The translations under genes were made by a program, and so were the position numbers. The notes beneath the pieces were generated by a model. It saw nothing but the letters and a program-made list of their open reading frames with translations. It was not told the DNA's origin and did no database searches. Shown here one piece after another: positions 1 through 64,000 of a stretch of 64,000 bases of DNA (position 1 is the stretch's first letter; the number at the start of each line of letters is the position of its first letter). This DNA is from Pseudomonas sp. WJP1 (GTDB taxonomy: Bacteria > Pseudomonadota > Gammaproteobacteria > Pseudomonadales > Pseudomonadaceae), in NCBI RefSeq assembly GCF_028471945.1, contig NZ_CP110128.1, forward strand, positions 3,584,501 through 3,648,500. Reading direction: 5' to 3'.

Positions 1-1157
1 ACCTTGTAGTCCGCGCCCAAGGGTTGCGGTGCCGCGCCCAGTGCGGGGGTGTAATGCAAGCGGGCGATCGGCATTTCGAAGTCGAAACTGATGTCACGCT
101 TGCCTACCGTCACAATCAATGTGTCCGGCTCCGGCCGGGACTGCACGACGCCCCAGACCTCGAGCCCGCCTTGCAGCGCAGGCGCTATGGTGGCCAGCGT
201 TGGGGTACGGGCAACCAGGCGGTCGAAGGCGCGGGCGTAGGCCAGGTGATCGTGGGCCAGATAGCAACCGCTACGGATCACCACGACCTGGCCCTGAGGC
301 GCGCGCCATTGACTCAGGCGCTGCACAACGACGTCGAAATACTCGGAGCCGCCACTGGACAGCACCACTTCCCCCGGCGCAAAAAATCCGGCCTGGAGAA
401 AGTCGCTGGCCAATGCCAGCATGCTTTCGAGCATCGCTTCAATACGCCCCAGCTTTTCCTCCTCCGCCAACCCGGGAAACACGCTTTCGTAGGACTCCAG
501 GCCGCGCAGCTCCACCACCGGACTTGATGCGATGCGTTGCGCAAGTTCTGCCGCGACGGCCATATCACGCACACCCGTACGGCCGCCCTGGGCACCCACT
601 TCCAGCAATACGCCGAGCTTGCGCCGCGGTACCCGGCCTTCGGCCCCTCGGATCAGCGCATCCAGCGTGGCGATCGAGTCGACGATCACTATCAACTCAG
701 CGCCTTGCGCCCGCTCCAACTCATCGTAAATCAGCGCAATGTTCTGCCGGCCGACCAGTTGATTGGCAATCAGGATTCGCGGCACACCGAACGCCCTCAA
801 TACCGCGACCTGATTGGCTGTGGCCGCCGTCAGCGCCCATGCACCGTCTTCCAGCTGGCTTCTGAACAACTGCGGTGACATGGTTGTCTTGACGTGCGGG
901 GCAATGCGCGCGCCGGTCGTACGCAAGAAGGCTTTCATCCATTCGCGATTGCCGGCCAGGGCTGATTTTTTCAGGACTGCGACGGGGAACGCGGTGTCCT
1001 CCTGCAGCACATTCCAGCCCTGCTTGCCAATGTCACCGAAGGCCATGGGCGACAGCGCCGGCGGCAAGCCTTTGGTGGTGCCATCGACCGTTTGTTCGTC
1101 GATGGCCTGCAAGGCATGGGTCAACGCCAATGGCAGGCGTGCGGATAGCTCACTCAT
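1..1157 (-). CDS. D-serine dehydratase/D-threonine aldolase-like PLP enzyme (amino acid deaminase), C-terminus cut by window edge
   Basis: Reading the minus strand from the ATG at 1157 gives an open frame of 385 codons that runs off the left edge. The protein is an alanine-racemase-fold (fold type III) PLP enzyme of the DSD1/D-threonine aldolase-like group. The PLP lysine is expected at K90 in the segment APHVKTT, and a glycine-rich phosphate-binding stretch (VVLSSGGSEYFDV) follows about 190 residues later. Family members deaminate or cleave D-amino or hydroxyamino acids in the cytoplasm. It starts 10 bp after the stop of the M20 deacylase, so the two are probably co-transcribed; a deacylase feeding a D-amino acid to this enzyme is plausible. 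The exact substrate is unknown. Confidence 0.8.
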   Translation of the reverse strand, partial: MSELSARLPLALTHALQAIDEQTVDGTTKGLPPALSPMAFGDIGKQGWNVLQEDTAFPVAVLKKSALAGNREWMKAFLRTTGARIAPHVKTTMSPQLFRSQLEDGAWALTAATANQVAVLRAFGVPRILIANQLVGRQNIALIYDELERAQGAELIVIVDSIATLDALIRGAEGRVPRRKLGVLLEVGAQGGRTGVRDMAVAAELAQRIASSPVVELRGLESYESVFPGLAEEEKLGRIEAMLESMLALASDFLQAGFFAPGEVVLSSGGSEYFDVVVQRLSQWRAPQGQVVVIRSGCYLAHDHLAYARAFDRLVARTPTLATIAPALQGGLEVWGVVQSRPEPDTLIVTVGKRDISFDFEMPIARLHYTPALGAAPQPLGADYK

Positions 1158-1167
1158 GCACATACCC

Positions 1168-2310
1168 TCAAGCCAGGTAGCGCAGGGCAATATCGGCGAA
1201 AATTCGCGCCGAGGCTTCGAGCTTGTCGAGTTCGACGTACTCGTCCACCGAGCCGCTTTTGCCGACTTCGCCAGGGCCGATGATGACCATGGGCACATTG
1301 AGTGCCGGCGCCAGGACCGCCGCGTCCGAGTAGTAGGAGACCCCGGTTACCAGTGGCTGCGCGCCCCGTTCGGCGACTACCGACGCTACGCACAGGTCAA
1401 CAAAGGGATGCTCGGCCGGGGTGTCCACCGGTGGTTTGACGTCCACCAGGTCGATGCTGACGTGAGGCCCTGCAATCGTCCGAAACTGGGCAATCACATC
1501 GTCTGCGGTCAAGCCGGGTACGGTGCGAATGTCGATGCTCGCCGTGCACTGCGGCGCAATCAGCGGCCAGGAAATACCGCCCTGGATCAGGCCGACGTTC
1601 ACGGTTGGCGAGCCGAGCAAGGGGTGAACCGGCGATTCAACCTTAAGGTCACGCACACGGCAGAGAAATTCCGCCATGCGCAGGATGGCGCTGCCGCGAT
1701 CCCCGGTGCGGTTTTCGGAGAAGGCGTTATGCCCGTATTCACCCTTGGCCGTCGCTTGCAGCCACAACGCACCTTTCTCGGCGATGAACACATCGAGGGA
1801 CGTCGGTTCGCTGACCAGCAAGGCCCCACTGCCATCGAGAATCCCGCTGTCGAGCATGTGCCTGGCGCCCAGGCAACTGGAGTTTTCCGCGGCACTGAAG
1901 GCCAGGATCAGATCGCCCTGCAATGGCTCGTTGCTTTGCTTGACGGCGATACCGGCGACGACCATCGCTGCCAGCGCCGCTTTCATGTCGGTAGCGCCGC
2001 GACCATACAGGCGGCCGTCCTTGACCAGCGCACCAAACGGCGGAACGCTCCAGTCGGCTTCGTTGACGCTGATCGTGTCCAGGTGCGCCGAAAAAATCAG
2101 CGCAGGACGGTTGCCGTTACCCTTGATGCGGGCCACGACGTTGGCGCGGTTGTCACCGATCGATTGCAGTTCGCTGTCGATGCCGAAGTCGGCCAGAACC
2201 GACGCCACCAGTTGCGCAGCCGGTAATTCGTTGCCCGGTGGATCGAACGTCACCAGTTGAATCAGTCGACGGGAAAGATCCAGCAGCAATTCGTTATCAA
2301 TGCGGTTCAT
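1168..2310 (-). CDS. M20-family deacylase (ArgE/DapE/carboxypeptidase G2-like)
   Basis: A 380-residue cytosolic protein, the usual length for ArgE/DapE-like amidohydrolases. The first metal-site motifs are present: SAHLDT (H76, D78), GATDMK (D108) and VSEPT (E168). The catalytic glutamate E142 is kept in SAAENSS, but the next residue, normally a glutamate metal ligand, is N143. The C-terminal motif that normally reads GPG...AH..DEY reads GPGEVGKSGSVDEY, so the ligand histidine is replaced by glycine (about residue 353). The enzyme therefore seems to lack the second metal site. It is probably first in a two-gene unit with the downstream D-amino-acid-type PLP enzyme. Substrate unknown; an N-acyl or N-carbamoyl amino acid is likely. 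Confidence 0.8.
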   Translation of the reverse strand: MNRIDNELLLDLSRRLIQLVTFDPPGNELPAAQLVASVLADFGIDSELQSIGDNRANVVARIKGNGNRPALIFSAHLDTISVNEADWSVPPFGALVKDGRLYGRGATDMKAALAAMVVAGIAVKQSNEPLQGDLILAFSAAENSSCLGARHMLDSGILDGSGALLVSEPTSLDVFIAEKGALWLQATAKGEYGHNAFSENRTGDRGSAILRMAEFLCRVRDLKVESPVHPLLGSPTVNVGLIQGGISWPLIAPQCTASIDIRTVPGLTADDVIAQFRTIAGPHVSIDLVDVKPPVDTPAEHPFVDLCVASVVAERGAQPLVTGVSYYSDAAVLAPALNVPMVIIGPGEVGKSGSVDEYVELDKLEASARIFADIALRYLA

Positions 2311-2452
2311 GAAACCTAATCTCCAGTGTTGTTATTGTTCCAGCCACTGAAGACAGTTAAAGGATTATTCCGATGTCGCTCAATTGATTAAATTTGAGAA
2401 TCAGTCAACTGAACTAACATGAAAGCGCTGCGCTACTGGTAAAAAAAATGGC

Positions 2453-2494
2453 AAAAAAAAGTTGCCGTCCTCTTGGATAAAGAGAGACGACAAC
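2453..2494 (-). terminator. Intrinsic terminator of the transporter/GMC/aldehyde dehydrogenase operon
   Basis: An imperfect stem (GTTG.CGTC.TCTT paired with AAGA.GACG.CAAC, 2461-2494) is followed on the minus strand by eight T residues. It lies about 30 bp beyond the stop of the aldehyde dehydrogenase gene, so it should end the operon and separate it from the deacylase unit. Confidence 0.75.
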
Positions 2495-2522
2495 AAAGTC
2501 TTTAACCGTGACCGTCAATCAA

Positions 2523-4001
2523 TTAACCGGCCGGCGTGAAGTGTCCCCAGGCCTGATCACTGATATAGGTGGTGACTTGCTTGAGTTCCAGAAACTCATG
2601 CATGCCCCACTCGCCCAGTCCGCGTCGGAAACCGCTTTGCTTGACCCCGCCCCATGGCGCCTGAATGAAGGCTGGGCCCGAGCAGTTGGCCCAGACGATA
2701 CCGGCGAACAGGGCACTCGCCACACGCTCACGTCGCACTTGATCGTTGCACAACACCGCGGCGGCGAGACCGAAGCGGCTGTCATTGGCCAGTTCGATGG
2801 CCTGGGCTTCGGTACTGAACCGGGTGACGCTGAGCACCGGGCCAAAAATCTCTTCGGTCCAGAGCAGATTCTCGCGAGAGACGTCCAGCAATACCGTTGG
2901 CAGGTAGTAAAAACCTGTGCCGTGACTGGCGGTTACTTCACCGCCACACAATACCCTCGCGCCTTGCTCGATACCCTGGCGGACCATGCTCGCCACCCGG
3001 TCACGCTGTGCGGCACTGATCAGCGGCCCTACCTGGGTCGTGTCGTCACTCCCCGCGCCAACACGCAGCCCGACAACCGCAGCGTGCAGCTTTTCCAGCA
3101 AAGCGTCATACACCGATTCCTGCACCAGTACACGGCTCGTCGCGGCACAGACCTGGCCCTGGTTGTACAGGGAGCCCATCAGAATCCATTCCACCGCGTG
3201 ATCAAGGTCGACATCGTCGAACACGATCATCGCCGACTTTCCGCCCAACTCCAGCGCCACATCACCGACCAGCTCGGCCCGTGCTTGCATCACTCTGCGT
3301 CCGGAGTCGACACCGCCGGTGAACGACACTTTGGCGATACCCGGATGCCCGGCCAAACGTGCACCGGCCTCACTGCCCAGGCCGGTCACCACGTTGAGCA
3401 CGCCGGCCGGTAGCCCCGCCGTCTCGGCAATATGCGCCAGGCGCAAGGTACTCAGGGACGCCAGTTCCGAGGGTTTGATCACCACCGAACATCCGGCCGC
3501 CAACGCAGGGGCGACTTTCCACGCGGCGTTCACCAACGGGAAATTCCACGGCACGATCAATCCGGCGACACCGGCGGGCTCGTAGCGCAATTTGACCTCG
3601 AAGCGCTCATCGGCGATCGCCACCGCTTCACCCTGGCGCGCATCGAGTGCCTCGGCGAGCTCCGCGTAATAGTTGAAGCAGAGCACTGCGTCCCCCACGT
3701 CATAACGCGCCTCGGTGATCGGCTTGCCACAATCACGCACATCCAGTTGAGCCAGGGCCTCGGCCTCGGCTTCGATGCCTTGGGCGATACCTCGCAGAAG
3801 CTTCGCCCGCTGCGTACCAGTGGTACTACGCCAACCGGCATTCAGCGCTTTTTCAGCGGCCGCGACCGCGGCATCGATATCTTCGGCGACACCGCGAGGG
3901 ATCTGGGCGAAGACTTGCTCGGTAGCCGGATCAATGACGGGTAAGGTCTGACCGGTAGCACTCGGGGTCCAGCGACCCTCTATAAAGTTCAGGTTTTGCA
4001 T
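2523..4001 (-). CDS. Aldehyde dehydrogenase (betaine-aldehyde dehydrogenase-like)
   Basis: A 492-residue NAD(P)-dependent aldehyde dehydrogenase, full family length. Key residues are visible: N153 in PWNFP, K176 in VIKPSE, the general base E251 in LELGGKS and the catalytic cysteine C285 in GQVCAATS. I chose the ATG at 4001, preceded by AGCAGG; an in-frame TTG at 4037 has no good ribosome site. It is the last gene of the operon, 40 bp after the GMC oxidoreductase. It most likely oxidises the aldehyde made by that enzyme to a carboxylate, in the manner of BetB after BetA. The genuine betIBA genes are usually arranged differently, so the substrate need not be choline. Confidence 0.88.
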   Translation of the reverse strand: MQNLNFIEGRWTPSATGQTLPVIDPATEQVFAQIPRGVAEDIDAAVAAAEKALNAGWRSTTGTQRAKLLRGIAQGIEAEAEALAQLDVRDCGKPITEARYDVGDAVLCFNYYAELAEALDARQGEAVAIADERFEVKLRYEPAGVAGLIVPWNFPLVNAAWKVAPALAAGCSVVIKPSELASLSTLRLAHIAETAGLPAGVLNVVTGLGSEAGARLAGHPGIAKVSFTGGVDSGRRVMQARAELVGDVALELGGKSAMIVFDDVDLDHAVEWILMGSLYNQGQVCAATSRVLVQESVYDALLEKLHAAVVGLRVGAGSDDTTQVGPLISAAQRDRVASMVRQGIEQGARVLCGGEVTASHGTGFYYLPTVLLDVSRENLLWTEEIFGPVLSVTRFSTEAQAIELANDSRFGLAAAVLCNDQVRRERVASALFAGIVWANCSGPAFIQAPWGGVKQSGFRRGLGEWGMHEFLELKQVTTYISDQAWGHFTPAG

Positions 4002-4041
4002 GTTGGTTTTTACCTGCTGACAGTTCGAGACATCCAAGGGG

Positions 4042-5673
4042 TCATGCGGAAATTTTCAGGCCGCCGGCGCGTTCTTCCTGAATCAACTCGGCGGCTCGTT
4101 CGCCGATCATGATCGACGCGGCATTGGTATTGCCGCCGACGATGGTCGGCATGATGGACGCGTCAACGACACGCAGTCCCTTGATCCCATGCACGCGCAA
4201 ACGGGCATCGACCACGGCCTGGTCGTCGTTGCCCATCTTGCAAGTGCCCACCGGGTGGTAATGCGTTCCCGAGAGGTAACTCATGTAATTGTCGATTTGC
4301 TCATCGGTCACGCATTCGCGACTTTGCGCAGCCTCCTCACCCACCAACGCTTTCAACGGGCCTTGGGCAAAGAGTTGACGGGCCAGGCGAAACGCACGGC
4401 GATTGGCGGCGCGGTCGGTCTCCTCGCTGAGGAAACGATGAATGATTTTTGGCGGGGCCATGGGATTTGCCGAGTTGAGGGTGACTTCGCCGCGACTCTG
4501 CGGCCGACAGACCGCCCACTGGATGGCGAGCGCGTGCTTGCGCGGCCACGGATCATTGGCGCTATTGGGGTTTACCGCACTGGGGAACATCAGGAACTGC
4601 ACGTCCGGGCGTGACAGTTCGGGCAGCGTCTTGACGAAGGCCAGGGCGTTCATCGGGAAAATCGAAAACGGCCCTTCCCGGCGCACCACGTACTGCAGCA
4701 AGGCGGACGCGGCGCTGAACGGATTCATCAGGCGATAGTAGGTGTCCGTGGTTTTACTTTCGAACTGGATCGTCGAGCCAAAGTGGTCTTGAAGGTTGCG
4801 CCCGACGCCCGGCAAAACGTGCCGGGTCTCAATGCCGTGTTCGGCCAGCGTCTGCGGGTCACCGATCCCCGACAACATCAGCAATTGTGGCGATTGGTAA
4901 GCCCCGGCGGACAGCACCGTGTCCAGTCGCGAGCGCAGCTGCAACACCTTGCCTTTGTACTGAACCGCCACCCCCTCACATTGATCGCCTTGCAACAGGA
5001 CCTTGGTGACCAGCGCGCCGGTCATGACGGTCAGGTTCGACCGATCCCGCACAGGACGTAAATACGCTCGCGCCGAAGAACACCGCGCCACGGATTCGTG
5101 GGTATGGGTAAATTGCGACCACGCAAAACCTTCCTGGCTCGGTCCGTTGTAATCCGGGTTATAGGCAAACCCCAGGCTTGTTCCAGCGTCGATAAATGCC
5201 TGATAGATGCTGTGCTGGTAATGCCCGAAAGTGGTTTCCAGCGGCCCACCCGTTCCACGCAACGGTGAGGCGCCGTGCTCCCAATGTTCCGAGCGCATGA
5301 AACAAGGCAACACTGAATCAAACCCCCAACCGGGATTGCCCAAGGCTTCCCATTCATCAAAATCCTGAGCATTGCCGCGCACATACAACTTGCCATTGAT
5401 TGATGAACTGCCGCCCAGGACGCGGCCACGTGGCAGCTCGAATTGCTGGCCGCGCAAGGCAGGTTCAGGCTCGGACTTGAAAGCCCAGTCATAGCGACTG
5501 CCAACGGTCAGGGCTTCACCCAGAGGGAAGGAAAACCGTGGATCCCAATCCTTGGGACCTGCTTCCAGTACGAGTACCGAGATCGATGGATCCTCCGACA
5601 ATCGTCCGGCCAACGCACAGCCCGCTGATCCGGCGCCGACAATGATGTAGTCATAGGTGGTGGTGCGACTCAT
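4042..5673 (-). CDS. GMC oxidoreductase, choline dehydrogenase-like
   Basis: A 543-residue FAD enzyme of the glucose-methanol-choline family. The N-terminus carries the dinucleotide-binding motif IVGAGSAG (residues 11-18) ending in the FAD-ribose acid of VLEAGP. The family signature [18 protein letters not shown] follows, and the C-terminal catalytic histidine sits in [11 protein letters not shown] (about residue 473) with the partner Asn in GGNTNAAS. It oxidises a primary alcohol to an aldehyde. Its start codon overlaps the permease stop by 4 bp (ATGA), so translation is coupled to the transporter. Together with the aldehyde dehydrogenase it forms a two-step oxidation module for the imported compound. 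Confidence 0.88.
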
Positions 5674-7697
5674 GCCTGTTCCCCCGAAGCCCTTTTGGTA
5701 CCGGGCGTCAACTTGTTGGTAGTAGCACGGACGATGCGATCGACCGTGATGGCCAGGGCCGCAATGCCCAGGCCGGAGATCAAACCTTCACCGGGCTGAA
5801 CACGACCGATCGCCGACAGCGTCTGGGCCTCAAGCCCTTGAGAACCCACCAGCGCAACCACGATCAGCATTCCGAAAGACAGCATGATGGTCTGGCTGAT
5901 GCCCAGCACGATTTGCGGAAAGGCCAGCGGCAACAGCACATGGAAGAACTGCTGTGTGCCGTTGCAACCGTTCATGCGCGCCACTTCCTTGTACTCGCCG
6001 CCGACCTGTTGCAGGCTGTTGGCGACGTAACGGCTGACGGGTGCCAGGCCGTAGAGAACGATGGCGATGTAGGCCGCGAAATCGCCCACCTCGAACAGCA
6101 CGACCACGGGGATCAGGTAGACAAACGCCGGCAGCGTCTGCAGGGTGTCAGCCACCACTTCGAGGATGACGAACGCCTTGCGATTGAGGCCTGCCAGGAT
6201 GCCCAATGGCAGCCCCAGCACGATGGCGGTCAAGGTCGATATGATCACCAGGTACAGGGAAACCATGGCTTTGTCCCACAGCCCGAACCAGGCGACAGCG
6301 CCCAGCATGATCACCACCATGACCGCCAGCCTGCGGCCGCCGGTGATCAGCGCGAGTCCACCGAATCCGATCAGGCTGGGCAGCCAGCCGAACGAGGCGA
6401 ACAGCTCGCGGGTCGGGCGCAGCAGCCCCGAGATCACGCCATCGCGCAACGCGGAGAGTTGTGGCTGGAACGCCAGGTTGAACACCTTGAGTTGCTGATT
6501 GAGAAACTTGCCCGGCTCGAACTCCAGCGCTTTCGGAAACATTGCAATGTGCGGGTATACCCATACGGCCACGACACCCGCTACGGTCACCAGCACGCAC
6601 ACCAGGGTGATCAAGCCCTTCCTGGACTGCCCGTGTCCCGGCCGCCGCATGATCCAGATGCGGCAGGCACGATCGAGCATGATCGCCATCAACGTGATCG
6701 CCACGCCCGCCACCAGTGCACCGCCCAAACGCATGGACTTGAGCCCTTTGAGCACATCGGCGCCAAGCCCTTCACCACCGATGATCGCGCAGATGATCAC
6801 CGTGGAAAACGTCAGCATGATCACCTGGTTCAACCCGGTGAGCAGCATCGCCCGGGCCGCCGGAACCTGTACGTTCCAGCACTGTTGGCGTGGCGTGCAA
6901 CCGGTGATCTGAGCGAGTTCTACAATCGACTGCGGCGTGCGGCGCAAGGCAAACGTGGTGATACGCGCCATCGGCGGCATGGCATAAATCACCAGCGCCA
7001 CCAGCCCGGCGATGGGGCCGAAGCCAAAGAACACCACGATCAACACCAGGTAGGAAAAAATCGGCAGCGTTTGCATCGTGTCGTAAAACGGCTCCAGCAC
7101 CGCCTCAGCCACTGGATACCGATAGGCCAGGATGCCCAGCAGCAACCCGAGGCCACACCCAATGGGAATCGCCACGGCGACAGTGACCAGTGTGTTGACG
7201 GCTGACACCCACAACCCGGTAAAGAGGAAGTACGCCAGGCAGCCACCGACCAACAGCCCGAGTTTTCTCCCGCCGAACCAAATGCTGAGCAGGGTCAGCA
7301 CGAAGGCCATGGAGAACCAGGGAATCGCCGGCAGCGTAATCGGTGACGAACCGAAGACACTGAACCTGAAGCCCTCGACCAGCAACCCGCCGAGGAAGCG
7401 TTGAGGCAATGCAAGGACACCGGAAATCGCCCTGGAAATATCCACGATGGTGTAGCTGCCAATTGTGAACTGGGTGATGTAGGCCAGCAGTCGGGTGATG
7501 TAGCTCCCGGCGTCCACGGTCCACGTTTGCGGCATGCTGTGCGCCCAATCCACTCGGTTGAGCAGCGTCAGCACGATCAGTGCCGCCATGACCAGCGCAA
7601 TGGCCTTGATCATTTTGAAACGGCCCGGCTTCTCGGCCGAGCGGGTTGGCGAATTCACCGAATCCGCCAGTGCGGTGGGGATTTCCTGACTGTTCAT
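5670..7697 (-). CDS. Betaine/proline-type ABC transporter permease, two ProW domains fused
   Basis: A 675-residue inner-membrane protein with two copies of the BPD permease fold: roughly residues 35-345 and 365-665. Each copy has the EAA-type loop (near GCTPRQQ in the first, GCNGTQQ in the second). Most OpuA/ProU systems use a single permease copy per chain, so this is a natural tandem fusion that could form the whole channel alone. The ATG at 7697 overlaps the TGA of the ATPase gene by 4 bp; a TTG at 7709 is possible but less likely. The operon context indicates uptake of a betaine, choline or related quaternary amine. Confidence 0.88.
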   Translation of the reverse strand: MNSQEIPTALADSVNSPTRSAEKPGRFKMIKAIALVMAALIVLTLLNRVDWAHSMPQTWTVDAGSYITRLLAYITQFTIGSYTIVDISRAISGVLALPQRFLGGLLVEGFRFSVFGSSPITLPAIPWFSMAFVLTLLSIWFGGRKLGLLVGGCLAYFLFTGLWVSAVNTLVTVAVAIPIGCGLGLLLGILAYRYPVAEAVLEPFYDTMQTLPIFSYLVLIVVFFGFGPIAGLVALVIYAMPPMARITTFALRRTPQSIVELAQITGCTPRQQCWNVQVPAARAMLLTGLNQVIMLTFSTVIICAIIGGEGLGADVLKGLKSMRLGGALVAGVAITLMAIMLDRACRIWIMRRPGHGQSRKGLITLVCVLVTVAGVVAVWVYPHIAMFPKALEFEPGKFLNQQLKVFNLAFQPQLSALRDGVISGLLRPTRELFASFGWLPSLIGFGGLALITGGRRLAVMVVIMLGAVAWFGLWDKAMVSLYLVIISTLTAIVLGLPLGILAGLNRKAFVILEVVADTLQTLPAFVYLIPVVVLFEVGDFAAYIAIVLYGLAPVSRYVANSLQQVGGEYKEVARMNGCNGTQQFFHVLLPLAFPQIVLGISQTIMLSFGMLIVVALVGSQGLEAQTLSAIGRVQPGEGLISGLGIAALAITVDRIVRATTNKLTPGTKRASGEQA

Positions 7698-8728
7698 TTG
7701 ATCAACCAACGTGAATAGGACTGACGTGATACCTGGCCGACGATGACTCCCTTGGCATCTTTCACCGCAATGGCCTGGTCCGAGGCAATCAATCGTTGCG
7801 CAGCACTGCCGATTTTCTGATCCAGTTCGAACGGTTCGTTGTGCTCGGCCTGCGTTGACAGCGGTTCCAGGATCGCCCGCAACGACACCACTTTCTCCCG
7901 CGGGATGTCTTGCACAAACGCTCGTACATAGTCGTTGGCAGGCTTGAGCACCAGGTCTTCCGCTGTACCGATTTGCAGAATCTGGCCGTTCTGCATGATC
8001 GCAATCCGGTCTCCCAGGCGAACGGCTTCATCGAAGTCATGGGTCACGAACACAATGGTTTTGCGCAGGCTGCGTTGCAGACGAATGAACTCGTTCTGCA
8101 TCTCTTTGCGAATGAGTGGGTCGAGTGCCGAGAACGGCTCGTCGAGGAACCAGATCGAAGGGTCGGTGACCAGACTCCTGGCGATACCGACGCGCTGTTG
8201 CTGTCCGCCGGACAGTTCGTGGGGATAGAACAATTCGCGGCCCTTGAGCCCGACCAGTTCCAGCACCCGCTGTGCCTCGGCCAGGCGTTTGTCCCGTGGC
8301 GTGCCATTCATGCGCAGCGGGAACGCGATATTTTCCAGCACGCTCAAGTGCGGCAGCAGTCCGAAGTTCTGGAACACCATGCTGATCTTGCGCCGGCGAA
8401 TTTCCATCAACTGCTGTGAGGTGGCGGACGCCAGCGACTGATCGGCAATCATCACCTCGCCAGCGCTGAGGGAATACAGCCCGGTCAGGCATCGCAGCAG
8501 CGTTGATTTGCCGGAGCCGGACAAGCCCATCAGGATGAAAATCTCTCCAGTGCGCACTTCAAATGTGGCTTCTCGCACGCCGGTGGTGTAGCCCAGTTTT
8601 TCCAGGGCCTGCGCATCGCGCGCATTGCCCTGCGCCTTCAAATACGCTTCGCAGTCGGCACCGAAAACTTTCCAGACATCGACTGCCTTCAGTGCAAGTG
8701 GTTCTGTAGCAGCAATAGGGTTCAACAC
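7694..8728 (-). CDS. Betaine/proline-type ABC transporter ATP-binding protein (ProV/OpuAA-like)
   Basis: A 344-residue ATPase. Walker A is GLSGSGKST (residues 68-76), the Q-loop is in VFQNFGLL, the signature is ELSGGQQQR and Walker B is WFLDEPFSALD, followed by the switch histidine in VTHD. A short C-terminal part looks like a remnant or half CBS region. I chose GTG at 8728, which has GGGAG 7 nt upstream; the longer TTG start at 8794 would add 22 non-conserved residues. It energises the fused permease, with which it overlaps by 4 bp, and lies 75 bp after the binding-protein gene. Confidence 0.88.
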   Translation of the reverse strand: MLNPIAATEPLALKAVDVWKVFGADCEAYLKAQGNARDAQALEKLGYTTGVREATFEVRTGEIFILMGLSGSGKSTLLRCLTGLYSLSAGEVMIADQSLASATSQQLMEIRRRKISMVFQNFGLLPHLSVLENIAFPLRMNGTPRDKRLAEAQRVLELVGLKGRELFYPHELSGGQQQRVGIARSLVTDPSIWFLDEPFSALDPLIRKEMQNEFIRLQRSLRKTIVFVTHDFDEAVRLGDRIAIMQNGQILQIGTAEDLVLKPANDYVRAFVQDIPREKVVSLRAILEPLSTQAEHNEPFELDQKIGSAAQRLIASDQAIAVKDAKGVIVGQVSRQSYSRWLIK

Positions 8729-8803
8729 CTTGAATCTCCCATGGCGATTTGCGCTCGCCAGTTCGGTATATGTTCTTGGGCAGCGACGAAACAAGCAGTA
8801 GCG

Positions 8804-9697
8804 CTATTTCGACCAGCCCTGAACAACGTCCTTGTGGGAGGCAATCCATGCATCGGCTTCGTCTTCAGGTGAACTGCCGTCGTTATCGATCTTATCCATG
8901 GCCGTGGCCACGGCTTGCTTGTCCAGGGTGAACTTTTGCAAGATTTTTTCCGCGGCCGGTATGGCGGCATACGCCTGTTTGTTGCCCAGTTTCAGCACGT
9001 CGACCTCCAGGCGGGTGTCGGGAAACTGCACAAACTCACCGGGATTTTTTTCGGTGAACCAGTTCGGCGTGAACATCCAGCCAAGGATCGGCTGCTTGCG
9101 ATCAATGGCGCCCTGGAACGTGGCCAACAGTGCCGAAGGCGAACCCGAATTGATCACATTGAATGGCAGTTGATAGGTGGTGATGCGTACATCGGACCGC
9201 GAGCCCCAGTCAGCCGGGGCATCGACAAAACGTGCCTTGGGCTTGGTGTCGGCGGTGGCCAGGGCTTCAGCGCACTTGGGTTGTTTGAGCGCCTCGAAAG
9301 CAGGCAGTCCCGGGCAGAATTGCTTGAGGTAGTCCGGGTACCACCAACCTTCGGTGACTTTGACCCCGGTCGGGCCGTAGTTATTGACCTTGCCGGACGC
9401 CATGGCGGCCTTGGTCATCTCCACACCGGTGGTTTGCCAGGCACCGAGCGTGGCGTCGATATCACCGGTTTGCACAGCGGTGTACTGGGCCGCGGAGTCC
9501 ACGGTCACATACTTGACCTCGTACCCCGCTTGCTTGAGTGCCTGGCCATACACCGCTGCAATGAAATCGGAGTCTGAAGAGTTGATGAACGAGATTCGCA
9601 CCGGTGTCGAAATTTCAGGCACGGCAGCCTGGGCGAAGCCTAAGTTCATGCACGCTACAAGACAGGTAACCAGCTGACCTGCATTTCGATAGTTCAT
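8804..9697 (-). CDS. Betaine-type ABC transporter periplasmic binding protein (ProX/OpuAC-like)
   Basis: A protein of 297 residues with a Sec signal peptide of about 24 residues (cleavage after FAQA). The mature part matches the OpuAC/ProX fold: VRISFINSSDSDF at the start and tryptophans such as those in LGAWQTT, EGWWYPD and LGWMF, which could form an aromatic cage for a quaternary ammonium group. It is the first gene of the operon. ATG at 9697 and ATG at 9703 both fit the GAGG site; a TTG at 9712 is unlikely. Ligand not determinable, but a betaine or choline-like compound is expected from the fold and from the downstream dehydrogenases. Confidence 0.87.
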   Translation of the reverse strand: MNYRNAGQLVTCLVACMNLGFAQAAVPEISTPVRISFINSSDSDFIAAVYGQALKQAGYEVKYVTVDSAAQYTAVQTGDIDATLGAWQTTGVEMTKAAMASGKVNNYGPTGVKVTEGWWYPDYLKQFCPGLPAFEALKQPKCAEALATADTKPKARFVDAPADWGSRSDVRITTYQLPFNVINSGSPSALLATFQGAIDRKQPILGWMFTPNWFTEKNPGEFVQFPDTRLEVDVLKLGNKQAYAAIPAAEKILQKFTLDKQAVATAMDKIDNDGSSPEDEADAWIASHKDVVQGWSK

Positions 9698-10072
9698 TCG
9701 CATACGCCTCAATAGGAATTGTTGTTGTCGATTGGGCAGGGCCGACTATGAGCCAGATGAATCGCGAGAATCGGGATGACCTTTTGTGATTGGCGCAGCA
9801 GGAAACAGCTGTTGCGTCCGTCAAAAAAAAACTACATATCGCCTCGCTTGCAAACCACAATGGCCCGATGCCAGAAGTGCAACAAGTGACTTTTTTTCGA
9901 GACATGTAAATCATATGAACGCGTTGACGCAGAGCCGTTGGCCGGCTCAGCGCAGCATGTACGAGGGGGTTTGAATTGCGGGGACGTTCTGTGGCATGGA
10001 GATTGCCTTGGACCAATAAAGCAGTACTGATCAATCTATTTTTGAGCAGAATCCACCCAAAAGGGGCATGCC
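9698..10072. promoter_or_regulatory. Regulatory gap upstream of the betaine-type transporter operon
   Basis: A 375-bp region without a convincing gene. It must hold the promoter of the minus-strand transporter operon. At 9924-9932 it contains TTGACGCAG, a single copy of the element found duplicated upstream of other units in this window, in the same orientation relative to the downstream gene. A string of A residues lies at 9824-9831. Confidence 0.4.
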
Positions 10073-10258
10073 ATGCACAGCGTATTTTATGCGGCAGGTC
10101 ATCTGGCCAGAGTCGGCATGCAGCCTGTTGGCTCAACGAACAAGCCCATCGAAACGAAGCGCTCCGCTGTTGAAATGCAGGCAAAAATTTGCGCCGCGAT
10201 TTTGCTGTTGGCGTGGAGCGCGGCCTGTGCATTGTGGGTGATCGGCAGTTTCATCTGA
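10073..10258 (+). CDS. Small tail-anchored membrane protein, unrecognised
   Basis: A 61-residue open frame starting ATG with a GGGG site 6 nt upstream. The N-terminal 37 residues are polar; the C-terminal 24 (from about residue 37, AKICAAILLLAWSAACALWVIGSFI) form one predicted transmembrane helix running almost to the stop. Codon choice in the helix part (GCG, GCC, TGC, ATC) resembles neighbouring genes. A strong inverted repeat follows 10 bp after the stop, as expected for a monocistronic unit. I do not recognise the family. It could be a small membrane regulator or a chance frame. Confidence 0.4.
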   Translation: MHSVFYAAGHLARVGMQPVGSTNKPIETKRSAVEMQAKICAAILLLAWSAACALWVIGSFI

Positions 10259-10267
10259 ACCAAATAA

Positions 10268-10306
10268 GCGCGGCAGTAACAGGTGACACCTCTGTTACCG
10301 CCGCGC
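10268..10306. terminator. Strong inverted repeat between convergent genes, probable bidirectional terminator
   Basis: GCGCGGCAGTAACAG (10268-10282) pairs with CTGTTACCGCCGCGC (10292-10306) over 15 bp with one mismatch. The nine-base loop region itself contains AGGTG/CACCT. It lies between the small plus-strand frame and the end of the minus-strand GMC gene. No long T tract follows on either strand, so termination may be weak or factor-assisted. Confidence 0.5.
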
Positions 10307-10344
10307 CTTGATCACACTTCATCGAATGCCGCCTGGGCGACGAT

Positions 10345-11931
10345 CTATTGACCGCTTCTGATCATGTCGGCGGCCTTTTCTCCAATCATGATGCACACCG
10401 AGTTAGGGTTACCTGAAATCAGTGTGGGCATGATCGATGCGTCAGCAACGCGCAGCCCTTCCATGCCATGCACCTTGAGATCCGGCGCGACAACCGAGTG
10501 CTCATCCACTCCCATGCGGCAGGTGCCTGAGGGGTGCAGCGCCGCGTGGGCTTCTTCGTGGCAGAACTTTTTCATCGCTTCTCGAGTACTGACGGCCGCG
10601 CACGGTACATGACGCCTTGCGAGGTAGGGTTTGAACGCGGCCTGGGACATGATTTCCTCACCCACCAGGCAACCATCCACCAGGCTTTCAATGTCATACG
10701 GATCGCTGAAGTAGTTGGGCACGATGCGCGGTGGCGACATCGGGTCGGCTGAATACAGTTCGACATAGCCCCTGGACCTTGGACGGATCTGCCCCAGATT
10801 CAAGGTACAGCCATTGCCCCCGGGAACCGAGTCGACGCCCTCTTCGATGCCCGCGCCAACGACCATGAAGTACTGGATATCGGGATTGGTTGCCGCCTTG
10901 TCTCCCCACCAGAAGGCACCGCCCTCGATCAGGTTGGACGCCGCCGGGCCTTGCCTGAACAGGGCGTACTGCAAACCCGCCAGCATTTTCCAATGCAGCT
11001 TCTTGTACTTGTCGTAGCTGTGGGGCCCCGTCAGCTCATACACCAATGACACTTCGATATGGTCCTGAAGGTTCTGACCCACGCCGGGCGAGTCCTTGAT
11101 CACCTTGATGCCATGCCTTTGAAGCTGTGCGGCCGGGCCGATCCCCGACAACATCAACAAGCGCGGTGAGTTGATGGCACCGGCCGATAACACGATCTCC
11201 TTGTCGGCGTGCATGATCTGACGCACCCCGTTCTCGATGTATTCAACGCCGATCGCTTTGTTGCCCTGGGTCAGGATACGGATCACGCGGCATCCGGTTT
11301 TCACCGTCAGGTTCTTGCGTGATTTGGCGGGCGCCAGATAGGCCACTGCCGCACTGCTTCGAAAGCCGTTTTTCGCGGTGATTTGATACAGCCCGCAGCC
11401 CTGCGGTGTGCCTGAGTTGAAGTCCTCGTTGTACGGCAAACCGTACTGCTGGCAAGCGTGCAGCCAAACCTTGGTCAGTGGATGGATATTGATCGGGTCA
11501 GACACCCCCAGCGGGCCACCGACGCCATGAACGTCGTTGCAGAAACGCTCGTTATCCTCGGCTTTTTTGAAATAGGGCAATACGTCCTTGTAAGACCAGC
11601 CCGTAGCGCCCTGCTGCGCCCAACCGTCGTAATCGGCGGGTACGCCGCGAATATAAATCATCGCATTGACCGAACTCCCGCCCCCCAGCACGCTGGCCTG
11701 GACCATGGTCGGCGTTTCGCAACGGCGTTGATCTTGCGTGGGCTCCCACGCATAGCGCTTGAGCAGCGGACCTTGCGCCGTTTTGTAATAGGCGCCTGGA
11801 ATATGGATGTAGGGATTGCGATCACGCGGCCCCTCTTCAAAAAGAACAACCGACGCAGACTTGTCTTCGCTGAGTCTCGATGCCACTGTGCAGCCTGTCG
11901 AGCCGCCTCCGATTACGATGAAATCCACCAT
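10345..11931 (-). CDS. GMC oxidoreductase (alcohol/glycoside dehydrogenase type)
   Basis: A 528-residue FAD enzyme. The FAD motif is VIGGGSTG near residue 6, the signature is SVLGGGSSVNAMIYIRG, and the catalytic histidine is in HAALHPSGTCRMG with the partner asparagine in SGNPNSVC. It has the same length as, and is clearly paralogous to, the GMC enzyme at 22894-24480, sharing runs such as HWK.AGLQYALFR.GP and VPGGNGCTLN. It is the last gene of a minus-strand unit with a Gfo/Idh/MocA dehydrogenase, a GH3 protein and an epimerase-like protein, 66 bp after the latter. That company favours a sugar, polyol or glycoside as substrate rather than choline. Confidence 0.87.
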   Translation of the reverse strand: MVDFIVIGGGSTGCTVASRLSEDKSASVVLFEEGPRDRNPYIHIPGAYYKTAQGPLLKRYAWEPTQDQRRCETPTMVQASVLGGGSSVNAMIYIRGVPADYDGWAQQGATGWSYKDVLPYFKKAEDNERFCNDVHGVGGPLGVSDPINIHPLTKVWLHACQQYGLPYNEDFNSGTPQGCGLYQITAKNGFRSSAAVAYLAPAKSRKNLTVKTGCRVIRILTQGNKAIGVEYIENGVRQIMHADKEIVLSAGAINSPRLLMLSGIGPAAQLQRHGIKVIKDSPGVGQNLQDHIEVSLVYELTGPHSYDKYKKLHWKMLAGLQYALFRQGPAASNLIEGGAFWWGDKAATNPDIQYFMVVGAGIEEGVDSVPGGNGCTLNLGQIRPRSRGYVELYSADPMSPPRIVPNYFSDPYDIESLVDGCLVGEEIMSQAAFKPYLARRHVPCAAVSTREAMKKFCHEEAHAALHPSGTCRMGVDEHSVVAPDLKVHGMEGLRVADASIMPTLISGNPNSVCIMIGEKAADMIRSGQ

Positions 11932-11997
11932 GACGACTTACTACCTTTAGGGCACGCATTGCAGGAACGGGAGATTTGAATCTGGTGTGCACGGCCT

Positions 11998-12882
11998 TTA
12001 TCGGCCAACAAGGCGGCTCAGAAGCGCCTTCAGGTCTTTCGCGACCTCATAGCTGTTTTGTTGCTGTTGTTTTTTACAAAACAACTCACAACTCCACCAA
12101 CCGTCGTAACCGGTGGCCTTCACTGCAGCCGTCCACTCGGCGAGGTTCAATACTCCGTCCCCTGTCGGGACATCGCGCAGTACTTCTTCATTGGGAATAC
12201 CGCCAGCAAAAGGCAACGAGTCGCACACATGCACGCCGTAGATAACCTCGGCGTTGATGCGTGCGATGTCTTCGGGCTTGACGCCAGACGTAAAGCAATG
12301 CCAGTAATCGATCACCATTTTGACGTTGTGGCGCTCGGTGCGATCAATCAGTTGCAGTTGATGTTCCAGTGTATTCAACGGGGTCCATGACAAGGCTTCG
12401 AGATAAAGAAGGACATCGTATTGTTGTGCCAGGTCTGCCAGCGCCGCCAGATTCCTCGCCGTCAGTGCATATTGCTCGAACTCGTCCAGCCCCAGTAATC
12501 CGCTGTAGTGATCGCTCGCGCCGCGCTGCCGGTAATCGATCACGGCCTGGACATTGATGGGCCCGGTGAGCACTTGGACACCTTTTGCGCCGACCAGATT
12601 GGCTAGTTGAAACAACCGTTGAGCTTCTTTGAGCATGTCATCGCGCTCGGTGCCCTGGCGTTCGATATCCCTCAGGTAGCCGATCCCCGTGACAGGGATA
12701 TCCTTGAGCAAGGCTTTGAGTTCCGCCTCCGAGTAGCCGGCCTGCAACCAGGCCTCCAGTTTGCCGCTGTAGATCTCCAGCGCATCGAAACCGACAGTTC
12801 TGGCAATGTCGATGTCCATCGCCAGTGTCGAATGTTTTGCGACTGTGGAATGCAAGGCCAGGATGTTTTTTTGAGTGGTCAT
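11998..12882 (-). CDS. Sugar phosphate isomerase/epimerase-like TIM-barrel protein
   Basis: A 294-residue protein of the xylose-isomerase-like/AP-endonuclease-2 superfamily (IolE, IolI, tagatose epimerase relatives). The expected metal-binding residues can be placed: E in LYLEALSW, D and H in MVIDYWHCF, H in YGVHVCD and E in WWSCELF. Such proteins isomerise or dehydrate keto-sugars and inositol derivatives, and some act on 3-keto-glycosides. It lies between the GH3 gene (50 bp) and the GMC gene (66 bp) on the same strand. A TGCGTC-type direct repeat sits 75-103 bp upstream of its ATG, inside the end of the GH3 gene, so it may also have its own promoter. Confidence 0.82.
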   Translation of the reverse strand: MTTQKNILALHSTVAKHSTLAMDIDIARTVGFDALEIYSGKLEAWLQAGYSEAELKALLKDIPVTGIGYLRDIERQGTERDDMLKEAQRLFQLANLVGAKGVQVLTGPINVQAVIDYRQRGASDHYSGLLGLDEFEQYALTARNLAALADLAQQYDVLLYLEALSWTPLNTLEHQLQLIDRTERHNVKMVIDYWHCFTSGVKPEDIARINAEVIYGVHVCDSLPFAGGIPNEEVLRDVPTGDGVLNLAEWTAAVKATGYDGWWSCELFCKKQQQQNSYEVAKDLKALLSRLVGR

Positions 12883-12932
12883 ATCAGGCTCCTACCGTTG
12901 ATTCCCAGTGTAGAGGGATAGGGTTGCGGTCG

Positions 12933-14012
12933 TTATTTCGCACTTGCAGGAAATGCGGCGCAATCTGACGCAGTTGCTGCGTCAGGTATCGACAGCGCGC
13001 AATTGGCACCAGCGGCCGCCAGTTCACGCACCCGTGTGGCAGCCCCCAACAGCACCTCACGCTCCAGAACACCGTCCTGAACCGCCGTCACGATAGCCTC
13101 GGCGATAGCGTCCAGGCCCGAATCGCTGGACACGAGCAACAGATGTGCCCCAGCCGCCAGCGAAGCGACTGCGGTGTCCGTGAGGGAGTTACCCCTGAGA
13201 ATGGACACCGCATCAAGGTCATCAGAGATGATCAATCCTTCGAATCCGAGGGTGTAACGCAGCACCGCGATGACTTTGGACGAGGTTGAGGCCGAATGAT
13301 CAGGGTCGATTGCCGGAAAAACGGCAGGCCCTGGCATGACTGCCTTCACACCGGTTGCGATGACTTCCTTGAATACTTCGAGGTTGTCATGAAGCAATTC
13401 AAGCGGCCCTGGAACCGAGGCTTCGGCAATTGCCGGATCCTGCTCGGTGACGTAATGACCGGGGAAGTGTTTAGCCGTTGCGATGACACCCGCGCGTTGC
13501 ACCCCTCGAATAAAGGCACAGGATATGCGACTGACTTCAACGGGGTCGGCGCCTAGATGCCGGTTGTGCAACCATGGATTGGCCCCCGTCACTACATCGA
13601 CGATCGGCGCCAGGAATAGATTGACTCCGAGGCTGCGCGCCACTCTGGCCATCTCGAAACAGCGCTGTTCGATGTCCTGCGAACCAAGATGCTTGAGTTG
13701 CTCTCTCGATGCGACGGCCGGGACCAGTTGGTGAAGGCGTTGGATACCTGCGAGCTCTTGATCCACGGCGATCAACACCGGTGAACCGGCTAATGACGTG
13801 GCTTCTCGCGCGATATCGATAAAATCGGTGGGTGATTCGACGCTCTTGCGCGCCGCGCTCATGTCTCGGCCGACGTACTCCTCCCGGGTCTCGCCCAACA
13901 AAATGGAAACGCCGCCGCGGCTCAAACAACGACGGACATTGTCGTCCAGTGTCAGATCACCGAACGCGGGAAGCAGGACCGAATACGCAGCTCTAAGCAG
14001 TTCACTTGACAT
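12933..14012 (-). CDS. Glycoside hydrolase family 3 N-terminal-domain protein (NagZ-like fold), atypical active site
   Basis: A 359-residue protein made of the GH3 TIM barrel only, like NagZ. The substrate-binding motif KHFPGH is at 181-186 and the nucleophile region ISDDLD at 262-267. In NagZ enzymes the loop after KHFPGHG carries a D-S-H triplet whose histidine is the acid/base; here the loop reads GHYVTEQDPA, so the histidine position is alanine. There is no C-terminal GH3 domain to supply a replacement. No signal peptide is seen, so the protein is probably cytosolic. The gene sits between a Gfo/Idh/MocA dehydrogenase and an epimerase-like protein, suggesting work on an oxidised glycoside rather than on peptidoglycan fragments. 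Confidence 0.78.
   Translation of the reverse strand: MSSELLRAAYSVLLPAFGDLTLDDNVRRCLSRGGVSILLGETREEYVGRDMSAARKSVESPTDFIDIAREATSLAGSPVLIAVDQELAGIQRLHQLVPAVASREQLKHLGSQDIEQRCFEMARVARSLGVNLFLAPIVDVVTGANPWLHNRHLGADPVEVSRISCAFIRGVQRAGVIATAKHFPGHYVTEQDPAIAEASVPGPLELLHDNLEVFKEVIATGVKAVMPGPAVFPAIDPDHSASTSSKVIAVLRYTLGFEGLIISDDLDAVSILRGNSLTDTAVASLAAGAHLLLVSSDSGLDAIAEAIVTAVQDGVLEREVLLGAATRVRELAAAGANCALSIPDAATASDCAAFPASAK
12957..12985 (+). promoter_or_regulatory. Candidate operator: GGCGCAATCTGACGCA direct repeat plus inverted third copy
   Basis: GGCGCA-ATCT-GACGCA (12957-12972) repeats with a 10-bp period. CTGACGCAG (12965-12973) is also mirrored perfectly by CTGCGTCAG (12977-12985). It lies inside the last codons of the GH3 gene, 75 bp upstream of the epimerase-like gene. 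The same 16-mer, with one change, occurs at 26006. Confidence 0.5.
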
Positions 14013-14106
14013 GGTTTTTTCTCAACAAACGCGAGTGCTGGACAGAGACGCCCGGCCATTCAGGCCAAGGTCTCAAATATTGTGATCGCCTCCTGAAGGA
14101 AACGAT

Positions 14107-15276
14107 TTACTGTTCGGGAAAAGGCACCCAGGCACGCCGCTCGCTGGACTCGACACAGGCCTGGGATAACACCACCCCCCGCACGCCCTCATGTATATCC
14201 GGTAACGGGACGGTGGTCGCCGTGCGCCACTGCGTTCCGGCCTCGAGGGCTTCGGCGAAATCGGCATACAGAACGGCCAGCGCCTCCAGATAGCCTTCGG
14301 TGTTTCCCGCTGGCAAGCTGGTAAAGGTCAGCGTCTGCGCCTTATTGTCGCTTTGGCCACGGCGGTAGAGACGGTCGGCGCCGTCAATGGGCGTGAACAG
14401 AAGCGTTTCTGGTGATTCCTGACACCACTCGACCGAGGCTTTGCTGCCGACGATCTTGAAACGCAATCCGTTGCGATGACCAGGCGCCGCGAAACTGGCC
14501 CATAACAAGCCATCGACGCCGCCCTCGAATTCAAGCTGCACCACACAGGTGTCGTCCAGCCCCCAACCTGGCACAACCGTGCTCAACTTGGCATTCAGGC
14601 TGGTGCAACGCCGCCCGGACAGGAATTCAAGCATGTTGAAGGCGTGTGTTCCGACATCTCCCAGCGCGCCGGTCGGCCCGGCCTTTTCAGGGTCGCCACG
14701 CCAGGCCAGGCTTTTGCTCAACCCATCGACACCGGGTGCCAACCATTCCAAAAGATACTCGACGTACATGAACCGGACTTCACCCAGCTCCCCGGCCTGG
14801 ATACGGCTACGGGCGTCCCTGACCATGGGATAGCCCTGATAGGTGTAAGTCACTGCGAAAAAAGTATTGTGCCGCTCGGCAATGCTGGCCAACGCGTAGG
14901 CTTCTTGCGGACTATTGACCAACGGCTTGTCGCAGATCACCGGGATTCCCGCCCGCAAAAATAGCTGGCACGGTTCAAAGTGCAGGTGATTGGGCGTCAC
15001 GATGACGACGGCATCAATCGGATCGGGGCGACACGACTCGGTAGCTGCCATGTCCTCGAATGACAGGTAAATTCGCTCTTGCGCCAGATGGAGTGCCGCC
15101 CCGGCCTCACGGCATTTGTCCGCATCCGAAGAGAAGGCGCCGGCGACAATATCGAAGCGGTTGCACAGGCGCATGGCGGCGCGATGATAGCTGGCAAAAT
15201 AGGCGCCCTGCCCGCCACCCACCATCCCGACCTTGAAACGTCGTTGTCCTGGAATGTCGCCTGTTAACCTGGCCAT
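14107..15276 (-). CDS. Gfo/Idh/MocA-family NAD(P)-dependent sugar dehydrogenase
   Basis: A 389-residue oxidoreductase. The N-terminal Rossmann fold has GMVGGGQGA near residue 17, the family lysine lies in CDKPLVNS, and the catalytic D...H pair is in GDVGTHAFNML. Family members oxidise or reduce sugars, inositols and amino-sugars, often at C3. The start ATG has GAGGG nine bases upstream. It leads the minus-strand unit GH3 - epimerase - GMC and faces the XRE-type regulator across a 409-bp gap. A single TGACGCAG element lies 97 bp upstream. Direction of the reaction and substrate are unknown. Confidence 0.85.
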   Translation of the reverse strand: MARLTGDIPGQRRFKVGMVGGGQGAYFASYHRAAMRLCNRFDIVAGAFSSDADKCREAGAALHLAQERIYLSFEDMAATESCRPDPIDAVVIVTPNHLHFEPCQLFLRAGIPVICDKPLVNSPQEAYALASIAERHNTFFAVTYTYQGYPMVRDARSRIQAGELGEVRFMYVEYLLEWLAPGVDGLSKSLAWRGDPEKAGPTGALGDVGTHAFNMLEFLSGRRCTSLNAKLSTVVPGWGLDDTCVVQLEFEGGVDGLLWASFAAPGHRNGLRFKIVGSKASVEWCQESPETLLFTPIDGADRLYRRGQSDNKAQTLTFTSLPAGNTEGYLEALAVLYADFAEALEAGTQWRTATTVPLPDIHEGVRGVVLSQACVESSERRAWVPFPEQ

Positions 15277-15685
15277 GGTTCAAATCCCTCAATGAATGGC
15301 ACGTACACACGTTCGCCACCTGGAGTATCAAGGGCGATGCGGCGTTTCTCCATTTCGCACCACGTCAATACATGACGCAGACCGCAGCACCCGAAATGAA
15401 TAAACTTTGCAGGACCATTGGGTTCGGGGAGTTGCATGATGTTACCCGGCAAAGCCAATCTGTTACCTGCCGGGGCGGCGAGTAACCTTCGGCCGTTGGA
15501 GCTAGACTGATAAAGATCGATGGCTGGCCAGATTTCGAATATTTTCACACGGCATGGAACAAGCTTGAGATTAAATACAATATGATCAAGTGTTTACGGC
15601 GCAATGAAGTGACTTAACGGTTATTCAAGAATAACTACCATATAACCTCGTCGCTCAAAAACCCTTAGTTAAATCGAGACAGACT
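15277..15685. promoter_or_regulatory. Divergent promoter region between the sugar dehydrogenase unit and the XRE regulator
   Basis: A 409-bp gap. TGACGCAG at 15373-15380 is a single copy of the element repeated elsewhere in the window, in the same orientation to the downstream gene and at a similar distance from its start codon. The 15540-15660 part is AT-rich and should carry the regulator promoter. A 94-codon minus-strand frame in the gap does not look coding. Confidence 0.4.
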
Positions 15686-16579
15686 ATGCCCCGCCCAGGA
15701 GACCCCGTCACCATGCCATTGACAGCTGCCACCTCGCACCCTGAGCGACAACAGGTTCGCAGCGACTTGCAAGCCAACGTGCAAAAAAACCTGAGTACGC
15801 TGGTCGAGTCCTGCCGTTCAGTGGCGGACATGTGCCGCAAAGTCGATGTCAATCGCCAGCAGTTCAACAAGTACCTGGTGGGCCAGCACGTTCCTTCGCA
15901 GAAGATTCTTCAGAAAATAGGCCGTTATTTCATGATGGAAGCCGAAGATCTTTTTCGGCCACCCGCCGAGTTCAAGAAATTCTATGAAGGGTATGAAAAC
16001 GAATTGCCGACGGACTTGCGTGCCTCGGCGCAATTCAATCATTTTTTGCCTTTGGCAAAACAGTCGGCTGACTTACTCGAAGACTACCTGGGCGTCTATT
16101 ACCGCTATCACAACTCTTCGATCTACAAAGGCAGAATCCTGCGCTCGGTTACTTGCCTGTATCGAGCCGATTCGATGGTCCAGTACGTCACGGTAGAACG
16201 TTTCCCGCTGCTCGATGGCAGCGGCAAGATTGGCTACTCGTTCACCTATCACGGTTTTTGCCTGCTGCTGGGGGACCGCCTGTTCATGGTGGATTTCGAA
16301 GGCAAACAACGCAACGAGATGACGTTTTCGATTCTGACCCCACAGCATCGCCGACCGATCCGCTTCCTCTATGGATTGGTCACCGGTGTGGCGTCGTCCT
16401 CCTTCCGCCAGCCCTTTTCAACCCGCATGGCACTGGGGCTGGTAGACAAAGGCAAGATCGGCAAACACCATCTGCGCAATGCAACCGCCGTGCTGCCCAG
16501 CGATCAATCCTTGCCGCTGGAGGTGCGTGAGTACATGACCGGCGACAACGCCACTATCGTGTGGGGCGGTCAGGCCTGA
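15686..16579 (+). CDS. XRE-type helix-turn-helix transcriptional regulator
   Basis: A 297-residue protein. Residues 35-90 form a helix-turn-helix of the Cro/C1 type (SVADMCRKVDVNRQQFNKYLVGQHVPS, the recognition helix around NRQQFNKYL). The remaining 200 residues are an unrecognised domain that could bind a ligand. ATG at 15686 is used; an in-frame ATG at 15713 with AGGAG 11 bases upstream is an alternative. It is divergent from the sugar dehydrogenase unit and convergent with tatA, so it is the local candidate regulator of this region and possibly of the TGCGTC-type repeats. Confidence 0.75.
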   Translation: MPRPGDPVTMPLTAATSHPERQQVRSDLQANVQKNLSTLVESCRSVADMCRKVDVNRQQFNKYLVGQHVPSQKILQKIGRYFMMEAEDLFRPPAEFKKFYEGYENELPTDLRASAQFNHFLPLAKQSADLLEDYLGVYYRYHNSSIYKGRILRSVTCLYRADSMVQYVTVERFPLLDGSGKIGYSFTYHGFCLLLGDRLFMVDFEGKQRNEMTFSILTPQHRRPIRFLYGLVTGVASSSFRQPFSTRMALGLVDKGKIGKHHLRNATAVLPSDQSLPLEVREYMTGDNATIVWGGQA

Positions 16580-16599
16580 GGCGGTCCAAAGACCACCTC
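16578..16599. terminator. Hairpin overlapping two convergent stop codons
   Basis: GAGGCGGTC (16578-16586) pairs with GACCACCTC (16591-16599) over nine positions with one mismatch and a four-base loop. It overlaps the TGA of the XRE gene and the TGA of tatA, which converge here. No T tract is present, so it may act only as a weak barrier or 3-prime-end stabiliser. Confidence 0.35.
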
Positions 16600-16834
16600 A
16601 TCGATGCTCAGACCCAGTGACAGTGCCGCCGGTGATCGGCGGCAGCTCAACGGCGGCGCTAACTTGCTGGGCTTGCGAATGTTGCGCACCTTTGTCGTCG
16701 TCATTCATGGCGTTGCGAAAACCCTTGATGGATTCACCGACATCGCTTCCCAGGTTTTTCAGCTTCTTCGTGCCAAAGACCAGCACAACCACCAACAGAA
16801 CAACGATCCAGTGTTTCCAGTCGAAAATACCCAT
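16598..16834 (-). CDS. Twin-arginine translocase subunit TatA/TatE-like, orphan copy
   Basis: A 78-residue protein with the TatA layout: a short N-terminal transmembrane helix ([13 protein letters not shown]), the FG hinge, then an amphipathic helix ([22 protein letters not shown]) and a loose polar tail. TatA multimers form the pore element of the Tat export system in the inner membrane. No tatB or tatC is nearby. The gene follows the two-domain ThDP enzyme by 26 bp with a GAGAGGAA ribosome site, so the two form one unit. Across the divergent region lies a transporter whose binding protein has a Tat signal, which suggests a dedicated or extra TatA for that cargo. Confidence 0.9.
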
Positions 16835-16860
16835 AGCGTGATTCCTCTCGCAAGATTTGA

Positions 16861-18015
16861 TTAATTACCTCGCGTGCCGCGCGCAGTAATGACTTCTACC
16901 AACGACGGGCCTTTGCTGTTTAGCGCCTTGATAAACGCTGGATTGAGCTGCGAAGCATGTTCGACCCGCCAGGCTTCAAGACCAAAGTTCCTGGCAATTG
17001 CGGCAAAGTCCGGTGAGTAAGGTTTGCCGTCCGGCAGGTTGAATTCACCCGCCTGGTGCTGTTCGACCAATGTGCTTTGCACATCACTCAAGGTCGCATC
17101 CCCGCTGTTGTTGAACACAAGAAACACCACGGGCAGACTGTGCATTACGCAAACCGCCATCTCCTGCAACGACTGCAGGAAATCCCCATCCCCCACGACA
17201 CACACCACCTGGCGCGCCGGCATCGCGAGCTTTGCACCGATGGCCGCTGGCACCGCCCAACCCAGCGTCTCAGCACTGGCGGCGCACAAGTAACTGCCGG
17301 ATTGATCGAAAGGAAACATATCGCCGACCAGTACCTGGATACTCCCCTCGCCGATCACCACAATCGCATCCCTCTCCAGGGCTGCCCCCCATTGCGACGC
17401 ACGGTCATTTGCGACCTGAGGAAGAGCCGCGCCACACAGTTTGCTGACTGACGGTTCCATCATACGGGCGTCTGTCCGTTGCAATTGGGCATTAGCGCGC
17501 AAGGTGGCCGGGGGCAGGATTGCCTCAATCGAGGTGTTCTGAACAACCGCCGGGATATCCAGGCTGACCGGGCCGGCACGACCGCTGAGCATCAGGTCGA
17601 ACGCCTGACGCAGGATTTGCGGCAACTGTTCAATCGACGAAACGTCCACATGCTGCTTGGTGATGCCCGTTGTCGTAGAGTCGTGCCGCTCGCTGTCACT
17701 GCTACTGATGACCAGCATGGCCGACGAGTCCGCCAACGCGGTCGCGATCCCGCCCAGCGCTTTCGAAATGCCCAATGGCACAGGAAGCACGACAGCCATG
17801 GGGCGTCCACAGGCGCGATAATAACCATCGGCAAGATGGACTGCACTGTGCTCCTGTATGACTTGAATGAACGGAATATCCGTACCGGGCATCCGTAACG
17901 CCTCCAGTAACGCCAATGAACCGGCCCCCGGCATCCCTGCCACATAATCGACGCCGTTCGCTTTCAGCGCTTTCGCAACAATCTGGCCACCAGTGAGTTT
18001 CACAGGATACTCCAT
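16861..18015 (-). CDS. Thiamine-diphosphate enzyme lacking the central domain (acetolactate synthase/IolD relative)
   Basis: A 384-residue ThDP enzyme. Residues 5-160 are the pyrimidine-binding domain with the cofactor-activating glutamate E55 in [15 protein letters not shown]. Residues about 215-384 are the pyrophosphate domain with GDGDF at 275-279 and NNS at 302-304, the Mg/ThDP motif. The central domain of about 170 residues found in acetolactate synthase-like enzymes is missing; a linker of about 50 residues replaces it. The N-terminus is close to that of the full-length paralogue at 27017-28804. Sulfopyruvate and phosphonopyruvate decarboxylases also lack this domain, so a 2-keto acid decarboxylase role is possible. 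It is upstream of tatA in one unit. Confidence 0.82.
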
Positions 18016-18122
18016 TCAACAGCCGCAGGTTTCAGGGTGAATGCAACTCGCCCCGTCTCAGACCGCAAGGCGAGTATTCGCCTGGTGCCCTCAGGGCTCA
18101 ATTTCGCACCCATTGCAAAAGA

Positions 18123-18138
18123 GACGCACATTGACGCA
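18123..18138 (+). promoter_or_regulatory. Candidate operator GACGCACATTGACGCA
   Basis: Two GACGCA hexamers repeated directly with a 10-bp period. The site lies 108 bp upstream of the ThDP-enzyme start on the minus strand; read on that strand it is TGCGTC-N4-TGCGTC, the same orientation as at the other target genes. Confidence 0.55.
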
Positions 18139-18214
18139 GTCGATCCCCGCCCTTTCCCGGCTCTTTGGGAACTATCGTTAACAAGTGCGCGCTGCGCCGA
18201 TTAGGTCACTTTGA

Positions 18215-18230
18215 TGCGTCAGAGTGCGTC
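18215..18230 (-). promoter_or_regulatory. Candidate operator, TGCGTCAGAGTGCGTC
   Basis: The same direct repeat as at 18123 but in opposite orientation, so it faces the plus-strand transporter operon starting at 18601. The hexamers TGCGTC start at 18215 and 18225, again 10 bp apart. Confidence 0.55.
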
Positions 18231-18600
18231 GCTTTTATAGGGTCTGCGAAATTGAGTGCTCTGCCCGCCAGGCCAATACTCGATCCATGAAAACAACAAG
18301 CCGAGCCTATCAAGCGCTGGGCGCGACGCTTCAAGCCCTAACCCGGCAAGGTGAAAAAGGCGTCGTGCAATCCAGCCAGGGAAGAGTCAATCGGACCAGT
18401 GGAGGCCCGCGGCGCAATGCTCTCTCTTATGTGCATGCAAGTGCCGCCGCCCTCCCCAGCTGGATGGAAACACTGCTGGCCATAACACTGCCGATGTACA
18501 TGACTGCATACATAAGGACGAGCCCGGCCACACTCGCCGAGCCGGAACCATTGCAAGTTGCTGATCGTTTGCTAACCACCACCCTAGGCAGGAACTCGAA

Positions 18601-19761
18601 ATGAAAAAAGAAAAAGAGACGGGTTATGGACTCACCGGCATCGACCTGGATTCGATTAGCTTGAACAGGCGCACATTTTTGCTGGGGGCTGCCGCATCTG
18701 CCGCGGGGTTGTACCTGGGATCTTTCGCGCCCGGCGCATTTGCCGCCGCAGGCGGACACCTGGAAATTCTTGGCTGGGAAGGAGAAACCGGTGACGCGGA
18801 ACTCGCTGACTGGCGCAAGCAGCGCGGCGTCACTGTGCGGTCAAGCTACGCCAGCAACCAGGACGACATTACCGCTCGTCTGGCGGGCGCCGATCCGGTG
18901 CAGCTTGACTTGACCATGTACGCGCTGGGCTACGAGATCATCTACAAGGAGATGGGGCTGCTCAAGGCCATCGACACATCGAAAATCCCCAATTACTCGG
19001 CCGAAGATACTGTCCCGCTATTCTATAAAGGCAGCCGCTGGTACTGGGATGGCAAGCAGTGGGGCATTCCCCTTCTGTGGGGCATGAACACCATCGTCTA
19101 CAACCCGAAGAACGTCAAAAAGCCCACCGAATACAAAGACCTGCTGGACCCGAAATTGAAGGGGCGGCTGACCTTTGTCGATGACGGTACTTCGAACTGG
19201 TCGCTGATCGCGATTATTGCCGGCTATGGCGACAAGTTCCCCAACCTGACCCGTGCCGAGTTTGACGACGCATTCGAGAAACTCAAACCGTACCGTGACC
19301 AATGCCGAGTCTTCGCGGCCTCATCGGGCGATGCTGTTTCCCTGCTGGTTTCCGGCGAAGTGGACGCGGTTTTTTCGGCGACAGCCAACACGCCGTACGA
19401 GACCCGCAAGCGCGGAATAGAAACGGCCCTGTCGGTGCCCAAGGAAGGCGCGGCCCTCTGGTGCGATGCCTTGTTTGTGCCGAAAACGGCCAAGGACGTG
19501 CCGCTGGCGCTGGAGTTCATCAACAAGACGCTCGAAGCGCAAACACAGGCCAAGATGGCAACCACGATGTTCGCGGGCGTGGTCAACAGCAAAGCCGTGC
19601 CGCTGTTGCCCGAAGAGCTGAGAAACACCTACGACTATGCGAACCTGGACAGCTTTTTCGAGAAATCGAAACTCTACGGTCAGCCACCCCTGAGTTCCGA
19701 CAAGTATGTGACCTATGCTGAATGGATCGATCAGTGGGCAAACTTCAAAGGCTCATTCTAG
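18601..19761 (+). CDS. Polyamine-type ABC transporter substrate-binding protein with Tat signal (PotD-like)
   Basis: A 386-residue binding protein of the PotD/spermidine-putrescine type. The N-terminus is a twin-arginine signal: a polar region, NRRTFLLG around residues 22-29, a hydrophobic stretch and a cleavage site after GAFA. The protein would be exported folded, unusual for a PotD homologue. The mature part begins with HLEILGWEG and shows fold landmarks such as QLDLTMYALGYE and WGIPLLWGMNTIVYN. The ATG has AGGAA eight bases upstream. It starts a four-gene transporter operon and lies opposite an orphan tatA. Polyamines are only one of several ligand types for this family. Confidence 0.87.
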   Translation: MKKEKETGYGLTGIDLDSISLNRRTFLLGAAASAAGLYLGSFAPGAFAAAGGHLEILGWEGETGDAELADWRKQRGVTVRSSYASNQDDITARLAGADPVQLDLTMYALGYEIIYKEMGLLKAIDTSKIPNYSAEDTVPLFYKGSRWYWDGKQWGIPLLWGMNTIVYNPKNVKKPTEYKDLLDPKLKGRLTFVDDGTSNWSLIAIIAGYGDKFPNLTRAEFDDAFEKLKPYRDQCRVFAASSGDAVSLLVSGEVDAVFSATANTPYETRKRGIETALSVPKEGAALWCDALFVPKTAKDVPLALEFINKTLEAQTQAKMATTMFAGVVNSKAVPLLPEELRNTYDYANLDSFFEKSKLYGQPPLSSDKYVTYAEWIDQWANFKGSF

Positions 19762-19922
19762 AGCTGTCGGCTAGCCGGTTTATAGAAACGCCTGTTTGAG
19801 GGGGCTGCACGAGAGAGTGGGTGCTTGCGAGCACGCGCCCCTCTGCTCGACGGCGGCCACAACGTGCACGCGCTCAGCAGAGCGCCCTCGTTATCGAAAC
19901 AAAAAGCAAAGGCACACTCATC

Positions 19923-20858
19923 ATGAACGTAGTCAACAACAGCGAGCCCATCCTCCTGGATGACAGGAATTCGAAGGCGGGCAAGCACGTGAAAATCGAC
20001 AAAAAAACCTTGAGCGGCTACTTACTGGCGTCGCCTCCCCTGCTCTTCCTTATTGTATTTTTCCTCGTTCCATCGCTGCTGCTGCTGGTCGCGAGTTTCT
20101 GGACCGCCAAGACTTTCAGCATGGAGCCCGCCGCGACCCTTGCCAACTACGCCAGAGCCTTGAGCGCCAGCGGATTCTATGACTCGTTATGGATCGCGCT
20201 GCAAAACGGCTTCTGGACCGCCATGCTCTCGACGGTCATCAGCGCGCCTGTCGCCTATTACATTGTCTATCGAACGCGCTCCAACGCCGTCCTCTACCTG
20301 GCCTTGATTTCGTGGTTCTCCAGCTATCTGGTGCGGGTCTATGCCTGGCGCTCGATTTTGGGCACCAACGGCGTCATCAACTCCACGCTGCTGCACCTCG
20401 GTTTGATCGATCAACCCCTGGACTGGCTGGTATTCAGCAAGTTCTCGGTGGTGTTGACCCTTGTGCACATCATGCTGCCGTTCACCCTGCTGCTGCTGGT
20501 GTCTGGCCTGCGCGATATCAAGAAGGACTATCTGGAAGCCGCCGCAGATCTGGGCGCCAGCGGATCCACGATCCTATGGCGAGTGATCATGCCGATGGCG
20601 CACAAAAGCATTGTCAGTTCGTTCATGTTCACCTTCGTCCTCGCCGCCAGTGACTACGTCACGCCCCAAATGCTCGGGGGCAGAGATGCCATGACGACCG
20701 GTCTGGTGATCGCCAACCAGTTCCGCTCGGTGGGTAATTGGCCGCTGGGGGCAGCGATGGCCTACCTGTTGCTGCTGGTATTCATGCTGGTCTACGGGCT
20801 GCTTCTGGGTGTGTTGCGGGCTGCAAACCTGGCACCCGGCAAGCGTTACCACGACTGA
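19923..20858 (+). CDS. Polyamine-type ABC transporter permease (PotB-like)
   Basis: A 311-residue inner-membrane protein with about six transmembrane helices, the first at residues 32-58 (LLASPPLLFLIVFFLVPSLL region). The EAA loop that contacts the ATPase is at DYLEAAADLGASGSTILWRV. The start ATG at 19923 was chosen because the longer frame from 19821 adds 34 arginine- and alanine-rich residues without a membrane or family pattern. It follows the Tat-exported binding protein and precedes the second permease by 28 bp. Confidence 0.88.
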   Translation: MNVVNNSEPILLDDRNSKAGKHVKIDKKTLSGYLLASPPLLFLIVFFLVPSLLLLVASFWTAKTFSMEPAATLANYARALSASGFYDSLWIALQNGFWTAMLSTVISAPVAYYIVYRTRSNAVLYLALISWFSSYLVRVYAWRSILGTNGVINSTLLHLGLIDQPLDWLVFSKFSVVLTLVHIMLPFTLLLLVSGLRDIKKDYLEAAADLGASGSTILWRVIMPMAHKSIVSSFMFTFVLAASDYVTPQMLGGRDAMTTGLVIANQFRSVGNWPLGAAMAYLLLLVFMLVYGLLLGVLRAANLAPGKRYHD

Positions 20859-20886
20859 TTGCCGCCCATAAAAAAGGTAACTCGCC

Positions 20887-21678
20887 ATGATCAGGCTATT
20901 CACTTACGTTTACATGTTGTTCCTTTACGCACCCATCGCGATCATCGCGCTGTTCAGCTTTCATTCGTCAGCTTCGTTGTCGTTCCCGTTCGAGGGGTTT
21001 TCCACTCAATGGTACGAGGCGCTGTTCAGCAGCTCGGACTTCATGACGGCGCTGACCAACAGTGCAATCGTCGCCGCGGGCTCGGCAATACTCACCACCT
21101 TGCTCGGCACGTTCTCGGCACTGGCGCTCATGCGCATGAAAGGTCGAGTCAAATCCGCCTTTGCCTTCATGAACTTCGCCCCGATCGCCTTGCCCGGTTT
21201 ATTCCTGGGAATCGCGCTGGTGATTTTCTTCTCGTTGATCGGCCTGCCACGCTCGCTGCTCACCGTGATCATTGGCCATACGCTGTTCACTTTTCCGTTT
21301 TTCGTCGAGTCCGTGCGTTCACGCCTGGAGTACTTCGATCTGTCATTCGAAGAAGCGGCTCGTGACCTGGGCGCATCGCCGCTCAAGGCATTCTGGTTGG
21401 TGACGCTGCCAATCATCGGGCCGACGATTGCCGGTGCCGCGATCCTGGCGGTCGCACTTTCGATGGACGAGTTCCTGATCACCGTATTCGTCACCGGCAG
21501 CGACACAACGCTGCCCCTCATGATTCTTTCGATGATGCGCCGCGCCGTCAGCCCAACCATCAATGCCGCCTCGGTATTCATGCTGGTCGTGACCATTGCC
21601 ATCATTGTCATCGCCGGCCTGGTCATGACCCTGCGCCGTCGCCGCCTCGAACTTGAACGCGCAGAAACTGCGGAGTAA
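20887..21678 (+). CDS. Polyamine-type ABC transporter permease (PotC-like)
   Basis: A 263-residue inner-membrane protein with about six transmembrane helices and an EAA loop at LSFEEAARDLGASPLKAFWLVTLP. It pairs with the PotB-like protein to form the channel. The gene is 28 bp after potB-like and 5 bp before the ATPase gene, so the three are translated from one message. Confidence 0.88.
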   Translation: MIRLFTYVYMLFLYAPIAIIALFSFHSSASLSFPFEGFSTQWYEALFSSSDFMTALTNSAIVAAGSAILTTLLGTFSALALMRMKGRVKSAFAFMNFAPIALPGLFLGIALVIFFSLIGLPRSLLTVIIGHTLFTFPFFVESVRSRLEYFDLSFEEAARDLGASPLKAFWLVTLPIIGPTIAGAAILAVALSMDEFLITVFVTGSDTTLPLMILSMMRRAVSPTINAASVFMLVVTIAIIVIAGLVMTLRRRRLELERAETAE

Positions 21679-21683
21679 TCACC

Positions 21684-22763
21684 ATGACCAACAGTATTGA
21701 ACTGACCGGAATATCCAAGAGCTACGGCAACCTGACCGCCCTGGGCAAAGTCGACCTGACCGTAAAGCGCAACGAAATCCTGACATTGCTGGGCCCTAGT
21801 GGTTGTGGCAAAACCACGCTGATGCGCATCATCGCCGGCTTCGAAGAACCCACCACCGGCAAGGTCGTGATCGATGGCAAGGACTCAACGTCCCTGGCGC
21901 CTGAGCACCGTCCGGTCAACATGGTGTTTCAGAAATACGCCCTGTTCCCTCACCTGGACGTCTTCGACAACGTTGCTTTCGGGCTGCGCCTGAAGAAGAA
22001 ACCGAAGGATGAAATCAAGCGTGAAGTGACCAAGGCACTGGAACTGGTGCAGCTGGAAAGCTTCAAGAATCGCTGGATTTCCGAGCTCAGTGGCGGGCAG
22101 GCGCAACGCGTCGCACTGGCCCGGGCGTTGGTGAATCGCCCCGCCGTGCTGCTGCTCGATGAGCCACTGGCTGCGCTGGACCTGAAGATTCGCCACCACA
22201 TGCTCAATGAAATCAAACGGATCCACGAAGAGACATCGACAACGTTCGTGTATGTCACCCATGACCAGGACGAAGCGATGATCCTGTCCGACCGGGTGGT
22301 ATTGCTGAACAAGGGTGGCATCGAGCAGATCGGTGGGCCGCAGGAGATGTATTGGTCGCCGCGTACGTTGTTCGCCGCGAAGTTTTTTGGCGATACCAAC
22401 ATCGTCAATGGCACGTACGGGCTTGGCGATACCAGCAACGGTTATGTTGATCTGCCGTTTGGTCGATACGCGCATACGGCCAAGAACAGCCTGGGTGCCG
22501 GCCCCGTCAACGTGTCGATCCGTCCGGAAACCATCGGTCTGCAGCCCGCTCAAGGCGCTGCGATGGCCGACGGGGCCTTTGTCGGCAAAGTGAAAGACAC
22601 TTCGTTCATCGGTAATCGGGTTATTTATCGAGTAGCTGTGGCTGGCGGAACCATCGATCTTAAATGCCAGCAGTTGCCCACCCCCGGCAGCCACGCGCTA
22701 CCACCTGGATCGGATGTGGCGCTCACCTGTAAACCAGACAGCTTTGTGGTGATACCGGCCTGA
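21684..22763 (+). CDS. Polyamine-type ABC transporter ATP-binding protein (PotA-like)
   Basis: A 359-residue ATPase. Walker A is GPSGCGKTT (37-45), the Q-loop is in VFQKYALFPHL, the signature is ELSGGQAQR, Walker B is LLLDEPLAALD and the switch histidine is in VTHDQDEA. A C-terminal TOBE-type domain follows from about residue 285. It is the last gene of the transporter operon; a strong intrinsic terminator lies 61 bp after its stop. Confidence 0.9.
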   Translation: MTNSIELTGISKSYGNLTALGKVDLTVKRNEILTLLGPSGCGKTTLMRIIAGFEEPTTGKVVIDGKDSTSLAPEHRPVNMVFQKYALFPHLDVFDNVAFGLRLKKKPKDEIKREVTKALELVQLESFKNRWISELSGGQAQRVALARALVNRPAVLLLDEPLAALDLKIRHHMLNEIKRIHEETSTTFVYVTHDQDEAMILSDRVVLLNKGGIEQIGGPQEMYWSPRTLFAAKFFGDTNIVNGTYGLGDTSNGYVDLPFGRYAHTAKNSLGAGPVNVSIRPETIGLQPAQGAAMADGAFVGKVKDTSFIGNRVIYRVAVAGGTIDLKCQQLPTPGSHALPPGSDVALTCKPDSFVVIPA

Positions 22764-22823
22764 ATGGCAATGCAGTGAACCAGCCCCCCTGCTGACTTCA
22801 GCATGGGGTATGTCAGCAACTTC

Positions 22824-22873
22824 AACGCTGGATCATCAGCTCTTCCCAAAGAGCATGATCCGGCGTTTTTTTT
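22824..22873 (+). terminator. Intrinsic terminator or attenuator between the transporter operon and the GMC gene
   Basis: A long hairpin: AACGC.GGATCAT pairs with ATGATCC.GCGTT, enclosing an inner stem GCTCTT/AAGAGC, and is followed directly by eight T residues (22866-22873). It ends only 20 bp before the ATG of the next gene, so it would either end the transporter operon or limit transcription into the GMC gene. Confidence 0.85.
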
Positions 22874-22893
22874 GATCAGGGCGGAACACAACA

Positions 22894-24480
22894 ATGGTCG
22901 ACTATATCGTGGTCGGGGGCGGGTCAGCCGGGTGCGTCATTGCGGCACGTCTCAGCGAAAATACACAGGTTTCAGTCGTTCTCCTCGAAGAGGGGCCAAA
23001 GGACATTCACCCGTTCATTCATCTTCCGGTCGGTTTCTACAAGACCAGCCAGGGCAACCTGGTCGAACGCTATCCCTGGGAGCCACCCGCGGACTATATC
23101 GGCCCCGCCAATCCGACCATGGTCCAGGCGCGGGTTCTTGGCGGCGGCAGTTCGGTCAACGCCATGGTCTACTTGCGCGGGCAACCGGCCGATTACGACA
23201 GCTGGGCAGCGGGTGGTGCTCAGGGCTGGGCCTACAACGACGTCCTGCCCTTCTTCAAGAAATGCGAAACCAACGATCGATTCAGCAATGATGCGCACGG
23301 CACTGATGGTCCGGTCGGCGTCAGTGATCAGCGTTTTACCCACCCTCTGACCAAGCTCTGGCTACAAGCCTGCCAACAAGCCGGGCTGGCCTATAACGCA
23401 GACTTCAACTCGGGGATGCAGGACGGTTGCGGGCTCTATCAAATCAACGCCAGGAACGGTCTGCGATCGAGCACGTCGGTCGCCTACTTGAAGCCTGCGC
23501 GAAAGAGACCCAATCTGACGGTCAAAACCAACTGCCGAGTCTTGCGCATCCTGGTCGAAAATGGCCGCGCAACGGGCGTTGAATACCTTGAAAACAATCA
23601 GCGTCGAGTACTCAGGGCCGAGCGCGAAGTCATTGTCAGTGCCGGGGCGATCAATACCCCGAAACTGTTGATGCTGTCAGGCATTGGCCCAGCCAGTCAC
23701 TTGCGGGACAAAGGCGTCGAGGTAGTACATGACCTGCCTGGCGTCGGACAAAACCTGCAGGATCACATCGAAGTATCACTGATCAACGAACTGCGCCGCC
23801 CATTGAGCTACGACAAGTACAAGAAGCCGCACTGGAAACTCGCAGCCGGGTTGCAATACGCGTTGTTTCGAGAAGGGCCGGTGACTTCCAACGTGGTCGA
23901 AGGTGGCGCGTTCTGGCGTACATCTGTCGCCGAGAACCGTGCGGACGCGCAGTACTGCTTCATGGCGGGTGCCGGTGTAGAGGCTGGCGTGGGTTCCGTT
24001 CCCGGTGGCAACGGTTGCACCCTGAACGTGTGCCAGACCCGCCCGCGCTCGGCCGGTGCAGTGCAACTTCGCAGCGCAGACCCGATGGACTTTCCGTCGA
24101 TTGAACCCAACTACCTGGCCGACCCCTTCGATGTCGAATGCATGATCGAGGCGACCGAATTCGGACGACACATCATGTCCCAGAGTGCGATGGCCGGTCA
24201 TATTCTGCGCGAACACGTCCCCGCCGAACCATTGCGCACCCGTAATGACTATATGAATTTCGTGCGTCGGCAGGCGCATGCTGCGCTGCACCCGGTAGGC
24301 ACCTGTAAAATGGGCACGGACGAGATGGCGGTGGTGGACAATGAGCTGCGGGTACAAGGCATCGAAGGCCTGCGAGTCGCCGACAATTCCATTGCCCCGA
24401 CTTTGTGCTCCAGTAATACCAACGCGCTGGCGATCATGATCGGTGAGAAAGCGGCTGATCACATTCAGCGTGCCTTGTAG
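22894..24480 (+). CDS. GMC oxidoreductase, paralogue of the 10345-11931 enzyme
   Basis: A 528-residue FAD enzyme. The FAD motif is VVGGGSAG (residues 6-13), the signature is ARVLGGGSSVNAMVYLRG, and the catalytic histidine is in [13 protein letters not shown] with the partner asparagine in SSNTNALA. It matches the other 528-residue GMC enzyme along the whole chain. The ribosome site AGGGCGGAA is placed just after a terminator-like hairpin. Position after a polyamine-type transporter suggests oxidation of the imported compound, or of a compound made from it. The electron acceptor (oxygen, quinone or other) cannot be told from sequence. Confidence 0.87.
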   Translation: MVDYIVVGGGSAGCVIAARLSENTQVSVVLLEEGPKDIHPFIHLPVGFYKTSQGNLVERYPWEPPADYIGPANPTMVQARVLGGGSSVNAMVYLRGQPADYDSWAAGGAQGWAYNDVLPFFKKCETNDRFSNDAHGTDGPVGVSDQRFTHPLTKLWLQACQQAGLAYNADFNSGMQDGCGLYQINARNGLRSSTSVAYLKPARKRPNLTVKTNCRVLRILVENGRATGVEYLENNQRRVLRAEREVIVSAGAINTPKLLMLSGIGPASHLRDKGVEVVHDLPGVGQNLQDHIEVSLINELRRPLSYDKYKKPHWKLAAGLQYALFREGPVTSNVVEGGAFWRTSVAENRADAQYCFMAGAGVEAGVGSVPGGNGCTLNVCQTRPRSAGAVQLRSADPMDFPSIEPNYLADPFDVECMIEATEFGRHIMSQSAMAGHILREHVPAEPLRTRNDYMNFVRRQAHAALHPVGTCKMGTDEMAVVDNELRVQGIEGLRVADNSIAPTLCSSNTNALAIMIGEKAADHIQRAL

Positions 24481-24490
24481 GAGCGATGGT

Positions 24491-24516
24491 TAAAAAAAGC
24501 TCCCCGATTGGGGAGC
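24491..24516 (-). terminator. Intrinsic terminator of the HisD-like gene
   Basis: GCTCCCC (24499-24505) and GGGGAGC (24510-24516) form a 7-bp stem with a GATT loop. On the minus strand the stem is followed by a run of seven T residues. It lies about 100 bp past the stop of the minus-strand HisD-like gene and 20 bp past the end of the convergent GMC gene. Confidence 0.85.
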
Positions 24517-24616
24517 CTGAAAGCACTTGGAAAGACGGTGAGAGTGACCAGCAGCACCGAGAAACGACCAGTTTTCTCGCTATCCGCTTACCAGGTGCGG
24601 TGAAGACCCGCAGCCC

Positions 24617-25900
24617 TCAAGCGGACTGTTTGTAGCGACGAATGCGGATGTCCGCCTGCTCCTTGTGCCCGGCGAACCCTTCCATGCCGCACAAGCGCGA
24701 GCAGTATTCGCCAACCAGCACGCTGGCCTCATCCGTGAGGACACGTTGATAAGTGCAGGTCTTGATGAACTTGCCGACCCACAGGCCGCCGGTGTAGCGC
24801 GCGGTCCCGGTGGTGGGCAGGGTGTGGTTGGTGCCGATCACCTTGTCACCGTAGGAGACGTTGGTCCGCTGACCAAGAAACAGTGCTCCGTAGTTGGTCA
24901 TGTGTTCGAGGAAATAGAGCGGGTCGCGGGTCATGACCTGTACGTGTTCGGAGGCAATCCGGTCGGCTTCCTGGACCAGTTCGTCAAGGGTGTCGCACAG
25001 GATGATTTCGCCATAATCACGCCAGGCGACTGACGCCACCGGCGCGGTCGACAGGATGGTCAACTGGCGCTCGATTTCTGCCGGCAGGGTTTCTGCAAGT
25101 GTAGGGCTATTGGTCAGGAATACGGCTGGTGAGTTGACGCCATGCTCAGCCTGGCCAAGCAAGTCGGCAGCAATGATTTCGACATCCGAGCTGTCATCGG
25201 CAATCACCAGGGTTTCAGTCGGGCCGGCGATCAAGTCGATCCCGATTTTGCCAAACAGTTGGCGCTTGGCTTCCGCGACATAGGCATTGCCTGGCCCGAC
25301 GATCATGTCGACCGGCTTGAATGCTTCAGTACCCAACGCAAAAGCGGCAATCGCCTGGACCCCGCCGACACAGTAAATTTCATCGGCACCGGCCAGGTAC
25401 ATCGCGGTCACGATGGCCGGATGAGGCTTGCCATCAAAGGGCGGAGCCGCTGCGACCACGCGTTTCACCCCCGCCACCTTGGCGGTCAGCACGCTCATAT
25501 GCGCCGATGCCAGCAGCGGGTATTTGCCGCCGGGAATGTAGCAACCCACCGAGTTCACTGGAATATTGCGGTGCCCCAGGATCACGCCCGGCAGCGTCTC
25601 GACCTCAACATCGTGCATGGATGCTTTTTGCACTTCGGCAAAACGACGTACTTGCGCCTGGGCGAATTTGATATCGCCGATTTCCTGTTCGGAAAGGCTG
25701 GCGACACAGGCCGCGATTTCTTCGTCGGTCAGGCGGAAGGACGCGGGTGCCCACTGATCAAACTTCCTTGAGTATTCACGAACGGCAGCGTCTCCGTTGT
25801 TGGCGACGTCGGCGATGATTTGCGCAACCGTATCGCGGACTTGAGAAGCAATCTCGGCTTGAGCTTCGACAGGCTTGCTTGTTTTCAGATAACGAATCAT
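24617..25900 (-). CDS. Histidinol dehydrogenase-family protein (HisD/HpsN-like), catabolic paralogue
   Basis: A 427-residue NAD-dependent four-electron alcohol dehydrogenase of the HisD family. The zinc ligands are present (Q and H in GQAEHG, D in [11 protein letters not shown]412 in [10 protein letters not shown]), as is the acid/base pair E-H in SEHVQ. Unlike hisD, it has no histidine-biosynthesis neighbours, and the region [15 protein letters not shown] differs from biosynthetic HisD. Paralogues such as HpsN oxidise sulfopropanediol to sulfolactate. The ATG at 25900 has GGAG eight bases upstream. Its promoter region holds a LacI-type palindrome and a triple GACGCA array, so it appears to belong to both local regulons. 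Substrate is open. Confidence 0.82.
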
Positions 25901-26005
25901 CAATAGGCTCCAGGTGGTTCTTGAGGGCACGCGACATGCCCTCAGCTTGGCGACCATCTTTTCTTAGCCCGCTCTCCCCGGCAATTTCGCAGCGCCTTCA
26001 TTGAT

Positions 26006-26032
26006 GACGCAATCTGACGCAGCACAGACGCA
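26006..26032 (+). promoter_or_regulatory. Candidate operator: three GACGCA hexamers in tandem
   Basis: GACGCA begins at 26006, 26016 and 26027. The first two form GACGCAATCTGACGCA, identical to the element inside the GH3 gene apart from one base. The array is 106 bp upstream of the HisD-like start and is oriented toward it. Confidence 0.6.
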
Positions 26033-26061
26033 CTGCTGAAGCACTCGAATCCGTCGGAAGC

Positions 26062-26075
26062 GTTATACGTATAAC
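26062..26075. promoter_or_regulatory. LacI-type operator GTTATACGTATAAC (copy 1)
   Basis: A perfect 14-bp palindrome with a central CG, the usual form of LacI/GalR operators. It lies 162 bp upstream of the HisD-like gene and 184 bp from the second copy next to the ThuA operon. Confidence 0.75.
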
Positions 26076-26208
26076 TTTTTCGTATCAAAACCCGACAGGC
26101 TGCATCACAAGCGCATGACGAGTTATCTACAGCCCTTTATTTATATAGGCTCAAACCGCCTATGTCAGCACTTTCCAAGACCCTTTCAGGAAATTAATCA
26201 AGTCGCCA

Positions 26209-26239
26209 TTGACTTAGCGATTCGGAGTGATAATTTAAA
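26209..26239 (+). promoter_or_regulatory. Likely sigma-70 promoter of the ThuA-IolD-GMC operon
   Basis: TTGACT at 26209-26214 could be the -35 element, with an AT-rich -10 region (TAATTT or overlapping TTTAAA) 16-19 bp downstream. The second LacI-type palindrome follows immediately, where bound repressor would block initiation. Confidence 0.45.
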
Positions 26240-26244
26240 TAGGC

Positions 26245-26260
26245 GGTTATACGTATAACC
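26245..26260. promoter_or_regulatory. LacI-type operator GGTTATACGTATAACC (copy 2)
   Basis: A perfect 16-bp palindrome 35 bp upstream of the ThuA-like start codon and directly after the likely -10 element. Identical in its 14-bp core to three other sites in the window. Confidence 0.8.
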
Positions 26261-26294
26261 TAATAATCACGCCCACATGAAGAGGTGACCAACC

Positions 26295-27020
26295 GTGAGT
26301 CGAGTCTTGTATTTATTCGGTGGCTGGCCCGGCCATTACCCCTATGAAATTGCTGCATGGGCCCGGACCGTTTTCCAGGAACTGGATTTCGAAGTCGAAG
26401 AGTCGACCGACATCTTCACGCTCGACAGGGACTTGACCGGCTACGACCTGATCGTGATCGGCTGGAACAATGCCGTCACCACGGAAACGCTGACCGCCTC
26501 CCAGGAAAAACGCCTGCTCGAAGCGATCGAAAGCGGCACTGGCCTGGTGGGTTGGCACGGTGCGGGTGCGGCCTTTCGCGCAAGCCTCAAGTACCACTGG
26601 GTGCTGGGCGGATCGTTTCTCGAGCATCCGATGGGCGAAGGCTTTCCCCATCCGTACCAGGTCAACGTCATCGATCGCACGCATGAGGTCACTCAAGGCG
26701 TCGAGGATTTCGAGGTCAGGTCCGAGCAGTACTACATGCAGGTCGACCCGAACATTCATGTGCTCGCCGAAACCACCTTCGATGGCAATCCATTTCCATG
26801 GATCAAGGGCCACCGCAGCCCGGTTGCCTGGGTTCGCCAGTGGGGCCAGGGCCGGGTGTTCTATCACTCGATCGGGCACGACACCAGCAACCTGGCCGAC
26901 CCGAACATCCGTCGCCTGACCAGGCAAGGCCTGAACTGGGCAACGCGCGGGCGCGCACAAGTCACCGAGAAACCCTCCGCCTCCACCCCGTTTTCATCAA
27001 CCCAAGGAGTCCTGTCATGA
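26295..27020 (+). CDS. ThuA-like class I glutamine-amidotransferase-fold protein
   Basis: A 241-residue protein of the ThuA domain family. It shows the usual landmarks: LYLFGGWPGH at the start, GLVGWHGAGAAF in the middle, then SEQYYMQVDP and GRVFYHSIGHD near the end. ThuA of rhizobia works with a Gfo/Idh/MocA enzyme (ThuB) in trehalose and related disaccharide use through 3-keto sugars; its exact chemistry is poorly known. Translation starts at GTG with AGAGGTG upstream. It overlaps the next gene by 4 bp (ATGA), so the two proteins are made together. A LacI-type operator just upstream suggests induction by a sugar-like ligand. Confidence 0.85.
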   Translation: MSRVLYLFGGWPGHYPYEIAAWARTVFQELDFEVEESTDIFTLDRDLTGYDLIVIGWNNAVTTETLTASQEKRLLEAIESGTGLVGWHGAGAAFRASLKYHWVLGGSFLEHPMGEGFPHPYQVNVIDRTHEVTQGVEDFEVRSEQYYMQVDPNIHVLAETTFDGNPFPWIKGHRSPVAWVRQWGQGRVFYHSIGHDTSNLADPNIRRLTRQGLNWATRGRAQVTEKPSASTPFSSTQGVLS

Positions 27021-28804
27021 GCAAATTGACCGGCAGCCAGATCGTGGCGCAAACCCTGAAAAACTACGGCGTCGAGTATGTCGCCGGCATTCCTGGCCAC
27101 GGTATCTGGACACTCACAGACGCCTTCCTCGAAGAAGACTCGAAACTCAAATTCATCCAGGTCTTCCATGAACAGAGCGCGGTCCACCTGGCAGATGGTT
27201 ACTACCGGGTAGCCGGCAAGCCCATGGCTGCGGTCACCTCCATCGGTGCAGGTGCCGCCAACACCGTGATCGGCATGGCCACCGCCTTCACTGACTCCAC
27301 CAGTCTGATGTTGATCACTGGCGGGCCGCCCACCCACATGCGCGGCCACGGTTTGCTGCAGGAACTGGAGCGCTATACCGACAACGACTTCCCGAAAATC
27401 GCCGAAGCAGTCACCAAGCGTCACTGGGTCGCGACGCGCGTTGAAGAGTTGCCGTTCATGATGCATCGGGCCTGGAGCTCGATGGTTACTGGCCGTCCAG
27501 GCCCGGTCCATCTGGAAATCCCGATGGACGTTCAGGCTGAAGCGGCTGAAGTGACCCTGCACGCTCTGGAAGAGCGTACGCCTATCGGCAAGTGCTTCCC
27601 GGACCCGGCGGCTACCGCTCGTGCCGTCGAGGAACTGAAGGCTTGCAAGCGCCCGGTGCTGGTCATCGGTGGCGGGGTTATCACCGGCGAGGCCAGCGCT
27701 GAAGTGCTCGCCCTGGCCGAGGCCTGGAAAATTCCTGTGGTAACCACCTGGAACGGCAAAAGCGGCTTCCCGGAAGACCACCCACTGTTCGCTGGCAGCG
27801 TCGGGCAGACCGGTACGATGTGCGGCAACAAAGTTGCCTCCACTGCCGATGTGATCATCGCCGTGGGTTGTCGCTTCACGGACTGGTCGTCGTCCAGTTA
27901 TGCCAAGGGCGTGACCTTTGCCATTCCGCCGTCGAAACTGATCCACATCGACATCGACCCGCACGAAATCGGCAAAAACTATCCGGTCACAGTGGGCATT
28001 TGTGCCGATGCGAAATACGCGCTGGCGCATATCGTGGAAGGCTTGAAAGGCCAGGCTGTCGATCGCGAAGAGTACATGAGCGACTTGCGCGGCTATCAAG
28101 ATGAATGGGAAACCAAGCTGGCCGGTCGCCGTGACTCCGATCGCTTCCCGTTTACGTCTCAACGGCCGCTGGGTGCGCTGCGCAAGGTATTCCCGCGTGA
28201 CACCATCGTGGTGGTCGGGTCCGGCAACACCCAGGGTGCGGTCAAGCAAACCTTCCCGGTCTACACGCCCCGCACGCACCTGACATCGGGTGGATTCTCG
28301 TCCATGGGCTGGGCTGTGCCTGCCGCGATCGGTGCCAAGTTGGCCGCACCGAACCAACCCGTGGTGTGCATCCTGGGCGATGGTGACTTCCTGATGACCT
28401 CTCAGGAAATTGCGATTTGCGTGACCAACAACATTCCTGTCGTGTTCATGATCCAGAACAACGCCGGGTACATGTCGATTCGCGGCGGCCAGCGCAAGCA
28501 AACCAGTCGCCACATCGGCACCGAGTTCAACCATCCGGACGGCACACCTTACAGCCCGGATTTCAAAGCGGTCGGCGAAGCCTTCGGCCTGAAGTCCTAT
28601 CGCGTGGAGCGCCCGGAAGATCTCGAGCCGATCTTGCAGGAAGCCCTGGACCTGAACGCTCCGGTGCTCATTGAAATCCCGACCGATCGCGACGCCGCAG
28701 GCCCCTGGGTACCGGGCTGGTGGGACTTCCCGATTCCTGAGTACATCACTGACGAACGTCAGGACGAGTACTGGGAAATCCGGAACTCCGAACAACACCT
28801 ATAA
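27017..28804 (+). CDS. Thiamine-diphosphate enzyme, IolD/acetolactate synthase-like, full length
   Basis: A 595-residue three-domain ThDP enzyme. The pyrimidine-binding domain has E52 in [16 protein letters not shown]; the central domain includes VIGGGVITG and VGCRFTDWSSSS; the pyrophosphate domain has GDGDF at 454-458 and QNNAGY near 480. The central VG.RFTD stretch and the C-terminal PGWWDFPIPEY recall IolD, which opens the ring of a cyclic inositol diketone. The ATG at 27017 has AAGGAG upstream and overlaps the ThuA stop; a longer frame into ThuA is not likely. The truncated paralogue at 16861-18015 shares the outer two domains. Ring-opening or carboligation of an oxidised polyol is the best guess. 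Confidence 0.85.
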   Translation: MSKLTGSQIVAQTLKNYGVEYVAGIPGHGIWTLTDAFLEEDSKLKFIQVFHEQSAVHLADGYYRVAGKPMAAVTSIGAGAANTVIGMATAFTDSTSLMLITGGPPTHMRGHGLLQELERYTDNDFPKIAEAVTKRHWVATRVEELPFMMHRAWSSMVTGRPGPVHLEIPMDVQAEAAEVTLHALEERTPIGKCFPDPAATARAVEELKACKRPVLVIGGGVITGEASAEVLALAEAWKIPVVTTWNGKSGFPEDHPLFAGSVGQTGTMCGNKVASTADVIIAVGCRFTDWSSSSYAKGVTFAIPPSKLIHIDIDPHEIGKNYPVTVGICADAKYALAHIVEGLKGQAVDREEYMSDLRGYQDEWETKLAGRRDSDRFPFTSQRPLGALRKVFPRDTIVVVGSGNTQGAVKQTFPVYTPRTHLTSGGFSSMGWAVPAAIGAKLAAPNQPVVCILGDGDFLMTSQEIAICVTNNIPVVFMIQNNAGYMSIRGGQRKQTSRHIGTEFNHPDGTPYSPDFKAVGEAFGLKSYRVERPEDLEPILQEALDLNAPVLIEIPTDRDAAGPWVPGWWDFPIPEYITDERQDEYWEIRNSEQHL

Positions 28805-28821
28805 GCACTGGAGCGGCTCAA

Positions 28822-30432
28822 ATGAGTGATGCATTGATTTCGCATCATGCAGAGCTGAATCCACAATCGGGGGCGCCGCGCGAACCGCGCGCCCTCGACG
28901 TGGTGACACCTGATGCAGATGGCAATATCAACTGTGATGTCGTGATTATCGGCTCGGGCATGGGCGGGTCGACCTTTGCCCATGCGCTGCGTGATAGTGG
29001 GCTGGACATAATCATTGTCGAACGCGGTGATTTCCTGCCCCGTGAGATACACAACTGGAGCGCCGAATCGGTGTTCGCCGAAGGCCGCTACCGAAACGCC
29101 GAGCAGTGGCTGGATCAATCCAATCAAGCGTTTTCCCCCGGCGTGTTTTATTACGTCGGCGGCAACACCAAGTTCTATGGCGCGATGCTCCCGCGGTTTC
29201 GCGAAGAGGACTTCGGCGAAATCCAGCATGCCGAGGGCATCTCCCCTGCCTGGCCGATCAGCTACGCAGAACTGGAACCCTGGTATGCCGAAGCTGAAAA
29301 GCTCTACAGGGTTCATGGCCAGGCGGGTATTGATCCGAGTGAGCCTTGGCGCTCTGGCCCTTTTCCGCAACCTGCGCTCAAACATGACCCGGCACTGATG
29401 CCGCTTGAGCAAAGCATGCAACGTTCCGGGCTCAAGCCCTTCGTGATGCCTGCGGCAGTGGATTATGGCGACGGCGGCGGCTGTGTGTTGTGCTCAACGT
29501 GCGATGGCTATCCTTGTCTCGTTGATGCAAAGGCTGATGCGGAAGTATCGGCATTGAGACCGGCGTTGCGCAGCGGTTCCATCAGGCTGATGACGCGCAC
29601 CCTCATCAAACAACTGAAAACCGGCAGCGACGGCCGCACGGTCACCCAGGCCCATGGCCTCTTCGATGGCCGAGAGGTGACTCTGCGGGCCAAACGATTC
29701 GTTCTGGCCTGTGGCGCGGTGAATAGCGCGGCCCTGCTGTTCAAGTCAGCGAACGCTCAACACCCAGAAGGTCTAGGCAACAGTTCGGGGCAATTGGGTC
29801 GCAACTACATGGTTCACAACAGTACGTTCATGTTGGCAGTGGATCCGCGGCGCAAGAACAAAGTGATCTTCCAGAAAACCCTGGCCATCAACGATTGGTA
29901 CAGCGCCAGCCCCCGGAATTCGTTTCCTCTGGGCAACGTGCAGATGCTTGGAAAAATCCGCGAGCCGATGATCACCTCAATGCGCCCGTGGCTGCCAAAG
30001 TTTGCGTCGCGATACATCACCGACCACAGCGTCGACTTGTACCTGACCTCGGAAGATTTGCCGACGCAGGAAAATCGGGTCACGTATGACAAGGCGCGTG
30101 GCGCGATCAAAGTCCACTGGACGCCGAACAACCTGAAGGCTCATGAAGGTTTGGTGAGCAAGACCAGTAAGGTCATGCGTGAGGCAGGCTATCCAGTGAT
30201 CCTGAAAGCGCGGATGGGCATTGCCACCAACTCGCACCAGTGTGGCACTGCCGTCATGGGCACGGACCCTGCGTCCAGCGTGCTGGATGTGAACTGCAAG
30301 TTGCACGACCTGGATAACGTCTGGGTCGTCGACAGCTCTTTCTTCCCGTCTTCGGCGGCGGTCAATCCGGCGCTTACGATCGCCGCCAATGCCCTGCGGG
30401 TTGCGGACAATTTCAAACGCCAGGCGAGTTGA
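28822..30432 (+). CDS. GMC oxidoreductase, divergent cysteine-containing type
   Basis: A 536-residue FAD enzyme distinct from the other three GMC enzymes here. The FAD motif is VIIGSGMGG (about 42-50) and IIIVERGD marks the ribose-binding acid. Around residues 215-230 it has GGGCVLCSTCDGYPC, resembling the cysteine segment of GMC proteins acting on sugars, sterols or long-chain alcohols. The C-terminal domain has SHQCGTAVMG and the partner asparagine in SAAVNPALT. It is the third gene of the ThuA-IolD operon, 17 bp after the ThDP enzyme. A role in oxidising a sugar or cyclic polyol ahead of the ThDP enzyme fits the context. Confidence 0.84.
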   Translation: MSDALISHHAELNPQSGAPREPRALDVVTPDADGNINCDVVIIGSGMGGSTFAHALRDSGLDIIIVERGDFLPREIHNWSAESVFAEGRYRNAEQWLDQSNQAFSPGVFYYVGGNTKFYGAMLPRFREEDFGEIQHAEGISPAWPISYAELEPWYAEAEKLYRVHGQAGIDPSEPWRSGPFPQPALKHDPALMPLEQSMQRSGLKPFVMPAAVDYGDGGGCVLCSTCDGYPCLVDAKADAEVSALRPALRSGSIRLMTRTLIKQLKTGSDGRTVTQAHGLFDGREVTLRAKRFVLACGAVNSAALLFKSANAQHPEGLGNSSGQLGRNYMVHNSTFMLAVDPRRKNKVIFQKTLAINDWYSASPRNSFPLGNVQMLGKIREPMITSMRPWLPKFASRYITDHSVDLYLTSEDLPTQENRVTYDKARGAIKVHWTPNNLKAHEGLVSKTSKVMREAGYPVILKARMGIATNSHQCGTAVMGTDPASSVLDVNCKLHDLDNVWVVDSSFFPSSAAVNPALTIAANALRVADNFKRQAS

Positions 30433-30495
30433 GCGGTAGAACAACCAGAAACAAAGCTGCGGCGTAAAAACCTTACGCCGCAGCCCTGCCTGTAC

Positions 30496-31596
30496 TTAAG
30501 CGTCTGATGGCTGCACCCTGAGCGTCGAGGTTCGCACAATCAATTTCGTGGCGAAAATTTTCTGCTCGGGTTCGAGCCGGGTGCCAGCCGGCGCATTCAG
30601 TTGCTCGGTCAGAAGCCGTGCTGCGTATACGCCCTTCTCTACCATTGGCTGGCCAATGGTGGTCAAACCGAGCTGCACCGCCTCGGGAATATCGTCAAAG
30701 CCAATCACCGATAGCGCTTGCGGGACGTTGCGATTGAGCGCGTGGGCCGTTTTCATGCAAGCGATCGCCATGACATCCGAACAGGCAACGACTGCCGTGA
30801 CATCGCTGGACGTCAGCAGCGTAAACGCAGCTGCCTGCCCTGACGTCGAATCCAGCCCGCCGGCTTCGATAATGCTCAGGTCCTCGAATGCCAGGCCTGC
30901 CTCATTCGCGGCCTCCACGTAACCGGTGAGGCGCTCCCTGACAATGCGCTCACTGGCGCTTTTGAAGCGCTGTTGATCGATCGGACCGCGATAACCGTCG
31001 GGATTGAGCCGGTCAATGATGATGCCGATCTTGCGGTGCCCCAGGTCCAGCAGATGTTGAATCTGGGTACGGGCGGCGCCCCGATCATCGATACCGACAA
31101 AAAAAGCGTCTTCAACCAGGGGCGAATCGATGACGACAAATGGAATGTTCTGTTTAACCACCGCCAATACCGCCGGGTGATCATCCGGCAAGGTCGAGAT
31201 AATCAGCCCGTCAACCAGCCCGCGCAGTGCAAGGCTGCCGTGATTCGCGGCCTGGGCACGCCCGACCAGTCGATTGTTGTTGAGCGGGAACAACGTCAGC
31301 GCGACGTTTTCCAGCTCACCGACTTCGCTGATCCCGCGCAACAAGGCAATGGTGCAGGGATCGGCGAATGCCAGGGACAATTTGTCCATCATCATCAGCC
31401 CGATCGCACCGATCTTGCCCGAGCGCAGGCTTCGCCCTAGAACGTTCGGACCCGGGTAGCCCAGCGAGGCGGCCACCTCCAGGATATGCTCGCGCTGGGC
31501 TTGCGACAGTTTGGAGGGGCGATTGTAGGCGTAGGACACCGCGGGCTGAGACACCCCCGCCGCCAGGGCTACATCTTTCATTGAAACGGATGCCAT
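30496..31596 (-). CDS. LacI-family transcriptional repressor
   Basis: A 366-residue regulator. The N-terminal helix-turn-helix is typical (MKDVALAAGVSQPAVSYAYNRP), followed by the hinge region (LGRSLRSGKIGAIGL) and a periplasmic-binding-protein-like effector domain. I chose ATG at 31596, with GGGAAG eight bases upstream; an ATG ten codons earlier at 31626 is possible. It lies 56 bp after the MFS gene on the same strand, so it is probably co-transcribed from the operator-bearing promoter at 32.85 kb and represses itself. The four GTTATACGTATAAC palindromes nearby are its likely targets. The effector is probably a sugar or sugar-like metabolite. Confidence 0.88.
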   Translation of the reverse strand: MASVSMKDVALAAGVSQPAVSYAYNRPSKLSQAQREHILEVAASLGYPGPNVLGRSLRSGKIGAIGLMMMDKLSLAFADPCTIALLRGISEVGELENVALTLFPLNNNRLVGRAQAANHGSLALRGLVDGLIISTLPDDHPAVLAVVKQNIPFVVIDSPLVEDAFFVGIDDRGAARTQIQHLLDLGHRKIGIIIDRLNPDGYRGPIDQQRFKSASERIVRERLTGYVEAANEAGLAFEDLSIIEAGGLDSTSGQAAAFTLLTSSDVTAVVACSDVMAIACMKTAHALNRNVPQALSVIGFDDIPEAVQLGLTTIGQPMVEKGVYAARLLTEQLNAPAGTRLEPEQKIFATKLIVRTSTLRVQPSDA

Positions 31597-31652
31597 CGCT
31601 TGCTTCCCGATCTTTTGAAACCTCATACGAGGTCCGTGAAAAAAACATGCAC

Positions 31653-32822
31653 TCAGTGTAACCGTTGACGAGAACCCTTCGGAACCAGTCGAGTGGCACT
31701 GGCAATGACCGCGATCATCAATGAGGCGACTGCCAGTAACGCCAAGGACAGGCTCGTCGCATGGGCGAAGAGCCCGATGACGGCCGGGCCCATCAAGATC
31801 CCGAGGTAACCGAGACTGGTTGCCGCGGCAATCGCCAACTCCCCCGGCATCGTCTGTTGAGCACCCGCCAGCGATAGGTAGACCGGGGCAATGTTCGCCA
31901 ATCCAATGCCGATAACGGCGAACCCCGCCAGGTTCATGAGCCAGTCCGTCACCAGTACCACTATCGTGAAGCCCAGCATGACAATCAGGCCGCCACCGAT
32001 GAGCACCGCGCGCGAACCCAGTTTCAGCAGAATCCGGTCGCCACTCAATCGTCCCAAAGCCATCATTACGGCAAACGCCGCATAGCCAAGGCCGGCGATC
32101 GAATGCTCCACGCCCCGAACCTGTGCGAGAAACACTGCGCTCCAGTCGAGAATCGCGCCTTCAGCGAGAAACGCGAACAGGCAGAGCACACCGAGCCACA
32201 AGACTTTAGGAGTCGGCCTGACAAATATCGGGCTGCCTTCATCGCCACTTCGCCCCAGCATCTGATGACCGTATGTCAGTACAAATGCCAGCAGTGCCAC
32301 CATCACGGCGCTGCTGGCCAGCAATGGCGTGGCGCCGAGCCACAGCAACGCGGTCATACCGGCCGCACTGACAATCGTTCCCAGGCTGAACAACCCATGA
32401 AAGCCTGACATCAATGATCGGCCAGTGGCGCGCTCTACCATCACCCCTTGTACGTTCATCGTGACGTCGACTGAGCCGCACCCGGCACCGAAAACGGTCA
32501 GGGCGAACATCAGGCCGGCAAACGAATGCGTCGTCGCCAGCAGGGGCAATGTCAGCGACACCAGCGCGATGCCGACGTGCATCGTGAAGCGGCAGCCTTT
32601 CCTGGCGTTCAGAATGCCGGCAAGCGGCATCATCACCAGGGAGCCCAGGCCGAGGCATAGCAGGAGCACACCTAACGCACCGTCGTCGACCCCGGCGCGA
32701 CTGCGCGCATAAGGAACCAGGGGGGCCCAGGCCCCCATGCACAGGCCTGATATAAGAAACGTCAGCCGATAGGCCGTCATATGGGGGGTGGCGCACGGCA
32801 GTACCCGTTCTTGAGACGTCAC
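31653..32822 (-). CDS. MFS transporter (fucose permease/YbjJ-like)
   Basis: A 389-residue inner-membrane protein with about 12 transmembrane helices. It begins TAYRLTFLISGLCMGAWAPLVPYAR, a pattern of the FucP/YbjJ-like branch of the major facilitator family. The GTG at 32822 has GAGG five bases upstream; an internal ATG (residue 15) is the alternative. It is first in a unit with the LacI repressor and has a LacI-type operator 28 bp upstream of its start. A divergent second MFS gene of the same branch starts 260 bp away. Substrate unknown, probably a sugar or polyol. Confidence 0.82.
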   Translation of the reverse strand: MTSQERVLPCATPHMTAYRLTFLISGLCMGAWAPLVPYARSRAGVDDGALGVLLLCLGLGSLVMMPLAGILNARKGCRFTMHVGIALVSLTLPLLATTHSFAGLMFALTVFGAGCGSVDVTMNVQGVMVERATGRSLMSGFHGLFSLGTIVSAAGMTALLWLGATPLLASSAVMVALLAFVLTYGHQMLGRSGDEGSPIFVRPTPKVLWLGVLCLFAFLAEGAILDWSAVFLAQVRGVEHSIAGLGYAAFAVMMALGRLSGDRILLKLGSRAVLIGGGLIVMLGFTIVVLVTDWLMNLAGFAVIGIGLANIAPVYLSLAGAQQTMPGELAIAAATSLGYLGILMGPAVIGLFAHATSLSLALLAVASLMIAVIASATRLVPKGSRQRLH

Positions 32823-32849
32823 GAAAACCTCAGTGCTCAGTCCATTAAA

Positions 32850-32863
32850 GTTATACGTATAAC
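32850..32863. promoter_or_regulatory. LacI-type operator GTTATACGTATAAC (copy 3)
   Basis: A perfect 14-bp palindrome identical to the other three copies, 28 bp upstream of the minus-strand MFS-lacI unit. Confidence 0.78.
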
Positions 32864-32967
32864 CTAAAATAATCGTTCAGGCCAATGGTTCTGTACGGGG
32901 TAGATTCGCCGTGCCAGGCAAACATTCATTCTAAGCCTAAGCTGTTTGTCGGTAATTCTTAAAAAGG

Positions 32968-32998
32968 TTGACAGTTGATCTGTTGCAGATGCTATTTT
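32968..32998 (+). promoter_or_regulatory. Likely sigma-70 promoter of the plus-strand MFS gene
   Basis: A perfect TTGACA at 32968-32973 is followed after 17-19 bp by GCTATTTT (32991-32998) as the -10 region. The fourth LacI-type operator starts 7 bp further on. Confidence 0.55.
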
Positions 32999-33004
32999 TA
33001 TTGA

Positions 33005-33018
33005 GTTATACGTATAAC
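33005..33018. promoter_or_regulatory. LacI-type operator GTTATACGTATAAC (copy 4)
   Basis: A perfect palindrome just downstream of the likely MFS promoter and 155 bp from copy 3. The pair could support looping across the divergent region. Confidence 0.78.
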
Positions 33019-33083
33019 CCTCAACGCACCACCTAACGACTTGCATAAACACCCGACAAAAACAAAAGGGACCCTGCAGCGTG

Positions 33084-34373
33084 ATGAAAAACCTTCAAAG
33101 AACACCGATCCCCACTCGCATCCGCAAGGCGCGTATCGCGACCTTCCTCGGCTTCATGATGATCGGTGCAATGATGTACATCTGGTCGACCGGGGTAAGT
33201 GTCTTCAGGGCACAACTGGGTTTTACCGGCGAACTGGGGGATGCGAATTTCGGTTTGATCGCGCTCGGGATCGGGGTCGGTTCCGCTGCCGGTGCACTGT
33301 TGGTGGGCCGCCTGCTGGACACCTTTGGTGCAAAACCGGTCATCACTGTGTGCGCAGTCGCCTATCCGCTTTCCATTATCCCGCTGGGTTTCATCAGCGG
33401 TTTCTGGTTTGCAATGTGTTTCGGCGTTGTGCTGGGACTGTTGCGCGGGGCCCTGGATACCGCCCTGAATGCCCATGGCGTTCAAGTTGAACGGTTTTAC
33501 CAACGTTCGATCATGTCCGGTTTCCACGCGTTCTATTCGCTTGGCGGTTTTCTACTGGGGATGGCGTGCAGTTGGTTGACCGGTTTTTACACCGACAGCG
33601 TGCAAGTGCCTTTTACCGTGTTGGGCATTGCGATGCTGATTGTCGGCTGTGTCTTCAGCCGGTGGCTGCTGGGCAAGCATGACGTTCCCCTGGCGTCATC
33701 TGGCGATTGGCAAACAGGCGCCCGGTCGCCTGATGACATCGATAACGGGCCATCGGCAAAAACGCTTCTGGTGATGATTGCACTTGGCGTCCTGCTGCTG
33801 GGCAGCATGATGGGAGAGAATGCGATCGCCGACTGGGGTCAGGAATATATCCGTCGCGAGTTCTCGGCAACCACGTCGACCGCGGGCATGGCAGTGTCCA
33901 TTTTCGTTGGCGCGGCCTTTGTCGGGCGTTTGTTCGGCGACCGGCTGGCGGCCGCCTTTGGTAACGCTCAAGTCGTTTTCGGATGCGGTACGGTGTGTGT
34001 ACTGGGTATGACCCTTACCATCGTCGGCGGCACGGCCGTTACCGGCATTCTCGGTTTCGCACTGTTTGGCCTGGGCCTTTCCTGCATTGCCCCGTTGATG
34101 ATTTCCGCCGCAGGGCGCAGGGATTCGAAGCACGCAGGGCGCAACATTGGCATCGTCAACTGCATCGGCTTTTCCGGGATGCTCGTGGGGCCTGCTGCTA
34201 TCACCGTGATTGTCAGTCATTTCGGCCTGGGCTCGCTGATGTTCTTCCCATTGATCATGCTGGGTCTGCTTGCGACGTTTGGTCCGCTGCTGATGAGAGC
34301 ACCCAAAAAAGCTGTCGGTGTAAAACAGCCATCGACAACCAGTACCGATCTCTCTAAAACAAAAAACGTTTGA
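33084..34373 (+). CDS. MFS transporter (fucose permease/YbjJ-like), second copy
   Basis: A 429-residue inner-membrane protein with about 12 transmembrane helices. It starts at the ATG at 33084 (a GTG lies one codon earlier). Landmarks of the same MFS branch as the divergent neighbour are visible, for instance ALDTALNAHGVQVER and SIMSGFHAFYSLGGFLLG, the latter matching the neighbour's SLMSGFHGLFSLGTIVS. It is controlled by its own LacI-type operator and ends in an intrinsic terminator-like hairpin. The pair probably imports the inducer or substrate of the ThuA-IolD-GMC pathway. Confidence 0.84.
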   Translation: MKNLQRTPIPTRIRKARIATFLGFMMIGAMMYIWSTGVSVFRAQLGFTGELGDANFGLIALGIGVGSAAGALLVGRLLDTFGAKPVITVCAVAYPLSIIPLGFISGFWFAMCFGVVLGLLRGALDTALNAHGVQVERFYQRSIMSGFHAFYSLGGFLLGMACSWLTGFYTDSVQVPFTVLGIAMLIVGCVFSRWLLGKHDVPLASSGDWQTGARSPDDIDNGPSAKTLLVMIALGVLLLGSMMGENAIADWGQEYIRREFSATTSTAGMAVSIFVGAAFVGRLFGDRLAAAFGNAQVVFGCGTVCVLGMTLTIVGGTAVTGILGFALFGLGLSCIAPLMISAAGRRDSKHAGRNIGIVNCIGFSGMLVGPAAITVIVSHFGLGSLMFFPLIMLGLLATFGPLLMRAPKKAVGVKQPSTTSTDLSKTKNV

Positions 34374-34403
34374 TAACATCCGCCACGGCAAGGCTCGCAG
34401 CCG

Positions 34404-34440
34404 ACACAACGCAGGAGCGGGCACACCGCTCCTGTTGTGT
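34404..34440. terminator. Bidirectional terminator between convergent genes
   Basis: ACACAA-CG-CAGGAGCGG (34404-34420) pairs with CCGCTCCTG-TTGTGT (34426-34440), a 15-bp stem with a two-base bulge. It sits between the plus-strand MFS gene and the minus-strand GH13 gene. Confidence 0.65.
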
Positions 34441-34466
34441 TTCAGTGCAGATCACAACTAATCCGG

Positions 34467-36536
34467 CTATTGGATCATCGGCGAGTTGCTGACCACGCGT
34501 AGCGCCAATCCTTCATAAGCATCCAGCGTGATGGTGAATTCACCCTCGGGTGTCAGATCGCCCTCAACCCGCTCATTGATGATATCGACCACAGGCCCCG
34601 GAGCGATATTGGGCAGGTGCAGGGATTCGGTGATCGGTGTCGAGCCGAAGTTCAGCGCGGTGATTTGCGTACCTTTGCCCGCCGGCAATTCGTGAACCAT
34701 GATCAGCAGCCCAGGGTGCTGGACGTCCGGAACCAGAATCTGCCGACTGGCAGCAATATCGTAGGCGCGGCGAGCCGCAAGAATTTTCTTCAGTTGCGAG
34801 GCAAACGAATTCGGGTCTTTCAATTGAGTGGGCAGGCTGCCGTACAAGGTTGTCGGACGCGGCATCAGGCCGGCCGATAGCGGCGCCTCCGGATTCAGGT
34901 CAGCCAGATCGTAGGCACCACGATGGATCCAGCGTGTATCGCCATCGTTCATCAAATGCGCGACCTGTTCTGCAGGCAATGGCAGCGCGCCCACGAGGTC
35001 CCAGCCAGATAACGCGAATACCCCCGGTTGCATCGCGTTGTACATCACCAATAACAAATGAATCTGGCGTATCTGTTGGAGATCTGCGGGAGTAATTGCA
35101 TCGAGGTCACGAATCCCCAACGCGGCAGTGATAATGCTGGCGGTGGTGCACGACACGCCGTTGGTGACAAATTTCAGATTATAGGGAGCGTGCTCTCCGG
35201 ACAGGCATTCGTACATTTGCTCGCGAATATGCTCGCGCAAAATGTTCCCGGGGAACGTCTGGCCTTGGTACAGGAATGTGTCATGGGCATGCAGGGTCCA
35301 GAAATGCACCAGTTCCAGGGTCAGTTCGTCATGGTTCTGCAAGGCATGGATCAGCGACCCCGGATCGATGCCCAGGGCGTGCATCTGGCGCAACATCAAT
35401 CGCAGGAATTCTGTATCCCCCATCAGCAACGCATGCTGGTAGGCAGGTCGGGTGATGAAGTCGTACGAGAGATCAGCGCCGCCGTGGGACATGGCGGCGA
35501 TATCGTCAACGGTCAGATTCAGCTCCTGAAAACTGAAACCACCGGCTTTGCGGATCGCCCCACCGAGTAGCTGGTTACCGGTGATCGATAACGGATGGCT
35601 CTCTGACCAGGCCGTACCATCGAGTTTTCGCTCGACACCGAGGAATCCGTTGGCGTCGAGGCGCAAAATTTTCGCCCCCATGACGTCGATGGCGTGCAGC
35701 GCGTCTCCGATGATCATCTGCTGCGCGGCGAAAGTCGGATCCAGCCAGTTCAACGATGGTTGTCCCTCCTTGAAATAATGCAGGTAAACCCAGCGTCTTG
35801 GCTTGCCATCAACACCCACAACGATCGGTGTCGCGCTCCAGTCGGTTTCCTTGACCCCAGGCTCAAAAAAAATAACCCGTTGCAGTTGGCCAACGATGTA
35901 ATGCTTGTCTCGCAGAGCATCGACTTGCTGAGGGCTGAGGTTTTGTGCGTCGCGCCCTTGTGCAATGTCGGGCAGCAGTGGCCAATCCTCTTCGCGGATT
36001 TCCACCATATGGTAGAGCCCGGGATAATCTTCAAAGGCCATCTCGGCCAAGCGAAAATCCGCGCCTTTTCCAGTATGAGACGGGATAACATCATCAATGA
36101 TGACTGCATTGTGCGCAGCGGCCATGCGGGACAGTGCCTGAAGCTGCGCTTCAGTACCCAGTTGCGGGTCAATATTGAAACTGATGCGGTCAAAATTACC
36201 GTCGATCGTAGGCGTATGTTCAGTCCCCATCAGGCCGCCTGACATTTTAAGCGGGCCATTGTGAATGCCCTGGATGCCGATTTTAGAGAGCGCATGCCAC
36301 AGGCTTTCGTCGCCCAGTGCTTCCAGCACGGTGCCATTTTCGCGAGTAACAATGGATGGCGGATACGCGGTGAACCAAACCGAAGCCAGGGCCGACGCAT
36401 CGCGGGGACGGGTATGCGCATACGGATGCTGCCACATACGACATTGTCCCGAATAAAGCTTTGCCCGCTGCCTTGCTGCATGCAGCATGGATTGCTCGAC
36501 CAGCCAGGCCACATGGTTCTTCTCAGCAGTCGTCAT
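34467..36536 (-). CDS. Glycoside hydrolase family 13 protein (trehalose synthase/maltosyltransferase-like)
   Basis: A protein of about 690 residues with a GH13 TIM barrel and a C-terminal beta domain. The catalytic triad can be placed: nucleophile D in RLDANGFLG (about 293), acid/base E in FQELNLT (about 337) and transition-state D in QNHDEL (about 403). No signal peptide is seen, so it should be cytosolic. Related enzymes rearrange maltose, trehalose or sucrose-type disaccharides. Several starts are possible; ATG at 36536 was chosen because the conserved-looking part begins there, with ATGs at 36545 and 36584 as alternatives. It is monocistronic and convergent with the MFS gene; no clear regulatory link was seen. 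Confidence 0.8.
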
Positions 36537-36630
36537 AAAAGCCATTACCTGTTGTCGGGGTAAAACTGCAACCGGCCATTGCATCCGTACCAGTACCAAA
36601 TGGCTGGACTCATCTTTGTATGAGGCCCAG

Positions 36631-37213
36631 ATGTGGAATTCGTTGCATAAGCTGGAACTTGCTCCTCTTCTCGGCGATCGCCAAACGCGCCAGCTTCATC
36701 GCGGCAGGCATGGAACTCGGTATCTCCCCCGCCCATGTCAGCAAACGCACCGCCGCATTGGAAGTGACCTTGAGGTGCAAGCTGTTCAACCGAACAACCC
36801 GACGAGTCTCGATTACCTCGGATGGCGAAGTGATGCTGGTCTGGGCCCAGACCATTATGGACAATGTCAACGGCATGCTAGAAACCTCGCTGGGTGACCG
36901 GGTCGAACCCAGGGGAACGTTGAGGATCAGCACCAGCCATCGCATGGGTAGATTCCATATCGCCCCGATTCTGGCGCTGCTTCGAAAGCGCTATCCGAAG
37001 ATGGAGGTCTGGCTGGAGCTCGTCGATCGTCGCATGATTGCCGTGGTGCCTCTTCGGCTGGCCTTGCACTGCGATGGCCTGACAATGCTCGAGCCACCGG
37101 TCGATATACCCGGTTTCAGCAAAATGGTGGCCTGGCATGAGCGGACACACCGTGACGCGGGTCAGGCGTGGCTACGATCACTCTTGATCGAAACTTGCCA
37201 GACGCTTGGCTGA
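36631..37213 (+). pseudogene. Decayed LysR-type regulator (frameshift and internal deletion)
   Basis: The start [10 protein letters not shown] is in one frame (from 36631) while the continuation [21 protein letters not shown] is in the next frame, so a frameshift lies near 36660. The helix-turn-helix (GISPAHVSKRTAALEVTL) and the following linker are then readable. After LELVDRR the effector domain breaks off: the text jumps to residues typical of the C-terminal end (MVAWHERTHRDAGQAWLRSLL). Only about 195 codons remain of the usual 300, so roughly 100 codons have been deleted. It is most likely a non-functional remnant. Confidence 0.7.
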
Positions 37214-37236
37214 TTGCAATGAAAGCCAGCCTCAAG

Positions 37237-37689
37237 CTATAGGGGCAGCGGTCTATCCTGCACGACCCGTTTCATCACAAGTGTCGAGGTCAGGCGTTGA
37301 ACATTAGGCAACGTCGAAAGGCTCTCATCGTAAAGCCTTTGAAAGGCCGGCAAGTCTTGGGTAATGACGTGAAGCAGGTAGTCCGGTTCGCCAAACAACC
37401 TCTGGGCATCGACCACCTGCGGGATGTCCACGAGTGCCGTCTCGAAAGCCTCGACAGCCCGCCTGTCTCCCTCGCGCAACGTGGCAAATACCATGGCGGA
37501 AAAATTCAGGCCCAATGCGCCAGGATCCAGTTGCGCTCTATAGCCAAGCAACACCCCCGACTCTTCCAGTGCCCGAACCCGACGATGGCAAGGGGAAAGA
37601 CTCAGGCCCACGCGCTCGGCGAGTTCGGTGACTGAAAGTCGACCATCCTTTTGCAGCTCAGAAAGAATCTTTCGATCAATCCTGTCCAT
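37237..37689 (-). CDS. Lrp/AsnC-family transcriptional regulator
   Basis: A 150-residue protein of normal length for the family. The N-terminal helix-turn-helix is MDRIDRKILSELQKDGRLSV...LAERVGLSLSPCHRRV; the C-terminal RAM domain (residues about 65-145) binds amino acids. It is divergent from a LysE-type exporter with 147 bp between the start codons, the usual arrangement of an Lrp-type activator and the amino acid exporter it controls. Confidence 0.9.
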   Translation of the reverse strand: MDRIDRKILSELQKDGRLSVTELAERVGLSLSPCHRRVRALEESGVLLGYRAQLDPGALGLNFSAMVFATLREGDRRAVEAFETALVDIPQVVDAQRLFGEPDYLLHVITQDLPAFQRLYDESLSTLPNVQRLTSTLVMKRVVQDRPLPL

Positions 37690-37795
37690 TTAGAAATTCC
37701 TTCTAATCGTACGCATCTGCACGACAATCTTTGGAAGTAAATTATAACAGGATTTCATTATTCTTCCTTACCCCCAAACTTCCCGGAGCACGACG

Positions 37796-37840
37796 ATGCA
37801 GAGCGCCTTTTATCAGCAGCACAAGTGGCTTACGCCATGA
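37796..37840 (+). CDS. 14-codon leader frame overlapping the LysE-type exporter start
   Basis: ATG with GGAG eight bases upstream opens a frame MQSAFYQQHKWLTP whose TGA overlaps the exporter ATG in ATGA. The arrangement would couple translation of the exporter to translation of the leader. It contains no run of one amino acid, so classical attenuation is not obvious. It may be a translation-control leader or a chance frame. Confidence 0.4.
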   Translation: MQSAFYQQHKWLTP

Positions 37841-38454
37841 CCTTGAGTGTTTTCGTTGCCTTCTGGGCGGTATCCATCCTGTTCGTCATCACACCGGGTG
37901 CCGATTGGGCCTATGCGATTTCCGCCGGGCTGAGGGGGCGAGTCGTCATCCCTGCCGTAGGCGGGTTGCTCTGCGGCCATTTGATAGCCACCGCGATTGT
38001 GGCCGCTGGTGTCGGGACGCTGGTGACCAACCACCCCTTTGCTTTATCGGTGCTCACCGTTGCGGGGGCGGGTTACCTGCTGTGGTTGGGTATTAACATG
38101 CTTGCCCGCCCCGCTACACCGCACGCTGATTGCATCCAGGCGTCGAGTTCCTGGAAACGCTGGGTGCTCAAGGGCCTTTGCGTAAGCGGGCTGAATCCGA
38201 AAGTGTTCCTGCTGTTCCTGGCACTGCTGCCTCAATTCACTGACGTGGCGGCTGCCTGGCCCGTACCGATGCAGATGATTGCGTTGGGTCTCATCCACAC
38301 CCTCAGTTGTGGCGTTATCTATCTGCTGGTTGGATTCGCCTCACAGGCTGTGCTCAAGGCTCGTCCAGCCGCGGCTCGCCTGGTAAGCCGTTTTTCCGGG
38401 ATGGCCATGATCATCATCGCGGCAATTTTGCTCAGCGAGCAGATGCTGGGTTAA
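37837..38454 (+). CDS. LysE/RhtB-family amino acid exporter
   Basis: A 205-residue inner-membrane protein with five to six predicted helices. The N-terminal motif ITPGADWAYAISAGLRGR and GLNPKVFLLFLALLPQF in the middle are hallmarks of the family. Start ATG at 37837 gives the usual family N-terminus (MTLSVFVAFWAVS); the frame is open from GTG at 37825. It probably exports an amino acid or a toxic analogue under control of the divergent Lrp-type regulator. Confidence 0.9.
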   Translation: MTLSVFVAFWAVSILFVITPGADWAYAISAGLRGRVVIPAVGGLLCGHLIATAIVAAGVGTLVTNHPFALSVLTVAGAGYLLWLGINMLARPATPHADCIQASSSWKRWVLKGLCVSGLNPKVFLLFLALLPQFTDVAAAWPVPMQMIALGLIHTLSCGVIYLLVGFASQAVLKARPAAARLVSRFSGMAMIIIAAILLSEQMLG

Positions 38455-38596
38455 TTCACTTTTTCAGCGAGGCGATAGCCATGAGGCTGGATCGTCGCAA
38501 AGTTCTTTGCCACGATCCAGCCTATGAAAGTGTCCATGAACATCAATCCAGTGACGGCTGCTTGGCTGGCATGGTTGTGCAAGATGAGGATCATCA

Positions 38597-39388
38597 ATGC
38601 AGGTTTCCATCACCCATGAAGATCATTGGGTTAACACACCGTATGGGCAGGTGTTCGCACGCTGCTGGTATCCGGGCAATCACGGGTTGGCCGAGCCTAC
38701 AGCCCCCATCATTTTGTTCCATGACTCTCTCGGATGCGTGGAGCTATGGCGGGACTTCCCTTCCCTGCTCGCTAAGGCAACCAACAGGCAAGTCGTGGCT
38801 TACGACCGCTTAGGATTTGGTCGTTCAGACCCTCATCCCGGCGATTGGTCCAATGACTTCATTCGCGAGGAAGCACAGCGTTACTTCCCATTCGTGCGCT
38901 CAAGCCTGGGCATCGAAAGCTTTATCGCCTTCGGCCATAGCGTCGGCGGTGCCATGGCGACAAACTGCGCCGCATTGTTTCCCGAGCATTGCCTGGCCCT
39001 GGTGACCGAGTCTGCGCAAGCCTTTGTTGAAGAGCGGACAATGTGCGGTATCCGAATTGCCAAGGAACAGTTTCAACAGCCAGGACAGATCGAGCGTTTG
39101 CAGAAATACCACGGTGAAAAGGCTCAATGGGTATTGAATGCCTGGACACAGACCTGGCTTTCTCCCACCTACACAGACTGGACCGTCGAGAAGGGTCTCC
39201 CGACGATCCAGTGCCCTATGCTGGTCATCCATGGAGCAGACGATGAGTTCGGCTCGACGTTGCATCCCCACCGTTACGCCAGCCTGGCCCGCGGGAAGAT
39301 CGAGATGCTTGTCATCAGCGATTGCCAACACGTTCCCCACAGGGAAAACACGCAGAGCGTCATTGATGCGGTTTGCCGTCTGCTGTAG
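38597..39388 (+). CDS. Alpha/beta hydrolase
   Basis: A 263-residue cytosolic hydrolase. The nucleophile S115 is in FGHSVGG, the acid D215 or D216 in GADDEFG and the catalytic histidine H245 or H248 in CQHVPH. The oxyanion region is LFHDSLG and DRLGFGRSD follows, as in many esterases and C-C hydrolases. The ATG has GAGGAT about eight bases upstream. It is a single gene without an obvious partner; the next gene, a salicylate hydroxylase-like enzyme, is convergent. Release of salicylate from an ester is possible but not shown. Confidence 0.82.
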   Translation: MQVSITHEDHWVNTPYGQVFARCWYPGNHGLAEPTAPIILFHDSLGCVELWRDFPSLLAKATNRQVVAYDRLGFGRSDPHPGDWSNDFIREEAQRYFPFVRSSLGIESFIAFGHSVGGAMATNCAALFPEHCLALVTESAQAFVEERTMCGIRIAKEQFQQPGQIERLQKYHGEKAQWVLNAWTQTWLSPTYTDWTVEKGLPTIQCPMLVIHGADDEFGSTLHPHRYASLARGKIEMLVISDCQHVPHRENTQSVIDAVCRLL

Positions 39389-39430
39389 ATCGGCGATCTC
39401 AATCCAGTGTAGCCACAGGCCAGGTAAGTA

Positions 39431-40714
39431 CTAAGCGAGCTCCTTCCAGCCCAATTGCTCACGCGCCTGTTGCAGGTCCGATTGCAGATCGTGATTCCAC
39501 AGCCAGTCGAAACGCTCGGCGAGGGTTTTGCCCAACATCTGCTCGTTATCGGCTACTGCCGGATCACGCAGTTCGTAAAGCTCGCCCGCTTCCCAGGACG
39601 TGCGTTGCACACGACAGGCACGGGGGCGACGAATAGCGTCATAAACCTCAAGCACAGCTTGCGGCCGGCTCACCAAAACCTGTGGATCGGCCAGCAGTCG
39701 TGCCAACAGCCAGGCATCTTCGAGCCCCTGCCCTGCGCCAGCGCCCTGGTGCGGCAACATGGCGTGAGCCGCGTCGCCAATCAGCCCCACACGCCCGTGT
39801 ACGTAGCCCGCCAGCTCATCGAGTTCGTGCAGGGCCCAAAACGTCGGCTGCGCAATGCACTCGAGCAGCACCCGCGCCGCATCGCCCCAGCCGTCGAAAG
39901 CGGCAAGCATTTCTGCCTGGCTGGCATTGCGAACCCATGGGGAATCGCTTGGCCAGGACGGCTCCGGTCGACTGCGATCGGAGGTGAACGCCACCACGTT
40001 GATAAGCCGCCCTTGTTTGACCGGAAACGTGAGGATATGCGCGTCGAGCCCGAGGTACATCTGCGGGACGTCGACCAGGTGCTCGTCGACCCCGCGAGCA
40101 CGGTAAGCGGCGCGCAACTGTTGACTGTCGATCATCCCGCGGTAGGCGCAAGTGCCACTAAAGCGCGGTGCCGCAAGGGGCTGGCCGAGGCCTTGAAGCA
40201 CATGATCACGAATCGACGACTTGATTCCGTCAGCAGCAATCAGCAGATCACAGCGGTGCTCGCTGCCATCGGAAAAAAGCACGTGGGCTTGTTCGGTTTC
40301 CTGCTCCACGCTCACTGCCCGTTTGCCAAACCGGGCAACCCCCTCTGGCAGCTGGCTGGCCAGGGCGTCGAGAAAATCAGCGCGGTGCACTGACGACTGC
40401 CCGACACCTTCGGCCAGGCTCGCGCCCAGATAACCGGCATCCCCGCCACGACGCCATTCGAACCAGATGTCCTGCCAGGGATCCAGCGTGCGATCAGCGA
40501 TCTGCTGATAAGGTTCGGCAATGCCCAGGCCGGCGATGGCACGCACGGCGTTGGCGCCGAAGGAGACACCGGCACCTACTTCACCAAAGGCCGGGGCCGC
40601 TTCGAACAACTGGACACTGAGATGGGCATGGCGGCACAGATCGAGAGCCAACGCCACGCCGGCGATGCCGCCGCCGACAATACCGATGTGCAAGACAGAT
40701 TGAGATGAATGCAT
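39431..40714 (-). CDS. FAD-dependent aromatic hydroxylase, salicylate 1-monooxygenase-like (NahG-like)
   Basis: A 427-residue class A flavoprotein monooxygenase. The FAD motif GIVGGGIAG lies at about 11-19, the DG motif is in LLIAADGIKSSIR, and the second FAD motif is GDAAHAMLPHQGAGAGQGLEDA. FSGTCAYRGM resembles salicylate hydroxylases. The reaction would be decarboxylating hydroxylation of salicylate or a relative to a catechol, using NAD(P)H and oxygen. The aromatic-acid transporter upstream and a NahR-like regulator support this. No catechol dioxygenase is in the window, so ring cleavage must occur from another locus. Confidence 0.82.
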   Translation of the reverse strand: MHSSQSVLHIGIVGGGIAGVALALDLCRHAHLSVQLFEAAPAFGEVGAGVSFGANAVRAIAGLGIAEPYQQIADRTLDPWQDIWFEWRRGGDAGYLGASLAEGVGQSSVHRADFLDALASQLPEGVARFGKRAVSVEQETEQAHVLFSDGSEHRCDLLIAADGIKSSIRDHVLQGLGQPLAAPRFSGTCAYRGMIDSQQLRAAYRARGVDEHLVDVPQMYLGLDAHILTFPVKQGRLINVVAFTSDRSRPEPSWPSDSPWVRNASQAEMLAAFDGWGDAARVLLECIAQPTFWALHELDELAGYVHGRVGLIGDAAHAMLPHQGAGAGQGLEDAWLLARLLADPQVLVSRPQAVLEVYDAIRRPRACRVQRTSWEAGELYELRDPAVADNEQMLGKTLAERFDWLWNHDLQSDLQQAREQLGWKELA

Positions 40715-40822
40715 GGCAAGTTACCCGTGAGGCTGATTGTTATTGGAGTCACTCAATCATCGTGCGCAGAGTGCTATTGATAAATACCGCCACTTCAATA
40801 CTTGGCATCATCAATGTGAATA

Positions 40823-42184
40823 TTACTGGGCAACGGTTTGCCTGGACGGAGTGTCTTGGCGCCCCGTGGCGTTCTCCATCACAAAGACCAGGATCGCGAT
40901 GGCACCGATCAATCCCGGTAGCGCAAAGATCAGGAAACTCGCTTGCAGCGGCAGTGAAGAGGCATGCAGTACTCCGCCCAGTAGAGGGCCGATAATGGCG
41001 CCGGTTCGCCCCACGCCCATCGCCCAACCGAGTCCGGTTGCGCGAATCTGCGGCGGGTAATACTGCACGGTACAAGCGTTGGCCAGGATTTGCGTACCGA
41101 TGGTGCATGCGCCCGCTATGGCGATCAGTAGATAGAGCACAGGCAAAGGCGCTTTAAGCGCCAGCAGGCTCAATGCCAACGCCCCGCATCCGAAGAAGAC
41201 GAATAAAACCTTGGCGATGCCGACTCGATCACCCAGCCAGCCACCCGCTACCGCTCCAATAATCGCACCGAGGTTCAGCGCCACCAGAAACGCCAGACTC
41301 GAGTTCAAGCCGTACCCGGCAGCACTCATGAGTTTTGGCAACCAGGAGGTCAATGCATAGACCATCAGCAGGCAACAGAAAAACGCCAGCCACAGCATGA
41401 AGGTGCTCAGCTTGCGACCCTCGCGGAACAACTGCGTAATCGACACGTTGGTGCCTTTGGCGACCATGCGGTTCAACTGATCGACTGCGCTCGGCACATA
41501 GCTGGGTTCAGCCTGCATCAACAAGACTTGAGCCCTGGACGTCTGCCCGGTACGCAGCAGGAATTCCATCGACTCGGGTAGCTGTCGTATCAAAAAGGGC
41601 AAGGCCAACAGCGGAATCAAGGCGACATAGAACACTGCCTGCCATCCCCAGAGCGGAATAAACGCCATGCCCAGGCCGGCGGACAACATGCCCCCTAGCG
41701 AATAGCCACTGAACATGAGGGCGACCAAGGTACTGCGGGATTTTTTCGGCGCGTACTCGTTCATCAGTGCCACCACGTTCGGCATTACGCCACCGATCCC
41801 CAGGCCGGCGATGAATCGGCATAACGCAAACGCTTCCGGGCTCTGCGCCAGGCCATTGAGCGCGGTGACACCACTGAACAGTGTTACGCAGATCATGATG
41901 GTTTTACGTCTGCCGATGCGGTCCGACAGTGAGCCGAAAAACAGCGCCCCCAGCATCATGCCTACCAGCGCACAGCTGCCCAGCGCCCCCGCCTGTATTG
42001 AACTCAATCCCCACTCGGCCATCAGCGAGGGCAACACCACGCCATAGATGACCAGGTCGTAGCCGTCGAAGATGATGATCAGTGCGCACCAGAACAGTAC
42101 GCGCGCATGGAAGGTATTGAAACGAGCCCCGTCAATCAGGGCCGATACATCGATCGTACGCATGGCATCGCTCTTTTTTGTCAT
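40823..42184 (-). CDS. MFS aromatic acid:proton symporter (AAHS family, PcaK/BenK-like)
   Basis: A 453-residue inner-membrane protein with 12 predicted helices. The AAHS signature is visible: FDGYDLVIYGVVLPSLM in helix 1 and the loop GSLSDRIGRRKTIM between helices 2 and 3. Family members import benzoate, 4-hydroxybenzoate or salicylate-like acids. The gene lies between the NahR-like regulator (divergent) and the hydroxylase (same strand, 108 bp), forming an uptake and hydroxylation unit. An ATG seven codons in is an alternative start; neither has a strong ribosome site. Confidence 0.88.
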   Translation of the reverse strand: MTKKSDAMRTIDVSALIDGARFNTFHARVLFWCALIIIFDGYDLVIYGVVLPSLMAEWGLSSIQAGALGSCALVGMMLGALFFGSLSDRIGRRKTIMICVTLFSGVTALNGLAQSPEAFALCRFIAGLGIGGVMPNVVALMNEYAPKKSRSTLVALMFSGYSLGGMLSAGLGMAFIPLWGWQAVFYVALIPLLALPFLIRQLPESMEFLLRTGQTSRAQVLLMQAEPSYVPSAVDQLNRMVAKGTNVSITQLFREGRKLSTFMLWLAFFCCLLMVYALTSWLPKLMSAAGYGLNSSLAFLVALNLGAIIGAVAGGWLGDRVGIAKVLFVFFGCGALALSLLALKAPLPVLYLLIAIAGACTIGTQILANACTVQYYPPQIRATGLGWAMGVGRTGAIIGPLLGGVLHASSLPLQASFLIFALPGLIGAIAILVFVMENATGRQDTPSRQTVAQ

Positions 42185-42242
42185 TGTTATTGAACCGCAG
42201 GTTCAGAGGCCTGCGGGATTCGCGATCATGGCCAAGGCATCC

Positions 42243-42290
42243 AGCGTGATAAATGCAGTGATCCAAATACCTGTTATTTCGAGCGTGAAT
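42243..42290. promoter_or_regulatory. NahR-type operator sites in the divergent promoter region
   Basis: AGCGTGAAT at 42282-42290 is the reverse complement of ATTCACGCT, the conserved core of NahR binding sites. A second near-copy, AGCGTGATA, is at 42243-42251. Both lie between the NahR-like gene and the transporter and point toward the minus-strand transporter-hydroxylase unit. Confidence 0.6.
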
Positions 42291-42449
42291 AAAGATCGCA
42301 GACACGTAGGGCTCTTCGCGCCCTTGCGATGGACGCGACTGTGGAGCAGTTGATAGGCTGGATTTCTTGCAGCGACCATTCAGTGCGGTGCAGACCTGAC
42401 GGCGGGCAACTCTGTCGCCCTGATATGCACCCCATCTGCTTGAGGCGTT

Positions 42450-43352
42450 ATGGAATTACGAGAGCTGGATCTCAACCTGCTGTTGGTGTTCAACCAACTG
42501 TTGATCGACCGCAGGGTCTCGACGGCAGCGGATAATCTTGAACTGACCCAGCCCGCTGTGAGCAACGCGCTGAAGCGATTGCGTACGACCTTGAACGATG
42601 AACTCTTCGTGCGCACTTACCAGGGAATGGAACCCACGCCTTATGCTTGTCAGTTGGCCGAGCCGGTAGCATTGGCCATCCAGACGCTGCGCGATGCGCT
42701 GAGTCGACAGGATACGTTTGATCCGCTCACCAGCAGTCGCAGATTCACCATGGCAATGACGGACATTGGTGAAATCTACTTCATGCCGCGGCTGATGGAT
42801 GCCTTCGCTGAACGCGCGCCAGGTTGCTCCATCAGCACACTGAACAACAACGCGGATACCCTGGCCGAAGGACTGCAAAACGGTGCGATCGACCTTGCAG
42901 TCGGGTTGCTGCCCCACCTTCAGGCGGGCTTTTTCCAGCAACGTCTCTTCCACCACCGCTACGTGTGCCTGTGTCGCAAAGGCCATCCTGCCACCCGGGA
43001 ACCGTTGACACTTGAGCGTTATTGCAGCTATCACCACGTTCGTGTGGTAGCGGCGAACACAGGGCACGGCATCGTTGATAACTTCCTCGCGCGCGCTGGC
43101 ATCGAACGAAATGTACGGTTGGAGGTTCCTCACTTCGTCGCGATAGGTCAGATACTTCAGCGCACGGACTTGCTGGCGACCGTACCCGAACGGTTCGCCA
43201 GCAGTTGCGAAGAGCCCTTCGGGCTCACGGTCATAGCGCCACCTGTGGATCTACCGACCATCGAAATCAACCTGTTCTGGCATACCCGATATAACAAGGA
43301 TCCGGCCAATCGGTGGTTGCGGCAGCTGATGTTCGAGCTGTTCTCCGATTGA
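42450..43352 (+). CDS. LysR-family regulator, NahR-like
   Basis: A 300-residue regulator matching NahR along its length: it starts MELRELDLNLLLVFNQLL, has the helix-turn-helix around STAADNLELTQPAVSNALKRL, and contains MTDIGEIYFMPRLMDAF and ANTGHGIVDNFLARAGI, all typical of NahR/NagR-type proteins. These activate salicylate or naphthalene catabolic genes with salicylate as inducer. It is divergent from the aromatic-acid transporter and salicylate hydroxylase-like genes, and NahR-type boxes lie between them. The true inducer could be another hydroxybenzoate. Confidence 0.88.
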   Translation: MELRELDLNLLLVFNQLLIDRRVSTAADNLELTQPAVSNALKRLRTTLNDELFVRTYQGMEPTPYACQLAEPVALAIQTLRDALSRQDTFDPLTSSRRFTMAMTDIGEIYFMPRLMDAFAERAPGCSISTLNNNADTLAEGLQNGAIDLAVGLLPHLQAGFFQQRLFHHRYVCLCRKGHPATREPLTLERYCSYHHVRVVAANTGHGIVDNFLARAGIERNVRLEVPHFVAIGQILQRTDLLATVPERFASSCEEPFGLTVIAPPVDLPTIEINLFWHTRYNKDPANRWLRQLMFELFSD

Positions 43353-43449
43353 AAGGGAATGTATCCATTACAATTTTTTAAATGTCATGATTTTCAGCCA
43401 TAGCATGGATCTGCCCCATTCCTGGTCCATCTACAAAGGAAAAGCCATC

Positions 43450-44067
43450 ATGCACATCGCAATCCTGACCTTTGAAGGCTACAACGAACTCGACTCACTG
43501 ATTGCCCTGGGCATTTTGAATCGAATCAAGAAGCCAGGCTGGCGTGTCTCAATTGCCAGCCCCACTGCCAAAGTTCGCTCCATGAACGGGGTTGTCATTG
43601 AATCCCACGTGTCCCTGCGAGAAGCGAGCGAGGCTGACGCTGTCATCGTTGGCAGTGGCATGCAAACCCGGGATGTGGTCGCCGATCCTGCGCTCATGGC
43701 GCAGTTGGAGCTTGATCCTGGCCGACAACTATTGGGCGCGCAATGCTCCGGGACTTTGATCCTGGCAAAACTCGGGTTGCTCAAAGACGTACCCGCTTGT
43801 ACCGATTTGACGACGAAACCCTGGGTTCAGGAAGCAGGGGGCGACGTCCTCAATCAGGCTTTTTTTGCCAATGGCAACATCGCTACCGCGGGTGGCTGCC
43901 TGGCATCCCAATACCTGGCCACCTGGATTATCGCAAGGCTCGAAGGCATCGATGCCGCGCAAAGCGCGCTCTACTACGTCGCACCGGTCGGCGAGAAGGA
44001 AAACTACGTTTCCCGTGCCATGCGCAATATCACGCCTTATCTGCACTCTGAAAAAATCGCCGTCTAA
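43450..44067 (+). CDS. DJ-1/PfpI-family protein
   Basis: A 205-residue class I glutamine-amidotransferase-fold protein. The nucleophile elbow is GAQCSGTL with C99, and the N-terminal acid E15 is in EGYNELDS as in other DJ-1/PfpI members such as isonitrile hydratase. ATG at 43450 has AAAGGA upstream; a longer frame from 43387 lacks a good site. It follows the NahR-like gene on the same strand by about 100 bp but no functional link is evident. Possible roles include isonitrile hydration or glyoxal-type detoxification. Confidence 0.8.
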   Translation: MHIAILTFEGYNELDSLIALGILNRIKKPGWRVSIASPTAKVRSMNGVVIESHVSLREASEADAVIVGSGMQTRDVVADPALMAQLELDPGRQLLGAQCSGTLILAKLGLLKDVPACTDLTTKPWVQEAGGDVLNQAFFANGNIATAGGCLASQYLATWIIARLEGIDAAQSALYYVAPVGEKENYVSRAMRNITPYLHSEKIAV

Positions 44068-44125
44068 CCCAGACGTATCTCAGCGTAATCCTTTTCAGTT
44101 TAGTGTTGGGGGGCTGTCCGCGATT

Positions 44126-44245
44126 CCCTGTAGGAGCGAGCATGCTCGCGAAAAACGTCCGGACAACGCGATCATCCAGACAGGGCGCGTAATCGTTGAC
44201 GTCCATCGTCGGAACGCCGCCCGGAGCATGCTCGCTCCTACAGGG
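44126..44245. repeat. REPIN (paired REP elements), copy 1
   Basis: CCTGTAGGAGCGAGCATGCT at the left end and the inverted AGCATGCTCGCTCCTACAGG at the right end frame about 75 bp of spacer. This is the typical Pseudomonas REP doublet. The spacer (with GACGTCCATCG-type text) is nearly the reverse complement of that in the copy at 50.1 kb. Confidence 0.9.
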
Positions 44246-44407
44246 AAACGTGTTCATTTGATATCAGGTCGGCCATAAGGCCGCCTCGCTTTGGCGTTAG
44301 ATTTGGGCGCCCCGTTAAACCACGATGGCCGAACGCAGGCCCAGCGCGGCGACCCACGGAGCAATGCCTTCGTTACGGCATGCCGAGCCTAGGCGGGGCA
44401 CCGAGTA
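44246..44407. repeat. REPIN-associated intergenic repeat, shortened copy
   Basis: This stretch (from ATCAGGTCGGCCATAAGGCC to GGCACCGAGT) is repeated in inverted orientation at about 49855-50060 and in direct orientation at 50195-50405. The copy here lacks the segment containing AAACCGGC/GCCGGTTT found in the others. The remaining 200 bp up to the WS/DGAT gene shows nothing recognisable besides that gene's ribosome site. Confidence 0.7.
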
Positions 44408-44610
44408 CGGTCTAAACCTCACTCATATACCTTCACTTGTGCCATGAGCGCCCCCACAGCAGACGTTGATCCCTGCCAACTAGGGAGGTGTGTGCCAATG
44501 GGCTCGCGCGCAACCATGACGGCAATGCGTGAGGCGGTCAGTTGCCAAGATAAACAGGCTGCTCACCGAACGTGTTGATTTGGTCATCATGCTATTGGAG
44601 GGAACAAGCC

Positions 44611-46113
44611 TTGAAACAACTGACACCCTTGGACGCCCAGTTCTTCTATTCCGACGCCACCCATCAACCCATGGTGGGGGGCAGCCTGTGGATTTGCGAC
44701 CAACGCACCGCACCCAACGGGCTGGTCCGGCACAAGGACATCATCCGCTACATCAACAATCGCCTGGGTAGTACCTCATTGTTTCGCCGACGGCTGCAGC
44801 ACGCGCCCTTCTGGCTGGACGATCCCTACTGGGTGGAGGACAAAAGTTTCGACCTGGAGTACCACATCCGCCACGTCGGCCTGCCACAACCTGGCGACTG
44901 GCGGCAACTGTGCATTTTCGCGGCGCGGTCGATGTCGCGCACCCTTGACATGGGCCGCGCGCCCTGGGAGCTCACCATCATCGAGGGGCTGAACAACGTA
45001 GAAGGCGTGGCACCCGGCAGCTTCGCCCTGCTACTGCGTTTTCATCACGCCTACATCGATGGCAAGGCTGGCATCGAGATCAACAATCTGCTGATGAGTG
45101 ATCAACCTGAACCCGATGAGCGTCCTTACCGGCAACCTTACAACGATCGCCTGCCCAGCCGCGCGCACATGTGGGGTAAAACCGTTCCCCGCTTGTTGAC
45201 CCAGCCACTGCGCAGCTTGCGCGCCAGCTACAGCGCGTCCAGGGCAGGACTGAATTTGCTGACCCGGCTGCGCGCAGAGAACCGACCCGCCCAGAAGAGC
45301 ATTCCCAGCACCGTGTTCAACGCCCAGGTCTCGCCGCACCGGACCTTTGGCGGATTGTCCTGGAAGCTCGACGAGATCAAGCAGGTCCGCCGCTGCGCCA
45401 AGGGCGCCACGCTCAACGACGTCATCCTGGCCATTATCGCCGGGGGGCTGCGGCGCTACCTGATACGCCGCGAGGCTCTTCCCGCCGAGCAGTCGCTGGT
45501 CGCAATGTGTCCGGTAGCGATTCTCTCCGAGCAAGCCCAGCGGACCGGGAACCTGGTGTCCGGCATGCTGATCGGCATAGGCACGGATATCGAGGATCCT
45601 GTCGAACGGCTGCAGTCGATCCTCGAGCGCACGCAGTCGGGGACCGAGCTTGCCCGCGATGTGGTGTATGAACTGATCGTTTCAATGGGCGACCTGGTAC
45701 CTGCGCCGATGCGCATGCTGGGGGGCTGGATGGGCAGTCACTGGCGACATGTCGGCAAATACCATTTGTGCAACACCCTGATCACCAACTTCCCGGGCCC
45801 CATGGGCAAGGCACGCAAGTACTTCGCCGGCGCCGAGGTGCAATCACTCTATTTCGTCCCGCCAATCGCCGACGGCATGGCGCTCAGCCATGCCGTCACC
45901 AGCCTCTACGACCAGATCATTCTCGGGGTGGGCAGCGATCGCGACGTCTTGCCTGACATGGACGTCTACATCGACTGCCTGCACAAATCCACCGAGGAAT
46001 ACCTGGCCCTGGGCCGGCAGCCGATGGAAGCGGCCGCCAAGGAGTCTCCTGCAACGCCACCACGCAAGCGAGCCATCCCCGCAGCTGCCGATGTCGAGCA
46101 ACCGTGCGAGTGA
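44611..46113 (+). CDS. Wax ester synthase/diacylglycerol acyltransferase (WS/DGAT)
   Basis: A 500-residue acyltransferase of the bacterial WS/DGAT family. The catalytic HHxxxDG motif is HHAYIDG at 145-151. The start is the TTG at 44611, which has GGAGGG eight bases upstream and gives the family N-terminus KQLTPLDAQFFY; longer frames do not fit. Other family blocks include NDVILAIIAGGLRRYL and ITNFPGPMG. The enzyme esterifies acyl-CoA with a fatty alcohol or diacylglycerol at the membrane to make storage lipid. Position beside an acyl-CoA degradation cluster suggests handling of the same acyl groups. Confidence 0.88.
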   Translation: MKQLTPLDAQFFYSDATHQPMVGGSLWICDQRTAPNGLVRHKDIIRYINNRLGSTSLFRRRLQHAPFWLDDPYWVEDKSFDLEYHIRHVGLPQPGDWRQLCIFAARSMSRTLDMGRAPWELTIIEGLNNVEGVAPGSFALLLRFHHAYIDGKAGIEINNLLMSDQPEPDERPYRQPYNDRLPSRAHMWGKTVPRLLTQPLRSLRASYSASRAGLNLLTRLRAENRPAQKSIPSTVFNAQVSPHRTFGGLSWKLDEIKQVRRCAKGATLNDVILAIIAGGLRRYLIRREALPAEQSLVAMCPVAILSEQAQRTGNLVSGMLIGIGTDIEDPVERLQSILERTQSGTELARDVVYELIVSMGDLVPAPMRMLGGWMGSHWRHVGKYHLCNTLITNFPGPMGKARKYFAGAEVQSLYFVPPIADGMALSHAVTSLYDQIILGVGSDRDVLPDMDVYIDCLHKSTEEYLALGRQPMEAAAKESPATPPRKRAIPAAADVEQPCE

Positions 46114-46333
46114 CCCTGTAGGGATTGCCCCTCGCCCATGAACGTTGGAGGTTACTGACACCGTTGCCTGTCCATCAGGTCAGGCAACTTGTCAAAGAGG
46201 GTGAGCATGCCACCTGGGAGCGCATGGAGATGGTGCGCAATTGCACGGCGATCAGTAGAACCCTCGATCAAATCCTGATTCGCCGCGAGTGGCACACCAG
46301 GTGCTGATCCTGGCTCCTACCGGGTAAATCCGT

Positions 46334-46363
46334 ACGACCCCGTCCCACGCGAGACAGGGTCGT
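46334..46363. terminator. Hairpin between convergent WS/DGAT and thioesterase genes
   Basis: ACGACCCCGTC (46334-46344) pairs with GACAGGGTCGT (46353-46363), 10 of 11 positions, with an 8-base loop. It lies 15 bp beyond the stop of the minus-strand thioesterase and 220 bp beyond the WS/DGAT gene. The rest of the 46114-46377 gap shows no gene. Confidence 0.5.
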
Positions 46364-46377
46364 CGGTATGCAACGCC

Positions 46378-46815
46378 TTAATCGGTCAGGGTGCGCAACT
46401 CGTCTCGAACCAATGGGGGAATGGCGACCGGCTTGTTGGTGGCACGATCCACATAGACGTAGACCACGTAGCCGAGGGCGCAAATCATCGGTTCGTCATT
46501 GCGAAAGACACCGAGCTCGTAACGCGCACTGCTGGTGCCCAAATGGGCGATGCGCAGGCCAACGGTCACTCGATCGGGAAAAGTGATCGGCGAGAAGAAG
46601 GTGCAGCTGGATTCGACGATCAAGCCGATGACCGGACTGCTGTCGATATCCAGTGTGCCCTGCTCCACCAGAAAATGGCTGATTGCCGAATCGAAGAACG
46701 AGTAGTAGACGACGTTTTGCACATGGCCGTAGGAGTCATGATCACCCCAGCGCGTGCCGAGGGTGTAGAAGCGGCGAAAATCGTCGCGGCTGGGGCGGTA
46801 GGCCTTCTCGCTCAT
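46378..46815 (-). CDS. Acyl-CoA thioesterase, 4-hydroxybenzoyl-CoA thioesterase type
   Basis: A 145-residue single hot-dog-fold protein. The active-site acid is D25 or D27 in RWGDHDSYGHVQNVVYY, the usual 4HBT motif. The start ATG at 46815 (MSEKAYRP) has AAGGCGG upstream; the longer frame to 47031 is non-coding. The enzyme hydrolyses acyl-CoA to free acid and CoA in the cytoplasm. It lies on the same strand as the outer-membrane channel gene upstream, separated by 212 bp that show no gene. Confidence 0.85.
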   Translation of the reverse strand: MSEKAYRPSRDDFRRFYTLGTRWGDHDSYGHVQNVVYYSFFDSAISHFLVEQGTLDIDSSPVIGLIVESSCTFFSPITFPDRVTVGLRIAHLGTSSARYELGVFRNDEPMICALGYVVYVYVDRATNKPVAIPPLVRDELRTLTD

Positions 46816-47027
46816 GGCACCGCCTTGTTGATGGCTTTCACGTTCATTCAGAAATCCTCGGACAAATGGCTTCGACAACCCCAAGGTGCGTATGCACGGG
46901 GTTGGCTTGCGAGGGTACAGGCTGGTTTTATATCGCTCGCCTCCCCCTTCGGAGGGGGGTAGCTGATGGGGGACAGTTGGCACTAGACACTTGGCGGGGC
47001 GCGGCCAGAAGCCGCACGCGCAGGTCT

Positions 47028-47972
47028 TCAATCCGATAACGGAATGACCAGGGTCAACCAGGTGTTCCAGCCCTCTGCCCGGTTCTGCGCGTCAAATTCG
47101 TAGTAGCCCTTGAGGTTGGTGTACCAGAGGTCTTTACCGACCTTGAAGAAGTGTCCAGCCTGAGGCCCGATGCCATTGACCCTGGACTTGAAATCGCCAA
47201 AGGTTGCACCGCTGCCGCTATCACCGGTGACCTGATGGTAGACATAACCGACAAGGCCCAGGTGAGTCTGCTCGGTGATGAAGTGGGAGGCGCTCAGGTC
47301 AAGGTGGGCATCGATGCCGTTCTGATAGTCGATATCGGTGTTTTCCCAGTTGTACGTCAGGCCCGCCACGGCGGAAAACTCGTTTTTCTTGTCAAAAAAG
47401 GTGTAGCCGCCTCCCGCATCCAGCGCAGCATGACCCAGGCCGATGTTGACCAGGCGATTGGGGTCGTAGGCGCCGACCGGAATATCGCCCATGCTGTAGG
47501 CGATGAAATTGTGGACGCCATGGTTCCATTTCAGGGTGCCCATCACATACACATCGCTACCACCCTTCAACGTATCGTCGGTGTTGCCAGAGAACTGCCG
47601 GCCACGTGGACCGGTCAGTGTGACATCGACACTGCCCTCGGAGCGCGCCACTGCCGCGCCCACCGCCAGGGCCACTTGAGCGCCGAGCAACGGCTCGGCG
47701 AAGGTGTAGCTCGGGAAGGCGAACAGAATGTCCGCCGTCGCATCGAGGCCAACCGTGGTCAGTCCGCCTCGGGGAACGGGTTTGCTGGCGTCATCCTTGG
47801 CGTGGGCATGGTAGTAGATCAGCGGCAGGCTCAAGCCGGGCTCGGTGGGTACCGCCGCCAGCGCGCCGAACTGACCTGGCAGCCAGAAGCTGATACCGCC
47901 GTTGTCGGCTTGGGCCACGAGGGCTGGCAAAGAAGCCAGCAAGCCCAGCGCAAGTCTCTTTGCTGTTTTCAT
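47028..47972 (-). CDS. Outer-membrane transporter, phenol MetA-pathway/SphA-like beta-barrel
   Basis: A 314-residue protein with a Sec signal peptide of about 22 residues (cleavage after VAQA). The mature part consists of alternating amphipathic strands rich in aromatic and glycine residues, ends WNTWLTLVIPLSD as expected for an outer-membrane barrel, and matches the channel family found beside hydrophobic-compound catabolic genes. ATG at 47972 has GAGGG upstream. It is divergent from the acyl-CoA synthetase gene with 184 bp between, so both may share control. It probably admits a hydrophobic acid. Confidence 0.78.
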   Translation of the reverse strand: MKTAKRLALGLLASLPALVAQADNGGISFWLPGQFGALAAVPTEPGLSLPLIYYHAHAKDDASKPVPRGGLTTVGLDATADILFAFPSYTFAEPLLGAQVALAVGAAVARSEGSVDVTLTGPRGRQFSGNTDDTLKGGSDVYVMGTLKWNHGVHNFIAYSMGDIPVGAYDPNRLVNIGLGHAALDAGGGYTFFDKKNEFSAVAGLTYNWENTDIDYQNGIDAHLDLSASHFITEQTHLGLVGYVYHQVTGDSGSGATFGDFKSRVNGIGPQAGHFFKVGKDLWYTNLKGYYEFDAQNRAEGWNTWLTLVIPLSD

Positions 47973-48156
47973 CAATGCCCTCGACTCACTGCAAACAAAG
48001 TACCAACCTTGATGGTTGATAGTGGCTTGCGCCGACTACTTACACCCTAGCACCGGCTCCCGGGAGCAGCCCCTCTCCCGATGGGGGGCGCGTCGCACGC
48101 CGCCCCCCTTCCTAAAATGCGATCTCCAACAGCCAGAACAACAAATGGAGACCGCA

Positions 48157-49734
48157 ATGAAGATGAATTTTTCCCGAGTCATGGCTCAGGTCGCGCAACG
48201 CTATGCCTGCCAGGAAGCGCTGGTGAACGTCGAGCGCAATCGGCGTTATCGCTTTGACGAGCTGCATCGGCTGACCAATCGGATCGCCAACACCCTGCGC
48301 ACGCGCCTGAATTTGCAGCGTGGCGACACGGCGCTGTGCATTCTGGAAAACGACAACCTGTCGCTGCTGCATGCCTGGACGGCCTTCAAGGGCGAAGTGG
48401 CGATTGCGCATACCAACTTTCGCGATTCACTTGAAGAACACCGTTGGCAGGTCGATTTCATCGCCCCCAAGGTCATTTTCATCGAGACCGGTCTGTTGCT
48501 GCAGTACCGCGAAATGCTGTGCGCCAGCGGTGCGGTGGTGATCTGCATGGATGAGCCACCGGCCGATTGCGGCTTCGCGTTGTACTTCTGGGCATTGCTC
48601 GAAGGCATGTCGGAGGATGAGCCTGACGTTGAATCCGATGTCCATCGGGACACGCTGATCTACCGCTTTACCGGTGGAACCACCGGCAAGAGCAAATGTG
48701 CCCGCTACACCATCGATAACTGGCTGGCAGCGCGGGATTCGATGTATGCCGACAGCGAGCAGAGCCAGGCCCTCAACGAACACACCCGCTACCTGCACAT
48801 CGCACCCATCAGCCATGGCTCGGGGCTGTCGCTATTGCCCACGCTGTTCCGTGGTGGCTGCACCGTTACCCAGAATGCCACCGACCTCAAGGCCTGGTGC
48901 CGCAATGTCGAAGCCGAGCGGATCACCACGGCGCTGATGGTGCCGACGCTGGTGGGTTGGCTGCTGGAGCTGCCCGAGGCGTCGCACTACGATCTGTCCA
49001 GCTTGCAAACACTGTATTACGGTGCGGCCCCCATGAGCCCGGTCAAGCTCAAGCAATCCCAAGAGCGCTTCGGCAACATATTTTTCCAGTTGTACGGCGC
49101 CACCGAATGCGCCCAGGCGGTGTGCACCCTGACCAAGGCCGACCATCTTGACGCAGTCGAAACAGGTCGATTGGCGTCCGCCGGCCGGCCTGCCACAGGT
49201 ATCGAGCTGAAGATCGTCGATGAGTCCGGCAATCGGGTTGCGACCGGCGCGACCGGTGAAATCTGGCTGCGCGGGCGTGGGACCATCAGCGGCTATCACA
49301 ACAATCCCGAGGGTACGTCCGCCGAGTTCAGTGAGGGGTTCTGGAAGTCCGGGGACCTGGGTTACGTTGATGAGGCCGGTTATGTGTTCATCGTCGACCG
49401 CAAGAAAGACGTGATCATCACCGGAGGGTTCAATGTCTATGCGGTGGAAGTCGAAGCGACGCTCAATACCCATCCTGCCGTGTCCATGTCGGCTGTGGTT
49501 GGTATTCCCCATGACAAATGGGGTGAGGCGGTGCATGCCGAAGTGGTGGTTAAACCGGGAATGACTGTCGATGAAGAAGAACTGATTGCGCTGGTCAAGG
49601 AGCGCCTGGGTCGTTTCAAGGCGCCCAAATCGGTGACGCTGGTTGAGGCTTTGCCGTTGAGCGCCGTTGGTAAGGTGCTGCGACGACAGGTGCGTGAGCG
49701 GTATTGGGTGGATCAGTCGCGGCGGGTTTCTTGA
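48157..49734 (+). CDS. AMP-dependent acyl-CoA synthetase/ligase
   Basis: A 525-residue member of the ANL superfamily. The P-loop-like motif YRFTGGTTGKSK is at 169-180, YGATECAQ follows in the middle, then GFWKSGDLGYVDEAGYVFIVDRKKD, and the catalytic C-terminal lysine is in LSAVGKVLRR. It activates a carboxylic acid to acyl-CoA with ATP. ATG at 48157 has GGAG six bases upstream; an ATG at 48145 is a close alternative. It is the likely entry step for the beta-oxidation genes further right, from which it is separated by the repeat/IS block. Confidence 0.9.
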   Translation: MKMNFSRVMAQVAQRYACQEALVNVERNRRYRFDELHRLTNRIANTLRTRLNLQRGDTALCILENDNLSLLHAWTAFKGEVAIAHTNFRDSLEEHRWQVDFIAPKVIFIETGLLLQYREMLCASGAVVICMDEPPADCGFALYFWALLEGMSEDEPDVESDVHRDTLIYRFTGGTTGKSKCARYTIDNWLAARDSMYADSEQSQALNEHTRYLHIAPISHGSGLSLLPTLFRGGCTVTQNATDLKAWCRNVEAERITTALMVPTLVGWLLELPEASHYDLSSLQTLYYGAAPMSPVKLKQSQERFGNIFFQLYGATECAQAVCTLTKADHLDAVETGRLASAGRPATGIELKIVDESGNRVATGATGEIWLRGRGTISGYHNNPEGTSAEFSEGFWKSGDLGYVDEAGYVFIVDRKKDVIITGGFNVYAVEVEATLNTHPAVSMSAVVGIPHDKWGEAVHAEVVVKPGMTVDEEELIALVKERLGRFKAPKSVTLVEALPLSAVGKVLRRQVRERYWVDQSRRVS

Positions 49735-49751
49735 AGGTTTTTTGTGCGCAG

Positions 49752-50454
49752 TGGTGTACATATCCATTGCTGCGGTAACGGCTACCTATGGTTTCGCCCT
49801 TACGGCGACTCACTTTTCCAAACGCCGAAAAGTAAGCAAAAGGCTTTGCCCCACCACTCGGTGCCTCGCTAGGGCTCGGCATGCCCTCTCTCCGGCATTG
49901 CTCCGTGGGTCGCCGCGATGGGCCATCCCTGGCCCAGCGCGGCTAAACCGGCGTCCTGCCGGTTTACCCACTGCGCAATGCCTGCGTTCGGCCATCGTGG
50001 TTAACGGGGCAACCAGATCAAAAACCAAAGCGAGGCGGCCTTAAAGCCGACCTGATTTCAAGTGAGCACGTACCCCTGTAGGAGCGAGCCTGCTCGCGAT
50101 GGACGTCAACGATAACGCGCCCCGTCTGGATGATCGCGTTGTCTGGACGTTTTTCGCGAGCAGGCTCGCTCCTACAGTGGAATGAGTACATCCGCGAAAT
50201 CAGGTCGGCTATAAGGCCGCCTCGCGTTGCTTTGGCTTTTGATTTTCTTGCCCCATCGAGAGGCCGAGTGGAGGTTCTGCGCAGTGGGTAAACCGGCATG
50301 GATGCCGGTTTAGCCGCGCTGGGCCAGGGATGGCCCAGCGCGGCGACCCACGGAGCAGGACCGGAGCGAGGGCACCCCGAGCCTTAGCGAGGGGCCGAAC
50401 GCCAGGGGCAAGAGCCCTTGGTTACTTGGGGCTTTTCCAAGTGACTCGCTGTAA
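49752..50454. repeat. Large palindromic REPIN-associated intergenic repeat (left arm, centre and most of right arm)
   Basis: The segment from TGGTGTACATATCC (49752) through the REPIN at 50073 is mirrored to the right: 50195-50454 is an imperfect reverse complement of the 49808-50060 arm, with shared blocks such as GCGAGGCGGCC, AAACCGGC and GTGACTCGC/GCGACTCAC. The right arm is broken at TAA (50452-50454) by an IS element and resumes at 51893. No gene is seen in this stretch. Confidence 0.8.
50073..50180. repeat. REPIN, copy 2
   Basis: CCCTGTAGGAGCGAGCCTGC and the inverted GCAGGCTCGCTCCTACAG flank a spacer nearly identical, in reverse complement, to that of the REPIN at 44.2 kb. It forms the centre of the large palindromic repeat. 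Confidence 0.9.
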
Positions 50455-50533
50455 TTGGATGGACTCGCCCGCGCCGAGGCGTCAATGCGCCACGGGGGCA
50501 GTCTAAGAAGCCACCGACAGCGAGGGCGAATCC

Positions 50534-51637
50534 ATGAAAAAGCATACGACGGTTAAACAGTCTTTGTCTTCCAGCGATCTGTCGGCCTGCACGACAGTGG
50601 CGGTCGATTTGGCCAAGCAGGTCTTTCAGGTGGCAGGCGAAGACGCTCTTGGCCAAGTGCTTTACGAAGAACGCATCAAGTCGCGTGAAGCCTTTCATGC
50701 CTTTCTGCGCCAACTGCCGCCAAGCATAGTAGTGCTCGTGGAAACAGGTCCAGGCGCTCAAGCATGGGCGCGCCAACTACAGGCTCAGGGCAATCTGGCG
50801 CGGATTCTTCCGGCACAGCTTGTGGCCCAGCACCGCAGCGGCGCCAAAAATGATCGAAATGATGCACTGGCCATATTGCGTGCCGGGCGCGACAGCAAAA
50901 TTGCCGCGGTCCCCATCAAAAGCGCCACCGCACTGGCCATGCAGGCCTTGCACCGGGCCCGCCAGGGTTATGTCCGTCGGCGCACAGCCATGAGTAACCA
51001 GATGCGCGGTTTGCTGATGGAGCATGGCGTTGTCCTGGCACAGGGTGATGCGGCGATCAACCAGACCCTGCCTCGGGTGCTGGAAGATGCCACTCAACCG
51101 TTGCCGGAGATGTTGCGTGAACTGATCGACGAGCTGCTGGGTGAGTGGCGCCAACTGGGCGAACGGGTCAACGTCCTGACCGGTCGCCTGGAGAAGGCCG
51201 CGAACGAGGACAAAACGGCCCGACGGCTGATGACCGTGCGCGGGATCGGCCCGATCATCGCCACTGCGCTTTTGGCCAAGCAGACCGACCCTGAGCGCTT
51301 CGCCAATGCACGCCAGTTCGCCGCCTACTTCGGCATGGTGCCTGAGCAGAAAAGCAGTGGGCAGAAAATTCGCCTGGGCCGGATAAGCAAACGCGGCGAC
51401 AGCTATGTGCGCAGCCTGATGGTTCAAGGTGCTCACGCGGTATTGAGGCATTTGCGCGCGGATTCGGAGCTGCCCGACGATCGTCGCTTGCAACGGTGGC
51501 AGGCCCGGCTGGGGCGCAAGGAAGCGGCGATACGCTTGGCGAACCGCAACCTGCGAATCGTTTGGGTGCTGCTACAAAATGAGCAGACTTACCGCAGCCA
51601 ACCGGCCCATGGCCGGCCAGCTGCGCCAAGTCACTGA
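50534..51637 (+). CDS. IS110/IS1111-family transposase
   Basis: A 367-residue DEDD recombinase. The N-terminal RuvC-like domain has D25 (VAVDLAKQ), E70 (VLVETGPG) and D107/D110 (KNDRNDA). The C-terminal Tnp_20 domain has RGIGPIIATALLA and the serine motif EQKSSGQKIRLGRISKRGD with S274 or S275 as candidate nucleophile. Length and motifs are intact, so the enzyme may be active. These enzymes are guided by an RNA from a non-coding end of the element; in this subgroup the RNA comes from the region after the transposase. Immediate upstream: CGAGGGCGAATCC as ribosome site. Confidence 0.92.
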   Translation: MKKHTTVKQSLSSSDLSACTTVAVDLAKQVFQVAGEDALGQVLYEERIKSREAFHAFLRQLPPSIVVLVETGPGAQAWARQLQAQGNLARILPAQLVAQHRSGAKNDRNDALAILRAGRDSKIAAVPIKSATALAMQALHRARQGYVRRRTAMSNQMRGLLMEHGVVLAQGDAAINQTLPRVLEDATQPLPEMLRELIDELLGEWRQLGERVNVLTGRLEKAANEDKTARRLMTVRGIGPIIATALLAKQTDPERFANARQFAAYFGMVPEQKSSGQKIRLGRISKRGDSYVRSLMVQGAHAVLRHLRADSELPDDRRLQRWQARLGRKEAAIRLANRNLRIVWVLLQNEQTYRSQPAHGRPAAPSH

Positions 51638-51877
51638 ACAAAAGCGTTCTGCCACCGGGGCGCCACGGCGCTTCAGCCCCTGCTAGAAAACATTGACCCC
51701 AGGTCAGACCGTCGCGGATCGATGCCTGCGCTCTTACCGGCCTTCGAGGCCTGCATGTAATCGGCATACCGCGAGCTCAACCAATGTCGGCCAGAAGCCG
51801 CAGACAGGGCTTCCTCGAACAGGCCTTATACATAGATGCAACCGGGTAGCAGTGTTTGAAAAACAGGTGGCCAGTGG
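51638..51877 (+). ncRNA. Probable guide RNA (seekRNA/bridge RNA) region of the IS1111 element
   Basis: About 240 bp between the transposase stop and the right inverted repeat contain no gene. In IS1111-subgroup elements this downstream end encodes the structured RNA that directs target choice. I infer the RNA from position only; its exact ends and fold were not worked out. Confidence 0.4.
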
Positions 51878-51892
51878 GGGCGAGTCCATACA

Positions 51893-51944
51893 TAAGAGCG
51901 AAACCATAAGTGGCCGTTACCGCAGAAATGGATATGTACACCAT
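51893..51944. repeat. Remainder of the right arm of the palindromic repeat
   Basis: TAAGAGCGAAACCATAAGTG and the following bases to GTACACCA (51937-51944) match the reverse complement of 49752-49808 with few changes. This shows that the IS split a pre-existing repeat. From 51945 to the terminator at 52065 nothing recognisable is seen. Confidence 0.75.
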
Positions 51945-52064
51945 CAAAACCTACATCGCCAGACGCAACGCCTTCGCCGGCAAGCCTGGCTCCTACAAAG
52001 TAAAGCGAAACCGCCAGCCGCCGTGACCGCAGCAATGGATATCCCCCCATTCCATCTCTAAAAC

Positions 52065-52100
52065 CAAAAAAAAACGGAACCGCCCAAGTCGGTCCCGTTT
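52065..52100 (-). terminator. Intrinsic terminator of the DUF1329 gene
   Basis: Read on the minus strand: ACGGGACCG, a seven-base loop, CGGTTCCGT, then nine T residues. It lies about 30 bp past the stop of the DUF1329 gene. Confidence 0.9.
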
Positions 52101-52126
52101 CGCAACAACGGCCAGTCCAGCAACAA

Positions 52127-53479
52127 TCAGCGCACCCCAGCCCCCGCCAGGCTATCGGATGACCAGCCATTATCCGGACTGAGCTTGTCCATGACCTGCA
52201 CGCCGGCCTTGCCAGGCCAAACGTTGATGTAATAAGTGCCCGCAATCAAGTCGTAGTGGCCGGCGGTGCTGTTGACGGCAACGGCGTCATACATCTGATG
52301 GAGGTAGTTGAAGCCAGGTCGCCACAGCTGGCCGCGGCCGTCGTACTGATCCACCGCGACGGCGGTCCAGCTGTCTTCGTCGATGTAGAAGGTGCGCTTG
52401 GAGTAGATGTGGCGCATGCCGGGCTTGAGGGTCGCCTCCACCACCCAGACGCGATGCCGCTCCCAGCGCACCAGGTCCGGATTGATGAACTTCGAACCGA
52501 ACACCTGCTCCGGATTCTCGGCGTAGGCGAAGCGGTAGGCGTTGTACGGAACGTACATCTCCTTCTTGCCTGCCAGTTTCCAGTCGAAGCGGTCCATCCG
52601 GCCGTTGAACAGGTTGATGTCGTCGATGGTGGACATGCCTGAGGTACTGGCGTTCGGCGTGTCGTAGGCCAGGTCGGGTGCCAGGCGTACTCGGCGTTGG
52701 CCTGGCAGGTACTGAAAGGCCTTGCGCCCGCGCTCGGTGGCGGTGTAGTCGAAGGTCATCACCGCTTCGCCAGCACGCCGTGCAGGGCCGCTGTAGTTGG
52801 CACGGGCACGGGTCAACAGAATGTCGTCGCCCGTTTTCGACGTATCGTAGTAAGGCATCTCGTAGGTCCAGCGACCCAGGGTGGACGTGACCAGCTTACC
52901 CGCCGCGTCCACGTTGTAAGCGCCGTACTTGGGCGCGATCCAGGCCAGGCCCTGGTAACGTGCGAGGTGGTTGAACATCACTTCGATGCCGGTCTTGGGA
53001 ATCGGGAACGGTACGCCGGCGTGGGCGCCTTGCAGCGTCTCGTCATTGTTGGTCAGCGTGGCGCTGGTGGCGTTCTTCAACGTGTTGTCCTGCACAAACT
53101 GCGGATAGCCCACGGTGCGATGGGTCGGATACACGTCGACGCGAAAACCCGGCAGCTTCTTGATCAGTGCCTTGGTGCCTTCCGTGAGCTTGTCGCTGTA
53201 GGTGTCCACGTTACCGGCGTTGATCGAGAACTGCGGTTTTTCATTGGCGAAAGGATCGGGGCGAATGCCCGTGGCTTTGTCGAACCCGGCAGGCGCGATC
53301 TTCAGCCCGCCGGTATAGGCCGGAATGGAGCCATCGGCATTACCGGCCATCTCGGCACCCACGGATGTCAAGGTAGTGCCCAACTGCTTGGCTTCCTGCT
53401 CTGAAACTGCTGCATGGAGCACGCCTGCATGGGCGGCCAGCAGGCCGACCGCAATCAGGGTTCTTGTGAGTTTAATCAT
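52127..53479 (-). CDS. DUF1329 exported protein
   Basis: A 450-residue protein with a Sec signal peptide of about 23 residues (cleavage after LHAA). The rest matches the DUF1329 family: an early GNADGSIPAYTGGL block, NNDETLQGAHAGVPFPIP in the middle and RWERHRVWVVEATLKPGMRH...SKRTFYIDEDSW near the end. The fold resembles outer-membrane lipoprotein-sorting factors, and such genes accompany DUF1302 barrels and acyl-CoA catabolic clusters in pseudomonads. Its role is probably in passage of hydrophobic substrate through the envelope. ATG has GGAG six bases upstream. It ends in a strong terminator; a hairpin separates it from the MaoC gene upstream. Confidence 0.88.
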   Translation of the reverse strand: MIKLTRTLIAVGLLAAHAGVLHAAVSEQEAKQLGTTLTSVGAEMAGNADGSIPAYTGGLKIAPAGFDKATGIRPDPFANEKPQFSINAGNVDTYSDKLTEGTKALIKKLPGFRVDVYPTHRTVGYPQFVQDNTLKNATSATLTNNDETLQGAHAGVPFPIPKTGIEVMFNHLARYQGLAWIAPKYGAYNVDAAGKLVTSTLGRWTYEMPYYDTSKTGDDILLTRARANYSGPARRAGEAVMTFDYTATERGRKAFQYLPGQRRVRLAPDLAYDTPNASTSGMSTIDDINLFNGRMDRFDWKLAGKKEMYVPYNAYRFAYAENPEQVFGSKFINPDLVRWERHRVWVVEATLKPGMRHIYSKRTFYIDEDSWTAVAVDQYDGRGQLWRPGFNYLHQMYDAVAVNSTAGHYDLIAGTYYINVWPGKAGVQVMDKLSPDNGWSSDSLAGAGVR

Positions 53480-53654
53480 GTCTCCAACCTCTAGGATGAT
53501 GGTTTGAGCGTCTTCTCAAGCACGCCCTGGCCTTCAGGGAACTGCGGAATATCCTCCCGTCCCGGCAGTGCTTTTTTTAACCAACCCCCCTCTGTCTGCG
53601 CCCCCCCCTTATTGGCGCACAAAGGGAGGGGCAGGCCTTTTATCCGGCTGAAAA

Positions 53655-53689
53655 CGCAAACGCCACGCGGCATCGGGATGCGCGTGGCG
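53655..53689 (-). terminator. Hairpin terminator after the MaoC hydratase gene
   Basis: CGCCACGCG-G-CAT (53661-53673) pairs with ATG-CGCGTGGCG (53678-53689), a 12-bp stem with a one-base bulge and CGGG loop. On the minus strand it is followed by TTTGCGTTTT. It lies 33 bp after the MaoC stop. The rest of the 53480-53721 gap has no gene and should hold the DUF1329 promoter. Confidence 0.7.
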
Positions 53690-53721
53690 TCATGTCAAAG
53701 CAGTGTGGCGGGCGTTACGGC

Positions 53722-54177
53722 TCAGGCGAATACCCGAAGGATGGTCTCGGCCACGCAGGCCGGTTTGGTAGCGCCCTCGATCTCAACGGTCATCTCGTAG
53801 GTTACCTGCGCACCGTTGCCCTCCAGCGGCTCGAAGGACAGCACCTTGAAATGCCCGCGCAAGCGACTGTCCACGGGTACAGGCTGGACAAAGCGCACCT
53901 TGTTCATGCCGTAGTTGACGCCCATCTTCACATTGCGCAGCTCAAAGGCGTTGGTCATGAAGGTCGGCAGTAGGCTCAGCGTCAGGAAACCATGGGCGAT
54001 CGTCCTGCCGAATGGCCCGTGGGCGGCGCGTTCGGGGTCGGTGTGAATCCATTGGTGATCGCCGGTCGCTTCGGCAAAGGTATTGATGCGCTGCTGGTCG
54101 ATGGCCACCCAGTCGCTGGTGCCCACGACTTCGCCGACGAGGCCTTGCAGTTCGGCCAGGGTTTCGTAGCTTTTCAT
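53722..54177 (-). CDS. MaoC-type enoyl-CoA hydratase
   Basis: A 151-residue hot-dog-fold hydratase. The catalytic D(X)4H motif is ATGDHQWIH with D40 and H45, followed by the family segment FGRTIAHGFLTLSLLP. It adds water to a 2-enoyl-CoA to give the (R)-3-hydroxyacyl-CoA. The gene is last in a minus-strand unit with two acyl-CoA dehydrogenases and an SCP-x-type thiolase, the same set used in steroid side-chain and other branched-acid beta-oxidation. Confidence 0.88.
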   Translation of the reverse strand: MKSYETLAELQGLVGEVVGTSDWVAIDQQRINTFAEATGDHQWIHTDPERAAHGPFGRTIAHGFLTLSLLPTFMTNAFELRNVKMGVNYGMNKVRFVQPVPVDSRLRGHFKVLSFEPLEGNGAQVTYEMTVEIEGATKPACVAETILRVFA

Positions 54178-54213
54178 TGTTGTTGTGCTCTCGATAGTCT
54201 GTTCAATAACGGT

Positions 54214-55353
54214 TCAGACGCGCAGTTGCGCCTGTAGCGCCGCCGCGCAAGCGGCTTCGTGGCTGTCGCTGCTGCCCAGGAGCAAGTCGGCGACGATGGC
54301 CCGTTTGTAGTAGTGCCCGACCAGGTACTCTTCGGTCATGCCGATACCGCCGTGCAACTGGATGCCCTGGCCGCAGACGGACTTTGCCGCACGGCAGATC
54401 AACATCTTGCTGCCCGAGACCGTTTTGTCGCGGCTGGCCTCGTCTTCGTTGGCCATGGAGGCCAGGGCTGCGTGCAGGCTCGACCGCGCCAGCTCCAGTT
54501 CCGCCGCCATATCCGCCATGCGGTGTTGCAATGCCTGGAAGGTGCCGATGGGCACGTCGAACTGTTGGCGCACCTTGAGATAATCGGCGGTGACTTCGAT
54601 GGTTTTTTCCATCCCACCGATCAACTCTGCGCACAACGCGACGATGCCGTGGGCCAGACCCTGGCGTAACCCGACCAGACCTTGCCCTGCCTCGCCCAGC
54701 AAGGCTTCGGCGCCGACCTCGACCCCGTCGAAGTGCAGCTCCTGGACCCAGGTGCCGTCATGCAAGGGCAGCGTCTGGCATTTCAGGCCCGGGCGATCCG
54801 CGTCCACCAACAGCAGGCTGATGCCCGGTGATTGTGGTATCTGCGCCGAGACAATGAATGCCTTGGCACCCACGGCGCCCAGCACCAGCGTCTTGCGACC
54901 GGTCAGGCGAAAACCGTGATCCCGGCGCTCGGCCTGCAGGGTGACGGGCAACGGCATGCCCCGCGACCCTGCCTCGCTGTAGGCCAGCGCGATGCGGTAC
55001 GTGCCGTCGGCCAGTTGCGGCAACAGCCGCGTTTTTTGCGCCTCGGTGCCTGTCGCCAGCAGTGTCTGGGCCGCCAGCACACCACAGGCCATGAAGGGTT
55101 CCAGCACCAGCCCGCGCCCCAATTGCTGGGCAATGATCACGGTGTCGAGCAGCGAGCCGCCCAGCCCGCCGTATTCTTCCGGCAACGCCGCCATCAGCCA
55201 GCCGTTGGCGGCAAAGAGTCCCCAGTTGTCTGCACTACCATTCTTGCCTGCATTGAGCAGGGCGGTACGCGCCTCGAAACTGTAGGCCTTGTCTACATAA
55301 CGTCGCAGGCTGTCCTGCAACAGTTGTTGTTCCGAAGTGAATTCGAAATCCAT
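54214..55353 (-). CDS. Acyl-CoA dehydrogenase, subunit A of a likely pair
   Basis: A 379-residue flavoprotein with the acyl-CoA dehydrogenase fold (MDFEFTSEQQLLQDSLRRYV at the start, HGGIGMTEEYLVGHYYKR near the end). At the position where short- and medium-chain enzymes carry the catalytic glutamate (YEGT) it has L359 in LLLGSSDS. This resembles the partner subunits of heteromeric alpha2beta2 acyl-CoA dehydrogenases. The gene is 15 bp after the second dehydrogenase gene on the same strand, 36 bp before the MaoC gene. It probably forms a complex with its neighbour. Confidence 0.88.
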   Translation of the reverse strand: MDFEFTSEQQLLQDSLRRYVDKAYSFEARTALLNAGKNGSADNWGLFAANGWLMAALPEEYGGLGGSLLDTVIIAQQLGRGLVLEPFMACGVLAAQTLLATGTEAQKTRLLPQLADGTYRIALAYSEAGSRGMPLPVTLQAERRDHGFRLTGRKTLVLGAVGAKAFIVSAQIPQSPGISLLLVDADRPGLKCQTLPLHDGTWVQELHFDGVEVGAEALLGEAGQGLVGLRQGLAHGIVALCAELIGGMEKTIEVTADYLKVRQQFDVPIGTFQALQHRMADMAAELELARSSLHAALASMANEDEASRDKTVSGSKMLICRAAKSVCGQGIQLHGGIGMTEEYLVGHYYKRAIVADLLLGSSDSHEAACAAALQAQLRV

Positions 55354-55368
55354 GGCGGTTTCCTGATA

Positions 55369-56565
55369 TCAGAGTTGGAACAGCATCCTGGCGATAATGC
55401 CGCGCTGCACTTCGCTGGTGCCGCCGTAGATGGTCGCCGCGCGGCGCAGGAACATGTCGTTGCTGATGCCCCTGGCCAGCGCTTGCTGCGGGAACGGTTG
55501 TTCGGGATCGGCTTCATGGGGATGCGTATAGGCAATCGCGCCGTAGTCGCCCAGCGCTTCGATCTGCGCTTCGGTGATGCGTTGCTGCAATTCGGTGGCG
55601 CGGATCTTGAGTATCGAACCCAGGGTGTGCGACGCCGGATCGTGCTGCTGTTCCAGCCGCGCGACCCGCTGCACCAACATCTCCATGGCCTGCAGTTCGG
55701 CATCCAGCCGCGCCAGCTTCAGGGCGAACTCGGGGCGCTCGTAGAGCGGTTGGTCGCCCACGTGCAGCGTGGAACCGATCTGCCGCAGTTCGCGCATGTA
55801 GCGCTTGAGTTCGGGCAAGTCGGCAACGGTGGCGTGTTCGTTGTTGAGCAAGAACTTGGTGATGGTCCAGCCCTGCCCCTCTGCGCCGATCAGGTTGCCG
55901 ACCGGCACCCGTACATTGTCGAAGAAGGTCTCATTGAGGTGATGGGCATCGTCGATGCTGCGGATCGGACGCACGGTGATGCCCGGGGTCTTCATGTCCA
56001 CCAGCAGAAAGCTGATGCCGGCCTGCTTTTTAACGTCGGCGTTGGTGCGTACCAACAAAAAAATCCAGTCCGCGTGATGGGCATAGCTGGTCCAGGTTTT
56101 CTGGCCGTTGATCACATAGCAATCGCCATCACGCTCGGCGCGGGTGCGTAACGACGCCAGGTCGGAACCGGCGCCCGGTTCCGAAAAACCCTGGCACCAC
56201 AGACGCTCGCCATTGAGGACGGGCGGCAGGTGCTCGGCCTTCTGCTCTGGCGTGGCAAAGGTATTGAGCACCGGGCCAAGCATCTTGTGCACGAAGCCAT
56301 CCAGGGTTGGCGTGCCCGCCGCGCTGCACTCGTCATCGAACACCAGGATCTGTGGCACCGACCAACCGGTGCCGCCGTGCTCCCTGGGCCAGTACGGCGC
56401 GCCCCAGCCACGCGCCGTGAGGAGTTTCTGCCAGCGCATGATCTGCTCCCGGGGCGATCGGGCGCAGCGCTGTTGCCCCTTGAGCTGTGCCGGAACCTGG
56501 TCCTGAAGGAACCGGCGAACTTCTTCGCGGAACGCTTCGAGGCTGGCATCAGGTTGAAAGTCCAT
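55369..56565 (-). CDS. Acyl-CoA dehydrogenase, subunit B of a likely pair
   Basis: A 398-residue acyl-CoA dehydrogenase. FAD- and substrate-binding landmarks are present: WCQGFSEPGAGSDLASL and VINGQKTWTSYAHHADW. The C-terminal segment is IYGGTSEVQRGIIA; the glutamate of YEGT is G381, as in enzymes that use a glutamate from another helix. ATG at 56565 has GGGGAAA upstream; the longer frame overlaps the thiolase. It lies between the thiolase (13 bp) and the second dehydrogenase (15 bp), a tight unit pointing to a heteromeric enzyme for bulky or branched acyl-CoA. Confidence 0.88.
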   Translation of the reverse strand: MDFQPDASLEAFREEVRRFLQDQVPAQLKGQQRCARSPREQIMRWQKLLTARGWGAPYWPREHGGTGWSVPQILVFDDECSAAGTPTLDGFVHKMLGPVLNTFATPEQKAEHLPPVLNGERLWCQGFSEPGAGSDLASLRTRAERDGDCYVINGQKTWTSYAHHADWIFLLVRTNADVKKQAGISFLLVDMKTPGITVRPIRSIDDAHHLNETFFDNVRVPVGNLIGAEGQGWTITKFLLNNEHATVADLPELKRYMRELRQIGSTLHVGDQPLYERPEFALKLARLDAELQAMEMLVQRVARLEQQHDPASHTLGSILKIRATELQQRITEAQIEALGDYGAIAYTHPHEADPEQPFPQQALARGISNDMFLRRAATIYGGTSEVQRGIIARMLFQL

Positions 56566-56578
56566 GGTGTTTCCCCTG

Positions 56579-57766
56579 TCAGTCTTTGCGGTACAGGGTG
56601 ACGACGCAGGCGCCACCGATGCCGACGTTGTGTTGCAAGGCGATGCGCGCACCCTCGACCTGGCGCTGCTCGGCGCGGCCGCGCAGTTGCTGGACCAGCT
56701 CGGTGCATTGCGCCAGGCCGGTTGCGCCAATCGGGTGGCCCTTGGAAAGCAGGCCGCCAGACGGGTTGACCACGTATTGCCCGCCGTAGGTGTTGTCGCC
56801 ATCGTCGACAAACTTCTGCGCCCCACCTTCCGGGCACAACCCCAGGGACTCATAGGTCAGCAGCTCGTTCTGGGCGAAGCAGTCATGCAGTTCGACGACG
56901 TGTACGTCTTCGGCACCGATACCGGCCATTTCATAGGCCTTTCGGCCCGCCGCGCGGGACATCGAGTAACCCGCCACGTCGCGCATGTCGCCGGATTTGA
57001 AAGTTTCCACGCCATCGGTGGTCAGCGCCTGGCCGGCAATCGACACGCTGCGATCCAGGCCATGTTTGCGCGCATAGGCCTCACTGCACAGGACCACTGC
57101 GGCGGCACCGCAGGTCGGCGGGCAGGCCATCAGACGGGTCATGACGCCAGGCCACACCACCTGGTCGGCCAGGACCTCTTCAGGGGTGACCACCTTGCGG
57201 AACACCGCCATCGGATTGTTGGCCGCATGCCGGCTGGCCTTGGCGCGAATCTTGGCGAAGGTTTCCAGGGGGGTGCCGAAACGCTGCATGTGTTCCACCC
57301 CGGCGCTACCGAAGATTCGCAGGGCCGCCGGAATTTGCGCGGCACCGGGAATCGCCTCGTCGCACTGATCGAGGAACAGCTCCAGAGGGCTCGGGCGATC
57401 CGGGAAGGCGCTGCCGATGGCGCCGGGGATCATCTGCTCGAAACCGAAGGCCAGGACGATATCCACCATGCCGCTGGCAATGGCCTGGTTGGCCAGGTAC
57501 AACGCCGATGAGCCGCTGGCGCAGTTGTTATTCACGTTCAACACCGGGATGCCGGTCATGCCGACGTTGTAGAGCACGCGCTGGCCACAGGTGGAGTCAC
57601 CGAACACATAGCTGGCATACGCCTGCTGGACCGATTCGTAACCGACACCGGCATCCGCCAGGGCCAGTCGCACGGCCTGCTCGCCCATGACCGCAAAGGT
57701 CTCGCTCTGCCCGGGTTTCACGAAAGGGATCATACCTACACCCGCGACGACGACTTTGTGCATCAT
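56579..57766 (-). CDS. Thiolase, SCP-x/lipid-transfer type
   Basis: A 395-residue thiolase of the sterol-carrier-protein-x branch. The acyl-accepting cysteine is C82 in NNNCASGSSAL, the histidines are in HDCFAQNEL and KGHPIGATG (H344), and a C-terminal cysteine C387 is in GIGGACVV. These enzymes cleave 3-ketoacyl-CoA with bulky or branched tails. GGAG lies six bases before the ATG at 57766. It leads a minus-strand unit with the two acyl-CoA dehydrogenases and MaoC. A related thiolase starts at 63723. Confidence 0.88.
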   Translation of the reverse strand: MMHKVVVAGVGMIPFVKPGQSETFAVMGEQAVRLALADAGVGYESVQQAYASYVFGDSTCGQRVLYNVGMTGIPVLNVNNNCASGSSALYLANQAIASGMVDIVLAFGFEQMIPGAIGSAFPDRPSPLELFLDQCDEAIPGAAQIPAALRIFGSAGVEHMQRFGTPLETFAKIRAKASRHAANNPMAVFRKVVTPEEVLADQVVWPGVMTRLMACPPTCGAAAVVLCSEAYARKHGLDRSVSIAGQALTTDGVETFKSGDMRDVAGYSMSRAAGRKAYEMAGIGAEDVHVVELHDCFAQNELLTYESLGLCPEGGAQKFVDDGDNTYGGQYVVNPSGGLLSKGHPIGATGLAQCTELVQQLRGRAEQRQVEGARIALQHNVGIGGACVVTLYRKD

Positions 57767-57894
57767 GTCTCACTCCTCAACATTGGAATCCTGCCAGTTC
57801 CCGGGCGTCCTTCGGTGGATCGTGCCGGACGGCAGGCTTTGAGTCACAAGGATAAGCAGCCCCGAAGTCCTGCCGCCCCTCCCCATTTGGGGGT

Positions 57895-58701
57895 TCATGG
57901 CTGTGGCAGCTTCGCGCCCGTGTAGGGCAGGCCTTCCTTGCCGAGGAAGCGTCGCACCGCTTCGGCGTGGTAACGACTGGCCCCGCACAGCGATTGCGCG
58001 CAGGCTTCAAACTGGGTCATCGCCTGGCGATCGGTCTCGAACGAGCGATTGAGTAATGTCTTGGCCAATCCTAACGCATCGGGCGGTGCGTCATCGAACT
58101 GGCGGGCGAACTGCAGGGCGCTGTCCAGCAGTTGTTCCTCAGGGACGACGACCTGCGCCAGGCCGAGCGCCAATGCCTGCTGCGCATCGATTGCACGGGC
58201 GCAAAAGATCAGCTCCTTGGCCTTGGCCAGCCCGACCAGGCGCGGCAGTACATAAAGCATCGACAGGTCCGGCACCAGCCCCAGGCTCAGGAAGGTCGGC
58301 AACAACCGTACCCGTGGCGTCACGAACATGAAGTCCGCGGCCAGGGCCAGGGAAAAACCGGCGCCCACCGCCGCGCCATCGACCGCGGCGATCACCGGCT
58401 TCTGCAGGTCGACCAGGCTGGCGAACCACTCGTGAAAGCCCAACACTAGGTTGCGTCCGGCGAATGTGCCATCTTCGCCCTCCTCCAGGCTGCCCAGGTC
58501 GAAACCGGAGCAGAAGGCCCCGCCGGCGCCGGTCAGTACGATCGAGCGCACCGTGCGATCGTCTCGCGCCGCGATCAGCGCGGCCGGCAAGGCTTGGTTG
58601 ATGGCCGCCTCGAACGCATTTCTTTTCTGTGGCCGGTTCAAGGTGATCAGCGCGGTCTTGCCGATCTTTTCATAAAGCACTGCACTGTCAGTCACATCCA
58701 T
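57895..58701 (-). CDS. Enoyl-CoA hydratase/isomerase-family protein (crotonase fold), atypical
   Basis: A 268-residue crotonase-fold protein. The oxyanion-hole segments GGAFCSGFDLGSL and DGAAVGAGFSLALAAD are intact. The two glutamates used by true enoyl-CoA hydratases are not present: GAGFSLA replaces GGGCEL and LPTFLSLG replaces QPEILLG. An aspartate in GLVPDLSM suggests an isomerase or other crotonase chemistry. ATG at 58701 overlaps a very close AGGAGG; a GTG two codons on has better spacing. It is 129 bp before the thiolase unit on the same strand. Confidence 0.82.
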   Translation of the reverse strand: MDVTDSAVLYEKIGKTALITLNRPQKRNAFEAAINQALPAALIAARDDRTVRSIVLTGAGGAFCSGFDLGSLEEGEDGTFAGRNLVLGFHEWFASLVDLQKPVIAAVDGAAVGAGFSLALAADFMFVTPRVRLLPTFLSLGLVPDLSMLYVLPRLVGLAKAKELIFCARAIDAQQALALGLAQVVVPEEQLLDSALQFARQFDDAPPDALGLAKTLLNRSFETDRQAMTQFEACAQSLCGASRYHAEAVRRFLGKEGLPYTGAKLPQP

Positions 58702-58770
58702 TTCCTCCTGATGCGGCATCGGCCGGCGATACCCGGCCGCGCCCAAGGTTCAGATTGCACTGCGGGTCCA

Positions 58771-59916
58771 TTACAGGTTGCGGGCAATGATCACCTTCTG
58801 GATGTGGCTGGTGCCCTCGTAGATCTTGGTCACCCGCACATCACGGCAGTAACGTTCCACCGGGAAGTCGCTCAGGTAGCCATAGCCGCCATGGATCTGC
58901 AGCGCTTCGGAGCAGACCTTTTCCGCCATTTCGCTGGCGAACAATTTGGCGATGGACGCCTCCTTGGCGCAAGGCACCCCGGCGTAATGCAGGCGCGCGG
59001 CGTGCAACATGTAATGCTGGGCCACCTCGAACTGGGTGGCCATGTCGGCCAGGTCGAACGCCACGCCTTGCAACTTGATGATCGGTGCACCGTAGGCCTC
59101 ACGCTCGTGCGCGTACTTCACCGCGGCTTCCAGTGCGGCGCGGGCGGCGCCCACGGCCACGGCGGCGATACCGATGCGGCCTTCGGACAGGGTGGCCATC
59201 AGGCGTTTGTAGGCACTGCCCTCCTCGGCCAGCAGGTTTTGCGCCGGTACCCGGCAGTTATCCAGCTGGATTGCCGCTACATGGGCCGAACGCTGCCCCA
59301 TCTTGCTTTCAACGCGCGCCACGATGTAGCCCGGCTCCCGTGGATCGATGATGAACATGCTCGGGCCTTTGCGGCCTTCGGGTGTCTCGGTGGTGGCGGC
59401 AATCGCGAAGGCGATCCCGGCTTCGTTGCCGTTGGAGATGAACTGCTTGCTGCCGTTAAGCACGTAATGGTCGCCCTCGCGGCGCGCCGTGGTGCGAAAG
59501 GCCGCGGTATCGGAACCTGCCTGGGGCTCGGTCAGCAGACCGGCGGCAATCAGCTCGCCGCTGATCATGCCCGCCAGGTACTTGTCCTTTTGCGCCTCGG
59601 TGCCGAAGCGATGAAGCATGTCGGCCATGCCGTTGTGCACATGCAGGATGGTGGCGAAACCGGCATCCGCTGCCGCGAATTCCTCAATGCACAGGCAGTA
59701 TTCCGGGAACGACATGCCCGAACCACCGAAGGCTTCCGGAATGTGCATGCCGAGAAAGCCGAGTTCGGCCACCGCCTTGAGTTCCGCGTGCGGCCAAGCG
59801 CCGGTGCGGTCGCGCTCGGCGGCCGTGGCGCCGACGACTTCTTGCGCCACCTTGCGGGCGGCATCGCGAATCATGATTTCCTGCTCGCTCAGGAATGCTG
59901 CAGATGTATCGCTCAT
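58771..59916 (-). CDS. Acyl-CoA dehydrogenase, classical type
   Basis: A 381-residue acyl-CoA dehydrogenase with the full classical set: LLTEPQAGSDTAA and LNGSKQFISNG for FAD and substrate, QIHGGYGYLSDFPVERYCRD, and the catalytic glutamate E367 in IYEGTSHIQ. It should be a homotetramer oxidising a short- or medium-chain acyl-CoA to the 2-enoyl-CoA. ATG at 59916 was chosen; the longer frame adds a basic stretch without homology. It lies between the LuxR-type regulator (114 bp) and the crotonase (69 bp), on the same strand. Confidence 0.9.
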   Translation of the reverse strand: MSDTSAAFLSEQEIMIRDAARKVAQEVVGATAAERDRTGAWPHAELKAVAELGFLGMHIPEAFGGSGMSFPEYCLCIEEFAAADAGFATILHVHNGMADMLHRFGTEAQKDKYLAGMISGELIAAGLLTEPQAGSDTAAFRTTARREGDHYVLNGSKQFISNGNEAGIAFAIAATTETPEGRKGPSMFIIDPREPGYIVARVESKMGQRSAHVAAIQLDNCRVPAQNLLAEEGSAYKRLMATLSEGRIGIAAVAVGAARAALEAAVKYAHEREAYGAPIIKLQGVAFDLADMATQFEVAQHYMLHAARLHYAGVPCAKEASIAKLFASEMAEKVCSEALQIHGGYGYLSDFPVERYCRDVRVTKIYEGTSHIQKVIIARNL

Positions 59917-60030
59917 GGTCTTCCTCTTGATCCGGGTCGAAAAATCGATGCTGACCTGAGCATGCGGGCTGGCCGCGCACGTACGCGCCTCCCGTCTCGG
60001 GAGGGGGCGCACGCCGCAGTCAACGTCCAG

Positions 60031-62742
60031 TCACTTGAGCACACCCTGCTGACGCGCCAGGGTAATTGCCGCATAACGGCTGGACACGCCCAATTTGGCG
60101 AGGATGTTCTTCACGTTCCACTTCACGGTGCCAAAGGTGATGTTGAGCGTCAGGGCGATTCGTTTGTTGGACATGGCCTGGGCAACCAACCCGAGGATCT
60201 CCAGTTCACGGGGGGTCAGGCTGGGCCGAGGCCCCTCGTTCGAATGCCTCGGTGCGCTCACCACGGGCGAGGGCTGCGCCTGGGTCGTTTCATGGTTCAG
60301 CAGTGCCTTCAGATAATCGCCAACCGAGCCTTCGCCAGCGATTTCATCCTGCCATTGAGCCAGCAATGCCAGCAGCGCCGGGCCTTCATCGAGCAGGGTC
60401 CGAACCAATCCCAACCGGGCACCGGCTTGCACCGCCTGTTGCAGGTGGGCCTGCGCCTGTTCCGGTTGATCGAGCATGGCGTGGGCCTGCGCGCCGAGCA
60501 GGCGTGCGCGGACCACCGACCGCCCGCGCGCCGCCTGCTCGGCGTAGGTAATGACGGCCTGCAGTGGCTCCAGCGCACTGAGCGGATCGCGCATCCCCAG
60601 TGCCAGCCGCGCTTTGGACAAGGCCGTCTGGCAACTGATGTCTTCACGCGGTTCAGCGTGCGGGCGTTGGGACGCCTCCAGTGCCACCAGTCGTGTCACC
60701 AGTTCACTGGCGCGACGATTTTCACCTTGCAGCACCAGCACGCGGACTTGCTCGGCCAGCATGAATGCCAACAGCCGGTCCAGGCCCAGCACATGAAAAT
60801 GCGCGCTTTGGGTTTCGAGAAAACTCAAGGCCGCCTGCGGTGACTCTCGTTGCAAGGTGATGCGCGCACGGCAGATCGAGGCCCGGCCCATCACATCGGG
60901 CATGGATGAGCGCAGGATACCGCTGCGGTTGGCCAACATTTGCAGCGCGTCGTCCAGTTGGTCCATTTCGTAATAGGCATCGCACATCGTCGCGGCGCAC
61001 AGGTTGGCCGATACCGAGCCGCGCCCATACGCTTGCTCGGCGCGTGCGGTGACGCTTGCACCGATATGCTGTGCCTGTTGCGCATTGCCTTCTTTGAGGC
61101 TGGTCAGCGCCCGGGTGTTTTCAAAGACCATGGCCATGTCGTTGTCGCAGTGGTTCAGATCGATGGGGTACTGCTCATGCAGCTTGCGAGCGTCGTCCGG
61201 GCGCCCCACCGACAGATAGGCCGTGGCCAGGGCCGACAGGCTGATGTAGCGCAAGGAGTGGTTTTCCAGCGGCGTCTGCAAGGTCGGCTCCAGCAGCCCG
61301 ATGACCCGCCGCGGCTCATCGAGTTGCAGGGCGATGGCGGCATCGGCCAGCACCAGCTTCGAAGAGATCTTTGGTACGCGCGACGCCTCGCTGCGGCGTA
61401 TCTGTTCCAGCCAGCGCTGGGCCTTTTCCGGCCGGGCGGTGAAGGCATACGTCAGGCAGCCGATGATGAACAGTTGCGGATGGGCGAATAGCGTGTCCTG
61501 GGGCAGGCGTTCGAGCAGATGCAGCATCGGACTGATATAGGCCATGCTCCAGGTCGTCGATGCGGCTAGCTCCATGGCCTCGACGGCGTCATCGCGGTCA
61601 CCGCCCAGGTTGGCGTGACGCACGGCCTCCACCAGATAATCATGCTCGGCAAACCATTGGCTGGCGAGCCGGTGCAGTGCCTGCACCGTCACCTCGCCGC
61701 GGGTCGCCAGGCGCTGGGTGAGAAACTCGCCGAACAGCGGGTGAAAGCGGTACCAGGGCGTGCTGTCATCGGATTCGATGCGATGGATCAGCAAATTTTC
61801 GTCTTCGGCGCGCTTGAGCATGTCCCGGGCGCGGGCGCTTCCCGTCACGAATTCGCTCAAGTCGGCGTTGAAGCGGCGCAGGATCGAGACTTTTTCCATG
61901 AATTCCAGCAACTCGGCGGGCAAACAGGCCACCACGTCTTCGGTGAGGTACGCCTGCAGATCCGCCGAGTTGCGCAGGATCGAGCGCAGCTGCGATCGCC
62001 GGGTCGGGCGCACCCGCAACATGGTGGCAATCGGTTGCAGGCTGGCGGGCCAGCCATTGGTCAGGTCATGGATCAACCGCTCTTCGTCGGCCGTCAGTGC
62101 CAGGGTGCTGAGGTTCTGCTTGAAGAAGTCCCGCGTCTCGTCCAGATCGAAAGGCAGTTCGACGGCATCGACCTCGGCTACATGCCCCTGCATGCGCAGC
62201 CGCCCCAGGCTCAGGGGCGGCGTGCTTCGCGAGGCGATGGTGACGTGCAGGTTGGCAGGGCAATGGTCGAGCAATTTCTGCATCAAGCGATGCGAGGTCG
62301 ATGAATCGACGTGATGAAAATCGTCGAGCAGCAGGTGCAGCTCCCTTTCGATATTTTGTGCGGCATGGGTGACCAGGGCGATCAAGGCATTGATTGACTG
62401 CTCGCTGCCGTCACTGTTGAGCCAATCCTGTTCGATGACGATGCCCAGGCGCTGCAAGGCTGCCAGCAGATAAGAAAGGAAGCTGGCGAACTCGCGATCG
62501 TCGAGGCTGAACGACACCCAGGCCACATCCAACCCGGCTTTCATCAATTCCAGTCGCCATTGGGCCAGCACAATCGTTTTGCCGAACCCCGCGCCCCCGG
62601 TAATCAGGGTGGCACTGCACGGCTGCGACTCGCGCAAGCGCGCCAGCAATTGCGCGCGCGGGATGTGCCGGGCGCTCAAGCGCGGCGGCGAGAACTTGGT
62701 GGCGACCAACAGATCGCCGGCGTTGATGACATTTGTCTGCAT
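60031..62742 (-). CDS. LuxR-family, MalT-type STAND transcriptional regulator
   Basis: A 903-residue regulator. The N-terminal NTPase has Walker A GGAGFGKT at 49-56, followed by a Walker B-like LHLLLDDFHHVD. A long helical TPR-like region occupies the middle. The C-terminal LuxR helix-turn-helix is LTPRELEILGLVAQAMSNKRIALTLNITFGTVKWNVKNIL. GGAG lies eight bases before the ATG at 62742. Such proteins bind an inducer, oligomerise with ATP and activate transcription. It sits in the acyl-CoA cluster, divergent from a crotonase-thiolase pair, and probably controls the whole set in response to the substrate or its CoA ester. Confidence 0.9.
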   Translation of the reverse strand: MQTNVINAGDLLVATKFSPPRLSARHIPRAQLLARLRESQPCSATLITGGAGFGKTIVLAQWRLELMKAGLDVAWVSFSLDDREFASFLSYLLAALQRLGIVIEQDWLNSDGSEQSINALIALVTHAAQNIERELHLLLDDFHHVDSSTSHRLMQKLLDHCPANLHVTIASRSTPPLSLGRLRMQGHVAEVDAVELPFDLDETRDFFKQNLSTLALTADEERLIHDLTNGWPASLQPIATMLRVRPTRRSQLRSILRNSADLQAYLTEDVVACLPAELLEFMEKVSILRRFNADLSEFVTGSARARDMLKRAEDENLLIHRIESDDSTPWYRFHPLFGEFLTQRLATRGEVTVQALHRLASQWFAEHDYLVEAVRHANLGGDRDDAVEAMELAASTTWSMAYISPMLHLLERLPQDTLFAHPQLFIIGCLTYAFTARPEKAQRWLEQIRRSEASRVPKISSKLVLADAAIALQLDEPRRVIGLLEPTLQTPLENHSLRYISLSALATAYLSVGRPDDARKLHEQYPIDLNHCDNDMAMVFENTRALTSLKEGNAQQAQHIGASVTARAEQAYGRGSVSANLCAATMCDAYYEMDQLDDALQMLANRSGILRSSMPDVMGRASICRARITLQRESPQAALSFLETQSAHFHVLGLDRLLAFMLAEQVRVLVLQGENRRASELVTRLVALEASQRPHAEPREDISCQTALSKARLALGMRDPLSALEPLQAVITYAEQAARGRSVVRARLLGAQAHAMLDQPEQAQAHLQQAVQAGARLGLVRTLLDEGPALLALLAQWQDEIAGEGSVGDYLKALLNHETTQAQPSPVVSAPRHSNEGPRPSLTPRELEILGLVAQAMSNKRIALTLNITFGTVKWNVKNILAKLGVSSRYAAITLARQQGVLK

Positions 62743-62906
62743 GATTGGATCTCCGCCCTTGGCGTGTTGCCTGGATGTGTGGCGCATCCTGCAACAGACG
62801 AGGTGGCGCTCGCCCCGTCCGCAAGGGGGGGGGAGACAGTCCGGGGGTGTCGCGTAATTTCCAATCCAGACAGAAACGTCAATTGCATGTTGATCGAGGA
62901 TTGGAG

Positions 62907-63680
62907 ATGAGCGAGTCCGTTTCTTTTGAACTCAAGGGCCAGGTGGGCTGGATCACCCTGACCCGCCCGAAGGCCATGAATGCCCTTAACCGCGAAATGC
63001 TGGAGGCCATGACCGCCCGGCTGAACGCCTGGGAAAATGACGATCAGGTCCGTGTGGTGGCCCTGACCGCCACCGGCCCGGCGTTCTGCGCCGGCGCCGA
63101 CCTCAAGGCCGGCGGCACGCCGCAGCCTGGCGAGAAAGACCTGCTGGACACCATCGTCACCTTCTTCGACGCGCTGCGGGCTTTTCCCAAGCCAGTGATT
63201 GCCGCCGTCAACGGCATGGCCCTGGCCGGTGGCCTGGAAACCGTGCTGTGCTGCGATCTGGTGATCGCCGCACAAAGCGCTCGTTTCGGTGATGCCCACT
63301 CCAATTTCGGGGTGTTTCCCGGAGGCGGCGGCGCGGCCGTATTGCCACGCAAGATCCCGGAGAACATCGCCAAGTACATGCTGTTCACCGGTGACGCCCT
63401 GCCTGCCCAGGACATGAAGCTTTACGGCCTGGTCAGTGAAGTGGTCGCCGATGCCGAACTGGTCGAACGCGTCCAGGCACTGGGCGACAAACTGGCGCAG
63501 AAAAGCCCGCTGGTGCTGCGCAAGATGAAAAAAGTGGCTGATGAGGCCGGTGACAAGTCCCGCGCCGACGCCCTGCGCCAGGAACTGCTGGAACTGCGTG
63601 ACCACCAGCGCTCCTACGACATGGCCGAAGGCGTGCGCGCCTTCGCCGAGAAGCGCAAACCGGATTTCAAGGGTTATTGA
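62907..63680 (+). CDS. Enoyl-CoA hydratase/isomerase-family protein
   Basis: A 257-residue crotonase-fold protein. Oxyanion-hole segments are GPAFCAGADLKAGG and NGMALAGGLETVLCCD; the first catalytic glutamate is kept in GGLET, while the second (QPE in classical hydratases) is replaced in FGDAHSNFG. It may hydrate a 2-enoyl-CoA with altered mechanism or act as hydrolase or isomerase. GGAG directly precedes the ATG, with GAGG at better spacing. It is divergent from the MalT-type regulator and 42 bp before a thiolase gene. Confidence 0.85.
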   Translation: MSESVSFELKGQVGWITLTRPKAMNALNREMLEAMTARLNAWENDDQVRVVALTATGPAFCAGADLKAGGTPQPGEKDLLDTIVTFFDALRAFPKPVIAAVNGMALAGGLETVLCCDLVIAAQSARFGDAHSNFGVFPGGGGAAVLPRKIPENIAKYMLFTGDALPAQDMKLYGLVSEVVADAELVERVQALGDKLAQKSPLVLRKMKKVADEAGDKSRADALRQELLELRDHQRSYDMAEGVRAFAEKRKPDFKGY

Positions 63681-63722
63681 GTCAAGCGCCCTGCCCCTTT
63701 TTCTCAACTATTCGAGGCACCG

Positions 63723-64000
63723 ATGGAAAACGTATACATCGTCGGCGTCGGCATGACCGCCTTCGGCCGTCACACCGACAAGACCATCAAGCAGCTCACC
63801 GCCTGGGCGGTGGAAGACGCCCTGAAAGACGCAGAATGCGACCGCAAGTGGATTCAGGTCGGCTTCTTCGGCAACTGCACCCAGGGCCACTTCGATGGCC
63901 AGCACATGATCCGTGGCCAGGTGGCACTGCTGCCGCTGGGCCTGGACAGCATCCCGATCTTCAACATTGAAGGCGCCTGCGCCTCGTCCAGCCATGCTTT
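63723..64000 (+). CDS. Thiolase-family protein, SCP-x type, cut by window edge
   Basis: Only the first 92 codons are in the window. It begins MENVYIVGVGMTAFGRHTDK, typical of SCP-x-type thiolases, and reaches the cysteine of FNIEGACASSSHA, the acyl-accepting residue. It follows the crotonase by 42 bp on the plus strand, so the two are probably co-transcribed, and resembles the thiolase at 56579-57766 in type. Confidence 0.85.
   Translation, partial: MENVYIVGVGMTAFGRHTDKTIKQLTAWAVEDALKDAECDRKWIQVGFFGNCTQGHFDGQHMIRGQVALLPLGLDSIPIFNIEGACASSSHA

Follow-up and report, generated by a model that had tools for sequence, protein, structure and literature searches.

A phased direct-repeat operator in a catabolic gene cluster of Pseudomonas sp. 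WJP1 and an XRE-type protein as its probable activator

The catabolic cluster and its five operators

The DNA analysed here, called the window hereafter, is a stretch of 64,000 nucleotides from Pseudomonas sp. WJP1 (contig NZ_CP110128.1, positions 3,584,501 to 3,648,500) which carries a cluster of catabolic genes and, between them, a gene for an XRE-type regulator (Table 1). Five sites of an oriented direct-repeat operator, S1 to S5, stand before five units, so the preliminary description was right to propose that such an operator links several catabolic units. The scanned enzymes of the cluster missed the NCBIfam cut-offs, with the exception of the HisD domain model, and no substrate can therefore be named for the cluster.

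Table 1. Operators, promoter-like hexamers and genes of the cluster (window positions; hexamers assigned by position)
Feature	Position	Strand	Remarks
Operator S1, ThDP enzyme unit	18101..18138	-	0 mismatches; conserved in gene-anchored alignment, 18 loci
S1 promoter	-35-like TTGAGC 18101-18096; -10-like AATACT 18078-18073	-	
Operator S2, pot-type ABC transporter and GMC oxidoreductase unit	18215..18252	+	0 mismatches; gene-anchored alignment
S2 promoter	-35-like TTGAGT 18252-18257; -10-like AATACT 18275-18280	+	
Operator S3, HisD-like dehydrogenase	25984..26021	-	0 mismatches
S3 promoter	-35-like TTGCCG 25984-25979; weak -10-like AAAGAT 25961-25956	-	
Operator S4, epimerase-like gene then GMC oxidoreductase	12935..12972	-	1 mismatch
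S4 promoter	-35-like TAACGA 12935-12930; -10-like TACACT 12912-12907	-	
Operator S5, Gfo/Idh/MocA oxidoreductase	15352..15389	-	2 mismatches
S5 promoter	-35-like TGGAGA 15352-15347; -10-like GATACT 15329-15324	-	
XRE-type regulator, 297 aa	15686..16579	+	proposed cognate protein
ThDP-dependent enzyme	16861..18015	-	behind S1; N and C domains only (Pfam PF02775/PF02776)
Spermidine/putrescine-type ABC substrate-binding protein	18601..19761	+	first large gene behind S2
Two ABC permeases	19821-20858, 20887-21678	+	
ABC ATPase	21684-22763	+	
GMC oxidoreductase	22894..24480	+	probably in the S2 operon
HisD-like dehydrogenase	24617..25900	-	behind S3; likely start 25900, ORF open to 25957
Xylose-isomerase-like TIM barrel (epimerase-like)	11998..12882	-	behind S4
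GMC oxidoreductase	10345..11931	-	downstream of the epimerase-like gene, probably in its operon
Gfo/Idh/MocA oxidoreductase	14107..15276	-	behind S5
Glycoside hydrolase family 3-like protein	12933..14012	-	downstream of Gfo/Idh; S4 lies within its 3' end

All five operators point at their downstream gene, the constant orientation noted earlier, and the repeat-to-start distances given with it (HisD-like 106, ThDP enzyme 108, epimerase-like 75 and Gfo/Idh/MocA 98 bp) hold if the HisD-like protein starts at 25900. Measured from the operator end, the start codon follows after 86 bp at S1, 76 at S5, 53 at S4 and 84 at S3 (from the same HisD-like start), while the end of S2 lies 36 bp from a conserved ATG or 349 bp from the start of the substrate-binding protein. 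A 105-aa ORF behind S2 (18288-18604) was considered as a conserved protein and rejected, because its reading is not kept past MKTTSRAYQALG among 18 loci, six of which end after 20 codons.

Operator architecture and conservation

The repeat first described was a 16-bp form, TGCGTC-N4-TGCGTC, which is exact at 18123-18138 (-), 18215-18230 (+) and 26006-26021 (-) and present with one mismatch at 12957-12972 (-). What had been listed as a single copy at 15373 does exist, at 15374-15389 (-) with two mismatches, although it is not single but part of a full operator; the single copy at 9924 lacks the third element described below and was for this reason dropped from the set. The additional hexamer reported near 26027, just upstream of S3, is kept in most of the ten sites assigned to the HisD class.

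The full operator unit is TGCGTC-N4-TGCGTC-N14-TGCGAAAT, with the third element exactly 14 bp past the second hexamer, and it is this fixed third element that removes chance as a source of the five sites. The exact 16-bp short form occurs five times in the 7.0-Mb genome, three of these in the window, and with two mismatches it is not above chance in the window (12 found, 11.3 expected). The composite operator, searched genome-wide at up to three mismatches, has five sites, all within one 13-kb catabolic cluster (window 12935-26021), against none for its backwards control, and the window holds no composite match between two and six mismatches. The preliminary description did not include the third element, the promoter that follows it or the wider family treated below.

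At all five sites the last base of the operator is also the first of a -35-like hexamer, and a -10-like hexamer follows 17 bp beyond it, which is a class II-type layout with the operator abutting -35 at a fixed distance from -10. The -35-like hexamers are poor. The 17-bp step has exceptions among relatives, two of which (L123 and L139) have 18 bp at their S2 site. In 18 intergenic regions picked by their flanking genes, an alignment of orthologous regions that had also been proposed earlier, the operators and the -10 form conserved islands in surrounding DNA that has diverged. The conservation claim rests on this gene-anchored alignment and not on a per-site comparison, in which sites were chosen by their core, S2 sites were left out and some S5 sites fell among those of S3, so that four classes are imperfectly covered.

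The XRE-type protein and its distribution

The XRE-type protein has an N-terminal HTH (helix NRQQFNKYL) followed by a C-terminal domain of about 200 aa for which there was no Pfam match and no PDB sequence match of weight. Its HTH falls below the Pfam cut-offs (HTH_26, E 0.061); it aligns over the same HTH columns with three relatives (L062, L070 and L072) that pass a Pfam HTH cut-off, and a PDB search matches it to an HTH chain (9k3w, E 6e-4), which together place it, at the level of the family, among the Cro/C1-type HTH proteins.

Composite matches at up to three mismatches occur in at least 104 of 397 genomes of the genus, many by chance, and the backwards control matches as well, so the stricter threshold of at most one mismatch was used across the genus. 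At this threshold the operator is present at 74 places in 22 of the 397 genomes, with none for the control in any of them, and these are the same 22 genomes that carry an XRE homologue of at least 41% identity. Three of them, with a homologue of 41%, have at least one operator site no further than 80 bp from the XRE match; in five of their six sites the third element is TGAGAAAT. Co-occurrence in a cluster could stem from joint inheritance, but inheritance alone is disfavoured by a genome (G243) in which the hisD unit and the regulator are about 218 kb apart and the unit has nevertheless kept its operator, and by the distant subfamilies.

Distant XRE relatives have AGCATCA-type operators, no more than 100 bp from the XRE match in 50 of the 51 pairs compared (of 73), and a related pattern of this type, which was fitted to distant homologues, is present in 73 of 74 genomes with such an XRE gene against 3 of 75 without one. 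Of 20 pairs of repeat words next to the XRE gene, 14 are spaced at exactly 10 bp, against none of eight pairs further away (42 loci, seven of them from the genus), and loci from another class have four head-to-tail 10-bp repeats. Outside the genus, a matrix built from 21 genus training sites exceeds the shuffled maximum of 9.2 in 18 of 35 homologue loci, one of them barely (9.4); the other 17 stay below the threshold, so that in some members of the family the operator has drifted or is missing. Among the examples scanned, some distant members adjoin genes for a symporter, an asparaginase or an aspartase/fumarase-type lyase, and P. aeruginosa has a member of its own (P0113).

The pairing of protein and operator is thereby strongly supported at the sequence level. 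As to the regulator, for which the local XRE protein and an AraC-type protein outside the window had been named as candidates, the former is strongly favoured by the shared 22 of 397 genomes and by related proteins going with related operators, whereas no AraC-type protein is encoded in the window and the operator tracks the XRE gene. A possible lead to the recognition code is that, among 26 non-Q pairs, base 4 is A in 23 for word 1 and in 12 for word 2, a correlation between recognition-helix residue and base that would hold for word 1 alone and comes from one branch of the tree.

Proposed regulation and comparison with known systems

We consider it quite probable that the XRE-type protein binds the phased tandem repeats as its operator and activates the sigma-70 promoters of the five catabolic units; direct binding, the oligomeric state, activation over repression and the existence of an inducer are what we infer here. 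Several HTH domains would sit head to tail on one helix face, on words spaced by 10 bp, with word positions 1, 2 and 4 strong and 3 degenerate in the window subfamily and all four kept in relatives from another class. The last repeat would run into the -35 hexamer, so that the bound protein could contact RNA polymerase and bring it to promoters whose -35 is poor, as in class II activation. The C-terminal domain may sense a pathway metabolite, which would turn on together the five units of one regulon: ABC uptake, GMC oxidoreductases, the ThDP enzyme, the HisD-like and Gfo/Idh dehydrogenases and the epimerase-like protein. An activator role fits the layout, in which the operator is followed at once by a poor -35-like hexamer with a 17-bp step to the -10-like one; such a position is usual for activators but may also serve repression.

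That the same protein on the same operator is instead a repressor, sitting next to -35 and keeping the units off until an inducer frees it, seems unlikely to us: in P. aeruginosa the XRE-cupin regulators act as local inhibitors, and P. putida DbuR represses, as stated in the consulted parts of PMC7901475 and PMC12724383 respectively, yet all of these use palindromes in the core promoter, whereas the present array does not reach beyond the beginning of the -35-like hexamer, with -10 and +1 left uncovered, and precedes poor -35 hexamers. It is highly improbable that an AraC/XylS-type activator encoded elsewhere reads the repeats. The genome has 61 HTH_18 matches, and proteins of the AraC type often use direct repeats overlapping -35, but the window holds none of these matches, the operator accompanies the XRE gene in one and the same set of 22 genomes out of 397, and the related pattern also occurs beside other pathways.

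We see next to no chance that the LacI-family protein of the window (30496-31626, -) is the regulator. Another LacI gene lies near the XRE gene in one genome (G307); LacI proteins, however, typically bind palindromes, and at the distant loci it is the XRE gene that the operator adjoins, with no LacI gene seen in their ORF lists, of which a minority of ORFs was scanned. Just as hard to credit is a functionless origin of the sites in chance or in the common descent of short stretches between genes, since the chance-level short form, the random composite matches at three mismatches and the descent of orthologous clusters from one another are outweighed by five sites against none genome-wide, by 22 of 397 genomes against no control at one mismatch, by operators kept amid diverging DNA and by the 10-bp periodicity beside relatives.

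Beyond the cluster, we lean, somewhat past even, towards a widespread and so far undescribed proteobacterial family of one-component activators, with a Cro/C1-type HTH and a new sensor domain of about 200 aa, that read four 10-bp words arranged head to tail, in phase and fused to -35; the operator would be recognisable from Pseudomonas to another class while the target pathways are exchanged (the HisD/GMC cluster, asparagine/aspartate genes, peptide-type ABC uptake), and residue x of NRxQ may tune base 4 of word 1. Among the matches listed in the open-access literature, no title or abstract dealt with this operator or regulator family. A repeat spotted by eye would become a regulator-operator pair whose code can be used for regulon prediction across many genomes. 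The pair also directs attention to a sensor domain that belongs to no known family, and the inducer of the regulon would be a handle on the cluster itself.

Of the asparagine regulators, AnsR is an XRE-family repressor in B. subtilis and a GntR protein in C. glutamicum, where it binds an inverted repeat, unlike the direct repeats here (PMC9145765, in the part consulted), and a PA2252-lacZ fusion of P. aeruginosa is induced by asparagine (PMC7962211, likewise in part). The likeness to AnsR and to PA2252-ansA of P. aeruginosa lies in the symporter, asparaginase and lyase genes that distant family members adjoin.

The XRE-cupin regulators of Pseudomonas (ErfA, PsdR, PauR and DbuR), as far as the consulted parts of PMC7901475 and PMC12724383 describe them, share with the window protein the Cro/C1-type HTH; they also have a C-terminal sensing domain and locally control neighbouring catabolic genes, as is proposed here. 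They differ in having a cupin domain, for which the window protein and three relatives gave no Pfam match at E up to 1, in using a palindrome, some 15-25 bp long and close to the core promoter, where we find direct 10-bp repeats upstream of -35, and in being inhibitors, whereas the window protein is a predicted activator. A palindromic operator is usual, though not universal, for XRE regulators, and the repeats found here are direct, at 10 bp. If the proposal is true, this would be an XRE-type protein working through tandem direct repeats and activation, in contrast with the palindrome-binding, inhibitory XRE-cupin members.

In layout, the proposed system resembles the AraC/XylS activators, whose oriented direct repeats also end at -35 in a class II geometry; the likeness is one of layout only, since the window protein has weak Cro/C1-type HTH matches and no HTH_18 in Pfam. 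It also resembles phage lambda CII, an HTH protein with sites of the form TTGC-N6-TTGC that activates from direct repeats at one-turn spacing around -35. No CII family appeared among the Pfam matches of the window protein, and its system differs in having three to four repeats upstream of, and running into, -35 and a larger protein with a sensor-like domain.

Operator sites and predicted promoters

The three exact copies and one imperfect copy of TGCGTC-N4-TGCGTC reported in the preliminary description are present where it had placed them, and the copy it had put at 15373 proved to be a fifth operator member (at 15374), matching more weakly; at all five sites a third element, TGCGAAAT, lies exactly 14 bp past the second hexamer on the reading strand. 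The genome-wide search proposed in the same description, carried out with the composite word (TGCGTC-N4-TGCGTC-N14-third element, up to three mismatches) on the 7,004,124-base genome, returned five sites, all within window positions 12935-26021, versus none for a backwards-read control; the next-best sites inside the window have six mismatches. The 16-bp short form by itself is far weaker evidence, having five exact copies genome-wide, three of these in the window, and a chance-level count within the window at two mismatches. Tandem runs of TGCGTCAGGT (contig C9, 108380-108467) and TGCGTCAGGC (contig C65, 21050-21087) in another genome searched, G201, are 10-bp satellites that look like the operator word but lack the third element.

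At all five sites the operator's final T doubles as the opening base of a -35-like hexamer, with a -10-like hexamer following 17 bp after it; two relatives (L123 and L139) have a step of 18 at their S2 site. The -35 hexamers are poor, which fits what is expected of activated promoters. None of the five window sites is oriented toward the XRE gene. Close behind the S2 -10 hexamer, ATGAAAACAACAAGCCGAGCCTATCAAGCGCTGGG is near-invariant in 18 loci, after which the sequence diverges and the reading is not kept; this segment includes a CA-rich stretch, AAAACAACAA, which we take to resemble a Crc/Hfq target.

Operators and other features in the window; hexamers were placed by position alone and represent predicted promoters, and the boundaries of the gene units are inferred
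Feature	Position (strand)	-35-like	-10-like	Gene unit or content
S1	18101-18138 (-)	TTGAGC	AATACT	ThDP enzyme
S2	18215-18252 (+)	TTGAGT	AATACT	pot-type ABC transporter and GMC oxidoreductase
S3	25984-26021 (-)	TTGCCG	AAAGAT	HisD-like dehydrogenase
S4	12935-12972 (-)	TAACGA	TACACT	epimerase-like TIM barrel and GMC oxidoreductase
S5	15352-15389 (-)	TGGAGA	GATACT	Gfo/Idh/MocA oxidoreductase and GH3-like protein
XRE gene	15686-16579 (+)			XRE-type HTH protein, 297 aa
Segment behind S2	18288-18325			near-invariant, CA-rich stretch
GMC and OpuAC genes of the cluster	4042-5673, 7694-9712, 10345-11931, 22894-24480, 28822-30432			GMC oxidoreductases (four in all, those of the S2 and S4 units included); betaine-type (OpuAC) binding protein with an ABC ATPase

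Co-occurrence of operator and XRE protein in Pseudomonas

Matches to the XRE protein at E <= 0.001 were found in 180 of the 397 genomes of the genus, with 85-100% identity in 19 (own genome included), 41% in three and about 28-35% among the further matches listed. The composite operator, allowing one mismatch, occurs at 74 places in 22 of the 397 genomes (control: 0 in each), and these are exactly the 22 whose XRE protein is 41-100% identical, a co-occurrence that favours the local XRE protein, which had been named as a candidate regulator. Each of the three 41% genomes has one or more sites <80 bp from the XRE match, the others lying up to about 4.4 kb off, and TGAGAAAT is read at five of the six sites in this group. 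The pairing is not merely one of shared neighbourhood, since in genome G243 some 218 kb separate the regulator from the hisD unit, which has nonetheless kept the operator.

A script search of named Pseudomonas contigs, which include P. frederiksbergensis, P. gingeri, P. fluorescens, P. brassicacearum subsp. neoaurantiaca, P. agronomica, P. akapageensis and P. aylmerensis, gave 78 sites with up to three mismatches in 21 loci. Conservation over four site classes was 0.98-1.00 in the core, 0.75-0.83 in the spacers and 0.49-0.74 in the upstream flank, figures that are biased because the core was used to pick the sites, S2 sites were overwritten and some S5 sites stand among S3. A motif-free check was made on the ThDP-SBP intergenic region, located through the genes on either side; it used 18 of 23 loci (window included), the other five being left out for a missing flanking gene, a late start or a failed length or orientation filter. 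This alignment of orthologous regions, likewise suggested earlier, showed both operators and their -10 elements kept as islands amid divergent DNA. L165 (6218-6507, genome G276) seems to hold a worn copy of the S4 unit, produced by duplication, in which a decayed operator with three mismatches lies upstream of a 67-residue epimerase fragment of 58% identity.

Distant XRE relatives in the genus adjoin a sodium:alanine symporter and asparaginase in some loci and a family-5 ABC binding protein in others; for both kinds examples were scanned, the rest being judged by eye on ORF lists. Twelve of 13 such loci have an operator site within five mismatches of the window word, and the thirteenth (L080, genome G024) has one matched by a pattern fitted to the distant subfamily. 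This pattern, AGCATCA-N4-GCRYCA-N13-YGCGAAATTG with up to three mismatches, was found in 76 of the 149 genomes searched: 73 of 74 with an XRE match versus 3 of 75 without, these three all being 3-mismatch matches. The sole XRE-positive genome without it (G032) has a protein match of E 3.5e-4. Among the gene-operator pairs compared (51 of 73), 50 lie <100 bp from the matched stretch and 50 are on the opposite strand.

Homologues outside the genus and the recognition helix

XRE homologues were found in 22/194 genomes at order level and 43/398 at phylum level, both counts taking in the genus itself as well as some short matches limited to the HTH. An operator matrix was built from 21 genus sites and applied to 35 non-genus loci. 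It exceeded 9.2, the highest score reached by any of 42 base-shuffled loci, in 18 of them (one barely, at 9.4) and failed to do so in 17; its maximum on 16 unrelated real loci, with a chance motif masked, was 3.7. At three passing loci (L092, L098 and L110) the site and the gene are some 1 kb apart. Loci of f90, a family outside the window genome's class and probably alphaproteobacterial, carry a full four-repeat array, e.g., AGCGTAAACT AGCGTAATCT AGCATCAAGT CGCGAAATTG (L117/L147), and because of this array the window operator's 14-bp gap most likely contains a third repeat that has degenerated. In a sample of 42 loci, seven from the genus, repeat words within 400 bp of the gene show exact 10-bp spacing in 14 of 20 pairs <=45 bp apart, and pairs further from the gene in 0 of 8. 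Repeat words run in both directions beside the regulator gene at some order-level loci (L095, 2341-2425; L099, 1332-1416), where they might serve self-regulation.

Order-level neighbours include an aspartase/fumarase-type lyase, asparaginase and a symporter (L158 scanned, others by eye), and those of f90/f94 a family-5 binding protein (L147) and an X-Pro-peptidase-like protein (L146). At L152 (genome G633), outside the window genome's class, HisD, ThDP, Gfo/Idh, epimerase-like TIM-barrel and MFS genes surround the regulator, which by gene content is the same kind of module as the window cluster; operator-like sites lie 5' of its ThDP and MFS genes. A tree of 48 proteins places the window protein, the 41% group, L151 and L152 in one 12-row branch (support 100/100), the deeper joins being unsure owing to long branches elsewhere.

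An NRxQFN helix is nearly invariant among homologues. When Q fills position x, base 4 is G or T in 88 of 89 unique pairs for the first word and in 89/89 for the second; with A, G, S or P at x, this base is A in 23/26 for the first word, but for the second it is A in only 12/26 and G in 14. This correlation may provide a lead on specificity, weaker in the second word, and as the non-Q rows form one tree branch the shift may be a single event.

Proposed mechanism and known systems

We propose that HTH domains would occupy words one turn apart on a single DNA face, the final word merging into the -35, which would seat the protein next to polymerase in the manner of a class II activator. We assume that the inducer is bound by the C-terminal domain, for which sequence comparison with Pfam, NCBIfam and the PDB gave no useful match. 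No prior description of this operator or XRE family was found among the titles and abstracts listed by searches of an open-access collection. According to passages of PMC7962211, PA2252-lacZ in P. aeruginosa is induced by asparagine, which would be compatible with the asparagine branch having a substrate-responsive regulator; those passages name no regulator of this response.

The XRE protein is proposed to work like lambda CII, which uses direct repeats at the -35 (PMC3335776). XRE-cupin proteins of Pseudomonas, in contrast, are described in passages of PMC7901475 and, for DbuR, PMC12724383 as binding palindromes and inhibiting, whereas direct repeats and activation are proposed for the window protein. 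The layout of the window operators is like that of AraC-type activators, but the regulator is a Cro/C1-type protein.
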